Of a stretch of 64,000 nucleotides of DNA, positions 1-64,000 are shown in pieces. Source of the DNA: Rhizobiales bacterium NRL2 (GTDB taxonomy: Bacteria; Pseudomonadota; Alphaproteobacteria; Minwuiales; Minwuiaceae); contig CP016093.1 of assembly GCA_001664005.1 (NCBI GenBank), positions 2,177,001 through 2,241,000 of the forward strand. Reading direction: 5' to 3'. The position numbers were made by a program, and so were the translations under genes. Numbering within the stretch: position 1 is the stretch's first letter; the number at the start of each line of letters is the position of its first letter. The notes below the pieces were generated by a model. It was given only the letters and a program-made list of their open reading frames with translations. It was not told where the DNA came from and searched no databases.

Positions 1-2367
1 AAGGCCGAATGGGACGCCATTCATGACAGGATCAAGGCGCAGGAAGCCTATCGGGACATGCCGCTGACCATCTGCGATCCAGCCGGCGTAATCCGCCACC
101 TTCTGTGCAACGGGCGTCCGATCTTCGACGCCGCCGGCAATTTCAACGGCTATCGCGGCGCGGCGAACGACATCACGGATCGCGTCGAAAGTGAACGCGC
201 GGTCGCGGTCAGCGAGAAGCGCTTCCGCGGTCTCGTGGAGAGCGGCACGATGGGAATCCTCGTTTACGGTCTCGACCACCGTCCGCTCTATGCCAGCCCG
301 CAGGCTGCCGCGATGCTCGGCTACAGGTCGGCTGACGATGTCCTGGAACTGGCGAGTCTCGACGCGATCCTTGACGATACTGAAGTCGAACGTGTGGCGG
401 CGCTGCGTCGGCGGCGAATGAAAGGACAAAGGAACCCGCCGGTTCAGGAGTTTCTCGGCCGGCGTAAGGACGGCTCGCCCGTCTGGCTGCTGAGCCAGGC
501 CGCCGACATCGATTGGGACGGTCAGCGGGCGATCATGTCGACCGTCGTCGACATCACGCCCCAGAAACTCGCTGAGCGCGCGCATGCGCGCAGCGAGGAT
601 CGCCTGACCCAGGCCCAGCGCATCGCACGTGTGGGCTCCTGGGAGTACGATCATGCGCGGTCGAGATGGCTCTGGTCCGATGAGCTCAAGCACATCTTCG
701 GCTTCCCGCGGGACACGAAGCTCAACGAGGTTGAAGCGTTCGCACGCGCAGTCCATCCCGAGGACAAGAAGCAGGTCTTCGGCAGCTTCACCCGCGCGAT
801 CGAGACGGCGGCGCCGTTCGAGACCCGGCACCGGATCGTGCTGCCCTGCGGTGGCGTCCGCTGGATCAGCGCCCAGGGCGAAACCCTGTTCGACGACAGC
901 GGCGCTCCGCTCCTGACGCGCGGCACCATGCAGGACATCACGGAATCGAAGGAGGCGGCGATCGCGGTCGAGGAACTGGCCGACAGGCTGCGCGAGGCCC
1001 AGCGGATCGGCCGGCTGGGCTCCTGGGAACTGGATATTCCCAGCGGCCAGCTGAGCTGGTCGGAAGAGAATTACCGCATCCGCGAGGTCGAGCCCGGGAC
1101 GACCCCGCCGACCTACGAAGAGTTCCTGAAGACGGTCCATCCGGACGACCGGCAGCGCGTACGCGACCTCTACGAGACCTCTGTCCGGCAACGGCAGCCC
1201 TACGCGGCCGTGCACCGCCTGGTGATGCCGGACGGGCGCGTCAAATGGGTGCAGCAGCGGGCCGAAACCCTTTATGGCGAGAACGGCGAACCCCTGAAAT
1301 CCCGCGGCACGGTGCAGGACATAACCGAACAGCATCAGGCCGAGGAAGCGGTGCGGGAACTGGTCGACAGGCTCAACGAAGCGCAGCGCATCGCCCGGCT
1401 GGGTTCGTGGGTTTTGGACATCCGCACCAATAGGCTCGCCTGGTCGGACGAGATTTTCCGGATATTCGAAGCCGACCCGGCCGAGACGGAGGTCAGTTAC
1501 GAGAGCTTCCTCTCCTATCTCCACCCCGAAGACCGGGACATGGTCCACCAAGCCTACTGGGACGCAGTCGAGCAGGGTAAGCCCTACCACCTCGTGCACC
1601 GCATCCTGCTGTCCGACGGTCGCGTCAAGTGGGTCGAGGAGCGCGGTGAAACCGTCTACGGCAAGGACGGGGCACCGCAACTGACGCGTGGCACGGTGCA
1701 GGACGTCACCGAGCTGCGCAAGGCCCAGGCTGAACTCGAATCCTCCCTTCACGAGAAGGAAGTCCTGCTTCGGGAGATCCATCACCGGGTCAAGAACAAC
1801 CTCCAGATCATTTCCAGCCTGCTCTATTTTCAGGGTCAGGGACTGACCGATGCGAAAAGCGTCGCCGGTCTGCAGGACATCCGCAATCGGTTGAACGCGA
1901 TGGTTCTGGTCCATGAGCGCCTCTATCGCTCATCCGACCTGGCGGAGGTCGATTTCGCAGAGTACGCGACCTCGCTCACCGCCGAGCTGGCGCGTGTGTA
2001 CCGCAGCCGCAACCCCGACATTTCATTGCATGTCGGCGGCGATGCCGTTCTGCTGCCGATCGAGATCGCCCTGCCGCTCGGCATGGTGGTGACGGAACTC
2101 GTCTCCAATGCGTTCAAGTACGCCTTCCCCGGCGGTCGGGCGGGCCGCATATCCGTCACCTTCGACAGTGGGGACGGAACCGGCGAGATGGTCGTCTCCG
2201 ACGACGGCGTCGGCCTGCCCGAGGGCCTCGACCCGGCGCAGAGCGAGTCCTTCGGCTGGCGTGTTGTCCATGCTCTCGTCGAGCAGATCGACGGGGTGCT
2301 GACGACGAGCGCGGGCACCGGCGTCCACGTCACTGTCACCTTCCCGCTGAAGGAGTGCCGGCGTTGA
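1..2367 (+). CDS. Multi-PAS sensor histidine kinase, HisKA_2 type (5' end outside window)
   Basis: The frame is open to base 1, so the true start lies upstream; 788 residues are visible. After a PAS/PAC remnant come four PAS domains. The last three are near-repeats, each opening with an EAQRI-R-GSW motif and closing with a TRGT-QDIT PAC motif. The C-terminus is a HisKA_2/HATPase module: REIHHRVKNNLQ places the phospho-acceptor His codon at 1783-1785, followed by an N-box (ELVSNAFKYA) and a G-box (DDGVGLP). No transmembrane segment is visible, so the visible part looks cytoplasmic. HisKA_2 kinases often feed general stress response regulators, but the input here is unknown. The gene overlaps the next kinase/regulator gene by 13 bp, implying co-translation. 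Confidence 0.9.
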   Translation, partial: KAEWDAIHDRIKAQEAYRDMPLTICDPAGVIRHLLCNGRPIFDAAGNFNGYRGAANDITDRVESERAVAVSEKRFRGLVESGTMGILVYGLDHRPLYASPQAAAMLGYRSADDVLELASLDAILDDTEVERVAALRRRRMKGQRNPPVQEFLGRRKDGSPVWLLSQAADIDWDGQRAIMSTVVDITPQKLAERAHARSEDRLTQAQRIARVGSWEYDHARSRWLWSDELKHIFGFPRDTKLNEVEAFARAVHPEDKKQVFGSFTRAIETAAPFETRHRIVLPCGGVRWISAQGETLFDDSGAPLLTRGTMQDITESKEAAIAVEELADRLREAQRIGRLGSWELDIPSGQLSWSEENYRIREVEPGTTPPTYEEFLKTVHPDDRQRVRDLYETSVRQRQPYAAVHRLVMPDGRVKWVQQRAETLYGENGEPLKSRGTVQDITEQHQAEEAVRELVDRLNEAQRIARLGSWVLDIRTNRLAWSDEIFRIFEADPAETEVSYESFLSYLHPEDRDMVHQAYWDAVEQGKPYHLVHRILLSDGRVKWVEERGETVYGKDGAPQLTRGTVQDVTELRKAQAELESSLHEKEVLLREIHHRVKNNLQIISSLLYFQGQGLTDAKSVAGLQDIRNRLNAMVLVHERLYRSSDLAEVDFAEYATSLTAELARVYRSRNPDISLHVGGDAVLLPIEIALPLGMVVTELVSNAFKYAFPGGRAGRISVTFDSGDGTGEMVVSDDGVGLPEGLDPAQSESFGWRVVHALVEQIDGVLTTSAGTGVHVTVTFPLKECRR

Positions 2368-5300
2368 GCAGGACCAGCGGCCGCATCTTCGTCGTCGAGG
2401 ACGAGGCGCTGATCTCCATGGAGATCCAGGATCGCCTGCAGCGGCTGGGCTACGACGTGGTCGGCGCCGCCCGAAAGGGCGAGGAAGCGCTGGCGATGAT
2501 CCCGGCGGCGGAACCGGACGTGGTGCTGATGGACATCTCGCTGGCCGGCGAGATGTCGGGCGTGGATGTGGCGCTGGAGTTGCGGCGCACCTCGGGCACG
2601 CCTGTCGTCTTTCTCAGCGCCTATTCCGACGACGCCCTGGTGCGCCGGGCGATGGAGACCGAGCCCTTCGGCTACCTGGTCAAGCCCTTCGAGGAACGCG
2701 AGGTTCACGCAACCATTGCGACAGCGCTGCGCAAGGCTCGCCTGCAACGGGAGCTGCACCAGTCGCGCGACCGACTGCTGGACCGCTCCTTCACGCCGAT
2801 CATCCGCACCCTGCCCGATGGCAGGTTCCTTTCGGCAAATCCCGCCGCGTGCCGGTTCCACGGCTATGACAGTGAACAGGAATTGCTTGATGCCGTGGGC
2901 GATATCGGCGCCGAAATCTATGTCAACGCCGATGACCGCCTGCGCGTCGTGGAGCAGGTCATGTCAACGGGGCAGGTCGAGGGCTTCGAATGCGAGGTCT
3001 ACCGCCATCGCGGACGTGAGCGCCGCTGGGCACGTCAGAACATCTGGTCGGTGCGTGATGAGGACGGGGAATTCCTGTTCATCGAGGGTTACTGGGAGGA
3101 CATCACCGAGGAACGGCGCGCGGACGAGCTGCTGCGCGAGAGCGAGGCGCGCTTTCAGGCGCAGTTCCGCCACACGCCGCATCCGGTCTACGTCTTCCGG
3201 TTCGACGGCGGCGAAGGCGCCCTGATCGATTACAACGAAGCGGCGCTGGAGGCGACGGAGGGCGGCGTCTCCTCGCTGGTCGGTCTGTCGCCGGAGCGGG
3301 TCTTCGCCGACCGGCCGGACCTGACCCAGGAAGTGCTGGCCTGTCTGCGCACGGGCGAGGCGAAGCGTCGCGAGTGCGACTACCGCCCGCGCCGGAAAGC
3401 CGGGCTGCGCCGCATCGAGTTCACCTTCTCATATGCGCCGCCGAATCTTGTCCTGGTCCACACGATCGACATCACCGAGCGCCGGGAAGCCGAGCGGATG
3501 ATGCGCGACATGAATGCGGAACTGGAGCGGCGCGTGGAGCGGCGTACGGCGCAGCTTGTCGAAAGCGAGCGGTTCAGCCGCGGCATTCTCGATTCCATCG
3601 GCGCGAATGTCGCGGTGCTGGACGAGAACGGCCGCATCGTCAGTTCCAACGCTGCCTGGCGTGATTTCGGCAGCAGCCGCGGACTGACGGCGCCGACACA
3701 CGATCGGAACTACCTGGAAATATGCGATCAAGCCGCCAGCGCCGATGGCGACGATGCGGTCTATGCGCGGGCCGCCGCCCAGGGCATCAGGGAGGTTATC
3801 CGCGGCGCACGTGAAACGTTCTCCCTGGAGTATCCCTGCGCCGCGCCGGAAGGCACATTCTGGTTTCTCTGCCGGGTCAGCCGGTTCACCTCGGACGGCC
3901 CGTTGCGCGTCGTCATCACCCATGACGACGTCACGGAAGTGCGACGCGCTCGAGAGGAGGCCGCCGAGAAGGACCGCCTGTTCGCCTCGCTGGTAGAGGT
4001 GGCGCCTGTCGGCGTCTTCCGTACGGACGTGGAAGGCAACTGCCAGGTTACCAATGCGCTCTGGCAGGCGCTTACGGGTCTGACTGAAGAGGAGTCGAAC
4101 GGGCGTGGCTGGCTGGCCGGCGTTCATCCGGACGACCGCACCCGAATCGATGCTGCCTGGCAGAGCGCCATCGAGACAGGCGGGGGTTTCCAGGAGGAAT
4201 ATCGCTACTGCCGGCTTGACGGCGGGACCACCTGGGTCATCGGGCAGGCTGTCCCGATCCGCAACGGGGGACCGGGGCCGGCGGGGTTCATTGGCGCGGT
4301 CACCGACATCTCCGCGCGCAAACGGACCGAAGAGGTGATGGAAACCCTGTCGGTCGATCTGGCCCGGCTGACTGGCGCCGAGTATCCGCGCGCCGCCGCG
4401 CAGCGCCTTGCCGAGCTGCTGGGTGCGGACGCCGCCACTGTCGCCAGGGTCACCGGCCGAGATCGGACGAAAATCCGTACCGTAGCCATGGTGCGCGACG
4501 GAATGGCCGAGCCGGACGCGGTTTTCGCCACCCGCGGTACGCCCTGCGCCGAACTGCTTTCGGGAGAGGCCGGGGACGTCCTGCTGATCGAGGACGGGCT
4601 CGCGGAGCGCTATCCGGACTTCGCGGTAGCTCGGGAACTCGGCATGCGTTCCTATGCAGCCGCGGCTCTGGTGAACGAAAGGGGAGAAACCTTCGGCAAC
4701 ATCTTCGTCATGTTCCGAACGCCGCTGACCGACACCGCATTCACGGTCTCGGCGCTGAAGCTGTTCGCCGTGGCCGTGGGCGCCCAGATGACCCAGGAAA
4801 GCAACGCCCGAAAGTACAGGGATCTGTTCGAGTTCGCGCCCGACGCGCTGGTCATGGTGGAGGGCAACGGCCACGTCGCCTATGCGAACCGCCACGCCGA
4901 AGTATTGTTCGGCTGGCGGCGCAGCGAGATGATCGGGCAACCCGTCGAGATGCTGGTGCCGCCGGAATACCGCGAAATCCACGACGGGTATCGCCGGAAC
5001 TTCTCCCTGGAACCGGGCAACCGGCGCATGGCCGCGGAACGTCCGGGTCTGGCGGCGGTCCGGAAGGACGGCTCCATCTTTCCTGTCGAGATCAACCTGG
5101 CCCCGATCGGCACCGACGATGAAGCGCTGACTGCGGCTGCCGTGCGCGACGTCACCGAGCGGCGGCGGATGGAGAGCGAACTGGCCCAGTCCACCAAGAT
5201 CGAGGCCATCGGCAATCTGAGTGGCGGGATCGCTCACGACTACAACAACTACCTTGCCGTCATCATCGGCAATCTCGACCTGATCGCGGAATCCGGCGAG

Positions 5301-6335
5301 CTTGGTCCGGAATCGGAGACTCTGGTGAGCACGGCGCTGGATGCGGCCGAGCGTGGCGCGGAACTCAGCCGGAGCCTGCTCGCCTTTTCACGCCGCCAGC
5401 CGCTGCAGCCGGTCCCGACCGACATCAACGCCCGGGTAGAGGCCGTGGTGAAGCTGATCCGGCGGATGCTGGGTGAGGCGATCACGGTTTCGGTGCATCT
5501 GGAAAGCGGCCTGCCGCAGGTGCGCATCGACCCGGCGCAACTGGACAGTTCCATTGTCAATCTGGCGACCAACGCGCGCGACGCCATGGGTGGCAGCGGC
5601 ACGCTGGCCATCACGACCCGGCGTCTGCAAGTCCCCACTGGCGCTCCGGCCAGGGGTCCCAGGCCAGGCGAGTATGTAGAGATCGGGGTCACCGACACCG
5701 GCCCTGGCATCCCCGAGGATATCCGGGAAAAGGTCTTCGAACCCTTCTTCACTACCAAGCCTCCGGGGCAGGGCACGGGTCTGGGGCTCAGCATGGTCTA
5801 TGGCTTCGTGCGCCAGTCGGGCGGCCAGGTGGACCTGCTGGACCGGCCCGGGGGCGGCGCCGATGTGCGCATCCTGTTGCCGGCGCTGTCGCAGCAGGTC
5901 GCCTTCCCTGAACAGGCCGGAGGGGCGCCCGCCGACGGGCCTGCCAGCAGCGGGGAGCGCATTCTGGTCGTGGAGGACAACGCCAATCTCCGCCGCGCGG
6001 TCACGGCGTCGATCTCTTCCCTCGGCTACCGCGTCAGCGAGAGTCCGAATGCCGACGCGGCTCTGGACATGCTGGAAGCCGACCCGTCGGGATTCGATCT
6101 GGTCTTCTCCGACGTGATCATGCCCGGGCGGATGGACGGATTCGCTCTCGCAAACCTGATCCACCACCGCTTTCCCGCGGTCCGCGTGCTGCTGACGTCC
6201 GGCTATCCGGGGCACGTGGTGGAGGTCAATGGCGATGGCCCCATCCGCTCCCGCATCCTTGCCAAGCCCTATCGCAAGGAGCAGCTGGCGCGCGCCCTCC
6301 GCGAGGCCGTCGAAGGAAGGTGCGGGAATGGCTGA
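2355..6335 (+). CDS. REC-PAS(x4)-GAF-PAS-histidine kinase-REC hybrid protein
   Basis: 1326 aa, starting at GTG 2355 inside the end of the upstream kinase. Domains in order: N-terminal receiver (phospho-Asp about residue 60 in VVLMDIS), two PAS domains, a coiled linker ([13 protein letters not shown]), two more PAS domains, a GAF domain (about 665-815), a further PAS, a HisKA-type helix with His961 (GGIAHDYNN), a HATPase ([26 protein letters not shown]) and a C-terminal receiver ([11 protein letters not shown]). The N-terminal receiver could be the target of the upstream HisKA_2 kinase, and the C-terminal receiver the intramolecular target. No membrane helix is seen. TTG 2364 is an alternative start. 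The domain calls are secure; the signals sensed are not known. Confidence 0.9.
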
Positions 6336-6416
6336 ACCATCCCCGGAGTTCCGCCGTAGGCCCCGCATGTGTCTGGCGTTCGTATCGTTTTCCGCGTTGG
6401 GAAGCAGGAGCATTTG

Positions 6417-6785
6417 ATGACGAAGAAACTTCTTCTGATCGACGACGATCCCGGGATCGGGCATTTCGTCCGGAAGGTCGCGGAGGATCTCGGCTACGAG
6501 GTTCACACGCAAACCGAGGCGGCCGGGTTTCTGCGCTGCTTCGATCAGCACCGGCCCGACGTCATCATGCTCGATCTGACCATGCCGGAAACCGACGGGG
6601 TGGAGCTGCTGCAGGCGCTGGCGCAGCGACAGTGCAAGTCCGGCATCTTCATATTCAGCGGCTATGACGCCCGAATCTGCCAGATGGCCTTCCAGATCGG
6701 CCAGATCGCCAATCTCGACATGCGCGAGATCATTCCCAAGCCGGTGCGCGCCGCGAAGCTGAGGAATATCCTTTCGGCGGTCTGA
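6417..6785 (+). CDS. Single-domain response regulator
   Basis: 122 aa, start ATG 6417 preceded by AGGAG at 6406-6410. It is a bare CheY-like receiver: acidic pocket LIDDD, phospho-acceptor Asp in VIMLDLTMPETDG, Ser/Thr switch in IFIFSGYD and conserved Lys in IIPKPVR. There is no output domain. It lies 81 bp after the hybrid kinase on the same strand and is the natural candidate for a phosphorelay intermediate or a protein-interaction output of these kinases. The partner assignment is inference from position. Confidence 0.85.
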   Translation: MTKKLLLIDDDPGIGHFVRKVAEDLGYEVHTQTEAAGFLRCFDQHRPDVIMLDLTMPETDGVELLQALAQRQCKSGIFIFSGYDARICQMAFQIGQIANLDMREIIPKPVRAAKLRNILSAV

Positions 6786-6861
6786 AACAGCCGCTGACCT
6801 GCTCCGCTTCGAGTCCTCGATGTAGCGCTGGCGCTGCCCGGAGTCGGGGCGCGGTGGCGCC

Positions 6862-7078
6862 TCAGAAGATCGGCCGGGGCGCCAGGTAGGCGTCGTCCCA
6901 GTCCACCAGGCGAGCCAGGGCGTGGGTGTCCGGGATCGTCAGCCGACGTTCGCTGATCTGCGCCAGTTCCTTGTCGCGCAGTTCCTTCAATACGCGGTTC
7001 ACGTGCTCGGTGCTGAGGCCGAGATGGTCGGCGATGTCCTGCTGGCGCAGGGGGAAGCGGCAACTGCCGTCCCTGACG
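6862..7078 (-). pseudogene. Crp/Fnr-family regulator, C-terminal DNA-binding fragment
   Basis: Reading the minus strand to a stop at 6862-6864 gives about 70 residues of a Crp/Fnr winged helix, including FPLRQQDIADHLGLSTEHV and NRVLKELRDKEL. These are the helix-turn-helix motifs of the family. Upstream the frame has no start codon and hits an in-frame TAG near 7090, so the cAMP/cofactor-binding N-terminal half (normally about 150 residues) is absent. The sequence then switches to an unrelated plus-strand frame. This looks like a deletion or rearrangement remnant rather than a working gene. Confidence 0.75.
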
Positions 7079-7102
7079 GCGGAGCGCGCGGCCCTCTACA
7101 GC

Positions 7103-7441
7103 ATGTCGGCGGAGGAATTCGCCGCCCTCGTGGCCAACGACTACGACAATGTCGACCGGATCGATTCGCCTCTTGAAAACATCGGGCTCTATCGTGACCT
7201 GATGAAGACGGGTGCGGTCCCGCCCGGCGTCACGCCGGTGACCACGCTCGATCTGGCCGCGATCCTGTTCGGCGGCGCATCCGACAAGACCATTCCGGTG
7301 ACGGCGGACCGTGTGCTGGCGATCAACACCATTCTCGGCGTGCCGGCGTTGAGCGAGGCCGACACCCAGGCGCTCGCCGCCAAGGCGGAGTCGGTGCGTG
7401 CCGGCATCCTGACCGGCCACGGCGAGGAAGACGACCACTGA
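7103..7441 (+). CDS. Hypothetical protein, possibly a 3' gene remnant
   Basis: 112 aa if it starts at ATG 7103 (MSAEEFAALVANDYDNVDR). There is no convincing ribosome binding site and no signal peptide. The reading frame stays open upstream into the antisense of the Crp fragment, so the native N-terminus may have been lost at the same junction. The C-terminus is acidic and His-containing (GHGEEDDH). No family was recognised. Codon usage is ordinary for the window. It may be a small real gene or the tail of a lost one. Confidence 0.45.
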   Translation: MSAEEFAALVANDYDNVDRIDSPLENIGLYRDLMKTGAVPPGVTPVTTLDLAAILFGGASDKTIPVTADRVLAINTILGVPALSEADTQALAAKAESVRAGILTGHGEEDDH

Positions 7442-7502
7442 CACGCCGCCCTTGCCAGTCCCGGCATGGCGGATCCATCCCACCAGTATTGGAGACTACG
7501 GG

Positions 7503-7946
7503 ATGAAAACCACCACCCTTCAGATCATTCGCACGGCGTTTCTGACGGCCGCCCTGTCATTGGGCGCTGCCACCGCCATGGCCCAGTCAGGCACGAGCGA
7601 CGAAGCGCCGATCTTCGGCAGCCAGCTCATGACGGAACAGGAGCGCATCGAGCACCGGGACCGCATGCGCGCCGCGACGACCGACGCGGAGCGCGAGCAG
7701 GTCCGCGCCGAGCATCACGAACGGATTCGCCAGCGCGCCGCCGAACGAGGCGTCGAACTGCCGGAGACGCCGCCCGCGGAACGCGGCATGGGCCAGGGTA
7801 AAGGCATGGGCCAGGGCCAGGGCCAAGGCCAGGGTCAGGGTAAAGGCATGGGCCAGGGCAAAGGCATGGGCCAGGGTCAGGGCGCTGGCAAGGGCGACAT
7901 GAACCAGGAAGAGATGCGCAAGCGCAAGGGTCAGGGCCGGAACTGA
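7503..7946 (+). CDS. Secreted Met/Gly/Gln/Lys-repeat protein
   Basis: 147 aa from ATG 7503, with GGAG at 7491-7494 eight bases upstream. Residues 1-28 are a Sec signal peptide ending in TAMAQ. A charged middle segment (EQERIEHRDRMRAATT, many Glu/Arg) is followed from about residue 95 by a low-complexity tail built from MGQGKG and GQGQ units, ending in Lys/Arg-rich residues. The middle part resembles other small exported helical proteins with HRDRMRAA-like motifs, which suggests a periplasmic location. The Met/Gln/Lys repeats could bind metal or polyanions, but that is speculation. An upstream in-frame start (7452) would destroy the signal peptide and was rejected. Confidence 0.7.
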   Translation: MKTTTLQIIRTAFLTAALSLGAATAMAQSGTSDEAPIFGSQLMTEQERIEHRDRMRAATTDAEREQVRAEHHERIRQRAAERGVELPETPPAERGMGQGKGMGQGQGQGQGQGKGMGQGKGMGQGQGAGKGDMNQEEMRKRKGQGRN

Positions 7947-8031
7947 GCCGGGGAGCCGTTTCGCTGTTCGCGCATTCGACCGTTCGTCCGGTCCGGCGCG
8001 CGAAAAGGATCACCAGTCGCCGGCGCCCCTG

Positions 8032-8337
8032 TCAGGCGCTGGGGCTGTGCATCCAGTCGTCGCTCGACGGGGACAGCCTGACACATTCGACGATCAGCTT
8101 CGAAACATAGGCGCTCGGATTTCGCGCCGGCAGCTGGTCGCCCGCCTTGACGACGGCCTGGAGCCGCGCCCTGACATTGGCCCGGTGGGAATCGACAGGG
8201 TACTGCGTGACCCCCGTCAGCTTCTGGACGTCGCTGGACACTTCGGGGCTGGGCGAGAAACCCAATCGGCTTTCGTCGACCTGGCTCAGCAAGTCCAGGG
8301 CCCTTTCCAGATCGGCTACGAGCGGGGAGACCGGCAT
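8032..8337 (-). CDS. Hypothetical small soluble protein
   Basis: 101 aa, start ATG 8337 preceded on the minus strand by GAGGGA seven bases upstream; an in-frame stop lies just above. The protein is predicted to be largely helical (LVADLERALDLLSQVDE), with no signal peptide, membrane segment or recognised domain. It stands alone between the repeat protein and the caspase-like gene. The good Shine-Dalgarno sequence and bounded frame support a real gene; the function is unknown. Confidence 0.5.
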   Translation of the reverse strand: MPVSPLVADLERALDLLSQVDESRLGFSPSPEVSSDVQKLTGVTQYPVDSHRANVRARLQAVVKAGDQLPARNPSAYVSKLIVECVRLSPSSDDWMHSPSA

Positions 8338-8727
8338 TTTTCTGTCCCTCGGATCAATGGATCATCTGCGTACGCGAAGCAGGTCACGCTGCAAGTCCGC
8401 TACAACCGCCAATCGAGTTCGCCGAACACCGCTATTCGTGAGCGCGCCGATTGCCTTGCTTTCCGCAGCGTAATCCGCAAGCGGACGCTTGTCGAACGAA
8501 GGACGGCGTCCGGGGTCGCGAAATCATGCCGATCGGCCCCCGGCGGCGATGACGCCCCGCCGGACGGCGGTTGACCTGCCGCGGGGGCGGGGACATCCTT
8601 GGTTCAGGTGAACGGGCCGTGTCCGGCAGTCGCCGTGGGGTTGGGCGGCCTCGGGGCGATCAGGGTACGGCAAGGCCGCCGCGCACGGCGCGGCACAGCG
8701 GCGAAGTCTGGATACACCTTGGCCAAC
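8338..8727. other. Intergenic region upstream of the caspase-like gene
   Basis: About 390 bp without a supportable gene. Short open frames exist on both strands but lack ribosome binding sites, recognisable sequence or consistent coding bias. No convincing promoter, hairpin or repeat was seen. It probably holds the promoters of the divergent genes at 8337 (-) and 8728 (+). Confidence 0.4.
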
Positions 8728-10131
8728 ATGTTCGACATCCGCCCGGCGATCCGGACCGCGCTCCTGCTGGCGCTTGCGCTGGCCCTGGCCGCGTTCTCTC
8801 CGTCCCGCGCCGAGGAACGGATCGCCCTGGTCATCGGCAATGCCGATTACGGCGCCATGGGCAAACTGAAGAACCCGGTCAACGATTCCCGGCTGATGGC
8901 CGGCACGCTCAGGGACCTGGGCTTTCGCGTGATCGAACTGGTCGACGCCGACCAGCGCGAGATGAAACGCGGCGTGCGTGATTTCGGACGCTGGCTGCGC
9001 CGTGCCGGACCGGACGGGGTGGCGCTGTTCTACTACGCCGGTCACGGCGTCCAGGTATCGGGCCGCAACTACCTGCTGCCGGTGGAGGCGCAGATCCTGG
9101 CCGAGGGCGATGTCGACATCGAGGCGATCGAGGCCGAGAGCATCATGGCCCAGATGCAGCACGCCAATACCGGGGTGAACATCGTCATCCTCGATGCCTG
9201 CCGCAACAATCCCTTCCAGCAGGGTTTCCGCTCCGCCAGCCGCGGTCTCGCGCGCATGGAGGCGCCGACAGGCACCTACATCGCCTACGCCACCGCGCCG
9301 GGCCAGCTGGCCATGGACGGCGATGGTCCGAACAGTCCCTTCACCCGCCACCTCGCCGCCGCAATGGTGGAGCCGGGAATCAGCATCGAGGCGGTGTTCA
9401 AGCGCGTCCGCCAGCAGGTCGCCGCCTTCTCCGAGGAGCGCCAGATCCCGTGGTCGTCGTCCTCGCTGATCGGCGACTTCGTCTTCAACCGGTCCGCCGC
9501 GGCGGGGGAGGGCGCGCGCCCTACCGCCGCGCCGCCGCCGTCGGCGCCGGCCGCAAGCGACCGCCAGATGGATATCCTCTACTGGGAGAGCATCAAGGAC
9601 AGCGGCGATCCGGAGCTGTTCCGTGACTACAAGAGACGCTTTCCCGACGGCGTCTTCGCGGCCATTGCAGACGCCCGCCTGCGCGCCCTCGCGGCGCCGG
9701 AGACGCCGCCGCGTCGGACAGAGAGCGCCACCGTCGATCCGGCGCCTGCGCCGGAGCGCCCGCCCGCGAAGGGCACGCTCCCGGCCGAGGCTGTGAGAAT
9801 CCGTGATTGCGAGGGCCTGTTGGGTGGCGGGTCTGCGCCGTCCTACTGCCTGGAGATCCGTCAGGGGGGCGTCTTCGAGGTTTCCGAGAAGTGCGGCGCC
9901 ATCTCGACGCGCGGCTTCAGCGACAACCGTGGACGGGAACGCGAGGTCCGCATCGCCGCCGGGACCGTCGCGGCGATCTCCGAGACACGCATCATCCACT
10001 TCTGGGGCGAGGAGACGCGTTGCTACTGGATCGCCGCGAACGATGCGGACGGCGTTTCCGGCTACGACGGCTGGGTCATCGTGATCCCGGGACCGGAACT
10101 CCGCTATGTCCGCCTGCACGAGGCGGACTAG
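8728..10131 (+). CDS. Secreted caspase-like protease (peptidase C14 family)
   Basis: 467 aa from ATG 8728. Residues 1-25 form a signal peptide ending in SRAEE. The caspase fold follows: RIALVIGNADYG opens the first strand, His106 lies in FYYAGHGVQ and Cys158 in ILDACRNNPF, giving the catalytic His/Cys dyad. SSSLIGDFVF closes the domain near residue 255. A Pro/Ala linker leads to a C-terminal region of about 115 residues with a Cys-containing beta-rich look (DCEGLLGGG, SYCLEIRQGGVF). An upstream start at 8599 would lose the signal peptide. The gene is convergent with the TPR-CHAT gene, their stops two bases apart. The substrate is unknown; export argues against a cytoplasmic cell-death role. 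Confidence 0.85.
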   Translation: MFDIRPAIRTALLLALALALAAFSPSRAEERIALVIGNADYGAMGKLKNPVNDSRLMAGTLRDLGFRVIELVDADQREMKRGVRDFGRWLRRAGPDGVALFYYAGHGVQVSGRNYLLPVEAQILAEGDVDIEAIEAESIMAQMQHANTGVNIVILDACRNNPFQQGFRSASRGLARMEAPTGTYIAYATAPGQLAMDGDGPNSPFTRHLAAAMVEPGISIEAVFKRVRQQVAAFSEERQIPWSSSSLIGDFVFNRSAAAGEGARPTAAPPPSAPAASDRQMDILYWESIKDSGDPELFRDYKRRFPDGVFAAIADARLRALAAPETPPRRTESATVDPAPAPERPPAKGTLPAEAVRIRDCEGLLGGGSAPSYCLEIRQGGVFEVSEKCGAISTRGFSDNRGREREVRIAAGTVAAISETRIIHFWGEETRCYWIAANDADGVSGYDGWVIVIPGPELRYVRLHEAD

Positions 10132-10133
10132 CT

Positions 10134-12647
10134 TTACGTCCCTGCGCCGCTCCGGCTTTCGGCTCCGGTGAGCTGGAAGGCGGCCCAGTAGTAGGGATGG
10201 GCCTTGCCGCTCTGCCGAAGCTCCCGCTGGGCCTGGCGCAGCGCCGCCCGTGCGCCGATCTCCGGCCGGATGCGGTAGAACGCCTGCATCAGTTCCGAGG
10301 TGGCCGAATCGTCCACCAGCCATAGGCTGGCAACGATGGCGTCGGCGCCGGAGAACAGGAAACCGCGGGTCAGTCCCACCACGTCGTCGCCCGAACGCAC
10401 TCGTCCGAGACCTGTCTGGCAGGCGGAGAGGGTGACGAGGCTGGCGTCCAGCTTCAGTTCGTAAATCTCCGACGCCGTCAGACGGCCGTCGTTCTTTCCG
10501 TCGGAGGCCAGCAGCAGCGCCGAGCTCAGCGGGTTCGAGGGGTCGAACACCCCGTGCGAGGCAAGATGGAGGATATCATGCGCTGACGCGCGTTGGCGCA
10601 GCGCTGTCTCGGTCGCATTGCCGCGTAGCAGGGTTTCCGCCTGCGGCGCGGTCCGGGCGATCGCCACTGCCTCAGCCTCGGCGCCGGGCAGGTCGAGCTC
10701 TGGATCGCCCAGGTCCGGATTGCCCAGCGCCAGCAACCGCCGCCCTGACCGGTTCCGGCCGATGAACTTCAGCACTGAAGCGCTCGGCAGCACCGCGATC
10801 TCCCATTCGTCCATCAGGAAGCCGCCATCCGCGGTGGGGATCGCCGCAAACGGGACGTAGTGCAGCGCCCCGTGCGGAACGATGGTCACCTCGCGGCCGC
10901 CCACGGCACCGGCCAGCGGTCGTACGAGACGCGCATGCAGCACCTCGCCCGGCGCCCGCCAGGCGTCATTGCCGGGCCGCGAGAGCGCGCGGCGGAAGCG
11001 GGAGATGGCCTCGTCCAGACCCTCCGTGGAGAGCTCGAAGGCCTGCACCCGGTTCCGGTCGGCGACGAAGGCGAACAGGCTGTCGCCCTGTCGGTAGTAC
11101 TCTACGATGGTCTCGCCGGCCGGGATCAGCGCCTGCAGTTCGGCCGCCGAGAAGGCCGGCACGGTGACCAGCGAGGCCAGCTCCGGCGCCTGGGCGATCA
11201 GCTCGGCGCGGGCATCGGCGCTGCGGGTGGCGATGTCGAGGCCCTGCTCGCGCGCCTGCTTCTTCAGCCGTGCCTCCTGCGCCTGGTAGCGTTCCAGCAG
11301 CGCCGCCTCGCGCGGCCGCACTGCGGCGTCGCCGAAGCTCTCCTTGGAGGCCAGGATGTCCACCAGCGCGCGGGCCTTGCCGCGCTCGGCATAGGCGAAG
11401 GCGTCGGCCGCCCGGCCCTCGCGGATCAGTGCGCCGATCAGATCGCGGTAGACCGCCTGCTTGTCGCCGACGAAGCTCATGCGGCCAGCTTCCGTCTCGA
11501 TGGAACGGCGCTGGCTCTCGATCACGCGCACGGCCCGCTCGAAATGTTCGATGGCCGCCGCCCGGTCGCCCTCCGCCAGCGCGATCCGGCCGCGGCCGTG
11601 CAGCGCCTGCCAGTAAACCGAGCCGAAGCCCTTGACCCGCGGCTCGGCCAGGATCGCGTCATAGCCCGCCTTCGCCTCGGCCAGACGGCCCGTCTCCAGC
11701 TCCGCACGGTGCAGCATGAAACGCGGCTCGAAGCGATAGGCAAATCGGACGTCCTCGACGTCAAGCGTGCCCGCGATATCAAGAATCACAAGCTGAAAGA
11801 GCGGATTAGCGTAGTTGATCGTCTGAACTAAGAGGTGGAAGGCCTCGTTGAAGCTCTTGTCGCGCTTGCGCGTGAGCGCCGCATAGGCGTTTTGATGCTC
11901 GTCGAGCGCCAGATAGAGACGCGCGAGCCACATGGATTGTGTTTCATGAAGGGCCGAGAAATTGCCGCGCAGTTCGTGAATGCCCTCATAGTCGCTGGTA
12001 TCCATCGCCTCCAGCCGCACAATTCGCTGGCGGGCGGCGCGTTCATCGCCCCATTCAATCTCGATGGAGCCCAGCATGCCGAGGGCGCGGGCCTGATAGA
12101 GGTTTCGCCGACCCTTGTTGTCTTCGGGAATCTCCATCATGAACTTGGTGAAGCCACTCGAGTCCTGACGATCCTGCTCCCAGACCGTGAGAAACTTGTT
12201 CTCATCCGCCAGTGTCAGGACTTCGCTGGCCTCGTCATGCGCCTTTTCGAGGTCGCCTTGGTAATACCAGGCAAAAGCGCGCATCATGCCCAGCTTGGCC
12301 CCGGTCCAGGGCTCGTTCAGCAGGTTCATCGCATCCGGAGCAAGGGCGGCATCGATGCTGTAACGGGTGTAGTGGCCGCCATTGGCCGCCACCCGCCGTT
12401 CGAGATCGTCCATGCAATCGTCGAACTCGGCGAAGACGCGCACCTGGAGGAACGCCTGGCAGGTCGCGTGAACCTCGTGCATTGGCCGGTCCGGGTCGGC
12501 GGACTTTGCGGTTTCAGCCTGTGTCGCCACCTCCTTGAAATCGCCGCGATTGACGGCTCGCTGAGTTTCTGTGGTGCAGGCGGCGGCAATCACCGCAAAG
12601 GTCAACATGCAGGCGCGCAGAACTAGCGGCCTCGTCCGGCGTGTCAT
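10134..12647 (-). CDS. TPR-CHAT (caspase-like) lipoprotein
   Basis: 837 aa. The N-terminus is a lipoprotein signal (VIAAACTTE, lipobox Cys about residue 24), so the protein is predicted to be membrane-anchored and periplasmic. Residues 40-420 hold TPR-like helical repeats (ALHGRGRIALAEGDRAAAIE; FAYAERGKARALVDIL). The C-terminal 300 residues are a CHAT domain: His698 in LHLASHGVFD, Cys743 in LVTLSACQTGLG, then GDDVVGLTRGF and ASLWLVDDSATS. CHAT proteins are caspase-like peptidases fused to interaction repeats. It is the last gene of a three-gene minus-strand run after the CHASE2 cyclase (33 bp gap). Confidence 0.9.
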   Translation of the reverse strand: MTRRTRPLVLRACMLTFAVIAAACTTETQRAVNRGDFKEVATQAETAKSADPDRPMHEVHATCQAFLQVRVFAEFDDCMDDLERRVAANGGHYTRYSIDAALAPDAMNLLNEPWTGAKLGMMRAFAWYYQGDLEKAHDEASEVLTLADENKFLTVWEQDRQDSSGFTKFMMEIPEDNKGRRNLYQARALGMLGSIEIEWGDERAARQRIVRLEAMDTSDYEGIHELRGNFSALHETQSMWLARLYLALDEHQNAYAALTRKRDKSFNEAFHLLVQTINYANPLFQLVILDIAGTLDVEDVRFAYRFEPRFMLHRAELETGRLAEAKAGYDAILAEPRVKGFGSVYWQALHGRGRIALAEGDRAAAIEHFERAVRVIESQRRSIETEAGRMSFVGDKQAVYRDLIGALIREGRAADAFAYAERGKARALVDILASKESFGDAAVRPREAALLERYQAQEARLKKQAREQGLDIATRSADARAELIAQAPELASLVTVPAFSAAELQALIPAGETIVEYYRQGDSLFAFVADRNRVQAFELSTEGLDEAISRFRRALSRPGNDAWRAPGEVLHARLVRPLAGAVGGREVTIVPHGALHYVPFAAIPTADGGFLMDEWEIAVLPSASVLKFIGRNRSGRRLLALGNPDLGDPELDLPGAEAEAVAIARTAPQAETLLRGNATETALRQRASAHDILHLASHGVFDPSNPLSSALLLASDGKNDGRLTASEIYELKLDASLVTLSACQTGLGRVRSGDDVVGLTRGFLFSGADAIVASLWLVDDSATSELMQAFYRIRPEIGARAALRQAQRELRQSGKAHPYYWAAFQLTGAESRSGAGT

Positions 12648-12680
12648 CGTAACTCCGTGATTTTGAATTCAGATTCTGAG

Positions 12681-14780
12681 TTACTTTGTATCGAGTATTG
12701 TGATGCGTGACCAGTCCCCGGGCGGATCGGCGGCCAGCGCGGCGGCGTGGTCAGCCATGCGGGCGGCGACCGGGTCGGTCTCCGTCAGCGCGGAGAAGCC
12801 TTCGGCGGCAAGCGCGAACCGGCCGTTCTCAAGCGCCTCCCTCGCCGCCTCGAAGGCGGTAAGGTGAGCCTCGGAGAGCCCGATCGCGGGGCCGAAGATA
12901 TCGGTCGGTTCGCTGCGTCCGACCACCTGGACGCGGTCGATCAGCCGGAGATCCGTTGCGCCGCTTGCGCGCGCCGTCGCGCCGCTCATCAGCACGGTCG
13001 AGCCATAGCGCTTGTTCAGGCTCTCCAGCCGCGCAGCGAGATTCACCGCGTCGCCCATCACCGTGTAGTCGAAGCGCTGTGCGGAGCCGATATTGCCCAC
13101 CAGCGCCGGCCCCGTGTTCAGGCCCAGCCGCGTGTGCGGCCAGGGCCGGCCCGAGCGGGAGCGCTCTTCGGCGAACGCGGCCAGGCGCGCCTGACATTCG
13201 CGGGCGGCATCCACGGCGTTTCCGGCGTGGTCCGGGTCGTCCAGCGGCGCGCCGAAGACGCCGACGACCGCGTCGCCGATATACTTGTCGATCATCCCCC
13301 TGTGGCCGACGATGGTCTCCGTGACGATGGAGAGATAGGCGTTCAGCGCCTCGACCAGTTCCTCCGGGCTCATGGCCTCCGACATCTTCGTGAAGCTGGC
13401 CAGGTCGGAGAACCAGACCGTCACCTCCCGCGTCTCGCCGCCCAGTTCCGGCGCGCGGCCCGAGGCGGCCAGTTCCTCGACGACTTCGGGGCTGAGATAG
13501 CGCGCGAAGGTTCGCCTGAGATGGCGCTTGTCGCGGTCGGTGACGGCAAAGCGGTAGCCATAGCCGCTGCCGCCCGCCAGCAGCAGCGCCGCCTCCGCCG
13601 AGAGCCAGGGCGTGACGACGCCTGCGGTGAAGGCCCAGAGCGCGCCGAGCGCCGCCAGCAGCAGCAGTGCGACGCCACCGGCGGCGGCCGGAACCGCCGG
13701 CGCCTTCAGCACCAGCAATGCGGTCAGGAAGCCGAATGCGAAGACCAGCGCGCCGGCACCCCAGGGCGGCAGGGCGCGGAGCGCCGATCCGGCGATCATG
13801 TCGTTGACCGCGCGGGCGTGAACCATGACGCCGGGAATGGTCTGGCGGGCGACGGCGTCGCCGTAGACCGAGGTCATCACCGGATGAACGCAGCGATCGG
13901 TAAAGCCGTCCCCGTCACGGCGGCCGAGATAGCGTGCGGCGGTGACCTTGCGGTCTTCCAGATCCAGCATCGATCCGATGAGGACGACGCGGCCGGCGAA
14001 GGCCTGCTCCAGATGGCCGGTGCGGCCTGCGCGCGCGCAAGCCAGCACGTCGGCCAGGCTGTGCACGGGCACGGCCCGGGGGTTGGCGCGGAAATCCAGC
14101 AGCAGACCGCCTTCGGGGTCCAGGGGCAGACGGTTCGGGCCGAGGATCAGGTGGTTGTCGGCAATTTCGGGACGAACGCCCAGGGCGCGGCCGACCAGTT
14201 CGGCGGCGAAGGCGGTCTCGGTCCTGTCCGGCGCGCCGAAGACCACCGGCGCGCGCCGGATCACGCCATCCGCGTCGGTCAGCAGGTTGAGCAGGCGGAC
14301 GTTCTTCTCACCGCGCGCCAGCATCCTGTGGGCCGGGTGGGGGCCGATGCGCTCTCCCTGATGGCGGACGGCGCCGAGCACCATGCGGCCTTCGGCGGCG
14401 CCGCGCGCGAGGGCTGCGAGATAGGGGCGGTCATTGCCGGGCACCAGGCTCTCCAGGCTGGTCGGCAGGATGAGATCCTGACCCACGACGGCGGCGCCCC
14501 CGTCCAGCGCCGCCGCGATCGCCTCGCCCAGCAGGGGCGTCCAGGCGACCTTCGGCAGCCCTTCGAAAGGCGGCCGGCGATAGGTCTCCTCGTCGATGGC
14601 GATGACCACGGCCGGCGAGGGGGAGGCCGGCTCGGGCTCCAGACCCGTGGCATGACGCGCAAGGAACAGCAGATCCGCCGACAGGCCCCCCAGCCAGGGC
14701 GCCGCCGGTGTCGCCAGAACGATCAGCGTGGCCAGGCCGCCGATGGCGGCGGCGGCGAGGACATCCCGCAGCGGCTTCAC
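12681..14780 (-). CDS. CHASE2-domain class III adenylate/guanylate cyclase
   Basis: 699 aa. An N-terminal membrane helix is followed by a large extracytoplasmic CHASE2 sensor (about 30-330; VVIAIDEETYRRPPF, GRVVLIGSM, PGVMVHARAVNDMI), then three membrane helices (about 335-405) and a class III cyclase domain. Metal-binding aspartates are visible in WFSDLASFTKMSE and KYIGDAVVGVFG, and the nucleotide/transition-state region in YTVMGDAVNLAARLE. The catalytic residues therefore look intact. The start lies 4 bp after the stop of the secreted protein gene, so the two are probably co-translated. The CHASE2 ligand is unknown; the neighbouring secreted protein may be a partner. Confidence 0.9.
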   Translation of the reverse strand: MKPLRDVLAAAAIGGLATLIVLATPAAPWLGGLSADLLFLARHATGLEPEPASPSPAVVIAIDEETYRRPPFEGLPKVAWTPLLGEAIAAALDGGAAVVGQDLILPTSLESLVPGNDRPYLAALARGAAEGRMVLGAVRHQGERIGPHPAHRMLARGEKNVRLLNLLTDADGVIRRAPVVFGAPDRTETAFAAELVGRALGVRPEIADNHLILGPNRLPLDPEGGLLLDFRANPRAVPVHSLADVLACARAGRTGHLEQAFAGRVVLIGSMLDLEDRKVTAARYLGRRDGDGFTDRCVHPVMTSVYGDAVARQTIPGVMVHARAVNDMIAGSALRALPPWGAGALVFAFGFLTALLVLKAPAVPAAAGGVALLLLAALGALWAFTAGVVTPWLSAEAALLLAGGSGYGYRFAVTDRDKRHLRRTFARYLSPEVVEELAASGRAPELGGETREVTVWFSDLASFTKMSEAMSPEELVEALNAYLSIVTETIVGHRGMIDKYIGDAVVGVFGAPLDDPDHAGNAVDAARECQARLAAFAEERSRSGRPWPHTRLGLNTGPALVGNIGSAQRFDYTVMGDAVNLAARLESLNKRYGSTVLMSGATARASGATDLRLIDRVQVVGRSEPTDIFGPAIGLSEAHLTAFEAAREALENGRFALAAEGFSALTETDPVAARMADHAAALAADPPGDWSRITILDTK

Positions 14781-14784
14781 CCGG

Positions 14785-15411
14785 TCAGAAGCGCACGAAG
14801 CGCGTCAGGGCCGGGCCGCCAACCGCCTCGGCGTCGAAGTCGATTTCGATCGTAAGCGTTCGGCCTGAAGCGCTGACCACATAGATGCCGCCGGCGTCGA
14901 GGACGATATTGCGCTCGACGAGGTCGAGGGCGCGGCCCGGCCGGCTCAACCGGATGGGACTGGCTGGCCTGTCGGTGCGCTGGATGGTGATCATGTCGGG
15001 CTGCTCTGCAAACAGCAGGACCGGCGCCAGATTATCGACCAGCACGGGCTGTGCCGCCAACGGATCCCGCCAGGCGCTCGCGCCGCTTTCCTGGCGTTCG
15101 GCGGCCGTGAGCCGGACATGGTCGCCGCAGGCAAGGGTCGAGCGTTCGACCGCACCGCCCTCCACTTCGCTCTGGCGGGCACCGATCGTGACCCGTCCGC
15201 CGGTGATGCTTTCGTGCACGCAGGAAGCCGGGTAACCCAGCACGATGCTGCGCCCGCCGGAGAGGTCGATGCGCCGGCCCTGCTCGAGGAACTGGTAGGG
15301 TTCGAATCCCAGGCCGGGATCCGATTGCTCCACCAGCGCATCCAGCGCCTGCGCGCCCGTCACGGCGGCGCAGAAGACCAGCGCCGCCCCGACAATCTTC
15401 CATGTCTTCAT
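14785..15411 (-). CDS. Secreted beta-rich protein of unknown function, operon with CHASE2 cyclase
   Basis: 208 aa from ATG 15411, which has a strong GGGAGGG Shine-Dalgarno sequence. Residues 1-22 are a signal peptide (KIVGAALVFCAAVTGAQA). The mature part is rich in alternating hydrophobic residues, with two Cys (YPASCVHES; STLACGDHVRL) that could form a disulfide. No family was recognised. It occupies the same position relative to a CHASE2 cyclase as the FecR-like gene at 30006-30650, and segments such as SGGRSIVLGYPASC and EVEGGAVERSTLACGDHVRL fit a FecR-like beta-roll. A role as a periplasmic ligand or modulator of the cyclase is inference. Confidence 0.65.
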   Translation of the reverse strand: MKTWKIVGAALVFCAAVTGAQALDALVEQSDPGLGFEPYQFLEQGRRIDLSGGRSIVLGYPASCVHESITGGRVTIGARQSEVEGGAVERSTLACGDHVRLTAAERQESGASAWRDPLAAQPVLVDNLAPVLLFAEQPDMITIQRTDRPASPIRLSRPGRALDLVERNIVLDAGGIYVVSASGRTLTIEIDFDAEAVGGPALTRFVRF

Positions 15412-15677
15412 GCCTGTCCCTCCCGAGCCGGTGCCGGACCACTGCAAACCGTCACTCGGTGAAATTCTGGTCACGGACGGACGCTTCCATCAAGCCGCAT
15501 CCGGTTTGCGCCGGCTGCATCCGCCGCCATCGCGCGGCTATTCTTCGAATTCGAAACGAATTCATTCTTAAATAAATACAAAGTAATAAAAAAAGACATT
15601 AAATAAAAATATGTTGAGCACGGCTCCTTGATTCTGAAAATGACGCCTGTCACACACTTGGTTCTGGGAGACCTGAA
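15412..15677. promoter_or_regulatory. AT-rich region upstream of the flp/tad operon
   Basis: Bases 15540-15620 are strikingly AT-rich in this GC-rich window, with runs such as TTAAATAAATACAAAG and AATAAAAAAAGAC, and a small palindrome around TTCGAATTCGAA (15545-15556). It lies directly before the pilin gene and divergent from the CHASE2 operon. AT-rich tracts of this kind often carry promoters or nucleoid-protein sites; no clear -35/-10 pair was identified. An AT-poor Shine-Dalgarno (GGGAGACC) precedes the pilin start. Confidence 0.5.
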
Positions 15678-15890
15678 ATGAAAGACCTCGCCAAACGCTT
15701 CCTGAAGGATGGATCCGGCGCCACTGCCATCGAATACGGCCTCATCGCCGGGCTGATCTCCATCGCGGCAGTCGCCGCCATGACGACCATCGGCGGTTCG
15801 CTCGAGACCCTGTTCGGCGATGTGCAGACCGAGCTGACCGGCACCGCCGGCGACACAACGTCGACCGAAACGACGCCGACCACCGAGTGA
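15678..15890 (+). CDS. flp: Flp/Fap family type IVb pilin
   Basis: 70 aa, the major subunit of a Flp/Tad pilus. It shows the family hallmark: a short basic leader (MKDLAKRFLKDGSGA) and the processing-site region ATAIEYGLIAGLIS with the Glu and Tyr that follow the cleavage site, then a single hydrophobic helix. The C-terminal tail is Thr/Glu-rich (GDTTSTETTPTTE), which is not part of the conserved core and may be surface-exposed. It is first in the tad operon, ahead of the CpaA prepilin peptidase expected to cleave it. Confidence 0.95.
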   Translation: MKDLAKRFLKDGSGATAIEYGLIAGLISIAAVAAMTTIGGSLETLFGDVQTELTGTAGDTTSTETTPTTE

Positions 15891-15994
15891 TCTGAACGGC
15901 CAGGGCTTCCGGGACCGGCCGCCGCGCTCCTGCGTGGACGCGGCGGCCGGCGGCGGACCCGATCTGATCCCCGCGCAGCCGGAAGAGCCTCGCC

Positions 15995-16501
15995 ATGACA
16001 CCATTCCAATCCGATCCGATGATGTTCGCCGTGCTCGCCCTCCTGCTGGGGTGGGCGGCCTGGTCCGACCTTGCGCGCCTGACCATTCCGAACGTCATCC
16101 CGGCGGCGATCACGGCCCTCTGGCCGCTGCATCTCGCAGTGCTCGGCTGGACGTCGAACTGGCCCGGCTCGCTCGCCGCGGCCCTTGCGGTTCTTGCTCT
16201 CGGCCTCATCGCCTTCGCCCGTGGCTGGTGTGGCGGCGGGGACGTCAAGCTGCTGGCGGGGACGGCGCTCTGGTTCGAGCCGGTATTGCTGGCGGCGCTG
16301 CTGTTCAAGATCGCGATCATGGGGATGGTCATGGCCCTGTTGCGCCTGCGCGGCGCCCACCTGGGCGCGGCGGCGGTGCTGCAGCGGCTGGGCGCGGTCA
16401 GGCTCGGCGGCGTCGCCATGGAAGGCGCGTTGCCGTACGGCGTCGCCATCGCCGGCGGCGCGCTCTGGACCCTGGCGCTGGGACCGGACCTTTTCCCGTG
16501 A
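15995..16501 (+). CDS. cpaA: Prepilin peptidase CpaA/TadV
   Basis: 168 aa integral membrane aspartyl protease that matures Flp pilin and TadE/F pseudopilins. The two catalytic aspartates are visible in WSDLARLTIPN (about residue 24) and GGGDVKLLAG (about residue 77). Several hydrophobic helices cover the rest. As in other Tad systems it lacks the N-terminal methylase domain of PilD. The length fits the family. It follows the pilin gene by 104 bp and precedes cpaB by 22 bp. Confidence 0.92.
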   Translation: MTPFQSDPMMFAVLALLLGWAAWSDLARLTIPNVIPAAITALWPLHLAVLGWTSNWPGSLAAALAVLALGLIAFARGWCGGGDVKLLAGTALWFEPVLLAALLFKIAIMGMVMALLRLRGAHLGAAAVLQRLGAVRLGGVAMEGALPYGVAIAGGALWTLALGPDLFP

Positions 16502-16523
16502 CCTCCGACCAGGGACCGTGTTC

Positions 16524-17384
16524 ATGAATTACCGTCTCATCCTCGCCGGTGCGGTCGCGCTTTCGGCCGCCGGCGGCGCTGCCTGGCTCGCCAATGCGGC
16601 GCTGAGCGCGCCGCCGCCGGCGGCGCCGGCGGCCGTGCTCCAGACCGTCCCGCAGCCAGCGTCGACCGTCGAGGTCCTGGTCTCCGCCCGGCCGATCCGT
16701 GCCGGCGATCTGCTGCAGGCGGACGACGTACGCTGGCAGGCCTGGCCGAAGGACGCCATGACGGAGACATATGTTGTCCGGGCGGGCGAAAGCGCCCCCG
16801 AGGTCGCGGGCCGGGTCAGCCCGACCGCCATCGCCGCCGGCCTGCCGATCGTGCCCGACGCCCTGATCCGGCCGGGCGAACGTGGTTTCCTTGCCGCGGT
16901 GCTGCCGCCTGGTCACCGGGCGACCACCATCCCGATCGACGCCACCACCGGCGTGGCGGGCTTCGTCTTTCCGGGAGACCGTGTGGACCTGATCCTGACC
17001 TTCTCCGTCGATGGGGAGCGGGGCGACAGCCTGGCCAGCCAGACGGTGCTGCACGACCTGCGGGTGCTCGCCATTGATCAGAAGATGGTCCAGCAGGACG
17101 GCCATGCGGCCATTTCCAAGACCGCGACTGTCGAGGTGACTCCCGAACAGGCGGAGAAGATCGCGCTGGCGCTGCAACTCGGCCGCCTGTCGCTGTCGCT
17201 GCGTGCGGTCACGGCCGGGTCGGAGACGGATGCAACCTCCTTGTCGCCCCGGGCCGGCTACACCGTCGCGGGCGACGTGAGTCCCCTGTTCAACAAGCGC
17301 GTGGCAACGAACGGGGCGGGAAAACCGCCTGTCCGCCGGGTTACCGTCATGCGTGGCGGCGAAGCGAGTGAGGTAGAGTTCTGA
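16524..17384 (+). CDS. cpaB: Flp pilus assembly protein CpaB/RcpC
   Basis: 286 aa from ATG 16524. An N-terminal membrane anchor (LILAGAVALSAAGGAAWLAN) is followed by a SAF domain (VEVLVSARPIRAGDLLQADD) and a RcpC/CpaB domain containing FVFPGDRVDLILTF and the conserved VTPEQAEKIALALQLG segment. The family works in the periplasm with the secretin, probably at the peptidoglycan. Its stop overlaps the start of cpaC by one base (TGATG), showing tight translational coupling. Confidence 0.93.
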   Translation: MNYRLILAGAVALSAAGGAAWLANAALSAPPPAAPAAVLQTVPQPASTVEVLVSARPIRAGDLLQADDVRWQAWPKDAMTETYVVRAGESAPEVAGRVSPTAIAAGLPIVPDALIRPGERGFLAAVLPPGHRATTIPIDATTGVAGFVFPGDRVDLILTFSVDGERGDSLASQTVLHDLRVLAIDQKMVQQDGHAAISKTATVEVTPEQAEKIALALQLGRLSLSLRAVTAGSETDATSLSPRAGYTVAGDVSPLFNKRVATNGAGKPPVRRVTVMRGGEASEVEF

Positions 17385-18763
17385 TGCGTATCGTGTTTTC
17401 CATCCTTGTGGCGTCGCTGATGGTTGCCGTTGCAGGACCCGTCTTCGCCCAGGGCGCCGGCTCGGCGGTGCTTCGCGCGGACGGGCCGGCCCTGACCATT
17501 CCGCAGAGCGGCGGCACGCTGCTCCGCCTCTCCCGTCCGGCAGCCACCGTGTTCGTGGCCGATCCGGCAGTGGCCGACGTGCAGGTCAAGTCGCCGCGCC
17601 TCATCTATCTGTTCGGAAGGAAGCCGGGCAGCACCACCTTCTTCGCCGTGGACGCCCGCGATGAGGTGATCGACAGCCGTCCGGTTCACGTCGCCCACGA
17701 TGTCGAGCGGATCAACCAGGCCGTTCGTACGATCTCCGGCGACGCGCCTGTCCGCGTGCAGTCGGCCGGGACCGGCGTGGTCATCGAGGGCGAGGTGGGA
17801 TCCAGCGCCCAGGCGCGCGATATCAACGCCCTGGCGCGCAGTCTGGTGGCGGAGAACGAGCCGGTGATCGACCGCGTCGGCGTTACCCGTCCGATGCAGG
17901 TCAATCTCAGGGTCCGGGTCGCGGAGATGTCGCGGGAAGTGACCAAGCGCTTCGGTCTCAATGGCGATCTGATCGCCGAGGCGGGCGGCAGTCTCGCCGG
18001 CCTCGCCACGGGTCAGGCGCCGGGTGCGGGCACCGCGCTCAACCTGCGCACCGGCGGCGCCGCCAACATCTTCGCCAGCCTGGCGCTGGGGCCGATCGAC
18101 CTGAACGCGGTCTTCGACGCCCTCGAGTCGAATCAGCTTCTCACCACGCTGGCCGAGCCGAACCTGACCGCGCGGTCGGGCGAGACCGCCAGCTTCCTCG
18201 CCGGCGGGGAGTTTCCGATCCTGGTGCCCCAGGGGGACGGGACGCTGTCGATCTCGTTCAAGAAGTTCGGCGTCTCGCTTTCCTTCACGCCGACGGTGCT
18301 GGAGGACGGACGCATCAACCTGCATGTCCGCCCGGAAGTGTCGCAACTCTCCGCCACCGGCGCGATCGAACTGGACGGCTTCACCATTCCGGCGCTCACG
18401 ACCCGGCGGACCGAAACCACCGTGGATCTGGCCAGCGGCCAGAGCCTCGCTATCGCCGGACTGTTGCAGTCGGATGTCAGTGAGGACGTCAACAAGTTCC
18501 CGGGCCTGGGCAACCTGCCGGTTCTGGGCGCCCTGTTCCGCTCCGACAGCTTCCGCCGGCTGGAAAGCGAACTGGTCATCGTGGTCACGCCCTACCTGGT
18601 CCGTCCCGTCGGCCCGGCGCGTGTCGCCGTCCCGACCGAAGGCTACGAGGCCCCGTCCGACCGCGAACGGCTGATCGGCCGCGACAGCGGACGGGATCTC
18701 GCTGGCGGGCCAGCCCGGAATGCGCGGGCGCTGATCGGCCCGGCCGGCTTCACGATCGAATAG
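17384..18763 (+). CDS. cpaC: Flp pilus secretin CpaC/RcpA
   Basis: 459 aa with a signal peptide (VASLMVAVAGPVFAQG). The N-terminal pilus-specific domain contains RPAATVFVADPAVADVQVKS. A BON-like region (VVIEGEVGSSAQARDINALA) and the C-terminal secretin domain follow, including EPNLTARSGETASFLAGGEF, VPQGDG and the closing ELVIVVTPYLVRPV. It forms the outer-membrane gated channel for the pilus. The length fits the family. It lies in the middle of the operon, directly before the CpaD lipoprotein. Confidence 0.95.
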   Translation: MRIVFSILVASLMVAVAGPVFAQGAGSAVLRADGPALTIPQSGGTLLRLSRPAATVFVADPAVADVQVKSPRLIYLFGRKPGSTTFFAVDARDEVIDSRPVHVAHDVERINQAVRTISGDAPVRVQSAGTGVVIEGEVGSSAQARDINALARSLVAENEPVIDRVGVTRPMQVNLRVRVAEMSREVTKRFGLNGDLIAEAGGSLAGLATGQAPGAGTALNLRTGGAANIFASLALGPIDLNAVFDALESNQLLTTLAEPNLTARSGETASFLAGGEFPILVPQGDGTLSISFKKFGVSLSFTPTVLEDGRINLHVRPEVSQLSATGAIELDGFTIPALTTRRTETTVDLASGQSLAIAGLLQSDVSEDVNKFPGLGNLPVLGALFRSDSFRRLESELVIVVTPYLVRPVGPARVAVPTEGYEAPSDRERLIGRDSGRDLAGGPARNARALIGPAGFTIE

Positions 18764-18774
18764 AGGGGAACCGA

Positions 18775-19413
18775 ATGACCTTCGACAAGACGCCCGCCCG
18801 CGCGATCCTGCTTCCCCTGCTGGCTGTGGCGCTGTTCGGCGCGCTTGCCGGCTGCGCCGAAAATGGCGACATCTATGCTGGCCTGGAGACGCCGAAGCGA
18901 ATCGCCATCGACCGGGATATGCATCGCTTCGAGTTCGGCGGTCTTGACGGGACGGAGGCCGACTGGCGGCGGGACCGCGCACGTCTGGATGCCTTCATCG
19001 CCGCGGCGCGCGATCTGCCGAACCGAAGCCTTACGCTGTACCTTCCCAGCGTCATGAACCGGCGGGAGGAGGCGCGGGCGGTCAAGCTCGTCGCCGCGCT
19101 GGAGAATGAAGGGCTGGCGCCGCTGATCGGCGAACTGCGGGCCGGAAATGCGCATCTGGACGTGCGCACGGTAACGACCAGCGTGCCGGCCTGTCCCGAT
19201 TACAGCCGGACCCGGATCGGCCACGCCAACGGGCCGGGCAGCAATTTCGGCTGCGCTACGCTCGCCAATCTCGCAGCGATGGTGGCCGAGCCTTCCGATC
19301 TCGATGCGCCGAAAGAGGCCGGCCCGCCCCGCGGCGAGGCCGCCTGGCGCGACGCCGAGCGCCACCGCAAGGGCGAGCGCGCCGAACTCGACCGCGAACA
19401 GGTGCTGAATTGA
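18775..19413 (+). CDS. cpaD: Flp pilus assembly lipoprotein CpaD
   Basis: 212 aa. A lipoprotein signal ends in ALAGCAENGD, with the lipobox Cys at about residue 25. The mature part carries the CpaD family motifs VTTSVPACPDYS and NFGCATLANLAAMVAEPSDL. CpaD associates with the CpaC secretin at the outer membrane. It starts 11 bp after cpaC and its stop overlaps the TTG start of cpaE by 4 bp. The C-terminal tail is charged and lacks further features. Confidence 0.92.
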   Translation: MTFDKTPARAILLPLLAVALFGALAGCAENGDIYAGLETPKRIAIDRDMHRFEFGGLDGTEADWRRDRARLDAFIAAARDLPNRSLTLYLPSVMNRREEARAVKLVAALENEGLAPLIGELRAGNAHLDVRTVTTSVPACPDYSRTRIGHANGPGSNFGCATLANLAAMVAEPSDLDAPKEAGPPRGEAAWRDAERHRKGERAELDREQVLN

Positions 19414-20603
19414 ACGCGCTGACCGCCATCCGGCGTCCGGAGGCCGCGCTCGAGGCGGCCGCCTTCGTCGCCGACCCGGAAGCAGCGGCTGCCGTCCGCG
19501 CGGCGCTTTCCGACCGGTACGGTGCGGATGTGCAGGTTATTGCCGGGGCGAGCGAGCATGCGCTCGACTGGCTGGCGGAGACGCTGACCCCGGGACTTCT
19601 GGTCGTTGATCTTTCCGATTGCGAGGTCCCACTCGAGCGGCTGGAGCGGCTGGCCGAGCATTGTGCGCCGGGCACGAGGGTCATCGCGCTGGGCCTCTGG
19701 AACGATATCGCCCTCTACCGCCGGATGATCGCTCTCGGTGTCGATGACTATCTGACACTGCCGCTCGGTGCGGCGGAATTCCGCGCCGCTCTCGACCGGC
19801 TTTCCACTTCCACGGAGGAGGCCGGTACGGCCGCCGGCGATGGCTCGCATGGCCGCCGGGCGGTGGTCATCGGCGTGCGTGGCGGTGTCGGCGCGACCAC
19901 CGTGGCGCTCGGCCTCGCCTGGGCCCAGGCCCGGGGGAATGACCGGGAATCGTCGGCGCTGCTCGACCTCGACCTGTCCTATGGCGACGCCGCCCTACTG
20001 CTGGACCGGGAGCCGGCCTTCGGACTGGCCGCCGCACTGGCTGCGCCGGACCGGATCGACTCGCTGCTGGTCAGCCGGGCAGGTCTGAAGATCGACGAGC
20101 GCCTGACGATCTACGGCGGCCCCGAAGGCGCGCCGGGCCAGCCCGCGGTTGCGCCGGAGGCGCTCTCCGCCCTGCTGGGGCAGATCGGCGAAGGTCACGG
20201 GACAACGGTCATCGACCTGCCGCGCTGGATGACCGGCCTGTTCGCGCCAGTTGTCGCCGATGCCGTGCGGGTCTTCCTGGTCGCTCAGCCGACGCTGGGG
20301 TGCATGCGCGATGCCATCCGTCTCAGGGAGATGATCTCCGGCCTCTCGTCCGCCTCGGTCGACCTGGTGCTCAACCGGGTGCGCCGCGGCGGTGAAAAGG
20401 AGCTGGAGCCTGCCATGATGGCCAAGGCCTTCGGCGCCAGGCCCCTGGCGGTGTTTCCGGAGGACGCCAGGCTCGCTGTCCGCGCTTCGGCGAAGGCGCG
20501 GCCTATGGTGGCGCTGTCGGGGCGGCGGAGCCCCCACGCACGCGGTTTCGGAGCGCTCTGTGCGGCCCTGACCGGGGCCGGGGCCGCCAGGCGGAGCGAC
20601 TGA
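19410..20603 (+). CDS. cpaE: Pilus localisation protein CpaE/TadZ with degenerate P-loop
   Basis: 397 aa, apparent start TTG 19410 overlapping the cpaD stop. Residues 15-135 are a degenerate receiver-like domain (LLVVDLSDCEVPLERLERL), followed by a ParA/MinD-like ATPase domain. The P-loop reads GVRGGVGATT: both lysines of the deviant Walker A (KGGxGKT) are replaced, by Arg and Ala. TadZ proteins are known to have atypical P-loops and to mark the pole for pilus assembly. ATP hydrolysis may be lost here, though the fold is clear (LLDLDLSYGDAALLL; LVLNRVR). Confidence 0.9.
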   Translation: MNALTAIRRPEAALEAAAFVADPEAAAAVRAALSDRYGADVQVIAGASEHALDWLAETLTPGLLVVDLSDCEVPLERLERLAEHCAPGTRVIALGLWNDIALYRRMIALGVDDYLTLPLGAAEFRAALDRLSTSTEEAGTAAGDGSHGRRAVVIGVRGGVGATTVALGLAWAQARGNDRESSALLDLDLSYGDAALLLDREPAFGLAAALAAPDRIDSLLVSRAGLKIDERLTIYGGPEGAPGQPAVAPEALSALLGQIGEGHGTTVIDLPRWMTGLFAPVVADAVRVFLVAQPTLGCMRDAIRLREMISGLSSASVDLVLNRVRRGGEKELEPAMMAKAFGARPLAVFPEDARLAVRASAKARPMVALSGRRSPHARGFGALCAALTGAGAARRSD

Positions 20604-20607
20604 AGCG

Positions 20608-22185
20608 ATGCTCGGCAAACGCAGGACATCGCCGGCGCAGGCCGGGGCCGCTACGTTGGCCGGCCCGGCGCTATCCCTGGTGGATACGGGTGCTGGAGAT
20701 GCCCCTGAGGCGGTCGCCGACCGGGTGTCGGCCCGGCTGCAACTGGAACTGCCGGCGGGCACGCCGCGCCGGGAGGTCGCCGCCCGGGCTGAGGCCGCCC
20801 TGATCGACGGCCTGGGGAGCGGGGCAGGGATGCCCGATGCGCTGGCGCTGCGCGATCTGGTGACCCGCATCGTCAACACCGTCGCAAGCGACCCCGCGGC
20901 GTGCAAGGCCGACCGTGACGAAAGCGGGCCGGTCGGCGCCGCTTTCTCGGCGGTCTATGGCGCGCTGCTGGACCGGATCGACGCGGCGCGGATCGCGACC
21001 ATGGAACGGGGCGATCTGGCGCGGGAAATCGACCCCGCGATCGGGGAGCTGCTGGTCGAGCAGCAGATCCAGCTGAACTCCGGCGAACAGCGTGATCTCG
21101 TGACCCGAGTACTCGACGAGATGTTGGGTCTCGGCCCGCTGGAGCCGCTGCTGGCCGACGACGACATCGCCGATATCCTGGTCAACGGTGCCGACCAGGT
21201 CTATGTCGAGCGGCGCGGCAAGCTGGAGCGGACCGACGTCCGCTTCCGCGACAACGATCATGTCATGCAGATCGCCGTCCGCATCGCCAGCGGGGTCGGA
21301 CGCCGCATCGACGAAGCGCAGCCGCTGGTCGACGCGCGCCTGCCCGACGGCAGCCGGGTCAACATCATCGCGCCGCCCCTGGCGCTGGACGGGCCTTCCA
21401 TCTCCATCCGCAAGTTCTCCGCCAAGCGCATCACCCTCGACACCATGGCCGAGAGCGGCAGCGTCTCCCGGAACCTCGCCATGGTGCTGAAGATCGCGGC
21501 GCGGGCGCGGCTCAACATCTTGGTCGCCGGCGGCACGGGCTCCGGCAAGACGACCCTGCTCAACGCGCTCTCGCAGCTCATCGACGGCGGCGAGCGTATC
21601 GTCACCATCGAGGACGCCGCGGAACTGCAGCTTCAGCAGCCGCACGTGGTCCGCCTGGAAACACGGCCGGCCAATATCGAAGGCAATGGCGAGATCACGC
21701 AGCGGCATCTGGTGAAGAATGCGCTGCGCATGCGTCCCGACCGCATAATCCTGGGCGAGATCCGGGGCGAGGAAGCGCTGGACGTGCTGCAGGCCATGAA
21801 CACCGGCCATGACGGGTCCATGTCCACCATCCACGCCAACAACCCGCGCGAGGCGCTGACCCGGCTGGAGAACATGGTCGCCATGGCAGGCGTCAAGCTG
21901 CCGACCGAGGCGGTGCGGCGCCAGATCGTGGCCGCGGTCGACCTGATCGTCCATGTCAGCCGCATGCGCGACGGCCGCCGCCGGGTGACCAAGCTCAGCG
22001 AAGTGGTCGGCATGGAAGGCGAGATCATCACCACGCAGGATCTGTTCGCCTTCACGGTGGACGCCGAGGACGAGGGGGGCAATCTGGTGGGCCGCTACGA
22101 AAGTACCGGGCTGCGCCCGGCCTTCCTTCCGCGTGCCGCCTATTTCGGCCTCGACGGGACGTTGCTCGAGGCGATGACGCCATGA
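20608..22185 (+). CDS. cpaF: Tad secretion ATPase CpaF/TadA
   Basis: 525 aa hexameric ATPase that powers Flp pilus assembly. Visible motifs: [19 protein letters not shown] in the N-terminal domain, Walker [15 protein letters not shown], the Asp/His boxes ([34 protein letters not shown]) and [16 protein letters not shown]. It is cytoplasmic at the inner membrane, working with TadB and TadC. The N-terminal 90 residues are low-complexity and less conserved. It starts 4 bp after cpaE and overlaps tadB by 4 bp. Confidence 0.96.
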
Positions 22186-23129
22186 CCGCGGAGCAGGCGC
22201 CGCTGTTGCTCGGCGCGGCCGCGCTGGGGCTCGCGGGCCTGCTGGCGCTGGCGGCGATCATCGCCGCCGATCCGCGGCGGCCGATCCGTGCGCGGGCGCG
22301 CAAGCTCATGGCCCGTGACGGGGGCGGGGAGAAGGCCGTGGCGGCGGTCCGGGCGATCCATCTGGCAAGGCGTGGTCCCCGGCACGGCGCCATCGACCTG
22401 ATGCTGGCGCGCGCCGGCCTGCGTCAACCGCCGCTCAGGCTGGCATTGCAACTCGGCGGTGCGGTCCTTGCCGCGGCGGCGCTGCTCATACTCGTTACTC
22501 CCATGCCGCCTTTGCTGGCAGGCGCATTCGCCGCGTCAGGCGGCGTTCTGCTCGCCTTTGCGGCACTCAAGGTCCTGGCGGCGCGGCGGCGGACCGCGTT
22601 CCTCGACAAGTTTCCCGACGCCATCGGTCTGATGGTCCGGGGGCTGCGCGCCGGCCTGCCGCTCGGTCAGTGCCTGAAATCGGCCGCGGCCGAGAACCGG
22701 GGCGTTCTGGGCGAAGCCTTCGGCGCCATCGTCGACCAGATGCTGCTCGGCCGGCCGCTGGAGACGGCGCTGGCGCGAGCCGATGCCCGGATCGGAATCC
22801 AGGAATTCAGCTTCTTCGCCATGAGTCTGACCATCCAGGCCCGCACCGGCGGCAATCTGGCCGATACTCTGGAGAACCTCGCCGAGACGCTGCGCAAGCG
22901 CCGCCAGCTCAAGCTGAAGATCAAGGCGCTGTCGGGAGAGGCGCGGGCCTCGGCCCTGATCATCGGCGGGCTGCCTTTCGTGGTCGGCGGCATGCTGATG
23001 CTGGTCAGTCCGGGTTATGTCGATGCGCTCTTCGGCGATCCGCGCGGCCAGAAACTGGTCACGCTCGCGCTGGTATCCATGTTGTTCGGCTTCATCGTCA
23101 TGGCCCGCATGATCCGGTTCCGGACATGA
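22182..23129 (+). CDS. tadB: Tad pilus inner-membrane platform protein TadB
   Basis: 315 aa, T2SSF/GspF-type membrane protein. It has N-terminal hydrophobic helices, a cytoplasmic core with FPDAIGLMVRGLRAGLPLGQ and LTIQARTGGNLADTLENLAE, and C-terminal helices ending in ALVSMLFGFIVMARMIRF. These are the family signature motifs. TadB pairs with TadC as the platform above the CpaF ATPase. ATGA overlaps join it to cpaF and tadC. Confidence 0.95.
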   Translation: MTAEQAPLLLGAAALGLAGLLALAAIIAADPRRPIRARARKLMARDGGGEKAVAAVRAIHLARRGPRHGAIDLMLARAGLRQPPLRLALQLGGAVLAAAALLILVTPMPPLLAGAFAASGGVLLAFAALKVLAARRRTAFLDKFPDAIGLMVRGLRAGLPLGQCLKSAAAENRGVLGEAFGAIVDQMLLGRPLETALARADARIGIQEFSFFAMSLTIQARTGGNLADTLENLAETLRKRRQLKLKIKALSGEARASALIIGGLPFVVGGMLMLVSPGYVDALFGDPRGQKLVTLALVSMLFGFIVMARMIRFRT

Positions 23130-24124
23130 GCGACTATCTCGCCAACCTGGCGCCGGGCCTCGACCTGCGCCTGCTGGCGGTGCTGCTGGCCGCTCTGGCT
23201 GCTGCCGTGGTTGCGGGCGTGCTGTCATGGGAGGTGGCGGCGCGCCGTGCACTTGCCCAACGCGTGCGCCGCGTCGGCAACTTCGAAGCCCGCCTGCGCG
23301 AACGCAGCCGGAATGCGGCGGGGCGGCCGTCCGGCGTGCGTGCGATGATGCGCGGGCAGTTGCGCCGCGGCCTGCTGGGGGTCGCGCAACGGCTCGCCGA
23401 TCGCCTGCGGCTGCTGACGTCCAGGGACGCCGAGGCGGTGCGGCTTCGCCTGCTGCGCGCCGGCTGGCACGGGCGCGAGGCGATGGCAGTGTATTATGTC
23501 GCCAAGCTGGTGCTGCCGCTGGCCAGCGCCGCGGTGCTCATCCTGTTTCTGTACCTGCTGGAGACGCCGCGGGTGCCGGATCCCTGGCGGCTCCTGCTGG
23601 CGCTCTTCGCGACCGGTTCTGCCGTGGTTCTGCCCTCGCTGGTGCTGGACCGGCTGGTCGACCGCCGGCAGCGGAATCTCGGCGAGGCATTGCCCGACGC
23701 GCTCGACCTCATGGTGATCTGCTGCGAGGCCGGGCTGGGTCTTAACGCCGCGATCGACCGGGTTGCCCGGGAGATGATCGCGTCCTCGCCCGCCATGGCG
23801 GAGGAGCTGGCCATGACCGCGGCCGAAATCCGGCTGCTGCCGGAGCGCGATCAGGCGCTGGACAATCTTGCCCGGCGGGCGGATTTCCCTGCGATGCAGA
23901 GCGTTGTGCAGACCCTGCGCCAGGCCGCTCGCTTCGGCACCCCGTTCGCCAGGGCCCTGCGGGAACTGGCCGCGGACCTCAGGAACGAGCGGATGCTGCG
24001 CGCCGAGGAGAAGGCGGCGCGCCTGCCGGCAATCCTGACCGTGCCGATGATCTGCTTCATCCTGCCGGCCCTGTTCATCGTCATCCTGACGCCGGCGATC
24101 TTCCGCCTGATGGACAACCTCTGA
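23126..24124 (+). CDS. tadC: Tad pilus inner-membrane platform protein TadC
   Basis: 332 aa from ATG 23126, overlapping the tadB stop. Second T2SSF-domain platform protein: LPDALDLMVICCEAGLGLNA and LRQAARFGTPFARALRELA are the TadC signatures, with terminal hydrophobic helices (PMICFILPALFIVILTPAIF). It is the last gene of the plus-strand tad run. The convergent TadD-like gene ends 7 bp downstream. Confidence 0.95.
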   Translation: MSDYLANLAPGLDLRLLAVLLAALAAAVVAGVLSWEVAARRALAQRVRRVGNFEARLRERSRNAAGRPSGVRAMMRGQLRRGLLGVAQRLADRLRLLTSRDAEAVRLRLLRAGWHGREAMAVYYVAKLVLPLASAAVLILFLYLLETPRVPDPWRLLLALFATGSAVVLPSLVLDRLVDRRQRNLGEALPDALDLMVICCEAGLGLNAAIDRVAREMIASSPAMAEELAMTAAEIRLLPERDQALDNLARRADFPAMQSVVQTLRQAARFGTPFARALRELAADLRNERMLRAEEKAARLPAILTVPMICFILPALFIVILTPAIFRLMDNL

Positions 24125-24131
24125 ACCGGGT

Positions 24132-24974
24132 TCAGGCGCCGCTTTGCCGCGTCAGCAACGCCCGCCGCGCCTCCGCCTGCCGGGCGGGGTCGGCGCCGTA
24201 GAGATCGAGCGCCAGTTCGGAGATGACGGTCAGATTGCGGGCGGCGTCATCCGGCGACAGGTCCATCCGGCCATAGCGCAGCGCCTCGGCCCGTGCGCCC
24301 GAAAGCGCCAGCACCAGAGCCAGATTCTGGCGTTCCGCGGCGGTCGCGCCCGGCGCATCGGCCCTGGAGCGGAGCAGCGTCCCGGCCTCGCCAAAATGGC
24401 CCTGCAGCGCCAGTGACAGCGCCAGGTTCGCGATCAGGCTGCGGCGCTGCGGCGTTTCGGTCAGGCCGCGGCGGTAGTATAGCTGGGCCGTATCGTGGTC
24501 ACCGATCAGATCGTGCGCGACGCCGGTCGCCGACAACAGACCGGGCGAGGGCTCCGGCGAAGCTTCGACGGCTTGCGCGAGCAGGCGGGCGGCGAGTTCG
24601 GGGCGGTCGAGGGCGATGGCGCAGCGGCCATAGCCGGCCAGGGCCTGCGGATCGGCCGGCGACAGCGCCAGAGCCCTGTCGTAGTAGCCGCTGGCGCCGG
24701 TGCAGTCGCCGGCGAGGCGCAGGCTTTCCGCCAGTCCGACCAGCGCAGTCAGGTCATCCGGATTCCGCCGCACTTCGCCGAGATAGAGCGCCGCGGCCGC
24801 CTGGTTGTCGCCGCCGGCGCGGAGTTCGTCCGCGATGGCGATCACCTCGCCCGATGGCGAAGCGGCCGTTGCGTTCGTGGCCGGCGGCGTTTCGTCGAAC
24901 GTGCTGCAGCCCGTCAGCAGAAAGCCGCCAATAAGCGCACTACACAAAATATTCGCGTCAAATTTTAGCCACAT
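24132..24974 (-). CDS. tadD: TadD-like TPR lipoprotein
   Basis: 280 aa. The N-terminus is a lipoprotein signal (LIGGFLLTGCSTFDE). Tandem TPR repeats follow (ALVGLAESLRLAGDCTGASG; ALAGYGRCAIALDRPELAAR; NLALSLALQGHFGEAGTLL). TadD is a TPR pilotin-like protein needed for secretin assembly in Tad systems. Position next to tadC supports this, although it is on the opposite strand. The upstream 90 bp are AT-rich and probably hold its promoter, divergent from the MarR gene. Confidence 0.85.
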   Translation of the reverse strand: MWLKFDANILCSALIGGFLLTGCSTFDETPPATNATAASPSGEVIAIADELRAGGDNQAAAALYLGEVRRNPDDLTALVGLAESLRLAGDCTGASGYYDRALALSPADPQALAGYGRCAIALDRPELAARLLAQAVEASPEPSPGLLSATGVAHDLIGDHDTAQLYYRRGLTETPQRRSLIANLALSLALQGHFGEAGTLLRSRADAPGATAAERQNLALVLALSGARAEALRYGRMDLSPDDAARNLTVISELALDLYGADPARQAEARRALLTRQSGA

Positions 24975-25063
24975 CTTGGGTATTCGGGGCCTCGGTGTCT
25001 CGAAGTACGTAAGTACCTTGGCATATTTACATTAATTTTACGTTAGCCGCCAAGGATAGGGCG

Positions 25064-25561
25064 ATGGATACATCACCAGCAGGACGGATGGAGCGCGGAT
25101 CGATGCCAGTCCAGAACTACATGTCCCTCACGCGGCTGATAGAGCGCATGCACCGCCGCTTTCTCGACGTGCTGCGCAAGGAGCTGATCGCCGAAGGTGT
25201 CCGCGACATCAATGGCGTGCAGTATCTGATGCTCGCGAATATCGGCGATGACGAGATCATGGTCCGCGAGCTGGTGGAGCGCGGCTACTATCTGGGTTCG
25301 AACGTCACCTACAACGTCAAGAAGCTGCTGGATTTCGGCTATGTCGACCAGCGGGGCTCGGAACTCGACAAGCGCGTGATCATGGTCAGCGTTTCGGACA
25401 AGGGCCGGCGGCTGCTGGAAAGGATGCAGCGCCGCGAGCACCTGCACGCCGGCGCATTCGCCGACATGCACTCGATCGAGCAGATGCGCGGCGCGGTCGA
25501 GACGTTGCGCCGGCTGGAACGCGTCTGGGACGATGTCGTCGCCGAAGTCCATGCTGCGTAG
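25064..25561 (+). CDS. MarR-family transcription regulator, LdtR-like
   Basis: 165 aa, ATG 25064 with AAGGA eight bases upstream. Winged-helix MarR fold: MSLTRLIERMHRRFLDVL, DINGVQYLMLANIGDDEI, then the recognition region YYLGSNVTYNVKKLLDFGYV and a wing with LDKRVIMVSVSDKG. The YYLGSNV(T/S)YNVKKL motif matches the LdtR branch of alphaproteobacterial MarR proteins, known for control of cell-wall L,D-transpeptidase and stress genes. It sits between the two arms of the tad locus, so control of pilus genes is possible but not shown. Confidence 0.85.
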   Translation: MDTSPAGRMERGSMPVQNYMSLTRLIERMHRRFLDVLRKELIAEGVRDINGVQYLMLANIGDDEIMVRELVERGYYLGSNVTYNVKKLLDFGYVDQRGSELDKRVIMVSVSDKGRRLLERMQRREHLHAGAFADMHSIEQMRGAVETLRRLERVWDDVVAEVHAA

Positions 25562-25576
25562 GGTCGTGCCGAAGTT

Positions 25577-26131
25577 CTAGTCCAGCTCCGTCAATTCGCC
25601 GACCCGCGGGCGGGCCAGGGCGATGTCACGGAATGCGGGGAACAGATCTTCCTGCAGGGGCAGGGTGACGCCAGGGCTGTAGACGCCCTCCACGATCACG
25701 ACGCTTTCCCCCGGCGCGAGGGTCACCCCGTCGGGCAGTTCGGCGGTCCCGCCGGTGGCGCCGATCCGGCTGCCTTCGGCCAGGCCGCCGCCGGCCACCT
25801 GCCAGCGCACGGTCGGCGGTCCGTCGGCGCTGCCGGTCACGCCGCTGGCGATGAAGCGGCTGCGTTCGGCGGCGCCGAAGGGTGCCATGAGCCGCTCACC
25901 CGACTGGACGATGTTCAACGCCTCGCCCGAACCGAGCGTCAGCGCGCGCGTTGCCGCGTCTGCCATGGTCCACGTGGCGTCCTGCAGCCTGGACTTGAGC
26001 AGGATATAGCGGCCCGCGTCGAAAGCGGTCACTGTCAATCCGATCAGGATGGGCAGCGCCAGGGCGAACTCCAGCGCGGCACTGCCGCCGCGGTCGCTCA
26101 GCAGACGGCGTATCGGCTCAGAAGGGTTCAT
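25577..26131 (-). CDS. TadE/TadF-like pseudopilin
   Basis: 184 aa. The N-terminus has the TadE-type pattern RGGSAALEFALALPILIGLT, a Gly followed by a Glu-containing hydrophobic helix, as in prepilin substrates of CpaA. The rest is a small exported domain (FDAGRYILLKSRLQDATWTM; GVTLAPGESVVIVEGVYSP). Minor pseudopilins of this kind prime or stabilise Flp pili. It overlaps the preceding pseudopilin gene by 14 bp and is last in a three-gene run. Confidence 0.88.
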   Translation of the reverse strand: MNPSEPIRRLLSDRGGSAALEFALALPILIGLTVTAFDAGRYILLKSRLQDATWTMADAATRALTLGSGEALNIVQSGERLMAPFGAAERSRFIASGVTGSADGPPTVRWQVAGGGLAEGSRIGATGGTAELPDGVTLAPGESVVIVEGVYSPGVTLPLQEDLFPAFRDIALARPRVGELTELD

Positions 26132-26660
26132 TCTGCACCGTCAGCGTGGTGGTGAGCACGCGCCCTTCGAACAGCCGGCCGATCCCCGGCGTGATGGCCC
26201 GCCAGACATGTTCCAGACGGTAGACGACGACATCGGACGCGCCGCCGGCGCCCGGGACGCCTGCGCCGTCGTCGCGGATTCCGTTGCCATTGTTGTCCGT
26301 GAACGGCTCCGAAGGGTCGTGGACGCCGTCACCGTCGCTGTCGGTGAACGGCTCGGCCGGCCCGGCCTCGCCGAAGCCGGCGTGAGCCGCAGCGGTCACC
26401 CGGATCTCGTCCGCCGGCACGATGCCCGCGGTGGCCCGCTCGACGGCCGCCGCGATCCAGGCGCCGTCGTCGGGCGCGCGTCCCGTCATGCCCAGCCGCA
26501 CCGCGCGGTGCGCCGCCGTATCCATCGCCTGCCGCGCGAAGCCGATCATGGAGATCTCGAAGACCGTCGTCATCAGGCTCAGCGCAACCCCCGCGATCAG
26601 GGCGAATTCGACCGTACTGGCGCCGCCGCGGTCCCGCAGTAGTCGGGCCAGCGTGCTCAT
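26118..26660 (-). CDS. TadE/TadF-like pseudopilin with Ca-loop-like insert
   Basis: 180 aa. RGGASTVEFALIAGVALSLM is the pseudopilin helix with the conserved Glu. Around residues 105-130 lie two Asp/Asn-rich loops, DSDGDGVHDPSEP and DNNGNGIRDDG, each preceded by EPFT. They resemble DxDxDG calcium-binding loops, a feature not part of the TadE core. The C-terminus (RLEHVWRAITPGIGRLF) is conserved-looking. The start overlaps the VWA gene stop by 4 bp. Confidence 0.85.
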   Translation of the reverse strand: MSTLARLLRDRGGASTVEFALIAGVALSLMTTVFEISMIGFARQAMDTAAHRAVRLGMTGRAPDDGAWIAAAVERATAGIVPADEIRVTAAAHAGFGEAGPAEPFTDSDGDGVHDPSEPFTDNNGNGIRDDGAGVPGAGGASDVVVYRLEHVWRAITPGIGRLFEGRVLTTTLTVQNEPF

Positions 26661-28126
26661 TCGACGATCCTCGGCCGGGTCAGTTCACGCCCGATCGCCC
26701 CGAAGGCGCTGGCCAGGGTCTCGTTGTCGGGCGAATGGAAGTAGTTCTCCGGCCGGCTGGCGCAGGCGCGGTAGAGCGCTTGTGTGCCGCTGTCGGGTGT
26801 GCTGCCGAAGGTGATGGTGAAGATGCGGATGTCCTCGGCCTTCATCGCGTCGCATATGCGCTGCAGCCGACGGTCGACCTCCCGGCGGGCGTCGTTCAGG
26901 GAGCCATAGCCGAAGTCGTGCAGCCGGCCATAGGCGGTGAAGTCGGAGCCGCCCGGCCCGCGGCCGTCATTCTCATCGTGGTCGCGCCAGTCGTAGAACT
27001 GGTTCTGGCCGTCGGTGAGCAGGATCGCCACCTTCTCCATGAGCGGAGTACCCCGGGCCAGGGGCATGGTCTCGGGCGTCGGGCCACCCCACTGGCCCCG
27101 CCAGCGGGGCGAGATGGTGCGCCAGCCCCATGCGAGGCCCAGATTGCCGGTCGTGCCGCCACGGTGCCAGGGCAGCATCTCGTCGATGGCGGCCAGAACC
27201 GTGTCGCGGTGGTTGGTCAGGGAAGTGATCGCCGGCCCGCAGCCCAGATTGGGACCGCGGCCGTTGTTCTGCGCATCGTTGCGCTCGTCGATCTCCGGCC
27301 AGTCGTTGTCGTCGGCCCTGGGGTAGAGGAAGCTCTCGAACGGCGCGGCAGACGGCGGCGTGTCGGTCTGATCGTCACCGGCGCCGCGCGCCATGACGCA
27401 GCCCTTCCAGGCGCCCGGATGGAACGGGCTTTCTCCCGACAGGGCCGGGTCGCTGAGCCGCAACCAATCCTGTCGGTGGGCGCCCACATTGACGGTCGCC
27501 GTATAGGGGACGACGGACACCCACAGGTCGTCCAGGCGCTCGTTCTCTCCGTAAAGATCCTGCACCAGCCCCCGGGCCGCCGCCTTCATGGCGTCGATCT
27601 TGCCGCCCGAGCGCATGGAGCCGGTGTTGTCCATGATCAGCGCCACCTCGGCGCCGCCATTGATCCGCTCCACCACCGTGCGCCGGTTCAGGTCGATGCT
27701 GTCGATGTCAAGCACGCCAAGGAAGACGGTTGGCAGCGCCAGGCTGGCCTGCGCCGTGACGAAGTCACCGCGGGCATCGGTCGTCACGCCGAAGCCGGTG
27801 AGGGTCGCGCCCATGAATCCGGGCGGGAAATTGGCGTCGAACCAGCGCCGGGCCTCGGGCTCGACGGCGGCCCCCCGCGGCAGACGCCCTGCCGCCAGCG
27901 CGGCCGCGTCGAGGGCGCGCGCCAAGCGGGACTGGGTGATCATGGCCAGGCTGGAATCGACGGCAACCCCGACAGCGGCGGTCATGGGCAGCAACGCGAC
28001 CGCCACCAGGGCGGCCATGCCGCCATCACGGGCCCGCAGCAGGCGCCGGGCGATGCCCGACAGCGCGGGGCGTGCACCGCTGCCAGCGCTTCGTCGCTTT
28101 CCCCGCCATGTCCCGTGTCCCGTCAT
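26657..28126 (-). CDS. TadG-like pilus protein with VWA domain
   Basis: 489 aa from ATG 28126; a longer TTG start at 28231 was judged less likely. DGGMAALVAVALLPMTAAVG is the TadE/TadG-type N-terminal helix, and MITQSRLARALDAAALAAG is typical of TadG. A von Willebrand factor A region follows with the MIDAS-like VALIMDNTGSMRSGGKIDAM and a later VAILLTDGQNQFYD. Several Asp/Asn-rich stretches (ENDGRGPGGSD) occur. It is probably an exported, surface-exposed minor component with adhesion potential. It is first in the three-gene pseudopilin operon. Confidence 0.88.
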   Translation of the reverse strand: MTGHGTWRGKRRSAGSGARPALSGIARRLLRARDGGMAALVAVALLPMTAAVGVAVDSSLAMITQSRLARALDAAALAAGRLPRGAAVEPEARRWFDANFPPGFMGATLTGFGVTTDARGDFVTAQASLALPTVFLGVLDIDSIDLNRRTVVERINGGAEVALIMDNTGSMRSGGKIDAMKAAARGLVQDLYGENERLDDLWVSVVPYTATVNVGAHRQDWLRLSDPALSGESPFHPGAWKGCVMARGAGDDQTDTPPSAAPFESFLYPRADDNDWPEIDERNDAQNNGRGPNLGCGPAITSLTNHRDTVLAAIDEMLPWHRGGTTGNLGLAWGWRTISPRWRGQWGGPTPETMPLARGTPLMEKVAILLTDGQNQFYDWRDHDENDGRGPGGSDFTAYGRLHDFGYGSLNDARREVDRRLQRICDAMKAEDIRIFTITFGSTPDSGTQALYRACASRPENYFHSPDNETLASAFGAIGRELTRPRIVE

Positions 28127-28377
28127 GCCCCGGATTGCCTGTCCTTCGGAAGCCCACTCGGATCCGCCGAGCCACTGATACGGCCCGGCGCCCGACAGCG
28201 TTCTTTTTCGCCCAGACCCCGGAAAACTCAATTTTTTCTATTTGATCCGAATTCGAACCATCGTCGTGGTTCCCGGCCGGACGGGCGCGCGGGGGAGTGG
28301 CTTGACCGGCCGGATAAAGCAACTGTTAAGCTTGATCGCATAGCTATGGGGCCGGCCAGCGTATCCGGGAGTGAAGC

Positions 28378-29940
28378 GTGCGTTTCGAGACAATGGACGA
28401 GGGGGGACTCGCAACCACTCCGGTCGGCTTCCTCTCCAGCCTCCTCAATACGATCGGCATTCCGGTGTTCGTCATCGGCGTGCGCGACGACGGCTACGAG
28501 ATCGAGTTCGTCAACGCCTTCTACGAGAACGCCTTCGGCATCGATGCGGCCGAACTGAACGGTCGGCGGCTGGAAGACGTACTCTCGCCGCAGCAGGCGG
28601 AGGCGGTCGCCCGCAACTACCGACGCTGCATCGAGGGTGGGGATGTCGAGCAGTACGACGAGGAGATCGTGCTGCCGAGCGGATTCTTCTTTGCCCGCAC
28701 GGTACTCACGCCCCTCCGTGACGGCGGGCGCGTCGTGCGGCTGATCGGCACGACGCTGGATCTGACGGACCGCCGGCGGCTGGAACTGGAACTCGCCACG
28801 GCCCGCGACAGGGCCGAAGTCGCGAACACCGCCAAGTCGAGCTTCATGGCCAACATGAGTCACGAACTGCGCACGCCGCTCAACGCCGTGATCGGCTTCT
28901 CGGAGATGCTCGGCTCGGAACTGTTCGGGCCGCTCGGCAACGAAAAGTACAGGAGCTATGTCGACGATATCCGGTTCGCCGGCCGGCACCTGCTCGACGT
29001 CGTCAACGATATCCTGGACCTCGCCCGCATCGAGAGCGGGTCGACGGAAATGGTCGAGGAGGACTGCCCGGTCGACGACCTGATCGATGAGGCGATCCGC
29101 CTGACTTCGGAACGGTCTGAGGCGGGTGGAAAATTCGTCGATCGCGGGCGCTGTCCGTCCGACATCACCGTTTTCGCGGACCGCCGGATGTTGCGGCAGG
29201 CCCTGGTCAACCTGATCGCGAACGCGCGCAAGTACATGAAGCCGGGCGGTCGGATCCTGGCGGGCGCGGAACTGCTGGACGATGGCCGGATCGCCTTTTT
29301 CGTCACCGATACCGGCAGGGGTATCGCCGCCCACGATCTGCCCACGGCGCTGGCGCCGTTCGGCCGGATCGACCATGCCTATGACGGTCAGACCCAGGGT
29401 GCGGGGCTCGGCCTGCCTATCACGCGCGCCCTGATCGAGGTCCATGGCGGCAATATCTACGTCAACAGTCAGCCCGACATCGGCACGACGGTGTTTCTGG
29501 TGCTGCCGGCGAGGCGGGTCCAGGCGCCCGAAGGCCAGCGTCCCGCGCCTTCGGTGGAGGGTCTGAAGGCGTTCTTCACCATCGACGGCGTCGATGTGCC
29601 TGCCGAAGCGGTCCGGATGGATGACGGGCAGTTGAACCGGCTGCCGGTAGGCGCTGTCCTGCTGGACGACAGCGGGCGGGTGCTGAAATACAACGACACC
29701 GAATCCGGCTTCTCCGAAATGCGGCCCGAAAGGGTGATCGGGCGCAGCTTCTTCCGCGAGGTCGCGCCCTGCACGTTCACCGACGCGTTTCACGGGCGCT
29801 TTCGCGACGTCAGCCAGGGGCGCTCCGTCAGCGAACTGTTCAGCTACGTCTTCACCCTGCGCCGGACCTGGAAGGTTCTGATCGAGATGCGGCCGGGCGC
29901 CGACGCGGGCACGGTCTGGTTGTTCATCCGCTGGGTCTGA
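28378..29940 (+). CDS. PAS histidine kinase with C-terminal photoactive yellow protein domain
   Basis: 520 aa, GTG start at 28378 with GGGAG upstream. Order: PAS (about 15-130), HisKA with His162 (MSHELRTPLNAV), HATPase (LIANARKY; VTDTGRGIA; GAGLGLPITR) to about 375, then a terminal domain of about 125 residues. That domain matches photoactive yellow protein: MDDGQLNRLPVGAVLLD, LKYNDTES, VIGRSFFREVAPC and a closing VWLFIRWV. Tyr438, Glu442 and Cys465 keep the exact spacing of PYP Tyr42, Glu46 and Cys69, the p-coumarate chromophore pocket. PYP Thr50 is Ser446 and Arg52 is Met448. No transmembrane segment is seen, so it is probably a soluble blue-light or PYP-fold sensor kinase. No chromophore-synthesis genes are nearby. 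Confidence 0.88.
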   Translation: MRFETMDEGGLATTPVGFLSSLLNTIGIPVFVIGVRDDGYEIEFVNAFYENAFGIDAAELNGRRLEDVLSPQQAEAVARNYRRCIEGGDVEQYDEEIVLPSGFFFARTVLTPLRDGGRVVRLIGTTLDLTDRRRLELELATARDRAEVANTAKSSFMANMSHELRTPLNAVIGFSEMLGSELFGPLGNEKYRSYVDDIRFAGRHLLDVVNDILDLARIESGSTEMVEEDCPVDDLIDEAIRLTSERSEAGGKFVDRGRCPSDITVFADRRMLRQALVNLIANARKYMKPGGRILAGAELLDDGRIAFFVTDTGRGIAAHDLPTALAPFGRIDHAYDGQTQGAGLGLPITRALIEVHGGNIYVNSQPDIGTTVFLVLPARRVQAPEGQRPAPSVEGLKAFFTIDGVDVPAEAVRMDDGQLNRLPVGAVLLDDSGRVLKYNDTESGFSEMRPERVIGRSFFREVAPCTFTDAFHGRFRDVSQGRSVSELFSYVFTLRRTWKVLIEMRPGADAGTVWLFIRWV

Positions 29941-30005
29941 GTTCCTTCCCTCCTAGCCTTTCGAGAGGCTGACGCGGCGGCGCGTGCTTGTTAGCGTTGC
30001 CTGTC

Positions 30006-30650
30006 ATGCGAAAAGGATTGCGAACGCGAATGCCTCACGGTCGCGCGCATGTGTTGGCCGCGGCCGCGGCCCTGTTGCTGGCGGCGACGCTGACGGGATC
30101 GGGGCTGGCGGAACCCTCGCCGGTCGGCCATGTCGACGCCCAGGAGGGCGAGGTGCTGGCGCAGCGGCCCGGCGAGGCCCGGGAACTTCGCCACGGCATG
30201 GCGGTTTTCCGCGACGATGCGCTGATCACCGGGAACCGCGCGAAAGTGCGTATCGCTTTCGATGACGGCTCGGCAATGACGGTCGGCCCGGAAACCCGCG
30301 TCGAAGTGGAACGCTTCGCGCCGGGCTCAGCGGGCTTGTTCGACCTCATCTATGGCGCGGTTCGGATTCTGCTGACCGACAGCGACGGCGGCCGGGATGT
30401 CTCCGTGCGTGCGCGTACCGCGACGGCTTCGGTCCGCTCGACGGGGCTGATCGTTTCCACCGATCCGCAGACGACCGGCGTCTTCGTTCTGGAAGGGCGT
30501 GTGTCGGTCAGCGCGCCCGGCCATGACGAGACGGTCGGCTTGCAGGCGGGGCAGGGCAGCGACATCCCGCTTGGCGAGCCGCCGGGACGCGCCAAGCGCT
30601 GGCCGCCGGCCCGTGTCGAGGCATTGCGCGCCCGGACCCGGATTGAGTGA
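30006..30650 (+). CDS. FecR-domain periplasmic protein
   Basis: 214 aa from ATG 30006 (29988 and 30030 are alternatives). Signal peptide AAAALLLAATLTGSGLAEP. FecR-type beta domain: GHVDAQEGEVLAQRPGE, LITGNRAKVRIAFDDGSAMT, ETRVEVERF, VRARTATASVRSTGLIV and a VFVLEGRVSVSAP strand. It is not the TonB/sigma FecR with an N-terminal helix but the stand-alone exported version. It overlaps the start of the CHASE2 cyclase gene, so a joint envelope-sensing role is likely (inference). Confidence 0.82.
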   Translation: MRKGLRTRMPHGRAHVLAAAAALLLAATLTGSGLAEPSPVGHVDAQEGEVLAQRPGEARELRHGMAVFRDDALITGNRAKVRIAFDDGSAMTVGPETRVEVERFAPGSAGLFDLIYGAVRILLTDSDGGRDVSVRARTATASVRSTGLIVSTDPQTTGVFVLEGRVSVSAPGHDETVGLQAGQGSDIPLGEPPGRAKRWPPARVEALRARTRIE

Positions 30651-32526
30651 CGCGGTTCGCAACGGCGGCGCCGGGCGTTCGCGTTGGCTGCCGCCCTTCG
30701 CGACCATCGCGGCCGGCGCGCTGATCTACCTGCTGGCCTACGAGGCGCCAATGCTCCGGGCGCTGGAGGGCCGCACCGTCGACTGGCGGTTCCAGGTGCG
30801 GGGCACCGCGACAGCGGAGCCGGAAGTGCTGCTTGTCCTGATCGACGACAGCAGCATCGCCAGCGCCGGCGGATGGCCGTTGCCGCGCCGCGTCCTGGCG
30901 GATGCCGTGACAGCGTTGCGTGATGCCGGCGCGCGCGTGATCGCCCTCGACCTGCTGCTGGCCGATCCCCAGGGCGAAGGCGACATGGAGCTTGTCCGCC
31001 GCGTCGGCGCCGCCGACGACGTGGTGGTCCCCTTCGCGTTCGTCTTCGACGGCGGCGGGGCGCGTGCGCCGCCCGCGATACGGGAGGCTGCGGTCGACAT
31101 CCGGCAGGGTATCGGCACCGGCGGCGGACGGGGCGGCGTGGTCCCGCCCTTTCCCGCGCTCGCTCGGGCCGCCGCGATGGGACATGCCGAGGTGATCGTG
31201 GACGCCGACAACAGGCTGCGCTTTCTGCACGCGGCGATCCCGCACCAGGGTCAGCTGTATCCCGCCCTGCCGGTGGTCGTGGCCCAGCGCCATCGCACGC
31301 CAGGCTCCGGCATCGCGGTCAGTGCACGGGATGGCCTGAGTCTCGGCGACGCATCCTTTCCACTGGATGGCGCCCTGCGCCTGCCGATCGATTTTCCCGG
31401 TCCCGCCGGCAGTCTGCCGTCCTGGTCGCTTGACGATCTGCTGGCGGGCGGGGTTCCGGACAGGGCAGTGGAGCGGCGGGCCGCGTTCGTCGGCGTGGCG
31501 GCGACCGGCCTGGGCGACCGGTTCGCGACGCCTTTTGGCCCCGGCGTTCCGGGTGTCGAAGTGCTGGCGTCGGCGGCCGACAACCTGATTTCGGGCCGCA
31601 CGCTCCGTCATGATGCGCTGACGCGGATGGTGAGCTTCGCGGCCCTGCTGACCGGTGGCGTCGCCTTTGCGCTGTTCGCCGGCCGGGCGCGCCCCGGCAT
31701 GGCTGCTGCCGGGTGCGGCGTGCTCCTGGTCACGTGGCTGGCCGGACTGCAACTGGCCTTCGTGCGGGGCGGGTGGTGGATCGATGCGGCCCTGCCGACC
31801 GCCACGATGCTGGCCGCCGCAGCGGCAGCCGCCTTGCCGCGGATCATCAGCACCGATCACGCCAGGCGCCGGTTGTCGCGATATGTGCCCACCGGATTTG
31901 CCGAGGCGCTGGGTCGGGATGAGCCGGGATTCGGCCGGGGCCGCCGTCCGGCGACGATCCTTTTTGTCGACATCCGCGGCTTCACCACACTCAGCGAAGC
32001 GCTCGGGCCGGAACGGTCGGCGGCCCTGCTGGAAGGATTCTACGCTGTTGTGGAAGCCTCGGTGGAGGCCCATGACGGCGCCATCGACAGCTATCTGGGC
32101 GACGGCGCCATGGCCGTCTTCGGTATGGCCGCGCCGGCGCCGGACGATCCGGTCCGCGCGCTCGCCTGCGCCCGGCACATGGCAGGCCGTCTCGAGGCCT
32201 GGTCGGGCGGGACGGACACGCCGGCCGACTGGCGCTGGGGCTTCGGCATCGGCGTGCATCACGGGCCGGTGGTCGTCGGCCCGATCGGCGGGCGGCGCCG
32301 GTTGGAGCTCACCGCAACCGGCGACACCGTGAACGTGGCCAGCCGCCTTCAGGCGCTTGGCGCGGACCTGGCGGCGACCGTCGTGATCAGCGAAACCGTG
32401 GCCGCCGCGGGGCGCGCGACAGGTCGAACGGACCTGCTCGACGGCTTCGAGGCTCTGCCCGGGCAGACCGTGCGCGGCCGCCGGGAACCGCTGGACCTCC
32501 ACGTGCTGGCCCGGACGGCATCCTGA
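30643..32526 (+). CDS. CHASE2-domain class III adenylate/guanylate cyclase (second copy)
   Basis: 627 aa from TTG 30643, overlapping the FecR-like stop by 8 bp; no ATG or GTG is better placed. Layout: membrane helix (PPFATIAAGALIYLLAYEAP), periplasmic CHASE2 (VLLVLIDDSSIASAGGWPLP; RAAFVGVAATGL; PGVEVLASAADNLI), membrane helices (about 330-405), then a cyclase domain. Metal aspartates occur in ILFVDIRGFTTLSEA and YLGDGAMAVFGMA, and the C-terminal nucleotide region is ELTATGDTVNVASRLQ. It has the same architecture as the cyclase at 12681-14780 but its sequence differs clearly, so it is not a recent duplicate. Confidence 0.88.
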   Translation: MSDAVRNGGAGRSRWLPPFATIAAGALIYLLAYEAPMLRALEGRTVDWRFQVRGTATAEPEVLLVLIDDSSIASAGGWPLPRRVLADAVTALRDAGARVIALDLLLADPQGEGDMELVRRVGAADDVVVPFAFVFDGGGARAPPAIREAAVDIRQGIGTGGGRGGVVPPFPALARAAAMGHAEVIVDADNRLRFLHAAIPHQGQLYPALPVVVAQRHRTPGSGIAVSARDGLSLGDASFPLDGALRLPIDFPGPAGSLPSWSLDDLLAGGVPDRAVERRAAFVGVAATGLGDRFATPFGPGVPGVEVLASAADNLISGRTLRHDALTRMVSFAALLTGGVAFALFAGRARPGMAAAGCGVLLVTWLAGLQLAFVRGGWWIDAALPTATMLAAAAAAALPRIISTDHARRRLSRYVPTGFAEALGRDEPGFGRGRRPATILFVDIRGFTTLSEALGPERSAALLEGFYAVVEASVEAHDGAIDSYLGDGAMAVFGMAAPAPDDPVRALACARHMAGRLEAWSGGTDTPADWRWGFGIGVHHGPVVVGPIGGRRRLELTATGDTVNVASRLQALGADLAATVVISETVAAAGRATGRTDLLDGFEALPGQTVRGRREPLDLHVLARTAS

Positions 32527-33756
32527 TCAGATAACGCCGAGTAGCGAGAGAATCTCCCGAATGGCGAGGCCGGCGGTCAGAGCGAGACCCAGCGCGCCAA
32601 TCCAGCGCCGGCGGCGCAGGGGGCCTTCCTTTTCCCGCGAGCCGAGAACGAGGAGCGCCAGATTGACGGCGGCGAAAACCAGCAGCGTCACCGTGGTCGT
32701 TGCACGGGCGAGGGTCTCGATGGGCAGGGTCAGCGCCAGAATGGCGATCAGGACAACGACCAGCCAGATCGCGACATAAGGCGTCCGCCGCCGCCCGACG
32801 CGGGCCAGTGGGGCGGGCATCATCTCCTCCCGCGCCATGCCGTAGAGCAGACGGCTGGCCATGATGGTCTGCACGATCACGCCGTTGACCACGGCGATCA
32901 GCGCGAGCGTCGAGAGCCAGGCGCTCGACTGGCCGGTCAGTTGTTGCCACATCGTCGCCAGCGGCGCGCCGCTGGCCGCCAGCGCCGCCGGATCGGGCGC
33001 GCCCGCGGCGATCAGCGCCAGCAGCAGATAGAGCGCGGTGGAGATTGCCAGGGTGCCGATTATGGCGCGGCCCATCACGCGGGCGGGATCGACCGTTTCC
33101 TCGGCCATGTTGACGATGTCCTCGAAGCCGATGAAGGCGAAGAAGGCGAGTACCGCGGCGCTGACGACGGCTGTGACCGGGAGGGCGCTTCCCGTCCCGA
33201 AGGCGGCCGTCCAGACCTCGGCCGTGGCCAGGACCGGCGCGCCGGCGACGATCACGACCAGCAGGATGCCGATCTCGACCACGGTCAGGACCGCGGCGGC
33301 GCCGACGCTCTCGCTGACGCCGCGCTGCACCAGCAGGCCGGTGAGTACGAGTCCGCCGACGATCGCCAGCGGCTGCGGCACCGCAAGCAGTTCCGCCAGA
33401 TAGCCCGTGAAGCCCAGCATGATCGTGGCGCTGGAGACGATGCCGACCAGGGCGACGCCGATGCCGACCGGAAATCCTGCCGCCCGCCCCAGGGCGGCCT
33501 TGACGTAGAGCGACGCGCCGGCCGCTGCCGGAAAGCCGCGCGAAAGGGTTGCGTAGCTGACCGCCGTCACGCCGGCGATGGCCGCCGCGAGGAGGAAGGC
33601 AAGCGGCGCGCGCGGGCCCGCGACCCCGACCACCGAGCCGATGAGGACGAAGATGCCCGCGCCGACGGTGACGCCGACGCCGTAGAGGATCAGCAGCGTG
33701 AGCCCCAGCACGCGCTTCAGGCCGTGTTCGCCACCATTGTCGACTTTGAGATTCAT
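32527..33756 (-). CDS. APC-family amino acid permease
   Basis: 409 aa from ATG 33756. About 12 hydrophobic helices are visible. The first contains the family motif LILYGVGVTVGAGIFVLIGS, the substrate-site GxGIF unwound segment of LeuT-fold amino acid transporters. Others include FAFIGFEDIVNMAEET and GMAREEMMPAPLARV. Proton- or antiport-coupled uptake of an amino acid or related amine is expected; the substrate cannot be read from the sequence. It is a single gene, divergent from the acyl-CoA dehydrogenase. Confidence 0.88.
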   Translation of the reverse strand: MNLKVDNGGEHGLKRVLGLTLLILYGVGVTVGAGIFVLIGSVVGVAGPRAPLAFLLAAAIAGVTAVSYATLSRGFPAAAGASLYVKAALGRAAGFPVGIGVALVGIVSSATIMLGFTGYLAELLAVPQPLAIVGGLVLTGLLVQRGVSESVGAAAVLTVVEIGILLVVIVAGAPVLATAEVWTAAFGTGSALPVTAVVSAAVLAFFAFIGFEDIVNMAEETVDPARVMGRAIIGTLAISTALYLLLALIAAGAPDPAALAASGAPLATMWQQLTGQSSAWLSTLALIAVVNGVIVQTIMASRLLYGMAREEMMPAPLARVGRRRTPYVAIWLVVVLIAILALTLPIETLARATTTVTLLVFAAVNLALLVLGSREKEGPLRRRRWIGALGLALTAGLAIREILSLLGVI

Positions 33757-33877
33757 AGCAGCACCAGAACCCGGTGCGCCGCCGCTGTCCATGCTTTGCC
33801 GGCGCGCGCCTATGCGCCGTTGCGTCGCGGCGCGCCTTGGAAGAGATTGGGGGCGGACGACCAAGGGGAGGAAAGAG

Positions 33878-35035
33878 ATGTCGGTTCAGCGCACGCTGTT
33901 TTCGCCGGAGCACGACCAGTTCAGGGACAGTGTCCGCCGCTTCATCGACGCGGAGATGGTCCCCCACAACGAGAAGTGGGAGGACGACGGGATCGTGCCG
34001 AAGGATGTCTGGCGGCGCGCCGGCGAGATGGGAATGCTCTGCTGCAGCATGCCCGAGGAATACGGCGGCAGTGGCGCCGACTGGCTCTACGACGTCGTGG
34101 TCATCGAGGAACTGGCCCGCGCCGGGCTCTCGGGCCCCGGTTTCGTCGTCCATTCGGAAATGTGCGCGCCCTACATCCTCGCCTGGGGTTCGGAAGACCT
34201 GAAGCGGGAATGGCTGCCGAAGATGGTGACCGGGGAGGCGGTCGGCGCCATCGCCATGACCGAGCCGAACGCCGGCAGCGACGTGAAGCGCCTGCAGCTC
34301 CGCGCCCGCCGCGACGGCGGCGACTACGTGCTCGACGGCCAGAAGGTCTACATCTCCAACGGCCAGAACGCCGACGTCGTGGTCACCGCGGCCAAGACGG
34401 ACCCCGAGGCCGGCGCCCGCGGCGTCAGTCTGATCGCCGTGCCCACCGACACGCCGGGCTTCGAGCGCGGCCGCAATCTCAAGAAGATCGGCATGAAGGG
34501 CCAGGACACCTCGGAGCTGTTCTACTCCGGCGTGCGCGTCCCCGTCGGCAACCGCCTGGGCGACGAGGGCAAGGGCTTCGCCATGCTGATGACCAAGCTG
34601 GCGCAGGAACGTCTGACCCAGGCCGTGCGCTCGGTCGTCTGCGCCGAGACGGCGATCCGCCAGACCGTCGAGTACACGAAGACCCGCGAGGCCTTCGACG
34701 GCACCATCGCCGACTTCCAGAACACGCAGTTCGTCATGGCCCAGCTCGACGCCGAGACCACGGCGATGCGGGTCTTCGTCGACTGGTGCATCCAGCGCTT
34801 CATGGCTGGCGAGCTGACCTCGGTCGATGCGGCCAAGGCGAAGATGCTGTCGACGGATCTGCACTGCAAGGTGGTCGACCAGTGCCTGCAGTTCTTCGGC
34901 GGCTATGGCTACATGTACGAATATCCGATCGCCCGGGCCTATGTGGACGCGCGGGTGACGCGGATCGCCGGCGGCGCCATCGAGGTGATGAAACAGATCA
35001 TCGGCCGCGACCTCTATTCGCGGAACGAGGTATAG
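33878..35035 (+). CDS. Acyl-CoA dehydrogenase
   Basis: 385 aa from ATG 33878, with GGGGAGG upstream. FAD enzyme that oxidises acyl-CoA to enoyl-CoA and passes electrons to ETF. Motifs: AIAMTEPNAGSDVKRLQ, DGQKVYISNGQNADVVVT, GYMYEYPIARAYVDARV and RIAGGAIEVMKQIIGRDL. The catalytic base position falls near YEYPIARAY / GGAIEV as in short/long-chain family members. Length matches the family. The chain-length preference cannot be told. The next gene, a zinc-ribbon protein, follows closely. Confidence 0.93.
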   Translation: MSVQRTLFSPEHDQFRDSVRRFIDAEMVPHNEKWEDDGIVPKDVWRRAGEMGMLCCSMPEEYGGSGADWLYDVVVIEELARAGLSGPGFVVHSEMCAPYILAWGSEDLKREWLPKMVTGEAVGAIAMTEPNAGSDVKRLQLRARRDGGDYVLDGQKVYISNGQNADVVVTAAKTDPEAGARGVSLIAVPTDTPGFERGRNLKKIGMKGQDTSELFYSGVRVPVGNRLGDEGKGFAMLMTKLAQERLTQAVRSVVCAETAIRQTVEYTKTREAFDGTIADFQNTQFVMAQLDAETTAMRVFVDWCIQRFMAGELTSVDAAKAKMLSTDLHCKVVDQCLQFFGGYGYMYEYPIARAYVDARVTRIAGGAIEVMKQIIGRDLYSRNEV

Positions 35036-35052
35036 GCGGCCCTGCGTACGGC

Positions 35053-35343
35053 ATGGACGGCGCGAAGACCTGCCGACACTGCGGACTGGTCGTCGGGCTG
35101 CGTGAACGCGACTGCCCGCGATGTCTCGCGGATCCCGGGCGGCTGAAACACTATCCGTTCGACGATCAGTTCCGCTCGCCGACACCGGCCGAGACAGCGG
35201 TGTACGAGCGCGAGCAGCAGGAGAGCCGCAAGCCTGCCTTCCAGTGGCTGCCCGCGAGTTCGGAGGCGCGATTGGGGCTGTACTACATCATCTTCTGCGT
35301 GGTTGCCGTGATAGTCGGCATGTCCCTGGGATATGGTGCGTGA
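35053..35343 (+). CDS. Small zinc-ribbon membrane protein
   Basis: 96 aa from ATG 35053. The N-terminus has a CxxC pair (TCRHCGLVVG) and a second CxxC 12 residues later (DCPRCLAD), a four-Cys zinc ribbon. A polar linker leads to a single C-terminal membrane helix (LYYIIFCVVAVIVGMSLG). It starts 17 bp after the acyl-CoA dehydrogenase stop, possibly co-transcribed. Function unknown. Confidence 0.7.
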   Translation: MDGAKTCRHCGLVVGLRERDCPRCLADPGRLKHYPFDDQFRSPTPAETAVYEREQQESRKPAFQWLPASSEARLGLYYIIFCVVAVIVGMSLGYGA

Positions 35344-35391
35344 CCCCTCCGCGGAGCCGGGATCCTCTGGGAGCCCGCCTCGCCGCCGGGT

Positions 35392-36045
35392 TCAGTAGCC
35401 GGGGTTGTCGTGCCGGCTTCGCCGGCCACTCAGCATCGCGATGACCAGAAACATGCCGGCGGCGGCGAGCCCGAAGTCCTGGGGCACTTCAAGGAGCACT
35501 GCCGCGGACCCGCCTATGAGGCTCCAGACCAGAGGAATTGTCGCCAGCATCCAGCGCTGCGGATGATCGGCCAGAATGAGCAGTCCCAGGGTGAAGATCA
35601 CCGTCGGACAGGGCGCAACCCCGAACAGGGGCGTTTCCGGATAGGGCTGGGCGCCAAGCAGGCCGATCATGGGGTAGATGATCAGCGCATATGCGATCAG
35701 AGCGCCCGCGAGCCAGGCCCGGAAACCGCCTTCGAGACGCATGCTGATACGGCCTCGCCAGGCGCCTTCGATGGCGAACAGGACCGCCTGGAGGATGAAC
35801 AGCGCGCCGAACACATTCGCCGCGGGATTGATCTGCGCAAAGAACGTCAGGTGGTAGCCGACGCCCATGAGCAGCCACATCGCCCCGAGCAACGCGAACG
35901 CCGCCCGTTGCGCCCCTCCATTTCCGATGAACAGGCATCCTGTCATCGCCAGGCCAAGCGCTTCCGTGACGATCTGAAGGGGCCAGATGGCCTGGTTGTA
36001 TGCGGTGAAGACCTCGAGGAACTGGTCGGTCGTGAAGGGCAGCAT
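35392..36045 (-). CDS. DUF6064-type integral membrane protein
   Basis: 217 aa, almost entirely hydrophobic, with about six or seven helices. Motifs such as LPFTTDQFLEVFTAYNQAIW at the N-terminus, GYHLTFFAQINPAANVFG and GVAPCPTVIFTLGLLIL match the DUF6064 family as I recall it. No catalytic residues stand out. It lies downstream of the nickel-type MFS exporter on the same strand (23 bp gap), so it may be the last gene of that operon, with an unknown membrane role. Confidence 0.7.
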   Translation of the reverse strand: MLPFTTDQFLEVFTAYNQAIWPLQIVTEALGLAMTGCLFIGNGGAQRAAFALLGAMWLLMGVGYHLTFFAQINPAANVFGALFILQAVLFAIEGAWRGRISMRLEGGFRAWLAGALIAYALIIYPMIGLLGAQPYPETPLFGVAPCPTVIFTLGLLILADHPQRWMLATIPLVWSLIGGSAAVLLEVPQDFGLAAAGMFLVIAMLSGRRSRHDNPGY

Positions 36046-36068
36046 GGGCGGACTTTTCCTTCCTGAAC

Positions 36069-37454
36069 CTACGGCCAGCGATCATGATGCATGTCGATGA
36101 CGAAAGCGTGGGTGTGCTGACCGCCGGCGTGCCTGTGCGGATGGCGGTGCGGCTCCCGACCTTCCCAACCTTCGTGCGGATGCTGGTGATGCTCGTCGTG
36201 CACGTGGAAATGTTCGTGCCGCATCGCTTCATGTTCGTGGCGGAGTACGACCGGATCCGGTGTTGGCCACAGGCGCCAGGCGAGCAGCGCCGACAGGGCG
36301 GCCACGAGAGCGAGCACCGGGAATGCTGTCAGGATCCCGGCGGCGCTGCCCAGCCATCCCGCCAATGGGTAGGCGATCAGCCAGCAGGCGTGCGACAGGG
36401 CGAACTGTGCGGCAAACAGCGCCGGACGGTCGCTGTCATGGCAGGAGCGGCGGATGAGGCGTCCCGCCGGCGTCTGCACGAGGGAGGACCCGGCGCCGAG
36501 GAGCAACCAGAGGAATAGCAGGGTCGCGTAACCCGGCGCGAACCAGCCCAACCCGAGCGCGGCTGTCATCAGCGCGCCGCCGGCCAGCATGAAGGGGCGG
36601 TCTTCGTGGCGGTCAAGCAGGCGCGGGAGGAGGAGGGCGACGACCATCGAGCCGGTGCCGGCGGCAGCGAAGGCAACGGCCGTTTGCGTCTCGCCGAGCA
36701 TCAGATGGTCGCGGACGTAGACGACGGTGTTGACGATGACCATGGCGCCGGCGGCCGCCACGGCCATGTGGAGCGCGAGCAGTGCGCGCAGACGTGGCGT
36801 CGACAGATAGGCCCGGACGCCGAACGTCATGTTCGCCATCACGCTCTTGCCGCGTTCGGTGGGCAGGGGGCGCGGCAGGGTGACCGACAGAACCAGCGCG
36901 GCGGAGAGCAGGAATGCGCCGGCGTTCGCGGCGAAAAGGCCATCATAGCTGATGACCAGCAGGGCCGCCGCGGCGAGGGCCGGACTGAGCAGGTTTTCCA
37001 GGTCGTAGGCAAGGCGGGAAAGCGAAAGCGCGCGAGTGTAGCGCCGCTCGTCGGGCAACACGTCCGGGATTGTCGCCTGGAACGTCGGCGTGAATCCGGC
37101 CGAACACGCGTTGAGCAGGAAGATCAGGACGTAGATCTGCCAGATCGCGTCGACGAGGGGCAGGCACAGCACGAAGGCGGCCCGGGCGAGGTCGAGGCCG
37201 ACCAGCATCTTTCGCCGCGGAAGCCGGTGGGCCAGGCCGCCGACGAGCGGCGCGACGAACACATAGGCCACCATCTTCAGCGCCAGCGCGCCGCCGAGCA
37301 CCGCGCCGGCGTCGCCGCCCGCCAGGTCATAGGCCAGCAGCGCCAGCGCCACCGTGGAAAGTCCGGTGCCGATCAGCGCGGTCACCTGAGCGGCGAAGAG
37401 CTGCCGGTAGACGGGGTGCGCGAAGGGGGAAAGCGTGGTCTCCGTCGGGCTCAA
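36069..37454 (-). CDS. MFS exporter with His-rich tail, NreB/NrsD-like
   Basis: 461 aa major facilitator with about 12 helices (FAAQVTALIGTGLSTVALAL; APLVGGLAHRLPRRKMLVG is the loop 2-3 motif). The last about 60 residues are packed with His (HEHEAMRHEHFHVHDEHHQH, then more His to the end). A His-rich C-terminal tail is typical of the nickel efflux proteins NreB and NrsD. It directly abuts a NicO-family transporter upstream on the same strand, which supports nickel/cobalt efflux. Metal specificity is inference. Confidence 0.82.
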   Translation of the reverse strand: MSPTETTLSPFAHPVYRQLFAAQVTALIGTGLSTVALALLAYDLAGGDAGAVLGGALALKMVAYVFVAPLVGGLAHRLPRRKMLVGLDLARAAFVLCLPLVDAIWQIYVLIFLLNACSAGFTPTFQATIPDVLPDERRYTRALSLSRLAYDLENLLSPALAAAALLVISYDGLFAANAGAFLLSAALVLSVTLPRPLPTERGKSVMANMTFGVRAYLSTPRLRALLALHMAVAAAGAMVIVNTVVYVRDHLMLGETQTAVAFAAAGTGSMVVALLLPRLLDRHEDRPFMLAGGALMTAALGLGWFAPGYATLLFLWLLLGAGSSLVQTPAGRLIRRSCHDSDRPALFAAQFALSHACWLIAYPLAGWLGSAAGILTAFPVLALVAALSALLAWRLWPTPDPVVLRHEHEAMRHEHFHVHDEHHQHPHEGWEGREPHRHPHRHAGGQHTHAFVIDMHHDRWP

Positions 37455-38192
37455 TCAGGTCACCTCCGCCAGCAGCAGGAACGAGCCCAGCGCCATCACG
37501 CATCCGGCGCCGAGGACCTGAAGCACTCTGCCCACCCTCATGATGGTGGACATGTGGCGGCTCGAGGCGGCGATCAACCAACGTCGCCCCAGGATCGCCA
37601 GGAGCGCGAATGCGCCAACGGTCGCCACCATGCCCAGCGCCATGGCGATCGAGACGAGAACGCCGAACGCGACCGCGCCGGTGCCGCTCGCCGCCACCAT
37701 GATGATGGTCGTCAGCGGACAGGGCGAAAGGCCGGCCAGATAGGGCAGGAATCGTCCCCCGTGCACATGCGCCCGGGCGGGATGCGGGCGGAGGGCCTGA
37801 ATGAGCAGGAACAATCCTACCAGGGCGACGCCCCCATAGCTGATCTGGCGGACGAGCGGAAAATCGGCAGGCCGGAAGCCAAAGGAAATGTCGACGATGG
37901 TCAGGGCCGCCAGTACCAGTACGACGGCGGAACCGACATGAGTTGCGATCAGCTTGAGGCTGCTGGTGAATGCCTGCCGGACGCGGGCGTCGCCGGCCAT
38001 GAAATAGGCCATCAGGATCGATTTGCCGTGGCCAGGGCCGACGGCGTGGACCAGGCCGAAGACGATGGAAAGGAGGAGCACGAGCGCGCCCTGCGTCCAG
38101 TCGTCAGCTGAGGTCGCCTCGCGAAACGACGATGCGAGCGCGCCCTGAATCTCGCGCTGCAGTCGGGACAGTTCCAGGAGGACCGTGTCCAT
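37455..38192 (-). CDS. NicO/RcnA-type nickel/cobalt transporter
   Basis: 245 aa membrane protein. The family signature LVHAVGPGHGKSILMAYF (HxxGPGHG) sits in the second helix, and a second conserved segment GLSPCPLTTIIMVAASGTGA contains the Cys-Pro site. It lacks the long His-rich loop of RcnA but has RPHPARAHVHGG. Its stop TGA is immediately followed by the start of the His-tailed MFS gene, so the two form one operon. Proposed role: export of Ni or Co from the cytoplasm. Confidence 0.85.
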   Translation of the reverse strand: MDTVLLELSRLQREIQGALASSFREATSADDWTQGALVLLLSIVFGLVHAVGPGHGKSILMAYFMAGDARVRQAFTSSLKLIATHVGSAVVLVLAALTIVDISFGFRPADFPLVRQISYGGVALVGLFLLIQALRPHPARAHVHGGRFLPYLAGLSPCPLTTIIMVAASGTGAVAFGVLVSIAMALGMVATVGAFALLAILGRRWLIAASSRHMSTIMRVGRVLQVLGAGCVMALGSFLLLAEVT

Positions 38193-38340
38193 TCATGTGC
38201 CTGACGTCGTGGAACGGGCTGGCTGCGAGCGGTATACGCTCGGACAAAATCGAGTGGAACGCCAGTCCGGTCTTGCAGCATCGCGCGCAGACCAACCGTT
38301 GAATGACCGGGTCGTCGCACGTGGGGGAAGCGCAGGAAAC

Positions 38341-38414
38341 TGGCTGGGGGACTAGGATTCGAACCTAGATTGGCGGAGTCAGAGTCCGCTGTCCTACCAT
38401 TAGACGATCCCCCA
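38341..38414 (-). tRNA. tRNA-Gln (anticodon CUG)
   Basis: 74-nt cloverleaf on the minus strand. The acceptor arms TGGGGGA and TCCCCCA pair, the T-loop GGTTCGAATCC is perfect, and the anticodon stem GCGGA/TCCGC encloses loop CUCUGAC with anticodon CUG (Gln, CAG). The 3' CCA is encoded at 38343-38341. It stands alone between the NicO gene and ppx. No integrase or repeat suggests an attachment site. Confidence 0.95.
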
Positions 38415-38600
38415 GCGGATACGCCCGGCGGGCGCGGGACTATCTATTGGGCCGGCCCGTGGATGTCAACCGGACGTTGGAAGTTCCGGTTGCACCTTAA
38501 CAAGCCACGGCCCGGCTTGCTAATCTGCCCGTTGAACCAGCCCGCCCGGTTCGCGCGGCGCGGGCGCGAACGGACGCCGTAACACAGGAGTGGAGGCAGC

Positions 38601-39587
38601 GTGGTGCACGATCGTCTGCGGCGGCGCAGCTACGCCGCCATCGACCTGGGCACCAACAACTGCCGTCTGCTGATCGCGCGGCCGGATGGCGATGGTTTCC
38701 GGGTGACCGACGCCTATTCGCGGATCGTCCGTCTCGGCGAAGGCGTCGGCGAGAGCCGCCGTCTGGGCGAACCGGCGATGGCGCGCACCATCGAGGCGCT
38801 GAAGGTCTGCGCTGACAAGATCGCCCGCCACCATTGCTGGGATGTGCGCTGCGTCGCCACCGCCGCCTGCCGGAGCGCGGACAACGCCGGCGAGTTCATC
38901 GAGCGGGTCAAGCGGGAGACCGGGCTCAGGCTGGAGATCATCGATGCCGCCGAGGAGGCGGCGCTGGCACTGGCGGGCTGCAAGTCGCTGCTGCTCGGTC
39001 AGTCCGAACCGACGCTGGTCTTCGATATCGGCGGCGGCAGCACCGAACTGGCGCTTGCCGAGCCTTTCGGAGGCGGGGAGCATCATCTGGTACGCTACGC
39101 CTCCTTCCCCATCGGCGTGGTCAATTTCGCCGAGCGCTTCGGCGGCGTGGATGTCGATGACGAAACCTACAGACGCATGGTCGCGGCCTCGGAGGAGGCC
39201 ATCATGGACTTCCAGGTCGAGACCCGGGCGGCCATGGACCGGCCGTTCCGGCTGCTCGGGACCTCCGGCACCGTCACCACGCTGGCCGGCGTGTTCCTCG
39301 ATCTCGTACGCTATGACCGTACGGCGGTGGACGGGCTGACCATGCCGGCGGCGCGGATGACCGAAATCTCCGAACATCTCCGCCGGCTGACCTTGAAGGA
39401 GCGTGCGGCCCATCCCTGTGTGGGCTCGGGTCGCGCCGACCTGGTGGTCGGCGGCTGCGCCATCCTGCAGGCGATCCTCAACCTCTGGCCGGTGCAGGAG
39501 ATCACCGTCGCCGACCGGGGGCTCAGGGAAGGCATCCTCCTGGAACTGATGACCGCCGACGCGCCCCTGCTCGCGGCCGGCGACTAG
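38601..39587 (+). CDS. ppx: Ppx/GppA family exopolyphosphatase
   Basis: 328 aa, GTG start at 38601 (38604 also possible). ASKHA phosphatase fold: YAAIDLGTNNCRLLIARP is the phosphate-1 motif, TAACRSADNAGEFI and LVFDIGGGSTELALAEP follow. It lacks the C-terminal HD domain of E. coli Ppx, so it is the short form common in alphaproteobacteria. It degrades polyphosphate or pppGpp. A ppk2 gene is elsewhere in the window. rlmE starts 9 bp downstream; the two are commonly paired. Confidence 0.9.
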   Translation: MVHDRLRRRSYAAIDLGTNNCRLLIARPDGDGFRVTDAYSRIVRLGEGVGESRRLGEPAMARTIEALKVCADKIARHHCWDVRCVATAACRSADNAGEFIERVKRETGLRLEIIDAAEEAALALAGCKSLLLGQSEPTLVFDIGGGSTELALAEPFGGGEHHLVRYASFPIGVVNFAERFGGVDVDDETYRRMVAASEEAIMDFQVETRAAMDRPFRLLGTSGTVTTLAGVFLDLVRYDRTAVDGLTMPAARMTEISEHLRRLTLKERAAHPCVGSGRADLVVGGCAILQAILNLWPVQEITVADRGLREGILLELMTADAPLLAAGD

Positions 39588-39596
39588 GAGGGACGA

Positions 39597-40298
39597 ATGG
39601 CCAGGAAACCCGGACCGGGCGGCGGCTCCCGTCGGCTGACCGAAAAGGTGAAGACGGCGCGCGGCCGCAAGCTGTCGTCGACCCGTTGGCTGGAGCGGCA
39701 GCTCAACGACCCCTATGTCGCGGAGGCGAAGGCCCAGGGCTGGCGCTCCCGCGCGGCCTTCAAGCTGCTGCAGATCGACGAGAAGTTCGGCCTGTTGCGG
39801 AAGGGCGGACGGATCGTCGATCTGGGCGCCGCGCCGGGCGGCTGGTCGCAGGTCGCTGCCGCGGCAACGGGCGAGGGCGGATATGTTCTGGCCGTCGACA
39901 TCCTGGAGATGGAGCCCATCCCCGGCGTCGAGGTCATGCAGCTCGACTTCACCGAGGCCGATGCCGATGCGAAGGTCCGCGAACGCCTTGGCGGTCCGGC
40001 GGACGTGGTCCTGTCCGACATGGCGCAGCCGGCCACGGGGCACCGCCAGACCGACCATCTGCGCATCATGGCGATGGCGGAGCTGGCGCTCGATTTCGCC
40101 GCGCAGGTGCTGAAGCCCGGAGGGGCGTTTGCGGTCAAGCTGCTTCAGGGCGGTGGCGAGAACGACTTCCTGAACCGGGTCAAGCGCGACTTCCGCCAGG
40201 TTCGTTTCGCCAAGCCCGACGCCAGCCGCAAGGGGTCCGCGGAGAGCTACATGGTGGCCACGGGGTTTCGGGGCGGCGATGACACGGAGCAGCAATAG
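39597..40298 (+). CDS. rlmE: 23S rRNA (uridine-2'-O) methyltransferase RlmE
   Basis: 233 aa, methylates U2552 of 23S rRNA. The FtsJ catalytic tetrad K-D-K-E is visible in SRAAFKLLQIDEKF, VVLSDMAQPATGHR, AFAVKLLQGGGEND and KGSAESYMVATGF. The SAM loop is VDLGAAPGGWSQVAAA. A basic N-terminal tail (ARKPGPGGGSRRLTEKVKT) is typical for alphaproteobacteria. It is in an operon with ppx. Confidence 0.94.
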   Translation: MARKPGPGGGSRRLTEKVKTARGRKLSSTRWLERQLNDPYVAEAKAQGWRSRAAFKLLQIDEKFGLLRKGGRIVDLGAAPGGWSQVAAAATGEGGYVLAVDILEMEPIPGVEVMQLDFTEADADAKVRERLGGPADVVLSDMAQPATGHRQTDHLRIMAMAELALDFAAQVLKPGGAFAVKLLQGGGENDFLNRVKRDFRQVRFAKPDASRKGSAESYMVATGFRGGDDTEQQ

Positions 40299-40413
40299 CG
40301 CCCGCCGAGCGGTCCTGCGCAGGGCGGGAAGCGGACCCGCCGCGGCGGCTCTTGATCCGCCGGCGGCGGGAGAGGAACATCCGCCCCGCTGGAAAGACCG
40401 AGGAGAACCGACC

Positions 40414-42646
<2,233 letters not shown>

Positions 42647-42668
42647 GCCCGTTGTCCGGAATCACTGC

Positions 42669-43958
42669 ATGAGGCCCGAGGCCCGTCTCGGGGCGGCGAT
42701 CGAGATCCTCGACCGGCTGGAAACCGTGCAGAGTTCTCTCGAAGACCTGATGCGCGGATACTTCCGGGAACGGCGTTACGCCGGGTCGGGGGACCGCCGC
42801 GCCATCGGCGCGACCGTCTATGGCGTTCTGCGCCGCCGCGGCGAACTCGACTGGCGTCTGTCGCAGGCGGAATCACGCTGTGACAACAGATTACGGGTCT
42901 TTCTTCTGACGACACTCGAGCGCGACCCGGGTCTCGCCGAGGGCCCGTACGGCCCGGAGGTTCCCGACGAGGCGGAGCGCGGAGCGCTTTCGGCGGCCGT
43001 CCTCTGCGACATGGAGACGGCGCCGGCCTGGGCGCGCCTCAACTATCCGGTCTGGCTGGAAGGGGAGATCGCGGAGAGTCTCGGACCCTCGCATGAAGAC
43101 GAACTGCGTGCGCTCTGCGAAGGCCGGGCGGCGACCGATCTCAGGGCCAACACGCTGAAGACCGACCGCGACCGATTGGCCGGGATGCTGGCCGAGGAGG
43201 GCTTCGCCACGGAACCTGTTGCGCTGGCCTCCCATGCGCTGCGCCTGACATCGGACGGCCGGGCGGACCAGAGCAGGGCGTTCGGGCAGGGACTGTTCGA
43301 GATTCAGGACGCCGGCAGTCAGTTCGTCGCCCAACTGGTCGGCGCGCGGCAGGGCCAGTGGATCGCGGACATCTGCGCCGGCGCCGGCGGCAAGGCCCTG
43401 GCCATGGCCGCCGACATGGACAACCGCGGACAGATCTTCGCCGTCGATGTCGATGCGGGGCGGCTGAGGCGTCTGGGCGCGCGGGCCGAACGCGCCGGCG
43501 TACGCAACATACAGACGCGTCGTCAGCCGGCGGAGGCGGGCTGGCCCGACGACTGGCGGGGCCGCATGGACGCCGTGCTGGTGGACGCGCCCTGTTCCGG
43601 CAGCGGCACCTGGCGGCGTCAGCCGGAACTGCGCTGGCGCATGACGGCGGAGGGGTTGGCGCGCAACGCCGTTCGTCAGGGCGCGATGCTCGACGCGGCG
43701 GCCGAGCTGGTGAAGCCGAGCGGCCGGCTGGTCTACATCACGTGTTCGTTCCTGGCCGCCGAGAATGAGAAGCCTGTCACAGATTTCCTTGCCCGCCGGA
43801 CCGAGTTTTCCCTCACGCCTTGGCGGGAAGCCGCCACGGCGGCTGGATTGACGGACCTGCCGGACGCGGGCGGAACGGAAGACTTTCTCCGCCTGACGCC
43901 GCTGAAGCAAGGGGTCGACGGCTTTTTTGCCGCTGTAATGACCCGGGTATTCAGCTAA
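42669..43958 (+). CDS. RsmB/NOP-type rRNA cytosine-C5 methyltransferase
   Basis: 429 aa from ATG 42669. An N-terminal NusB-like helical region (residues 1-150) is followed by the Rossmann methyltransferase domain: SAM motif IADICAGAGGKALAMAADM, catalytic motif LVDAPCSGSGTWRRQPE with one Cys and VYITCSFLAAENEKPV with the second Cys. Together these define m5C enzymes of the RsmB/NSUN group. The target base cannot be named from sequence. It starts 22 bp after guaB. Confidence 0.9.
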   Translation: MRPEARLGAAIEILDRLETVQSSLEDLMRGYFRERRYAGSGDRRAIGATVYGVLRRRGELDWRLSQAESRCDNRLRVFLLTTLERDPGLAEGPYGPEVPDEAERGALSAAVLCDMETAPAWARLNYPVWLEGEIAESLGPSHEDELRALCEGRAATDLRANTLKTDRDRLAGMLAEEGFATEPVALASHALRLTSDGRADQSRAFGQGLFEIQDAGSQFVAQLVGARQGQWIADICAGAGGKALAMAADMDNRGQIFAVDVDAGRLRRLGARAERAGVRNIQTRRQPAEAGWPDDWRGRMDAVLVDAPCSGSGTWRRQPELRWRMTAEGLARNAVRQGAMLDAAAELVKPSGRLVYITCSFLAAENEKPVTDFLARRTEFSLTPWREAATAAGLTDLPDAGGTEDFLRLTPLKQGVDGFFAAVMTRVFS

Positions 43959-44006
43959 GGTTCAGCAGGCTCGGCGACGCTAGAGAGACAGATCAGGAGT
44001 TTCGGA

Positions 44007-44507
44007 ATGTTGCATCAGATTCGTGGCCTGGCCGCGGCCCTCGCGGTGGCTTCGGTGGCCTTCGCGCCGCTGGCGGCGGGCGCCATGGGCTCGAGTTCGG
44101 ACGATTCGTCCAGTTCGTCGAAGCCGGAGAAGAGCGTGATCAAGGAGCCGGGCTTCTATGAGCGCGGCGTCGCCGCCGTGGAGGCGCAGGACTGGAGCAA
44201 CGCCATCGTCTACATGGGCAAGGCGATCAACGCCGATCCCGACAACGCCGACGCCTACAACTACCTGGGTTATGCCCGCCGGAAGTCGGGCGACTACCAG
44301 GGGGCGCTGGACGCCTACAAGGTGGCGCTGGACCTGAACCCCGAGCACAAGGGCGCCCACGAGTATATCGGCCAGGCGCATCTGGAGATGGGCAATGTCG
44401 CCGAGGCGGAGAAGCACCTGGCGGCGCTCGATTCGATCTGCACCTTCGGCTGCGCCGAATACACCTCGCTCAAGGACGCGGTTTCCCGCGCCAAGGGCTC
44501 GAGCTGA
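44007..44507 (+). CDS. Exported TPR protein
   Basis: 166 aa. Signal peptide AAALAVASVAFAPLAAGAMG, then a Ser/Asp-rich linker (SSSDDSSSSSKPEKS) and two to three TPR repeats (GVAAVEAQDWSNAIVYMGKA; YNYLGYARRKSGDYQGALDA; HEYIGQAHLEMGNVAEAEKH). Two Cys near the C-terminus (DSICTFGCAEY) could form a disulfide. It sits between the rRNA methyltransferase and guaA. A scaffold role in the periplasm is likely; partners are unknown. Confidence 0.85.
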   Translation: MLHQIRGLAAALAVASVAFAPLAAGAMGSSSDDSSSSSKPEKSVIKEPGFYERGVAAVEAQDWSNAIVYMGKAINADPDNADAYNYLGYARRKSGDYQGALDAYKVALDLNPEHKGAHEYIGQAHLEMGNVAEAEKHLAALDSICTFGCAEYTSLKDAVSRAKGSS

Positions 44508-44580
44508 GGCGGTAGTCCGCCTGCTGGACAAGTCATGGCCGCCCCGCTAGACGGGGGCTTTCCTCCACGGGCGGGCGGCC

Positions 44581-46128
44581 ATGACCGACAGCATTCTGAT
44601 CGTCGACTTCGGATCGCAGGTGACGCAGCTCATCGCGCGCCGCATCCGGGAAGCTGGCGTCTACAGCGAAATCGTTCCCTTCGACCGCTCGCCCGAGGCG
44701 CTGGAGCGCATGGGGCCGAAGGGGGTGATCCTTTCCGGCGGGCCGGCCAGCGTCACCTTCGAGGAAACGCCGCGCGTGCCGCCGGCGATCCTGGAATCGG
44801 GGCTGCCGCTGCTCGGCATCTGCTACGGTCAGCAGACCATGACCGCGCAGCTCGGCGGCAAGGTCGACCCCAGCGATCACAAGGAATTCGGCCGCGCCCG
44901 GCTTGAGGTCGTCGACGGCTGCGACCTGTTCGATGGCGTCTGGTCGGCGGGCAACAGCTATCAGGTCTGGATGAGCCACGGCGATTCGGTCAGCGCCCTG
45001 CCGCAGGGATTCCGCGTGGTCGGCCGCTCCGCCAATGCGCCCTTTGCCGCCATCGCCGACGATGAGAGCCGCCGCTATGGCGTCCAGTTCCACCCCGAAG
45101 TCATGCACACGCCTGACGGGGCGGCGCTGCTGCGCAATTTCTGCGCCCGCGTCTGCGGCTGCGTCGGCGACTGGACCATGGCCGCCTTCCGCGAGACCGA
45201 GATCCGGCGCATCCGCGAACAGGTCGGCCAGGGGCGGGTGATCTGCGGCCTGTCGGGGGGCGTCGATTCGGCGGTCACCGCGGTTCTGGTGCATGAGGCA
45301 GTGGGCGAACAGCTCACCTGCGTCTTCGTCGACACCGGCCTGATGCGCCAGGGCGAGGCCGAGGAGGTCGTCGGCCTGTTCCGCGACCACTACAACATCC
45401 CGCTGGTCCACGTGGAGGCGGAAGAGCAGTTCATGACCGCGCTGGCCGGCGTCACCGACCCGGAACAGAAGCGCAAAGCCATCGGCAAGCTGTTCATCGA
45501 CGTCTTCGAGGCCGAGGCGAAAAAGGTCGGCGGCGCCGACTTCCTGGCCCAGGGCACGCTCTATCCGGACGTGATCGAGAGCGTCTCCTTCTCCGGCGGC
45601 CCCAGCGTCACCATCAAGTCCCACCACAATGTCGGCGGCCTGCCCGAGCGCATGAACATGAAGCTGGTGGAGCCGCTGCGCGAGCTGTTCAAGGACGAGG
45701 TCCGCCGCCTGGGCCGCGAACTCGGCCTGCCGGAAGGCTTCGTGGGCCGTCATCCCTTTCCGGGGCCGGGGCTCGCCATCCGCATTCCCGGCGAAGTCAG
45801 CAAGGACCGCGCGGACACGCTGCGCAAGGCGGACGCGATCTATCTCGACGAGATCCGCAAGGCCGGCTTCTACGACGAGATCTGGCAGGCCTTCGCCGTG
45901 CTGCTCCCGGTGCAGACGGTGGGCGTGATGGGCGACGAGCGCACTTACGATCACGTGCTGGCGCTCCGCGCGGTGACGTCCACCGACGGCATGACCGCAG
46001 ACTTCTTCCAGTTTCCCCACGATTTCCTGGCGCAGACGGCGACGCGGATCATCAACGAGGTGCGCGGCGTCAACCGCGTCGTCTACGACGTGACCTCGAA
46101 ACCGCCCGGCACCATCGAGTGGGAATAG
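44581..46128 (+). CDS. guaA: GMP synthase (glutamine-hydrolysing)
   Basis: 515 aa. N-terminal class I glutamine amidotransferase with nucleophile Cys in [15 protein letters not shown] and His in [11 protein letters not shown]. The ATP-pyrophosphatase domain has the P-loop [12 protein letters not shown]. The C-terminal dimerisation domain ends [17 protein letters not shown]. It converts XMP to GMP. Length and motifs are complete. The start is preceded by a GGGCGG stretch rather than a strong Shine-Dalgarno, but the family N-terminus fits. Confidence 0.97.
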
Positions 46129-46215
46129 CGCCCCGTCCAGTGTCCTCTGGCCCGTTTACTGCATCTTCACGAATGGCTGGTGCGATTGGCATCGCCCCGA
46201 TCAGGAGATGAGACG

Positions 46216-46605
46216 ATGACGGCACTGAAGGCCGCGATTGGCGAACTGGACGAATTCACCGACGAGGAACGCTGGCAGGCCGAGGATCTGGTCCGCCGCT
46301 TCGGGCCGGAGGCGGAGAACATCACCACGGCGCAGATGATCGAGGCGCTGGAGAGCGGCGAGATCGAGCGCATCGTCTCGCGCGTGCGGATGCGCCGCTG
46401 CGTGCGCAAGCTCTCCCAGAAGGAGCCCTACATGCGGCGCCTGACCGACAAGATTGCGGCCGCGGTGGAGCAGGCGCTGGAGCAGGGGCGAGTGTCTCTG
46501 GCGCAGCGCCTTCGTCCGGCCTTTTCCGCGGCGCGCGAAGCCGAGATCCGTCATCAGGAAGATCGCCGGGCGGCGCAGGAAAACGCGGAACTGGTTCAGT
46601 TGTAG
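46216..46605 (+). CDS. Hypothetical soluble helical protein
   Basis: 129 aa from ATG 46216 with AGGAG ten bases upstream. It is rich in Glu/Arg and predicted helical, with no membrane or signal segment (TDEERWQAEDLVRRFGPEAE; EQALEQGRVSLAQRLRPAFS). No family was recognised. It begins 87 bp after guaA; its 3' end overlaps the end of the convergent membrane-protein gene by 10 bp. Confidence 0.7.
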   Translation: MTALKAAIGELDEFTDEERWQAEDLVRRFGPEAENITTAQMIEALESGEIERIVSRVRMRRCVRKLSQKEPYMRRLTDKIAAAVEQALEQGRVSLAQRLRPAFSAAREAEIRHQEDRRAAQENAELVQL

Positions 46606-46772
46606 AGCAGCCGGTAGGCGATCGCCGCGGCTGCCGTCAGGCCCATCCACAGCGCCACGTGCCGCAGCGCCGTCCGCATGTCGGGCCGCATGCGCACGAA
46701 GGCCGGCACCACCAGGATCAGCACCGCCAGCAGGAACACCACGCGGGCTATGATGTAGCCTTCCTCGCTCAT
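46596..46772 (-). CDS. Small membrane protein, two helices
   Basis: 58 aa from ATG 46772, with a near-perfect GGAGG Shine-Dalgarno just upstream. Two hydrophobic helices, YIIARVVFLLAVLILVVPAF and ALWMGLTAAAAIAYRLLY, are separated by a basic loop (RMRPDMRTALRH). No family was recognised. It is convergent with the preceding gene. The strong ribosome binding site and the composition support expression. Confidence 0.7.
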   Translation of the reverse strand: MSEEGYIIARVVFLLAVLILVVPAFVRMRPDMRTALRHVALWMGLTAAAAIAYRLLYN

Positions 46773-46848
46773 TTTTCCTCCATAGCACGTTCGCAGTCCG
46801 TTCGCGACTCGGCTAGATTGGTCCCCTTGCAGCCGAAGGAGACCGGGA

Positions 46849-48237
46849 ATGGACATGGCCGGAATCGGACCCGTGGCGGCGGTCGCCCTGGCCGCCGCGG
46901 TTCTCGTGGCGGTCGCGGCCTATCTCGCCGTGCGCCGGGCCGCCTCGGGAAACGGTGACGCCGCGGCCGAACGCGACGCCCGCGTTGCCGCCGAGGGGCA
47001 GGCCGCGCGCCTGGAGGAGGCGGTGCGCCGTCTCGAAGCCGACGAGCGGGAGGCCCGCGAGGCGACGGCGAAGCTGGAGGCGCGGCTGGAGGCGGAGCGG
47101 AACCGGGCGGGCACGCTGGAGCGCGACCTCGCCACGCTCCGGGTCGAACGGCAGAAGGACGCCGAACGCGCCGAGCAGCAGATCACGGAACTCAAGGACG
47201 CCCGGGAGGCGATGACGAAGGAGTTCCGCCTGCTGGCCGAGGAGGTGATGGCGAAACACGGCCAGACCTTCCGCCAGCAGAACCGCGAGCAGATCGAGGG
47301 CCTGCTGAACCCGCTGCGCCAGAAGATCGTCGAGTTCCAGCAGGGCATGACCCACGCCCAGCAGGAGGCGGCGACGGGCCGCGCGACGCTGGCCGAGCAG
47401 ATCCGCATGCTGAGCGAGCGCAGCGGGGAGATGACCCGGGAAACTCTGAACCTCACCCGGGCGCTCAAGGGCCGTACTCAGACCCAGGGCGCCTGGGGCG
47501 AGATGATCCTCTCCACCATCCTGGAGAAATCCGGTCTGCGCGAGGGCGAGGAGTACGCGACCCAGCAGAGCGAGACGATGGAAGACGGACGCCGGCTCCG
47601 TCCCGACGTCGTGGTCAACCTGCCCAACGATCACAAGATCATCGTGGATTCAAAGGTTTCCCTCGTCGCCTTCGAGGAATTCGTCAACGCGGAGGACGAA
47701 GCCGGCCGCGCCGCCGGGCTGAAGCGGCACGTCGATTCGCTGCGTGGCCATATCCGGGATCTGTCGTCGAAGGACTACAGCCGCATCGCCGGCGTGACCC
47801 CCGACTACGTCATCATGTTCGTGCCGATCGAGGGCGCCTTCGCCGCGGCGCTGGAAACGGCGCCGGACCTGACCGGCTTCGCCATCGGCCAGAACATCAC
47901 AATCGCCACGCCGACCACGCTGATCACCCTGCTGCGTACGGTGGCGAACCTCTGGCAGGTGGAGCGCCAGCAGAAGAACGCCGAGGAGATCGCCAGCCGC
48001 GCGGGCCTGCTCTACGACAAGTTCGAGGGCTTCGTCTCCGACATGTCGCGGATCCGCAAGGGTCTGGATTCCGCGACCCAGGCTCACGATCAGGCGATGG
48101 GCAAGCTCTCGACCGGCCGGGGCAATCTGGTCAACCAGGCCGAATCGCTGCGCCAGCTCGGCGCGAAGACCAAGAAGCGCCTGCCGGACGAACTGATCGA
48201 GGACGCCATCGCCCCGGAACTGCTGGAGCAGGACTGA
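46849..48237 (+). CDS. rmuC: DNA recombination protein RmuC
   Basis: 462 aa. An N-terminal membrane anchor (VAAVALAAAVLVAVAAYLAV) is followed by a long coiled coil (about 35-160, rich in AEA/EARL heptads) and the RmuC nuclease-like core: ALKGRTQTQGAWGEMILSTI, VNLPNDHKIIVDSKVSLVAF and IMFVPIEGAFAAAL. RmuC limits inversions and acts on DNA at repeats, and has been linked to defence against invading DNA. Length fits the family. Confidence 0.93.
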   Translation: MDMAGIGPVAAVALAAAVLVAVAAYLAVRRAASGNGDAAAERDARVAAEGQAARLEEAVRRLEADEREAREATAKLEARLEAERNRAGTLERDLATLRVERQKDAERAEQQITELKDAREAMTKEFRLLAEEVMAKHGQTFRQQNREQIEGLLNPLRQKIVEFQQGMTHAQQEAATGRATLAEQIRMLSERSGEMTRETLNLTRALKGRTQTQGAWGEMILSTILEKSGLREGEEYATQQSETMEDGRRLRPDVVVNLPNDHKIIVDSKVSLVAFEEFVNAEDEAGRAAGLKRHVDSLRGHIRDLSSKDYSRIAGVTPDYVIMFVPIEGAFAAALETAPDLTGFAIGQNITIATPTTLITLLRTVANLWQVERQQKNAEEIASRAGLLYDKFEGFVSDMSRIRKGLDSATQAHDQAMGKLSTGRGNLVNQAESLRQLGAKTKKRLPDELIEDAIAPELLEQD

Positions 48238-48250
48238 GAAAAATTTGTGG

Positions 48251-48356
48251 TGTCATGCCCGCTCCCGCAGGGACGCGGGCATCGGTTGGCGATTGCCACG
48301 AGGCATTGCCGGCGTCCCGATCCCCGCGCGCCGCTTCGCGCCGACGGGGATGACAT
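48251..48356. repeat. REP-like palindromic intergenic element
   Basis: Between the convergent rmuC and dehydrogenase genes. Ends are an imperfect inverted repeat, TGTCATGCCCGC on the left and GGGGATGACAT on the right. Inside are two smaller GC-rich hairpins, one around CCCGCTCCCGC/GCGGG (48258-48280) and one around GATCCCCGCGCG/CGCCGACGGGGATG. Sequences of this kind recur in alphaproteobacterial genomes as intergenic palindromes and can act as bidirectional terminators. No second copy is in the window. Confidence 0.6.
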
Positions 48357-48392
48357 CTCTGGCTGCCCACCTTGCAATGCGTCCATGCGGGC

Positions 48393-49424
48393 TCAGCCGC
48401 CCAGTATCTCCCGGAACCGGGCGCGGTAGCGGGGCAGGACCTCCGGATTGATGGGCCGTGCAGGGTCGCCGCCGGCCATCAGGTCGATCAGTTGCGTTGC
48501 GGCATACTCGGCCATGCGTTCCCGGCTGTCCTTCGTCACGCCCGCCGTGTGCGGCGTGGCGATGACGTTGTCGAAGCCGAGAAGGGGATGATCCGCCGGC
48601 GGCGGCTCGGTGTCCCAGACATCGAGGCCGGCGCCGCCCAGACGACCGCTTTCCAGCGCATCGGCCAGCGCCGCCTCGTCATGGATCGAACCGCGCGCCG
48701 TGGTGATGAACAGCGCCCCCGGCTTCATGCGCCCGAAGGCGGCGGCGTCCATCATGCTGCGGGTCTCGGGCGTCAGCGGGGTGTGGACGGTGACGATGTC
48801 GGCCCGCGCCAGCAGGTCCGCGAAATCCGCCTGAATCGCATGGCGTTCCGCGAAATCGGCGCGGGCGATATAGGGGTCATGGGCCAGCACCTCGCAGCGG
48901 AACGCGGTGCGGCAGATTTCGGCCACGCGCGCGCCGACATGGCCCAGGCCGACGATGCCGACCGTCTTGCCCAGCAGATCGGCGCCGCGGAACTCGATGC
49001 GCGCGCCGTTCCAGCCGCGCCGCAACGCCCGGTCGGACTGTGGCGCCTTCTTCAGCAGCATCAGCATCATGCCCAGCGCGTGTTCGGCCACGGCCTCGGC
49101 ATTGCCGCCGGCCTGGTTGACCACCAGGACGCCGGCCTCGGTGCAGGCGTCGATGTCGAAGGTATCGACCCCCGAACCGCCCGAGGAGACGACAAGCAGT
49201 TCCGGCGCGCGTGCCAGGAACTCCCGATGAATGCGCAATGGTTCCGGCACTTCGTCGCGCGCCGGCACGCACTGATAGGCATGCGTATCAGCGAGCGCGG
49301 CGAAGCTGTCCTCGAGCGGCTGGTCGCGGCCGATCCGGACGACCTCGAGTCCCGGCGCATGCGGCTTGAGGATGTCGAGCGCGTTGTCGGCGGGAAAGGC
49401 GTCGAGGTAGACGATCTTCGGCAA
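48393..49424 (-). CDS. D-isomer 2-hydroxyacid dehydrogenase
   Basis: 343 aa NAD-dependent dehydrogenase. Rossmann motif TVGIVGLGHVGARVAEICR, catalytic Arg in FITTARGSIHDEAAL, Glu in GLDVWDTEPPPADHPLL and His in NVIATPHTAGVTKDS form the family triad. The N-terminus lacks a signal. Phosphoglycerate, glyoxylate or another 2-ketoacid could be the substrate; this cannot be resolved here. Single gene, convergent with rmuC. Confidence 0.9.
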   Translation of the reverse strand: MPKIVYLDAFPADNALDILKPHAPGLEVVRIGRDQPLEDSFAALADTHAYQCVPARDEVPEPLRIHREFLARAPELLVVSSGGSGVDTFDIDACTEAGVLVVNQAGGNAEAVAEHALGMMLMLLKKAPQSDRALRRGWNGARIEFRGADLLGKTVGIVGLGHVGARVAEICRTAFRCEVLAHDPYIARADFAERHAIQADFADLLARADIVTVHTPLTPETRSMMDAAAFGRMKPGALFITTARGSIHDEAALADALESGRLGGAGLDVWDTEPPPADHPLLGFDNVIATPHTAGVTKDSRERMAEYAATQLIDLMAGGDPARPINPEVLPRYRARFREILGG

Positions 49425-49483
49425 GGCGGTTCCTCAGGGGGCGTTTTAAGGTTTTGCTGAGGATAGTCGGGCAGGCTGCCGGG

Positions 49484-49900
49484 ATGCGATGGATTTCCGC
49501 CCTGCTGTGTCTTCTGCCCTTCGCCGCCTCCGCCCAGACCGTGGTGATCGAGGAAGGCCGCTGCCGCTTGGCGGAGCTGCACCGGCCGGCGCCGGACGTC
49601 GCCTACCAACCAGGTGTCGACGTCCATGGCCGGCCAGTTGTACCTGCCGACATCGGCGGCGGTTCCAATGTCACGCCGCCGTCCGAGGTCTCGATCCAGC
49701 TGCTGATCCCGATTACCGAGTTTCTCGCGGTCGCCCCGCCCTTTCTCGATGAAGTGGATGTCAACGCCGGCGAGGTCACGGTGGACACGCGCACGGGCGC
49801 CATCCGCTATCGCGGACAGCGCCTCGACGCGCCCTACGCCGTGATCTGCGACGAGGAGGCGGGAGCTACGCCGCCTCCGCCGCCGGCACGCCCGAACTGA
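49484..49900 (+). CDS. Secreted hypothetical protein
   Basis: 138 aa from ATG 49484. Signal peptide [16 protein letters not shown]. The mature part contains [20 protein letters not shown], then [28 protein letters not shown] and a Pro-rich end. Two Cys (GRCRL and ICDEE) might pair. No family was recognised; it looks like a small periplasmic or cell-surface protein. Its 3' end overlaps the end of the convergent wrbA gene by 35 bp. Confidence 0.72.
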
Positions 49901-50504
49901 GCTGACCCTTCAGCCGGCTCGCGATCTCGGTGATGTGGCGGCCCTGGAAGCGGGCGCCCTCCAGCTCGACCTCGGACGGCTGCCGCGAACCGTCGCCACC
50001 GGCGATGGTGGAGGCGCCGTAGGGCGAACCGCCCTTGATCTCGTCCAGACCCATCTGGCCCTGGAAGGCGTAGGGCAGCCCGGCGACGACCATGCCCTGG
50101 TGCAGCAACGTGGTGTGGAAGGAGAGGATCGTGCTCTCCTGACCGCCGTGCTGGGTGGCCGATGAAGTGAAGACGCCGCCGACCTTGCCGACCAGCTTGC
50201 CCGTGGCCCAGAGCGCCCCGGTCTGGTCGAGGAAATTGCGCATCTGCCCGCACATCATGCCGAAACGGGTAGGCGTGCCGAAGATGATGGCGTCGTAGTT
50301 TTCCAGCTCTTCCGGGCTGGCGATCTCGACGTCCTGGTCGCGCTTGAAGCCCTTCTCCTGCACGATGTCATCGGGGACCGTCTCCGGGACGCGCTTCAGG
50401 TCAACCTTGGCGCCCGCGACGGACTGCGCGCCTTCGGCCACGGCCTTGGCCATGGTTTCGACGTGGCCGAACGCGCTGTAGTAGAGAACCAGTACCTTGG
50501 TCAT
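49866..50504 (-). CDS. wrbA: NAD(P)H:quinone oxidoreductase WrbA
   Basis: 212 aa from ATG 50504, with AAAGG nine bases upstream. Flavodoxin-like FMN enzyme that makes two-electron reductions of quinones. Motifs: [20 protein letters not shown] for the FMN phosphate loop, [38 protein letters not shown] and [19 protein letters not shown]. Upstream in-frame extension would have no Shine-Dalgarno. Divergent from the DUF1007 gene. Confidence 0.94.
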
Positions 50505-50745
50505 GAGGAATACCTTTCTTGTTGTACCCGGCCGTTGTGACCGATGTGGGGGAGGGGCGGGTTTCCGACGACAGCGACATGTCCGCCCGCTCGGTAGACG
50601 CTGCTGCACCGGAGATATGCCCCCTGCGTCCCGAGTCAGGCCCCGGCGATGGAAACGCTTCGTTTCCGCGGACGCACGGCGATTCCCCGATGCGCACCGG
50701 GCGCCGCGTGTGATAGGAAGGCTCACCGGTTCGGAGGTCAGTGGA

Positions 50746-51390
50746 ATGGGACGCGTGTTTGTTTCGGCCATTCTGGCGGCGGCGCTGTCGCTGCTGGCGG
50801 CGACTGCGGTCAGCGCGCATCCGCATGTCTGGGTCGACACCAGAACCGCCTTCATCTTCGACGATCAGGGCCGCGTCTCCGCTGTGCGCACCACATGGCG
50901 TTTCGACGATCTGTATTCCGCCTTCGCCATCCAGGGCTCCGACGCCGACAGCGACGGCAAGACGTCGGAGGCGGAACTCGCCGAACTCGCCGCCACCAAT
51001 GTCGGCCATCTGGCGGAATGGAACTACTTCACTGAGCTCCTGGTCGGCACGGCCGACGCCGGCTTCGGCCAAGTGACGGAGTTCGGGGCGGAAGAGGACG
51101 ACGGCGTGCTGGTGATGTGGTTCGTCCTGCCGCTGGAATATCCGGTCAGCCCGGCCTCGGTCGCCATTCGCCTGCGCACGGTGGACCCGAGCTACTACGT
51201 CGCCTTCGATACCGACCCGGCCGCGGAGGTCGCGCTTGTCGGCGACGCCCCTGCCGGGTGCACCGCCGTCGGAATGGCGGCAGGCGAGCAGCCCGAGAAC
51301 GTATCCGACACCGATGTCGCGTCCCTCACGCAGGACAGCGCCTGGGCCGCCGCCTTCGCACCGGTCGTCAGCCTGAGATGCGGCGGCTGA
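50746..51390 (+). CDS. DUF1007 periplasmic protein with EF-hand, NicO partner
   Basis: 214 aa from ATG 50746 (CGGAGG 10 bp upstream). Signal peptide ends in [13 protein letters not shown], and the HPHVW motif right after the cleavage site is the DUF1007 hallmark. A single EF-hand loop, [13 protein letters not shown], lies at residues about 65-77. DUF1007 proteins are found next to NicO nickel/cobalt transporters, as here; the transporter start overlaps its stop by 13 bp. Metal handling in the periplasm is likely. Confidence 0.85.
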
Positions 51391-52367
51391 TTCTTCTTGC
51401 CGGCGTTCTGCTGGCCTTCCTGATCGTGTCGGATCCCGCCGCGGCCCAGCAGACTTCGCCCTTTCAGCGCGGACCGGCGCCGCAGGCGGAAGCAGCGAAA
51501 CCTTCCTGGTACGGTGAGGCGATGTCGGAGGTCCGCCGCATCCAGGGCGAACTCTACCGCCAGCTGGCCGGGGCCGTCCGGGTGCTGAAGCAGGATTACA
51601 GCCTCTCGACCGCCTGGGGACTCATCGCCATCAGCCTGCTCTACGGGGTCTTCCACGCCGTCGGCCCGGGGCACGGCAAGGCGGTGATCACGTCCTACCT
51701 TCTGGCCAACGAACGTGCGGTCCGGCAGGGCGTCCTGCTGGCCTTGCTGTCTTCGGTGGCGCAAGGCGTGAGCGCGATCGCGCTGGTCTTCGGCGGCGCC
51801 TGGGCCTTCGACCTCGTGGGACAACGGCTGCTCGACGCGGCCTGGTCGCTGGAGCAGGCGAGTTTCGGCCTGATCGCGGCGATCGGCGCCTGGCTGCTCT
51901 GGCAGGCGGCGACGGGGCGCGGGCATCGACATCACCGGCACAGCCATGATGAGCAGGATCACGGGCACGATCACCACCACCATCATCACCATGGGCCCGA
52001 CGTGGCGGTGCTGACGCGGGAGCCGCTCACCATCCGGCGCGCCCTGCCCATCGTGCTGGCGGTCGGGATCCGGCCCTGCGGCGGGGCGCTGATCGTCCTC
52101 GTCTTCGCCATCGCCAACGGCCTGTACTGGGCCGGCGTCGGCGCGACCTTCGCCATGTCGATGGGAACGGCGGTCACCGTCTCGGCGCTGGCCGTTCTCA
52201 CCCTGGCGTCCAAGCGCCTCGCTCTCGGTCTCGCCACCCGCGACATGGTCTGGATCGGGCGGATCGAGGTGGGGCTGAAGGTTCTCGGCGCGCTCGCCCT
52301 GCTGGCTTTCGGACTGATCTTCCTCGCCGCTTCGCTCGACGGTCCGCGCGCGCCCTTCGGGGTCTGA
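51378..52367 (+). CDS. NicO/RcnA-type nickel/cobalt transporter with His loop
   Basis: 329 aa from ATG 51378. It has an N-terminal hydrophobic segment and the signature GVFHAVGPGHGKAVITSYL. After the third helix comes a His-rich loop (GRGHRHHRHSHDEQDHGHDH, continuing with eight more His) typical of RcnA, then GIRPCGGALIVLVFAIA. Predicted to move Ni or Co out of the cytoplasm. It is co-translated with the DUF1007 gene. This is the second NicO gene of the window after 37455-38192. Confidence 0.88.
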   Translation: MRRLILLAGVLLAFLIVSDPAAAQQTSPFQRGPAPQAEAAKPSWYGEAMSEVRRIQGELYRQLAGAVRVLKQDYSLSTAWGLIAISLLYGVFHAVGPGHGKAVITSYLLANERAVRQGVLLALLSSVAQGVSAIALVFGGAWAFDLVGQRLLDAAWSLEQASFGLIAAIGAWLLWQAATGRGHRHHRHSHDEQDHGHDHHHHHHHGPDVAVLTREPLTIRRALPIVLAVGIRPCGGALIVLVFAIANGLYWAGVGATFAMSMGTAVTVSALAVLTLASKRLALGLATRDMVWIGRIEVGLKVLGALALLAFGLIFLAASLDGPRAPFGV

Positions 52368-52423
52368 TCGCGAGGGCCCGTCGCGTCTTCCTTCGTCCCC
52401 CGTCTTTGCGTAAGAAGGTCGGC

Positions 52424-53635
52424 ATGAGCCAGAAAGCAGTGATCATCGGCGCCGGCCATGCCGGCGGTATCCTGGCGGCGCAGCTTGCCCGCGCAGGCGA
52501 GGCCTTCGACATCACCCTGGTGGGGGAGGAGACCTGGCCGCCCTACGAACGTCCGCCGCTGTCGAAACAGCTCCTGGCCGGCGAGATCCCGGTGGAGAAG
52601 ACATTTCTCCGGCCCGCCGACTTCTACGAGAAGAAGGGCATCGACCTGAAGCTGGGCGTGCGCTGCGACGTGATCGACCGGAAGTGCCGGAAGGTCATGC
52701 TCTCGGACGGCTCGGCGCTCGACTATGACCTGCTGGCGCTCTGCACCGGCGCCCGGCTGCGCCGTATCGACATTCCCGGCTCGGCCCTGTCGGGCGTCCA
52801 CTACATCCGCGCGATCGCCGACACGGAAGCCATCCGCGCCGAGGCGCGTGAGGGCAGCCGCGTCGTGGTCATCGGCGGCGGCTATATCGGGCTGGAGGCG
52901 GCGGCGGCGCTGTCGACAACCGGCTGCCGTGTGAAGGTGATCGAGATGATGGACCGTGTCATGGCGCGTGCCGTGGCCGAGCCCGTCTCCCGTTTCTACG
53001 AGGACCAGCACCGCAGGCATGGCGTCGAGATCCTGCTGAACACCGGCGTCGCCGAATTCGTCGGAACCGACCGGGTCGAAGCGGTGGTCGATACCGCAGG
53101 CCAGCGCCATGACTGCGACCTGGTCGTGGTGGGCATCGGCGTCATCCCGAATGTCGAACTGGCCGAGACGGCGGGCCTTGCGATTGGCGACGGCATCGTC
53201 GTCGATGAACGGGCCCGGACCTCGGATCCGGCGATCTACGCCGCCGGCGACTGCACCGACCATCCCAACGCCCTGCTGGGGCGGCGGCTCCGTCTGGAAT
53301 CGGTGCAGAACGCCGTCGACCAGGCCCGCTGCATCGCCAATGAATGGCAGGGCAAGGGCGCCGACTATGCCGAGGTGCCCTGGTTCTGGTCCGATCAGTT
53401 CGACCTGAAGCTGCAGATGGCGGGCCTGCCCGGGCCGGGTGACCGGGTCGTCGTTCGCGGCGACCCGGCGAGCGGCGCCTTCTCGGTCTTCTATCTCCGC
53501 GAGGGCAAGGTCACCGGCGTCAACGCGATCAATGTCGGCGGCGACTATGTCCGCGGCCGCAAGTGGATCGGCGAAGGACGCGATGTCGATCCCGCGCGTC
53601 TTGCCGACACGGCCATTCCGGTCAAGGAAGTCTGA
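52424..53635 (+). CDS. NADH:ferredoxin reductase
   Basis: 403 aa from ATG 52424 (AAGAAGG upstream). FAD/NAD-dependent reductase: VIIGAGHAGGILAAQLAR for FAD, PPLSKQLLAGE, and RVVVIGGGYIGLEAAAALS for NAD. The flavin-binding AGDCTDHPN motif and the C-terminal WSDQFDLKLQMAGL match oxygenase-coupled reductases. It probably passes electrons to the 2Fe-2S ferredoxin gene that follows 35 bp later. The terminal oxygenase is not in the window. Confidence 0.9.
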   Translation: MSQKAVIIGAGHAGGILAAQLARAGEAFDITLVGEETWPPYERPPLSKQLLAGEIPVEKTFLRPADFYEKKGIDLKLGVRCDVIDRKCRKVMLSDGSALDYDLLALCTGARLRRIDIPGSALSGVHYIRAIADTEAIRAEAREGSRVVVIGGGYIGLEAAAALSTTGCRVKVIEMMDRVMARAVAEPVSRFYEDQHRRHGVEILLNTGVAEFVGTDRVEAVVDTAGQRHDCDLVVVGIGVIPNVELAETAGLAIGDGIVVDERARTSDPAIYAAGDCTDHPNALLGRRLRLESVQNAVDQARCIANEWQGKGADYAEVPWFWSDQFDLKLQMAGLPGPGDRVVVRGDPASGAFSVFYLREGKVTGVNAINVGGDYVRGRKWIGEGRDVDPARLADTAIPVKEV

Positions 53636-53670
53636 AACGAGCACGAGTCACGGCTGAACAAGGGGAAGTC

Positions 53671-53985
53671 ATGCCGACAATCCACGTCACCAACCGCGCC
53701 GGGGAGACCTCCGACTTCGAAGCGGAAGCCGGCATCTCCGTGATGGAGAACCTGCGCGACAACGACTACGAGGTCGAAGCGATCTGCGGCGGTTCCTGTT
53801 CCTGCGCCACCTGTCACGTCTATGTCGACCCGACCTGGCTGGATAAGCTGCCGGCGCAGGAAACCGACGAGCACGAACTGGTGAGCGATGAGCCGACCTA
53901 CCAGCCGAACTCGCGCCTTTCCTGCCAGATCGAGATGACCGAAGACCTCGACGGCCTGACGTTGACCATCGCCCCCGAGGCCTGA
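53671..53985 (+). CDS. 2Fe-2S ferredoxin (adrenodoxin type)
   Basis: 104 aa, AGGGGAAG upstream. Cluster ligands are in ICGGSCSCATCHVYV and RLSCQIEMTEDLDGL, the CX5CX2C...C pattern. The adrenodoxin-type HELVSDE and TWLDKLP segments are present. It should carry electrons between the preceding reductase and a P450 or another acceptor. An in-frame extension to 53563 has no Shine-Dalgarno. PPK2 begins 6 bp downstream. Confidence 0.92.
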   Translation: MPTIHVTNRAGETSDFEAEAGISVMENLRDNDYEVEAICGGSCSCATCHVYVDPTWLDKLPAQETDEHELVSDEPTYQPNSRLSCQIEMTEDLDGLTLTIAPEA

Positions 53986-53991
53986 GCCGCG

Positions 53992-54771
53992 ATGGAGTCG
54001 CGTCTCGCCGCCGTCGATCTGGATGCCATGATCGGCAGGAAGGACTATGCGGCGCGGCTCGACGACCTCCAGCACGCGATGCGGACGATCGAACTGGCCT
54101 ATCGGCGCTTCGACCTGAGGGCCTGCATTGTGCTCGAAGGCTGGGACGCGGCCGGCAAGGGCGGCCTGATCCGACGCATGACGGCCAGGATGGATCCGCG
54201 CGGCTTCCAGGTCTGGCCCATCGCGGCGCCGAAAGCGCACTTCCATGGCCGCCATTACCTCGAGCGGTTCTGGGCGCGGTTGCCCGAGCCCGGGATGGTC
54301 GCGATCTTCGACCGCTCCTGGTACGGGCGGGTGCTGGTCGAACGCGTCGAGGGCTTCGCCGAAGAGGCGGAGTGGCGGCGCGCCTATGACGAGATCAACA
54401 ATTTCGAGCGGATGCTGACGAATGACGGCGTGCGGGTCGTGAAGCTGTTCCTGCATGTCTCCGCCGAGGAGCAGGAACGGCGGTTCCGCGCCCGGCTGGA
54501 CGACCCCTGGAAGCGCTGGAAGCTGACGGTCGAGGACTTCCGCAACGTAGAGCGGCGGGACGCCTACGAGGCTGCGATCGATGAAATGCTGGCGCGGACC
54601 GACAGGCCGGACGCGCCCTGGCGGGTGATCTCCGGCGAGCAGAAGCGCCATGGCCGCATCGCCGCGTTGAGTCAGGTGGCCGAGCATCTGGGCGCCGGCG
54701 TCGATCTCGGGCCGCCGCCGCTCGATCCGGATGTCGAGGCGCTGGCGGCCGAGCGGCTGAAGGGCGACTGA
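53992..54771 (+). CDS. ppk2: Polyphosphate kinase 2 family protein
   Basis: 259 aa. Walker A VLEGWDAAGKGGLIRR, the Walker B/lid area VAIFDRSWYGRVLVERVEGF and WKLTVEDFRNVERRDAYEAA are the PPK2 motifs. These enzymes transfer phosphate between polyphosphate and nucleotides; which nucleotide cannot be told. Complete at its usual length for the single-domain class. It ends just before a strong terminator hairpin. Polyphosphate metabolism elsewhere in the window: ppx at 38601. Confidence 0.92.
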   Translation: MESRLAAVDLDAMIGRKDYAARLDDLQHAMRTIELAYRRFDLRACIVLEGWDAAGKGGLIRRMTARMDPRGFQVWPIAAPKAHFHGRHYLERFWARLPEPGMVAIFDRSWYGRVLVERVEGFAEEAEWRRAYDEINNFERMLTNDGVRVVKLFLHVSAEEQERRFRARLDDPWKRWKLTVEDFRNVERRDAYEAAIDEMLARTDRPDAPWRVISGEQKRHGRIAALSQVAEHLGAGVDLGPPPLDPDVEALAAERLKGD

Positions 54772-54794
54772 ACGCGCCGGCCGCGCAAACGGGA

Positions 54795-54824
54795 ACGCCC
54801 CCGGAGCGTAAACTCCGGGGGCGT
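54795..54824. terminator. Bidirectional terminator hairpin
   Basis: A perfect 12-bp stem (ACGCCCCCGGAG / CTCCGGGGGCGT) with loop CGTAAA lies between the convergent ppk2 and PRC-barrel genes. There is no clear T-tract on either side, so efficiency is uncertain, but position and stem strength fit a shared terminator. Confidence 0.75.
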
Positions 54825-54850
54825 CCGGTCTTCGCACGTGTCGCCGAAGG

Positions 54851-55498
54851 TCAGCCCTGGTATTCGGGCAGGGACTCGATCTCGGCCTCGCTCATGGCGA
54901 CCACGGCCGCCTCGGTGTCGACGTTGACCTGGTTGGCCGGGACCTCGACGGTCCGCGAACCCAGGCCCAGCAGGATGCCGCCGGTCTCGACCAGCACCGA
55001 CTTCACGCCGCCCGAACTGTCGTGCAGCACGCCGACAACCTTGCCGACCTTCTCGCCGGCGCTGTCGCGCACGTCCTTGCCGACCGCTTCGGCCACGGTG
55101 ATGGCCTGGCCGGTGGTGTCGCCCACGCCGACGGCGGTGTCGTCGGCCATGTCGCCGGCTTCATCCACCACGCCGCCCACGGCGTCGCCCGCGCCGTCGA
55201 TGGCGGAGCTGTCGCCCTCGGTCGAGATCCCGGCATCGGTGTCCGCGCCGGCATCGACGTCAGCGCCGGCGCCCGCCTCGGCGTCCGCTTCGGCGCCGGT
55301 CTCTTCCTCGGCCTTCATGCCCGCCTTGGCGTCCGTATCGGCCTTGGCGTCAGCATCGGCCTTGGCGCCGCTCTCGGTTCCGGCCTCGACGCCGGCCTTC
55401 AGCTTGGTGTCGGCGTCGGCTTCCGCCTTCATGTCCGCAGCCATCGCCGAACCGGCGAACAGGGCTGCGATCGAAGTCATGATCAGAGTCTTGCGCAT
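54851..55498 (-). CDS. Secreted acidic protein with C-terminal PRC-barrel domain
   Basis: 215 aa from ATG 55498, with GGAGG nine bases upstream. Signal peptide MRKTLIMTSIAALFAGSAMA closely matches the other exported proteins of this array. Residues 22-110 are low-complexity Ala/Asp/Glu/Lys (KAEADADTKLKAGVEAG; ADAKADTDAKAG). The last 80 residues form a PRC-barrel-like fold (AEAVGKDVRDSAGEKVGKVV; LVETGGILLGLGSRTVEVP), which in other proteins mediates protein or RNA interactions. It is the last gene of the array. The role of the acidic arm is unknown. Confidence 0.85.
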   Translation of the reverse strand: MRKTLIMTSIAALFAGSAMAADMKAEADADTKLKAGVEAGTESGAKADADAKADTDAKAGMKAEEETGAEADAEAGAGADVDAGADTDAGISTEGDSSAIDGAGDAVGGVVDEAGDMADDTAVGVGDTTGQAITVAEAVGKDVRDSAGEKVGKVVGVLHDSSGGVKSVLVETGGILLGLGSRTVEVPANQVNVDTEAAVVAMSEAEIESLPEYQG

Positions 55499-55619
55499 TG
55501 CGAAGACCTCCACTTGTTTCTGGTTGTTGTACAGTCGGCTCGGCGACGTCGGGCCCGGCTTCTTCTCGTCCGGTTCATCCGCGCCGCCGATACCTGTCAG
55601 ATAGGCCGATGCGGGAGCG

Positions 55620-55628
55620 TTTGAACCG
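55620..55628 (-). promoter_or_regulatory. Array upstream element CGGTTCAAA
   Basis: CGGTTCAAA on the minus strand, 122 bp before the ATG of the PRC-barrel protein. One of six matched copies, with flanks GGCGG and CGC. Its sigma factor or regulator is unknown. Confidence 0.55.
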
Positions 55629-55731
55629 CCGCTCCGAGGCGTCACAGACCGGTCACCGCCCGGCCCCAGGCGGCAGTGCCCCGCGGTCGATGGCTTCGCG
55701 CCACGGGCGGGGAGAGGGGGCCGGACAGACG

Positions 55732-55761
55732 AAAAGCCCCGTCCCGGGGGACGAGGCCTTT
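55732..55761 (-). terminator. Rho-independent-like terminator
   Basis: An AAAGGCCTCGTCC / GGACGGGGCTTTT hairpin on the minus strand with two mismatches, followed by a short T-run, 25 bp after the stop of the gene at 55787. It separates that gene from the promoter of the PRC-barrel gene. Confidence 0.65.
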
Positions 55762-55786
55762 CGCCGTTCGGACCATCGTGGCGGGC

Positions 55787-56158
55787 CTATTCGGCGCCCT
55801 GGGTCCGCACCTTCTCTTCGCCGACGCCGTCGAAGTGGGCGTCCATCTCCCTCATCTCCTCGGCCGAGCCGGCGAGCTCATCCGGCGTGATCACGCTGCC
55901 CTCCTCGGTGGGGGCGTTCGGGCGCTCGCCGGGATCGACAGCGTCGCCCAGCGGTCCCGTGGTCTCCTCGACCGCGCCCGGCGTCGAGACCGCGCGGCCC
56001 AGTTCGGCCGCCGCGCCGTCGCCGGCGATGTCGTAGTCCTGCTTCACGTCGGAGGTGGTGACATTGTCGAGGCGGTGGTCCCGGTCCGTCGTCTCCGCGG
56101 CGCCTGCGGCGCCGGCGATGAGGACGGCGGCGGGAATGGCCAGCAATGCATGTCGCAT
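55787..56158 (-). CDS. Small secreted acidic protein
   Basis: 123 aa from ATG 56158, preceded by AAAGGAGGACAG. Signal peptide MRHALLAIPAAVLIAGAAGA. The mature part is polar and acidic (TTDRDHRLDNVTTSDVKQDY; SVITPDELAGSAEEMREMDA) with no cysteines and no recognised domain. The signal peptide ties it to the array. It lacks the CGGTTCAAA element upstream and could be co-transcribed with the next gene, 91 bp away. Confidence 0.75.
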   Translation of the reverse strand: MRHALLAIPAAVLIAGAAGAAETTDRDHRLDNVTTSDVKQDYDIAGDGAAAELGRAVSTPGAVEETTGPLGDAVDPGERPNAPTEEGSVITPDELAGSAEEMREMDAHFDGVGEEKVRTQGAE

Positions 56159-56214
56159 CTGCCTGTCCTCCTTTCTGGCTGTGAATGGTCGGATCGGATT
56201 CGCTCGCGGGGGGC

Positions 56215-56237
56215 CGGCCGGCGAGACGCCGGCCGGT
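56215..56237. terminator. GC-rich hairpin between two array genes
   Basis: A 10-bp perfect stem (CCGGCCGGCG / CGCCGGCCGG) with loop AGA lies 13 bp after the stop at 56250 on the minus strand. No T-run follows, so it is a weak terminator candidate or an mRNA-stabilising hairpin. Confidence 0.45.
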
Positions 56238-56249
56238 CGCTCCCGAGCG

Positions 56250-56546
56250 TTATTCGGCGCCGGTCGCTGCGTCCGCCTCGGCTTCGGTCTCCGCTTCGGG
56301 AACCGTCACGACCTCGGCTTCATCGGCCGGCACCAGGTGCTCGGGCGACATCTCCACGACGCCCGGCTCCGGCGCGAAGACGGTGTTGGTCTCGCCCTTG
56401 GGGCGGGGGTAGACATCCTCCGGCGCATCCTCGTCGATGATGACCTTGTTCTCGGCTTCTGCGGCAGCCTTGAGGTCCGCCTCGGCGGCCATGGCGCTGC
56501 CGGCCATGAGTATCGCGATCGGGGTGATGAAAAGCGCATTTCGCAT
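56250..56546 (-). CDS. Small secreted acidic protein
   Basis: 98 aa from ATG 56546 with AGGAG. Signal peptide MRNALFITPIAILMAGSAMA is nearly identical to its neighbours. The mature chain is strongly acidic (EADLKAAAEAENKVIIDEDA; ADEAEVVTVPEAETEAEADA) with PEP/EDVYP segments. No domain was recognised. Two bases of leader conservation extend through the Shine-Dalgarno. Role unknown; perhaps a charged periplasmic filler or metal buffer. Confidence 0.78.
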   Translation of the reverse strand: MRNALFITPIAILMAGSAMAAEADLKAAAEAENKVIIDEDAPEDVYPRPKGETNTVFAPEPGVVEMSPEHLVPADEAEVVTVPEAETEAEADAATGAE

Positions 56547-56633
56547 GACTGAACTCCTACGCATTCTTGTTCTTGTACTCGGACAGCGCAAATCTGGCTG
56601 CCCGTGACTCTCATGTATGCTGTCGAAGAGCCA

Positions 56634-56642
56634 TTTGAACCG
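56634..56642 (-). promoter_or_regulatory. Array upstream element CGGTTCAAA
   Basis: CGGTTCAAA on the minus strand, 88 bp before the ATG at 56546, flanked by GGGCGG and TGG. Second of six copies. Confidence 0.55.
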
Positions 56643-56825
56643 CCCGAAAAGATTGTGACCGTCTTTGTCACGGCGGATCATTTTACTACGAAAATGGGTT
56701 GTGAATTGCCCGGAAAGAGAAATCCCGGTCCGGGACGGGCCCGGCCGGGATTTCATTATGACGATCTTCAATCAGTGCAGATCAGGATCTGCGGCTGACT
56801 GGACTTCTGCCAAAGGCCGTGTCGA

Positions 56826-57530
56826 TCAGTTGTCACCGTCGCCGGTGCTGCCGCCGGCAGCGCCGGGGGCGTCGCCAGCATCGCCTGTGGCGTTGGGGCT
56901 CGGGCTTCGCTGCGCGCCGACCAGGGTGATCGTTTCGTCGTTCTCTTCATAGGCGAGATCGCCATCCTCCCAGAAGTCGAACTCGGGGTCGAAGAAGAAA
57001 CGGTCCTCGTCTCCGGCTTCCACATTGTCGCGCATGGCGAACTCGGCGTCCTCGCGCATCGTGTACTCGGCGTCCGCTTCAGCGGCGAGTCCGCTGCGGC
57101 GGATGATCCACGTCTCGGGATCGCGATCGCCGTCGATATCGACGTAGTAGAGCGCAGGGGCCGACGATCCGTCCGCGCGATTGCGGTAGGAGACGACCTG
57201 GCCCTCGGTGTCCAGCTGGCCGTCGGCGTCGGTGTCGAAACGCACTGTGCGCGGCTCGCGGTACACGGTTCCGTCATCCATCTCGACGTCCTCGTATGCC
57301 TCGACCTGTACTTCGTTGAAGGTGGAGACGCCTGCGGTCACGTTTTCGCCGCGGTCCATCACGTCAGCCGGGGTGCCCGGATCGGAACGGGTGGCTTCCA
57401 TTGTGGAACTGGAGTTGCCCGGCGTGGTGTCCGGGTCGAACTTGGTCTCGACATCGACGTCGGTGTCTGCCGCCAGGGCGGTGGTCGCCATCAGCATGGC
57501 GATCGGGGTGATCATGAGCGTTCTACGCAT
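56826..57530 (-). CDS. Secreted acidic protein with Asp-rich loops
   Basis: 234 aa from ATG 57530. Signal peptide MRRTLMITPIAMLMATTALA. The mature part has FDTDADGQLDTEGQVVSYRN and YYVDIDGDRDPETWIIRRSG, the same loop grammar as the YAVDxDGDG paralogues at 57718 and 58485, then a very acidic tail (EDAEFAMRDNVEAGDEDRFF; PEFDFWEDGDLAYEENDE). A Gly/Ala/Asp end follows. Calcium or other cation binding is plausible from the DxDxDG spacing but unproven. Confidence 0.8.
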   Translation of the reverse strand: MRRTLMITPIAMLMATTALAADTDVDVETKFDPDTTPGNSSSTMEATRSDPGTPADVMDRGENVTAGVSTFNEVQVEAYEDVEMDDGTVYREPRTVRFDTDADGQLDTEGQVVSYRNRADGSSAPALYYVDIDGDRDPETWIIRRSGLAAEADAEYTMREDAEFAMRDNVEAGDEDRFFFDPEFDFWEDGDLAYEENDETITLVGAQRSPSPNATGDAGDAPGAAGGSTGDGDN

Positions 57531-57624
57531 TACTCTCTCGCTCCTGTTCGTTCTTGTTGTTGTCAAATCGGGAGCGCGGCGTTGCGCGCCGCCGATGCAG
57601 GGCAGGTGGCGCTCCGCCGCCCGA

Positions 57625-57633
57625 TTTGAACCG
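57625..57633 (-). promoter_or_regulatory. Array upstream element CGGTTCAAA
   Basis: CGGTTCAAA on the minus strand, 95 bp before the ATG at 57530, flanked by CCA and TCGGG. Third of six copies. Confidence 0.55.
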
Positions 57634-57717
57634 TGGGTGCGACATGGGGCCCGGGACCCGGACGAGAAACCGGCCGCAGCCGTGCTTCTCGCCTGGTCCG
57701 GGTTTCAGGCCGCGGCC

Positions 57718-58257
57718 TCAGGAGCTGCCTTCCACCTGCAGCCCTTCATTGTGGTAGACCCAGCGGTCGGCGTAGCCGTCGCCGTCCACGTCGACGGCGT
57801 AATGCATGGGCACGTCGCCTTCCATGCCGTAGTCGGCCACGACATCCGCGCGGGTCTCGGCCACGCCATCCTGGTCCATATCCAGCCAGGCGCTGCGGTT
57901 CGATGTGCGGGGATCCATCTCGTAGTCGGCGTAGGTGGTGTAGTAGTCCGCGCCTCCGGCACGGCTGACCCAGCGGTCGCCGACGCCGTCGCCATCCAGG
58001 TCAACGGCGTAGAGATAGGGGCTGGCGGGATCGCGGTCATGGTCGATGCCAGCGACGATATTGCCCTCGGCATCGACGGTCCCGTCGTTGTTGTCGTCGA
58101 TCCGGGCGCGCGGATAGTTCAGGTCCGATCGGGTCTTGTCCATCACGCCGGTCTTGATCTTCGCCTTCGCGCTGGTATCCGCATCGGCGGCGCCGGCGGA
58201 AAGCGGCATTGCCGCCATCAGCACGGCAATCGGGGTCATCATGAGCGCCTTACGCAT
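57718..58257 (-). CDS. Secreted tandem DxDGDG-repeat protein
   Basis: 179 aa from ATG 58257 (AAGGAG upstream). Signal peptide MRKALMMTPIAVLMAAMPLS. Mature part: an opening DDNNDGTVDAEGNIVAGIDH, then YLYAVDLDGDGVGDRWVSRA, LDMDQDGVAETRADVVADYG and HYAVDVDGDGYADRWVYHNE. Four DxDxDG-type loops are evenly spaced, like dockerin, thrombospondin-3 or EF-hand calcium loops. Clear paralogue of 58485-59177. It has no cysteines. Extracellular or periplasmic. Confidence 0.82.
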   Translation of the reverse strand: MRKALMMTPIAVLMAAMPLSAGAADADTSAKAKIKTGVMDKTRSDLNYPRARIDDNNDGTVDAEGNIVAGIDHDRDPASPYLYAVDLDGDGVGDRWVSRAGGADYYTTYADYEMDPRTSNRSAWLDMDQDGVAETRADVVADYGMEGDVPMHYAVDVDGDGYADRWVYHNEGLQVEGSS

Positions 58258-58351
58258 AATCTCGCTCCTTACGCATTCTTCTTCTTTCCCAACTGCGGGA
58301 CAGGCGCATCGAACGCCTCCCGTCCCTTCCACGTGGGAGCGAGTGTGCGGA

Positions 58352-58360
58352 TTTGTACCG
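58352..58360 (-). promoter_or_regulatory. Array upstream element, variant CGGTACAAA
   Basis: CGGTACAAA (one base differs) on the minus strand, 95 bp before the ATG at 58257. The identical distance to that of the neighbouring gene at 57530 supports a shared function. Fourth of six copies. Confidence 0.5.
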
Positions 58361-58391
58361 TACGGGTCAGAATCGCGCACCGGCGGACGAG

Positions 58392-58424
58392 AAGCCCCGG
58401 CGCGCGGCCGGCGCGCCGGGGCTT
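58392..58424. terminator. Strong GC-rich terminator hairpin
   Basis: A 14-bp stem (AAGCCCCGGCGCGC / GCGCGCCGGGGCTT) with a 5-nt loop lies about 60 bp after the stop at 58485 on the minus strand. It ends in TTCTC rather than a full T-run. It should separate two consecutive array genes. Confidence 0.7.
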
Positions 58425-58484
58425 TCCATGAGGCATGGAGTGAGGTGTCGGGCTGACGCCCGACACGACACCTGTCCACCGATC

Positions 58485-59177
58485 CTACTGATCGTCGACG
58501 CCGGTGTTATCGCCATAGGAGGCGTCAGCGCCGGTGTCCAGATCCGAGGGCTCCCCCGGATTGGAGCGGGTGCTGTCGAGCGGGTTGGGGCCCGTCTCGT
58601 CATCCAGCTGGTTCGCGCCGCTCACCGCGGAGATATCCGCTGCAACCTGCTCGGCCTCTGTAATCTCCAGATAGTCGCTGGCGACCTGGTGACCGCGGGT
58701 CGAGCCCTCGGTCTGAAGGTCGGCGTTGTAGTAGACCCAGCGGTCGGCGTAGCCGTCGCCGTCGACATCGACGGCATAGTGCGTCGGCTGCTCGCCTTCG
58801 CCATCGAGATCGAAGTCCGCCAGGACGCGGGCGTCGGCTTCGGCAATGCCGTCATTGTCCATGTCCACCATGGCGCGGCGCTCGCCGTCATAGGCCGGCA
58901 TCTGGTAGCCCCTGTAGGCATGATAGTATGCGCCGGCCTCGGCGGAGGCATCGCGCATGACCCAGCTCTCGGCGTCGCCGTCATTGTCGGTGTCGACGGC
59001 ATATAGCTGAGGGGTTCCCGCGTCGCGGTCATGGTCGATACCGGCCATGATCACGCCCTCCATCTCCGCCGTGCCGTCGCGGTCACGGTCGATCTTGATG
59101 GTGTCCGCTGCCAGGACCTGCGCGGAAACGCCGGCGAGCAGCAGCGCGGTCGAAGTTCCGATGATTGTCCTACGCAT
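58485..59177 (-). CDS. Secreted tandem DxDGDG-repeat protein
   Basis: 230 aa from ATG 59177. Signal peptide MRRTIIGTSTALLLAGVSAQ. Mature part aligns along its length with the 57718-58257 protein: DRDRDGTAEMEGVIMAGIDH, YAVDTDNDGDAESWVMRDAS, VDMDNDGIAEADARVLADFD, HYAVDVDGDGYADRWVYYNA. It adds a 70-residue acidic tail (ISAVSGANQLDDETGPNPLD and on). Calcium-loop spacing is again clear. No CGGTTCAAA element was found in its 131-bp upstream gap. Confidence 0.82.
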   Translation of the reverse strand: MRRTIIGTSTALLLAGVSAQVLAADTIKIDRDRDGTAEMEGVIMAGIDHDRDAGTPQLYAVDTDNDGDAESWVMRDASAEAGAYYHAYRGYQMPAYDGERRAMVDMDNDGIAEADARVLADFDLDGEGEQPTHYAVDVDGDGYADRWVYYNADLQTEGSTRGHQVASDYLEITEAEQVAADISAVSGANQLDDETGPNPLDSTRSNPGEPSDLDTGADASYGDNTGVDDQ

Positions 59178-59308
59178 GGTTGTACTCTCTCTTTCTTCTT
59201 CTTGATGTCGGATTGGCGGTTCCGCCGGCGCATCGGCCGGTGCGCGGCGTCGGCTCCATCGGGCCTGTCGGCCGCCGCCGGAAACCGCGTTCGTGAAGGT
59301 CCGGCGCC

Positions 59309-59551
59309 TCAGTCCGTGTCGCTGGACGCGGACGCATCGCCGGACGCATCGAGGCCCGATGTGGTTTCGGCTTCACCGTCCTTCTCGGCGTCCGTATCGG
59401 CGCCGGCCACGACTTCGTTGCTGATGCCATAGCTCTGCACGCTGACGCCGGTATCGGCGCTGGCCTCGGCGTCCTCGCCATCGTCGGCGGCCGACGCGGC
59501 GCCGGCGGTCATCAGCAGCGCGGTGGCAGTGGTCACGATCGTCTTCCGCAT
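59309..59551 (-). CDS. Small secreted acidic protein
   Basis: 80 aa from ATG 59551 with AAGGAG. Signal peptide MRKTIVTTATALLMTAGAAS. The remaining 57 residues are Asp/Ser/Glu/Ala-rich (DDGEDAEASADTGVSVQSYG; DAEKDGEAETTSGLDASGDA) with no domain. The smallest member of the array. Confidence 0.7.
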   Translation of the reverse strand: MRKTIVTTATALLMTAGAASAADDGEDAEASADTGVSVQSYGISNEVVAGADTDAEKDGEAETTSGLDASGDASASSDTD

Positions 59552-59932
59552 GTCGATGCTCCTTGTGGGAGTGGACGGACTGCTCTTGTTTCTCTTCCTG
59601 GCGTGGCGCTGTCCGGAGTACCCGACGCCGTTGAGCCGACAGGTGGACATCCACATCCGGAGTTGAACCGGGGCGCCGATCAAATTCCGGCTCAGGGTCT
59701 CCTGAACCGTCAGAAATGCTTTTCAACTAACTGATAAGAAAGGATATCGTTCCTGAATTGTGCGCTCGTTTGACGCGCCGCGAGGCCGGAGCGATCAGAG
59801 AGCCTCCTCGGTTCGTGGTAGCGTGAGCTGACGCTCCGGCGGCCGCGTGACGATTGAAACGACACGGGCGATCGCCAACTGCCGTCCAGGGACGAGCGAT
59901 CTGCGTCCTGCGAGGAAGGGAGGCCGCCGACC
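59552..59932. other. Divergent intergenic region with array element
   Basis: About 380 bp between the array gene at 59551 (-) and yihY (+). It holds the CGGTTCAAC element (59662-59670) and, further up, a GGAAC-16 bp-AGTT arrangement on the minus strand near 59757-59730, which loosely fits an EcfG promoter but is unconfirmed. The remainder is AT-richer than the genes. No ORF or hairpin of note. Confidence 0.45.
59662..59670 (-). promoter_or_regulatory. Array upstream element CGGTTCAAC
   Basis: CGGTTCAAC on the minus strand, 111 bp before the ATG at 59551; the last base departs from the consensus. Fifth of six copies. Confidence 0.5.
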
Positions 59933-60895
59933 ATGGCACTTGACGCCAGACGCGGACCCGGCCGGGAGGACAATATCGCCAGCCCGGCCGGCTTCGGCCG
60001 GGACGACTGGTCGTCAATTCTCTCGCGGGTGAAGGACCGGATCGGTCAGGACAACCTTTCCCTGATCGCCGCCGGGGTCGCCTTCTTCGCCATGCTGGCG
60101 CTGTTTCCGGCGATCGCGGCCCTGGTCGGCTTCTACGGTTTCTTTGCCGATCCGGCCGACGTGGAACCCCTTCTGGCGATGGCCGGAAACTTTCTGCCCG
60201 AGACGGTGCTCTCTGTCCTCGAGGAACAGGTCCGGAGCCTGACCCGGGGCGAGGGCGCTGCAGTCGGTCTGGCGGCGATCCTGTCGCTCGGCGTCGCCAT
60301 CTGGAGCGCACGCGCGGGTGTGCTGGCCCTGGTCACGGGCCTGGGCGTGATCTACCGCGAGAACGGCCGGCGTGGGCTGCTGCGCGAGATCCTGGTTTCC
60401 CTGACCCTGACGGCGCTGCTGATCGTCGTCGGCGTTGTCGCCCTGGCCGCGGTGGTGCTGACCCCGGTGGTGTTGAATCTCTTCAATTTCGGCGCGGTCG
60501 GGGAATGGCTCGCCGCGATCCTGCGCTGGCCCATCGCGCTCGGCGCGCTGTTCGCCGCGTTGGCCATTCTCTATCGCCACGGCCCCTGCCGGCGGAAGGC
60601 GCGCCTGATCTGGGTCGCCTGGGGGGTGGTGGCCGCGGTGGTTCTCTGGGCGGTGGGTTCGGCGCTGTTCTCGGTCTATGTCGCCAACTTCGCCAGCTAC
60701 AATGAGACCTATGGCTCGATCGGCGCGGTCATCGCGCTCCTGATGTGGCTTTATGTCAGCGCGTTCGTCGTCCTGCTCGGCGCGCTGCTCAGCGCGGAGA
60801 TGGAGCATCAGACGCAAGCTGACACGACGATCGGCCATCCGCGGCCGGTCGGCGAGCGTGGCGCGTACATGGCCGACAATGTGCCGCAAGGCTGA
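59933..60895 (+). CDS. YihY/BrkB family membrane protein
   Basis: 320 aa. Six hydrophobic helices match the YihY/BrkB family: DNLSLIAAGVAFFAMLALFP in the first, VGLAAILSLGVAIWSARAGV, and the closing YNETYGSIGAVIALLMWLYV / SAFVVLLGALLSAEME. Earlier BrkB was mistaken for RNase BN. Function unknown. It is the only plus-strand gene inside the secreted-protein array. Confidence 0.92.
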   Translation: MALDARRGPGREDNIASPAGFGRDDWSSILSRVKDRIGQDNLSLIAAGVAFFAMLALFPAIAALVGFYGFFADPADVEPLLAMAGNFLPETVLSVLEEQVRSLTRGEGAAVGLAAILSLGVAIWSARAGVLALVTGLGVIYRENGRRGLLREILVSLTLTALLIVVGVVALAAVVLTPVVLNLFNFGAVGEWLAAILRWPIALGALFAALAILYRHGPCRRKARLIWVAWGVVAAVVLWAVGSALFSVYVANFASYNETYGSIGAVIALLMWLYVSAFVVLLGALLSAEMEHQTQADTTIGHPRPVGERGAYMADNVPQG

Positions 60896-60924
60896 TCCGG
60901 CCACAGGGTTTGTTCTCAGGCAGT

Positions 60925-60953
60925 AAAAAGCCGGGCGCCATGCGGCGCCCGGC
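60925..60953 (-). terminator. Rho-independent terminator
   Basis: A 10-bp stem (GCCGGGCGCC / GGCGCCCGGC, loop ATGC) followed on the minus strand by TTTTT. It lies 26 bp after the stop of the gene at 60979 and also closes yihY from the other side. Confidence 0.85.
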
Positions 60954-60978
60954 ATCTCGTGGCAACTGTCGCGAAGGG

Positions 60979-61371
60979 TCAGTCGAGCGCCACGTCACCT
61001 TCACCGGTGTCCGGTTGCGGTGCTGGTGTGGGGTCGACCGTGTCAGCGGGGTTCGGCAACGCCTGCCAGTCCCTGGTCGCCTGCTTGGCCGGCGCCGGGA
61101 TATCGTCGCGATCGGTCACCGTATACTTCTTCGAAAGAGGCGGGTCATTGCGGGTCATGCCCGGCATGACCGGCGTGCCGCCCTCATAACCAGCCCGCTG
61201 ACGGGCGCGCCAGTTCTCGATTACCGTCGGAGCGGAGCTCTCGAGACCCTGGGCCGCCATCTGACTGTGAACGATGTCGGTATCGTCGCTGACGCTTGAC
61301 TGCGCCAGCGCCGCCGCCGACGCGGTCGCGAGAAGAATTGCTGTGGTTGTTCCGAGGAGTACGTTACGCAT
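60979..61371 (-). CDS. Small secreted protein with polar Pro-rich tail
   Basis: 130 aa from ATG 61371 (AAAGGAGG). Signal peptide MRNVLLGTTTAILLATASAA. The mature part is polar (QSSVSDDTDIVHSQMAAQGL; ARQRAGYEGGTPVMPGMTR) and ends in a Pro/Asp-rich stretch. It has no DxDxDG loop. No domain was recognised. The signal peptide and promoter element group it with the array. Confidence 0.75.
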   Translation of the reverse strand: MRNVLLGTTTAILLATASAAALAQSSVSDDTDIVHSQMAAQGLESSAPTVIENWRARQRAGYEGGTPVMPGMTRNDPPLSKKYTVTDRDDIPAPAKQATRDWQALPNPADTVDPTPAPQPDTGEGDVALD

Positions 61372-61468
61372 ACTGTGCCTCCTTTCGACTGACGCGAACC
61401 CATTGCGATTGTTGGATTTTATGGGCGGGTCCGCGCCTCTCTCGACCACATGGCCCCAGAGCGTGGAA

Positions 61469-61477
61469 TTTGAACCG
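61469..61477 (-). promoter_or_regulatory. Array upstream element CGGTTCAAA
   Basis: CGGTTCAAA on the minus strand, 98 bp before the ATG at 61371, flanked by TGC and TTCC. Sixth of six copies. Confidence 0.55.
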
Positions 61478-61596
61478 GCACATGCGCGGGATTGCCGCCC
61501 CCTGAGGCGAATTCGCCCGCATGGCGACAGGATGGTGTGCGATCGGCGAGAGGTCTCGGGGGAGAAGGCCGGCGTCCTCCCCCGGACCACAGAATG

Positions 61597-61965
61597 CTAC
61601 TCGGTCGGGATGATCGGGTCGCCGGCGCCGACGTCGGTGTCGGCAGGCGGGCCGCCCGGAGTCGCGTTCAGCGCCATTTCGCGGGCGGCGCCGATGGTCT
61701 TGGCACGGACCACCCAGCGATCGGCGACGCCGTCATCGTCGAGGTCGACCGCGTAGCGGGCGTAATGAACGTCGCCGCGGATCTCGGAGACCTGACCCAG
61801 GACGGTGGCGCGCTCATCCCCGCGGCCGTCGCCGTCGCGGTCGATCAGGATGCCGCGGGCATCGCCCCCGGACAGGTTCAGAACCTCGTCCTTCGGGTCG
61901 GCGAGGGCGGCGCCGCTGGCGGTCGCCAGCAGGGCAAGGGCTGCGGTCAGCAGGGTCGGTTTCAT
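61597..61965 (-). CDS. Small secreted DxDGDG-loop protein
   Basis: 122 aa from ATG 61965 (GGGAG eight bases up; GTG 61968 is an alternative). Signal peptide KPTLLTAALALLATASGAAL. It carries ILIDRDGDGRGDERATVLGQ and ARYAVDLDDDGVADRWVVRA, the shortened version of the two-repeat paralogues. A 20-residue Gly/Asp/Pro tail follows. Its upstream region has CGGGTTCGCGC rather than the array element. Confidence 0.78.
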   Translation of the reverse strand: MKPTLLTAALALLATASGAALADPKDEVLNLSGGDARGILIDRDGDGRGDERATVLGQVSEIRGDVHYARYAVDLDDDGVADRWVVRAKTIGAAREMALNATPGGPPADTDVGAGDPIIPTE

Positions 61966-62154
61966 CACGGTACTCCCTGATTGTTGTTGCTTCTCACGAG
62001 CCGTTCGGTTCGGGCGCCCTTTGCCGGCGCGCGAACCCGGCCCTTCAGGGAATCTGGGAAAGGGGTCGGGACCATGACGGGGCCGGCCTGCGACCGATCT
62101 GTGACGGCGCAGCGAACACGGCCTCGCGTTCGTCCCTTGCCGGACGGCGGCGGC

Positions 62155-63471
62155 TCAGGCGAGACGCGCCCACAGATCGTAGTGATCGGCCTCGACCACC
62201 TCGGCCCGGACCATGTCGCCCGGCTGCAGACCGGTCTCGCCGTTGAGGAAGACGCATCCGTCGATCTCCGGCGCGTCGGATTTCGAGCGCCCGATCGCGC
62301 CGTCCTCGTCGGCCTCGTCAATCAGGACGTCGATTTTCCAGCCGATCTTCCGCTTCATGCGCCGTTCGCTGATCGCCGCCTGGGCGGTCATGAAGCGATG
62401 CCAGCGTTCTTCCTTGATCTCTTCCGGTACCGCGCCGGGCAGCTCGTTGGCGGCGGCGCCGGCAACCGGCTCGAATTTGAAGCAGCCGACGCGATCCAGC
62501 TGCGCCTCCTCCAGCCAGTCGAGCAGGTAGCGGAAATCCTCTTCCGTCTCGCCGGGAAAGCCGACGATGAAGGTGGAACGGATCGTCAGGTCCGGCGCCT
62601 GACGCCGCCAGTCGGCGATGCGGTCCAGGGTCCGTTCCTGATGGGCCGGCCGGCGCATCGCCTTCAGCACGGTCGGGCTGGCGTGCTGGAAAGGAATATC
62701 GATGTAGGGGAGGATCTTCTCCTCCGCCATCAGCGGGATCAGCCGGTCCACGTGCGGGTAGGGGTAGACGTAGTGCAGCCGGACCCAGACGCCGAGCCGG
62801 CCCAGCGCCTCGGCCAGGTCGTAAATGTGCGCCTTCACCGGCTCGCCGTGCCAGGGCGTGGCCTGATGCCTGATGTCGACGCCATAGGCCGAGGTGTCCT
62901 GGGAGATGACCAGAAGCTCCTGCACCCCCGCCTGGACCAGCCGCTCGGCCTCGTAGAGCACCTTGGCCGCGGGCCGGCTGGCCAGTTTGCCGCGCATGGA
63001 CGGGATGATGCAGAAGCTGCAGGAATGATTGCAGCCTTCCGAGATCTTCAGATAGGCGTAGTGCCGAGGCGTCAGTTTCAGCCCGGCTTCCGGCACCAGC
63101 TGCGTGAAGGGCTCCGGCGGCGGCGGGGCATGGGCGTGCACCGCCTCGACGACCTGCTCGTACTGGTGGGGCCCGGTGACGGCCAGGACGCCCGGATGAT
63201 TCGCCCGGATTGCCGCCTCGTCGACGCCCATGCAGCCGGTGACGATGACGCGGCCGTTCTCCCGCATGGCCTCGCCGATGGCGTCCAGGCTCTCCGCCTT
63301 GGCCGAATCGAGGAAACCGCAGGTGTTCACGATCACCGCGTCGGCGCCGGCATATTCCGGTGAGAGTTCATAGCCCTCGGCGCGGAGCGAGGTGATGATC
63401 CGTTCGGAATCCACCAGCGCCTTGGGACAGCCCAGGCTGACGATGCCGATCTTCGGGACATGCGTATTCAT
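62155..63471 (-). CDS. rimO: Ribosomal protein S12 methylthiotransferase RimO
   Basis: 438 aa radical-SAM enzyme that adds a methylthio group to Asp of ribosomal protein S12. N-terminal 4Fe-4S domain begins [18 protein letters not shown], with further Cys in [14 protein letters not shown] and VTGCMGVDE. The radical-SAM CxxxCxxC is [25 protein letters not shown] domain ends the protein ([20 protein letters not shown]). Length and motifs are complete. It is distinguished from MiaB by the ALVDSER motif. Confidence 0.95.
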
Positions 63472-63533
63472 GGGCGCGGCTTCTACGCGAGCGCGCGCGC
63501 CATGGGAAGCCGGGACGTGGCGGCCAACGGCGT

Positions 63534-64000
63534 TCAGATTGCATGGCCGGTTTCAGGATCGAACAGGCGGACATCGCCGGGCTGGATCGAAATCCTGACC
63601 ATTTCGCCGGCGCGCACCGGCTGGTGGCGGGGCAGCCGGGCAGGGAGGTCGACGCCATCGGCGCGGAGATGCGCGATCTGGTCCGCGCCCAGCACCTCCA
63701 CCAGATCCGTCTTCAGCTCGATCGGACCCTCGGGGTCCAGTTCCACGTTCTCGGGCCGGATGCCGGCGATCACTGGCCGGCCCGCCGCGAGCCGGAGCGG
63801 CGTCGGCACCCGGATGCCGCCCGACAACTCGACGGTGCAACCGTCCTCGCTGGCGCGGCCTTCCAGCAGACTCATGGGCGGTGTGCCGATGAAGCCCGCG
63901 ACGAAGGTCGTGGCCGGGCGCTCGTAGACGTCGGCCGGGGTGCCGATCTGCTCCGCGCGGCCGGCGTTCATCACCACGATGCGGTGGCCCAGCGTCATCG
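63534..64000 (-). CDS. UgpC/MalK-type ABC transporter ATPase, C-terminal part (5' end outside window)
   Basis: The last 155 residues of an ABC ATPase. Visible: [20 protein letters not shown] after the Walker B/H-loop region, then [20 protein letters not shown] and a TOBE domain ([45 protein letters not shown]). These are signatures of the sugar/glycerol-3-phosphate UgpC/MalK family. The Walker A and signature motifs lie beyond base 64000. It is followed 62 bp later by rimO on the same strand. Confidence 0.9.

Follow-up and report, generated by a model that had tools for sequence, protein, structure and literature searches.

Among described multidomain photoactive yellow proteins (PYPs), Ppr of Rhodospirillum centenum (PDB 1mzu) combines an N-terminal PYP domain with a phytochrome module and a histidine kinase, and in MCP-PYP fusions the output is a chemoreceptor. 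The converse order, a kinase with a C-terminal PYP domain, is already in print (2025, PMC12826048), and a full-text literature search, judged at listing level, surfaced no further publication on it. Here we describe a protein of this order from the 64,000-nucleotide stretch of the Rhizobiales bacterium NRL2 chromosome analysed in this work (the window). Like Ppr, it places PYP in a histidine kinase, and its PYP domain is 42% identical to that of Ppr over 106 columns; in contrast to Ppr, it has neither an N-terminal PYP domain nor a phytochrome module, and it falls in a separate tree group. It differs from the MCP-PYP fusions (for example locus L036) in having a kinase rather than a chemoreceptor as output. 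What is newly added is the kinase-PYP group itself, a loop deletion within it, the p-coumaryl-CoA ligase (pCL) neighbourhood of its Skermanella members, and the absence of such a ligase from the window genome. We propose, with moderate confidence, that the gene product is a two-component sensor kinase carrying a C-terminal PYP domain as its blue-light sensor. The gene and its parts are as follows.

28378-29940, plus strand: kinase-PYP gene, 520 amino acids; GTG start by mechanical call, ATG at codon 6; assigned by Pfam and TIGR02373.
28429-28791, plus strand: N-terminal PAS domain, about residues 18-138 (Pfam PAS_4 30-134, PAS 19-125).
28831-29040, plus strand: HisKA, residues 152-221 (Pfam), with His162 in SHELRTPLN, which we take to be the phospho-acceptor.
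29179-29514, plus strand: HATPase_c, residues 268-379 (Pfam), containing DTGRGI and GAGLGL, presumably its G boxes.
29515-29550, plus strand: flexible joint between the ATPase and PYP domains, residues 380-391, pLDDT below 50 in the full-length model.
29563-29937, plus strand: PYP domain, residues 396-520, with Tyr438, Glu442 and Cys465; Ser446 and Met448 occupy positions 50 and 52, and the Met100 position is deleted.

All four domains (PAS, HisKA, HATPase and then PYP) lie in a single open reading frame. Pfam and motif reading identify a histidine kinase of the HisKA type, with a phospho-acceptor histidine in HisKA and a G-box HATPase_c domain, while TIGR02373 and Pfam together show that the Ppr/Ppd arrangement of an N-terminal PYP followed by phytochrome is missing. 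The placement of PYP after the ATPase domain, read from the sequence in a first-pass annotation, is borne out by the same profiles. That annotation had also held that the known multidomain PYPs, Ppr and Ppd, carry the domain at the N terminus, which is correct for Ppr but overlooks the C-terminal order already published (PMC12826048). It included neither the N-terminal PAS domain nor the deletion that removes Met100. In the predicted full-length model a continuous helix (residues 130-181) runs from PAS into HisKA; the model has a pTM of 0.46, and the placement of PYP relative to the kinase is uncertain in it. A frameshift or chimeric fusion artefact was rejected, as a sister genome contains a frame of identical length (520 amino acids, 96% identity) and the same domain order occurs in Skermanella.

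The C-terminal domain is a genuine PYP domain. The TIGR02373 profile matched the last 125 residues with an E-value of 5.4e-30 and 104 bits, over profile positions 14-123 of 124; on the full protein it matched a single stretch (411-519), and the N-terminal PAS domain, a built-in negative control, was not called PYP. The score lies below the curated cut-off of 143.05 bits. With this profile, however, Xing et al. (PMC9664959) recovered only 20% of the PYP homologs that BLAST had given them, and they define the family by Cys69; on these grounds we keep the domain in the PYP family. A phmmer search of the PDB matched PYP at 1.5e-23 and the PYP domain of Ppr (1mzu) at 2.7e-20. An AlphaFold model of the domain, built from a 38-row alignment, has a mean pLDDT of 93.3, and its top 40 Foldseek matches in the PDB are without exception PYP or the PYP-derived FAST and nanoFAST. 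The match to PYP 2qj7 (E 2.1e-13, TM 0.86) compares with 9.7e-07 for the best non-PYP PAS domain, six orders weaker. The segments MDDGQL, LKYNDTES and FFREVAPC and the closing strand were found in frame where first reported. Alignment with PYP, proposed at that stage as the check, places Tyr438, Glu442 and Cys465 on Tyr42, Glu46 and Cys69 with the claimed spacings of 4 and 27 residues, and the spacing belongs to a real PYP domain rather than arising by coincidence. Shuffling the 125-residue domain 20000 times produced the pattern Y-x3-E-x22-C in 13 cases, and homology over the whole domain is the stronger evidence.

In the same alignment, the window PYP keeps Tyr42, Asn43, Glu46, Phe62, Phe63, Val66, Ala67, Pro68, Cys69, Phe92, Tyr94, Phe96 and Trp119, and carries the substitutions Phe28 to Val, Ile31 to Val, Thr50 to Ser and Arg52 to Met. 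The last two had been noticed earlier and taken as possible signs of a tuned photocycle or altered chemistry. The residues are confirmed, but altered chemistry need not follow, since Dohmen et al. (PMC12826048) find little conservation at these two positions, where the family consensus is Ala50 and Leu52, and report absorption at 432-434 nm for both PYPs with Ser50 that have been characterised. The loop between Phe96 and Val105 is one residue short in all seven kinase-PYP rows (including L023, which is ended by its contig), in 4 of 11 N-terminal-PYP rows (Roseomonas and Sphingomonas) and in 0 of 72 other rows, which leaves no residue at the Met100 position. One sentence in PMC9664959 proposes, with a caution about distance, that Met100 catalyses re-isomerisation of the chromophore. 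A passage search for Met100 in PMC11003764 returned nothing, and the literature retrieved by a full-text search on Met100 yielded no mention of M100A. From the proposed role of Met100 and its loss here, dark recovery is probably slow.

A PYP match was obtained in two of nine genomes of the order, the window genome and that of one sister species, and these two species are the only carriers of this version of the kinase-PYP protein. The sister protein is 96% identical overall, 97% in the kinase and 92% in the PYP domain. No second PYP was matched in the window genome. Of 385 genomes drawn from across the class, 9 gave a PYP match at 1e-6, the window genome counted. In the Skermanella family, 19 of 82 genomes have a PYP match. 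No orthologous kinase without PYP was seen in the genus, of which five further species were covered, or in the other two genera of its family, where kinases matching at 1e-60 or better are 37-45% identical; the whole gene thus seems to be absent from these relatives, several of whose assemblies are drafts, one 89% complete. A contig scan for relatives kept 80 of 108 and left out 28. The 80 loci were retrieved with the motifs FFR[ED]VAPC and TFT[DP][AE]FHG, so that conservation of Cys69 among them is built in; among viral contigs, 35 pattern matches gave 0 relatives.

More than 300 residues precede the PYP match in 5 of the 80 loci, all of which were scanned with Pfam. By Pfam, L014 (Skermanella stibiiresistens) is a kinase, L036 a chemoreceptor and L085 a phosphatase fusion, while L055 and L075 gave no domain besides PYP. 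Three further loci with matches to the window kinase (L056, L060 and L064) have an N-terminal PYP domain. The phosphatase fusion, from a member of the Polyangiaceae (L085:6723-8858), comprises a DSP-type phosphatase, PYP/PAS and an FxsA membrane domain, and would be unusual if it is one gene. Two proteins of about 600 amino acids from the class of the window organism (L004:49-1866 and L011:109-1866) look chemoreceptor-like by eye and have a C-terminal PYP domain; in that of L004, residue 46 is Gln and Ile replaces Pro68 beside Cys69.

The closest relatives are in Skermanella, where the kinase-PYP type was found in five of five genomes. The kinase region is visible in four of them, 49-51% identical to the window protein over all 257 residues, the fifth being ended by its contig. 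These proteins (L014 and L176-L178) share the domain order, the loop deletion and the tree group with the window protein; its identity to L014 is 51% for the kinase and 49% for PYP. They differ in several respects: the window protein has one PAS domain, compared with two in L014 (by Pfam) and two in L006 (by reading); it carries Met52 and Thr102, neither seen in the Skermanella rows; and its genome has no detected PYP-type pCL. A tree of 89 PYP domains (127 columns, midpoint root, many weak forks) was built from 79 of the 80 loci and selected others; L023, whose contig ends within the domain, was omitted, and most PYPs from the class-wide draw and the Skermanella-family search lie outside it. 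The six complete kinase-PYP rows, from the window genus and Skermanella, form one group with support of 99/92, separate from the 11 Ppr/Ppd-type rows, and the branch to the window pair is long (0.77 changes per column). Membership of the window protein in the group is indicated by both whole-protein homology and this common PYP branch. Descent from a Ppr relative that lost its phytochrome module is not favoured, as the kinase-PYP and N-terminal-PYP rows group apart.

The two branches differ in the genes matched for chromophore supply. All five Skermanella genomes contain a PYP-type pCL (1.8e-65 to 3.1e-78), whose gene is adjacent to the kinase-PYP gene or one to three genes away. In one genome (G353) the pCL gene and the start of the kinase-PYP gene share four bases, and in two (G464 and G465) the two frames likewise overlap as called. 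Next to the kinase-PYP gene of S. stibiiresistens (L014) stand a separate pyp gene and pCL, arranged divergently. S. aerolata (L180) has a cut kinase-PYP, PYP, chemoreceptor signalling domain, pCL and lyase in this order. These genes lie on one strand (L180:7297-11394, the lyase falling under the histidine ammonia-lyase cut-off and the signalling domain being of MCP type) and form an apparent light-signalling operon. By contrast, searches of one type per family matched no PYP-type pCL in the window or sister genome, the best matches (1.5e-10 and 9.2e-11) being distant AMP-ligases, and no aromatic amino acid lyase (PF00221) in either. The lack of tyrosine ammonia-lyase (TAL) and pCL genes that had been reported for the window therefore extends genome-wide at the search sensitivity used.

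Lyases of PF00221 occur in all five Skermanella genomes, but five of the six exceed histidine ammonia-lyase cut-offs, one per genome, and four of the five genomes have only histidine ammonia-lyase; in three genomes its gene is some 12 kb away from kinase-PYP, and in two it sits on a separate contig. The lone TAL candidate is the second lyase of G463, which sits in the pyp cluster and scores under those cut-offs. With a lyase other than histidine ammonia-lyase in one of five Skermanella genomes and in neither of the two window-genus carriers, most of the kinase-PYP group may lack its own p-coumarate synthesis. Skermanella strains that have a dedicated pCL likewise appear to manage with no TAL of their own, so its absence from the window genome weighs less against light sensing. 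Judged from gene content, the clear contrast between Skermanella and the window genus is in pCL; for TAL it involves one genome only. The 2025 survey counts 7 instances of TAL and 42 of pCL across 113 pyp operons, so not every PYP requires this enzyme pair, and it had already raised p-coumarate uptake by TAL-less bacteria (PMC12826048).

The genes beside the kinase-PYP gene are as follows.

26657-28231, minus strand: TadG-like VWA protein (Pfam Tad, VWA), divergent neighbour at the end of a Tad pilus cluster.
29988-30650, plus strand: FecR-domain protein (Pfam FecR 3.8e-11), 47 bases past the kinase-PYP stop; TTG start by mechanical call.
30499-32526, plus strand: CHASE2-adenylate/guanylate cyclase (Pfam CHASE2 5.4e-44, Guanylate_cyc 6.7e-15); longest frame, within which the actual start probably lies downstream.

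Pfam thus confirmed the FecR and CHASE2-cyclase pair previously placed downstream, and both are possible operon partners of the kinase-PYP gene. The FecR gene neighbours kinase-PYP in the sister species too, and about 20 kb around the kinase-PYP gene is common to the two genomes at 94-97% identity. The CHASE2-cyclase is one frame in the window and two in the sister (G004:C31:306377-308214; L213 and L221), through a real change or an assembly error. Upstream, 146 bases separate the called starts of the kinase-PYP gene and its divergent neighbour; the Tad cluster spans 16185-28231, with Tad/Cpa genes at 16185-23129, and contains RcpC/CpaB, secretin, CpaD, T2SSE, T2SSF, TadE and TadG-like genes. 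A promoter scan found none. No response regulator was recognised beside the kinase-PYP gene among the window products scanned, to about 40.5 kb, the sole receiver domains among these being in a hybrid kinase at 2355-6335. Elsewhere in the window, 10134-14780 on the minus strand encodes a CHAT-domain protein (837 amino acids) beside a second CHASE2-cyclase (699 amino acids).

In the mechanism we propose, the kinase would receive two inputs, one from the N-terminal PAS domain through the signalling helix to the His-containing helix and the other from the C-terminal PYP domain. p-Coumarate would be bound to Cys465 as a thioester and held by Tyr438 and Glu442, and its isomerisation by light would loosen the PYP N-cap. 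Such loosening in the signalling state is known for the PYP of H. halophila. The N-cap (about residues 393-420) comes right after the ATPase domain and its 12-residue flexible joint, so the light signal would pass to the ATPase domain rather than to the helical stalk and could alter the mobility or access of that domain at the junction. The action on catalysis expected in the first-pass annotation is plausible. With slow recovery in the absence of Met100, the kinase may integrate light over time; its output would be phosphorylation. The chromophore would be scavenged p-coumarate activated by a general acyl- or aryl-CoA ligase, which is probable given that neither an aromatic amino acid lyase nor a PYP-type ligase was found. 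The window genome has 53 general AMP-binding matches (30 with loci; 24 open reading frames picked by motif). Among the 20 of the 53 that were scanned, none matched a family of 4-coumarate or feruloyl ligases at 1e-100 or better, and two exceed the cut-off of the benzoate-CoA-ligase family.

The picture as a whole, a kinase controlled by blue light through an N-cap joined to its ATPase domain and charged with scavenged p-coumarate, is in our judgement somewhat favoured. In its favour are the domain order, the PYP fold, the kept pocket, the low dN/dS of the PYP core, the tree group, the Skermanella pCL, the apparent lack of a TAL in most of those Skermanella genomes, and, in the full-length model, the PAS-to-HisKA helix and the low-confidence joint. 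Against it stand the missing lyase and pCL, the lack of a photosynthetic reaction centre (matched in 0 of 9 genomes of the order) and of an adjoining response regulator, a PYP dN higher than that of the kinase, the single PYP in the genome, the uncertain docking and the restriction to two carrier species. Between the window and sister genes, dN/dS is 0.08 for the PYP core, 0.11 for PAS and 0.16 for the kinase. The five nonsynonymous changes in the core (with 17 synonymous) all lie outside the nine pocket residues named by Dohmen et al. (PMC12826048). The low PYP ratio is partly due to high dS (0.27-0.35 in the PYP domain, 0.15 over the gene); in absolute terms the PYP domain changes faster, with dN of 0.022 in the core and 0.038 in the whole domain compared with 0.013 in the kinase and PAS.

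The main rival to light sensing is that in this genus the pocket has been repurposed to sense another ligand, for example an aromatic acyl group that an aryl-CoA transfers to Cys465, or else the Cys465 redox state. We consider this unlikely, although the PYP-type pCL of all five Skermanella genomes is unmatched in the two window-genus carriers, and the long branch to that pair, its Met52 and Thr102, and the many AMP-binding proteins with two over the benzoate-CoA-ligase cut-off would all fit it. There is also a precedent in methylobacterial Ppr, for which Xing et al. (PMC9664959) describe loss of Cys69, failed docking of p-coumaric acid and a proposed redox role. The methylobacterial proteins, however, lost Cys69 and in some cases Tyr42, whereas the window protein keeps Tyr42, Glu46, Cys69 and nearly the whole aromatic pocket. 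Less probable still is a relic or apo PYP that binds no ligand and serves dimerisation or partner binding, its pocket kept by inertia. The usual chromophore enzymes are unmatched, the small dS between the carriers leaves little time for decay within the genus, and dN exceeds that of the kinase, but the pocket is also kept along the long branch between the window pair and Skermanella. A generic PAS domain with coincidental Tyr/Glu/Cys spacing is rejected as virtually untenable, because its matches to Pfam PAS_4 (1.1e-06) and PAS (2.5e-06) and its score under the TIGR02373 cut-off are set against a far stronger PYP profile match, uniformly PYP or PYP-derived structural matches, and closest kin with nearby pCL genes.

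A less probable extension is a photoreceptor kinase with no pigment supply of its own: in a bacterium for which no photosynthetic reaction centre was matched, PYP would be charged solely in the presence of p-coumarate of plant or lignin origin, activated by catabolic CoA ligases, and the kinase would report blue light and plant aromatics together. In a bolder form, Cys465 would accept any aromatic acyl-CoA made by the cell, and the domain would be a covalent sensor of such compounds. Dohmen et al. (PMC12826048) treat the effect of PYP position in multidomain proteins on signalling as an open question. The kinase-PYP group provides natural pairs, with a nearby chromophore ligase gene in Skermanella and without one in the window genus. 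Such pairs allow direct tests of how the signal travels and of whether dedicated chromophore enzymes are needed, and engineered light switches would profit from an ATPase domain controlled by light from the C terminus.
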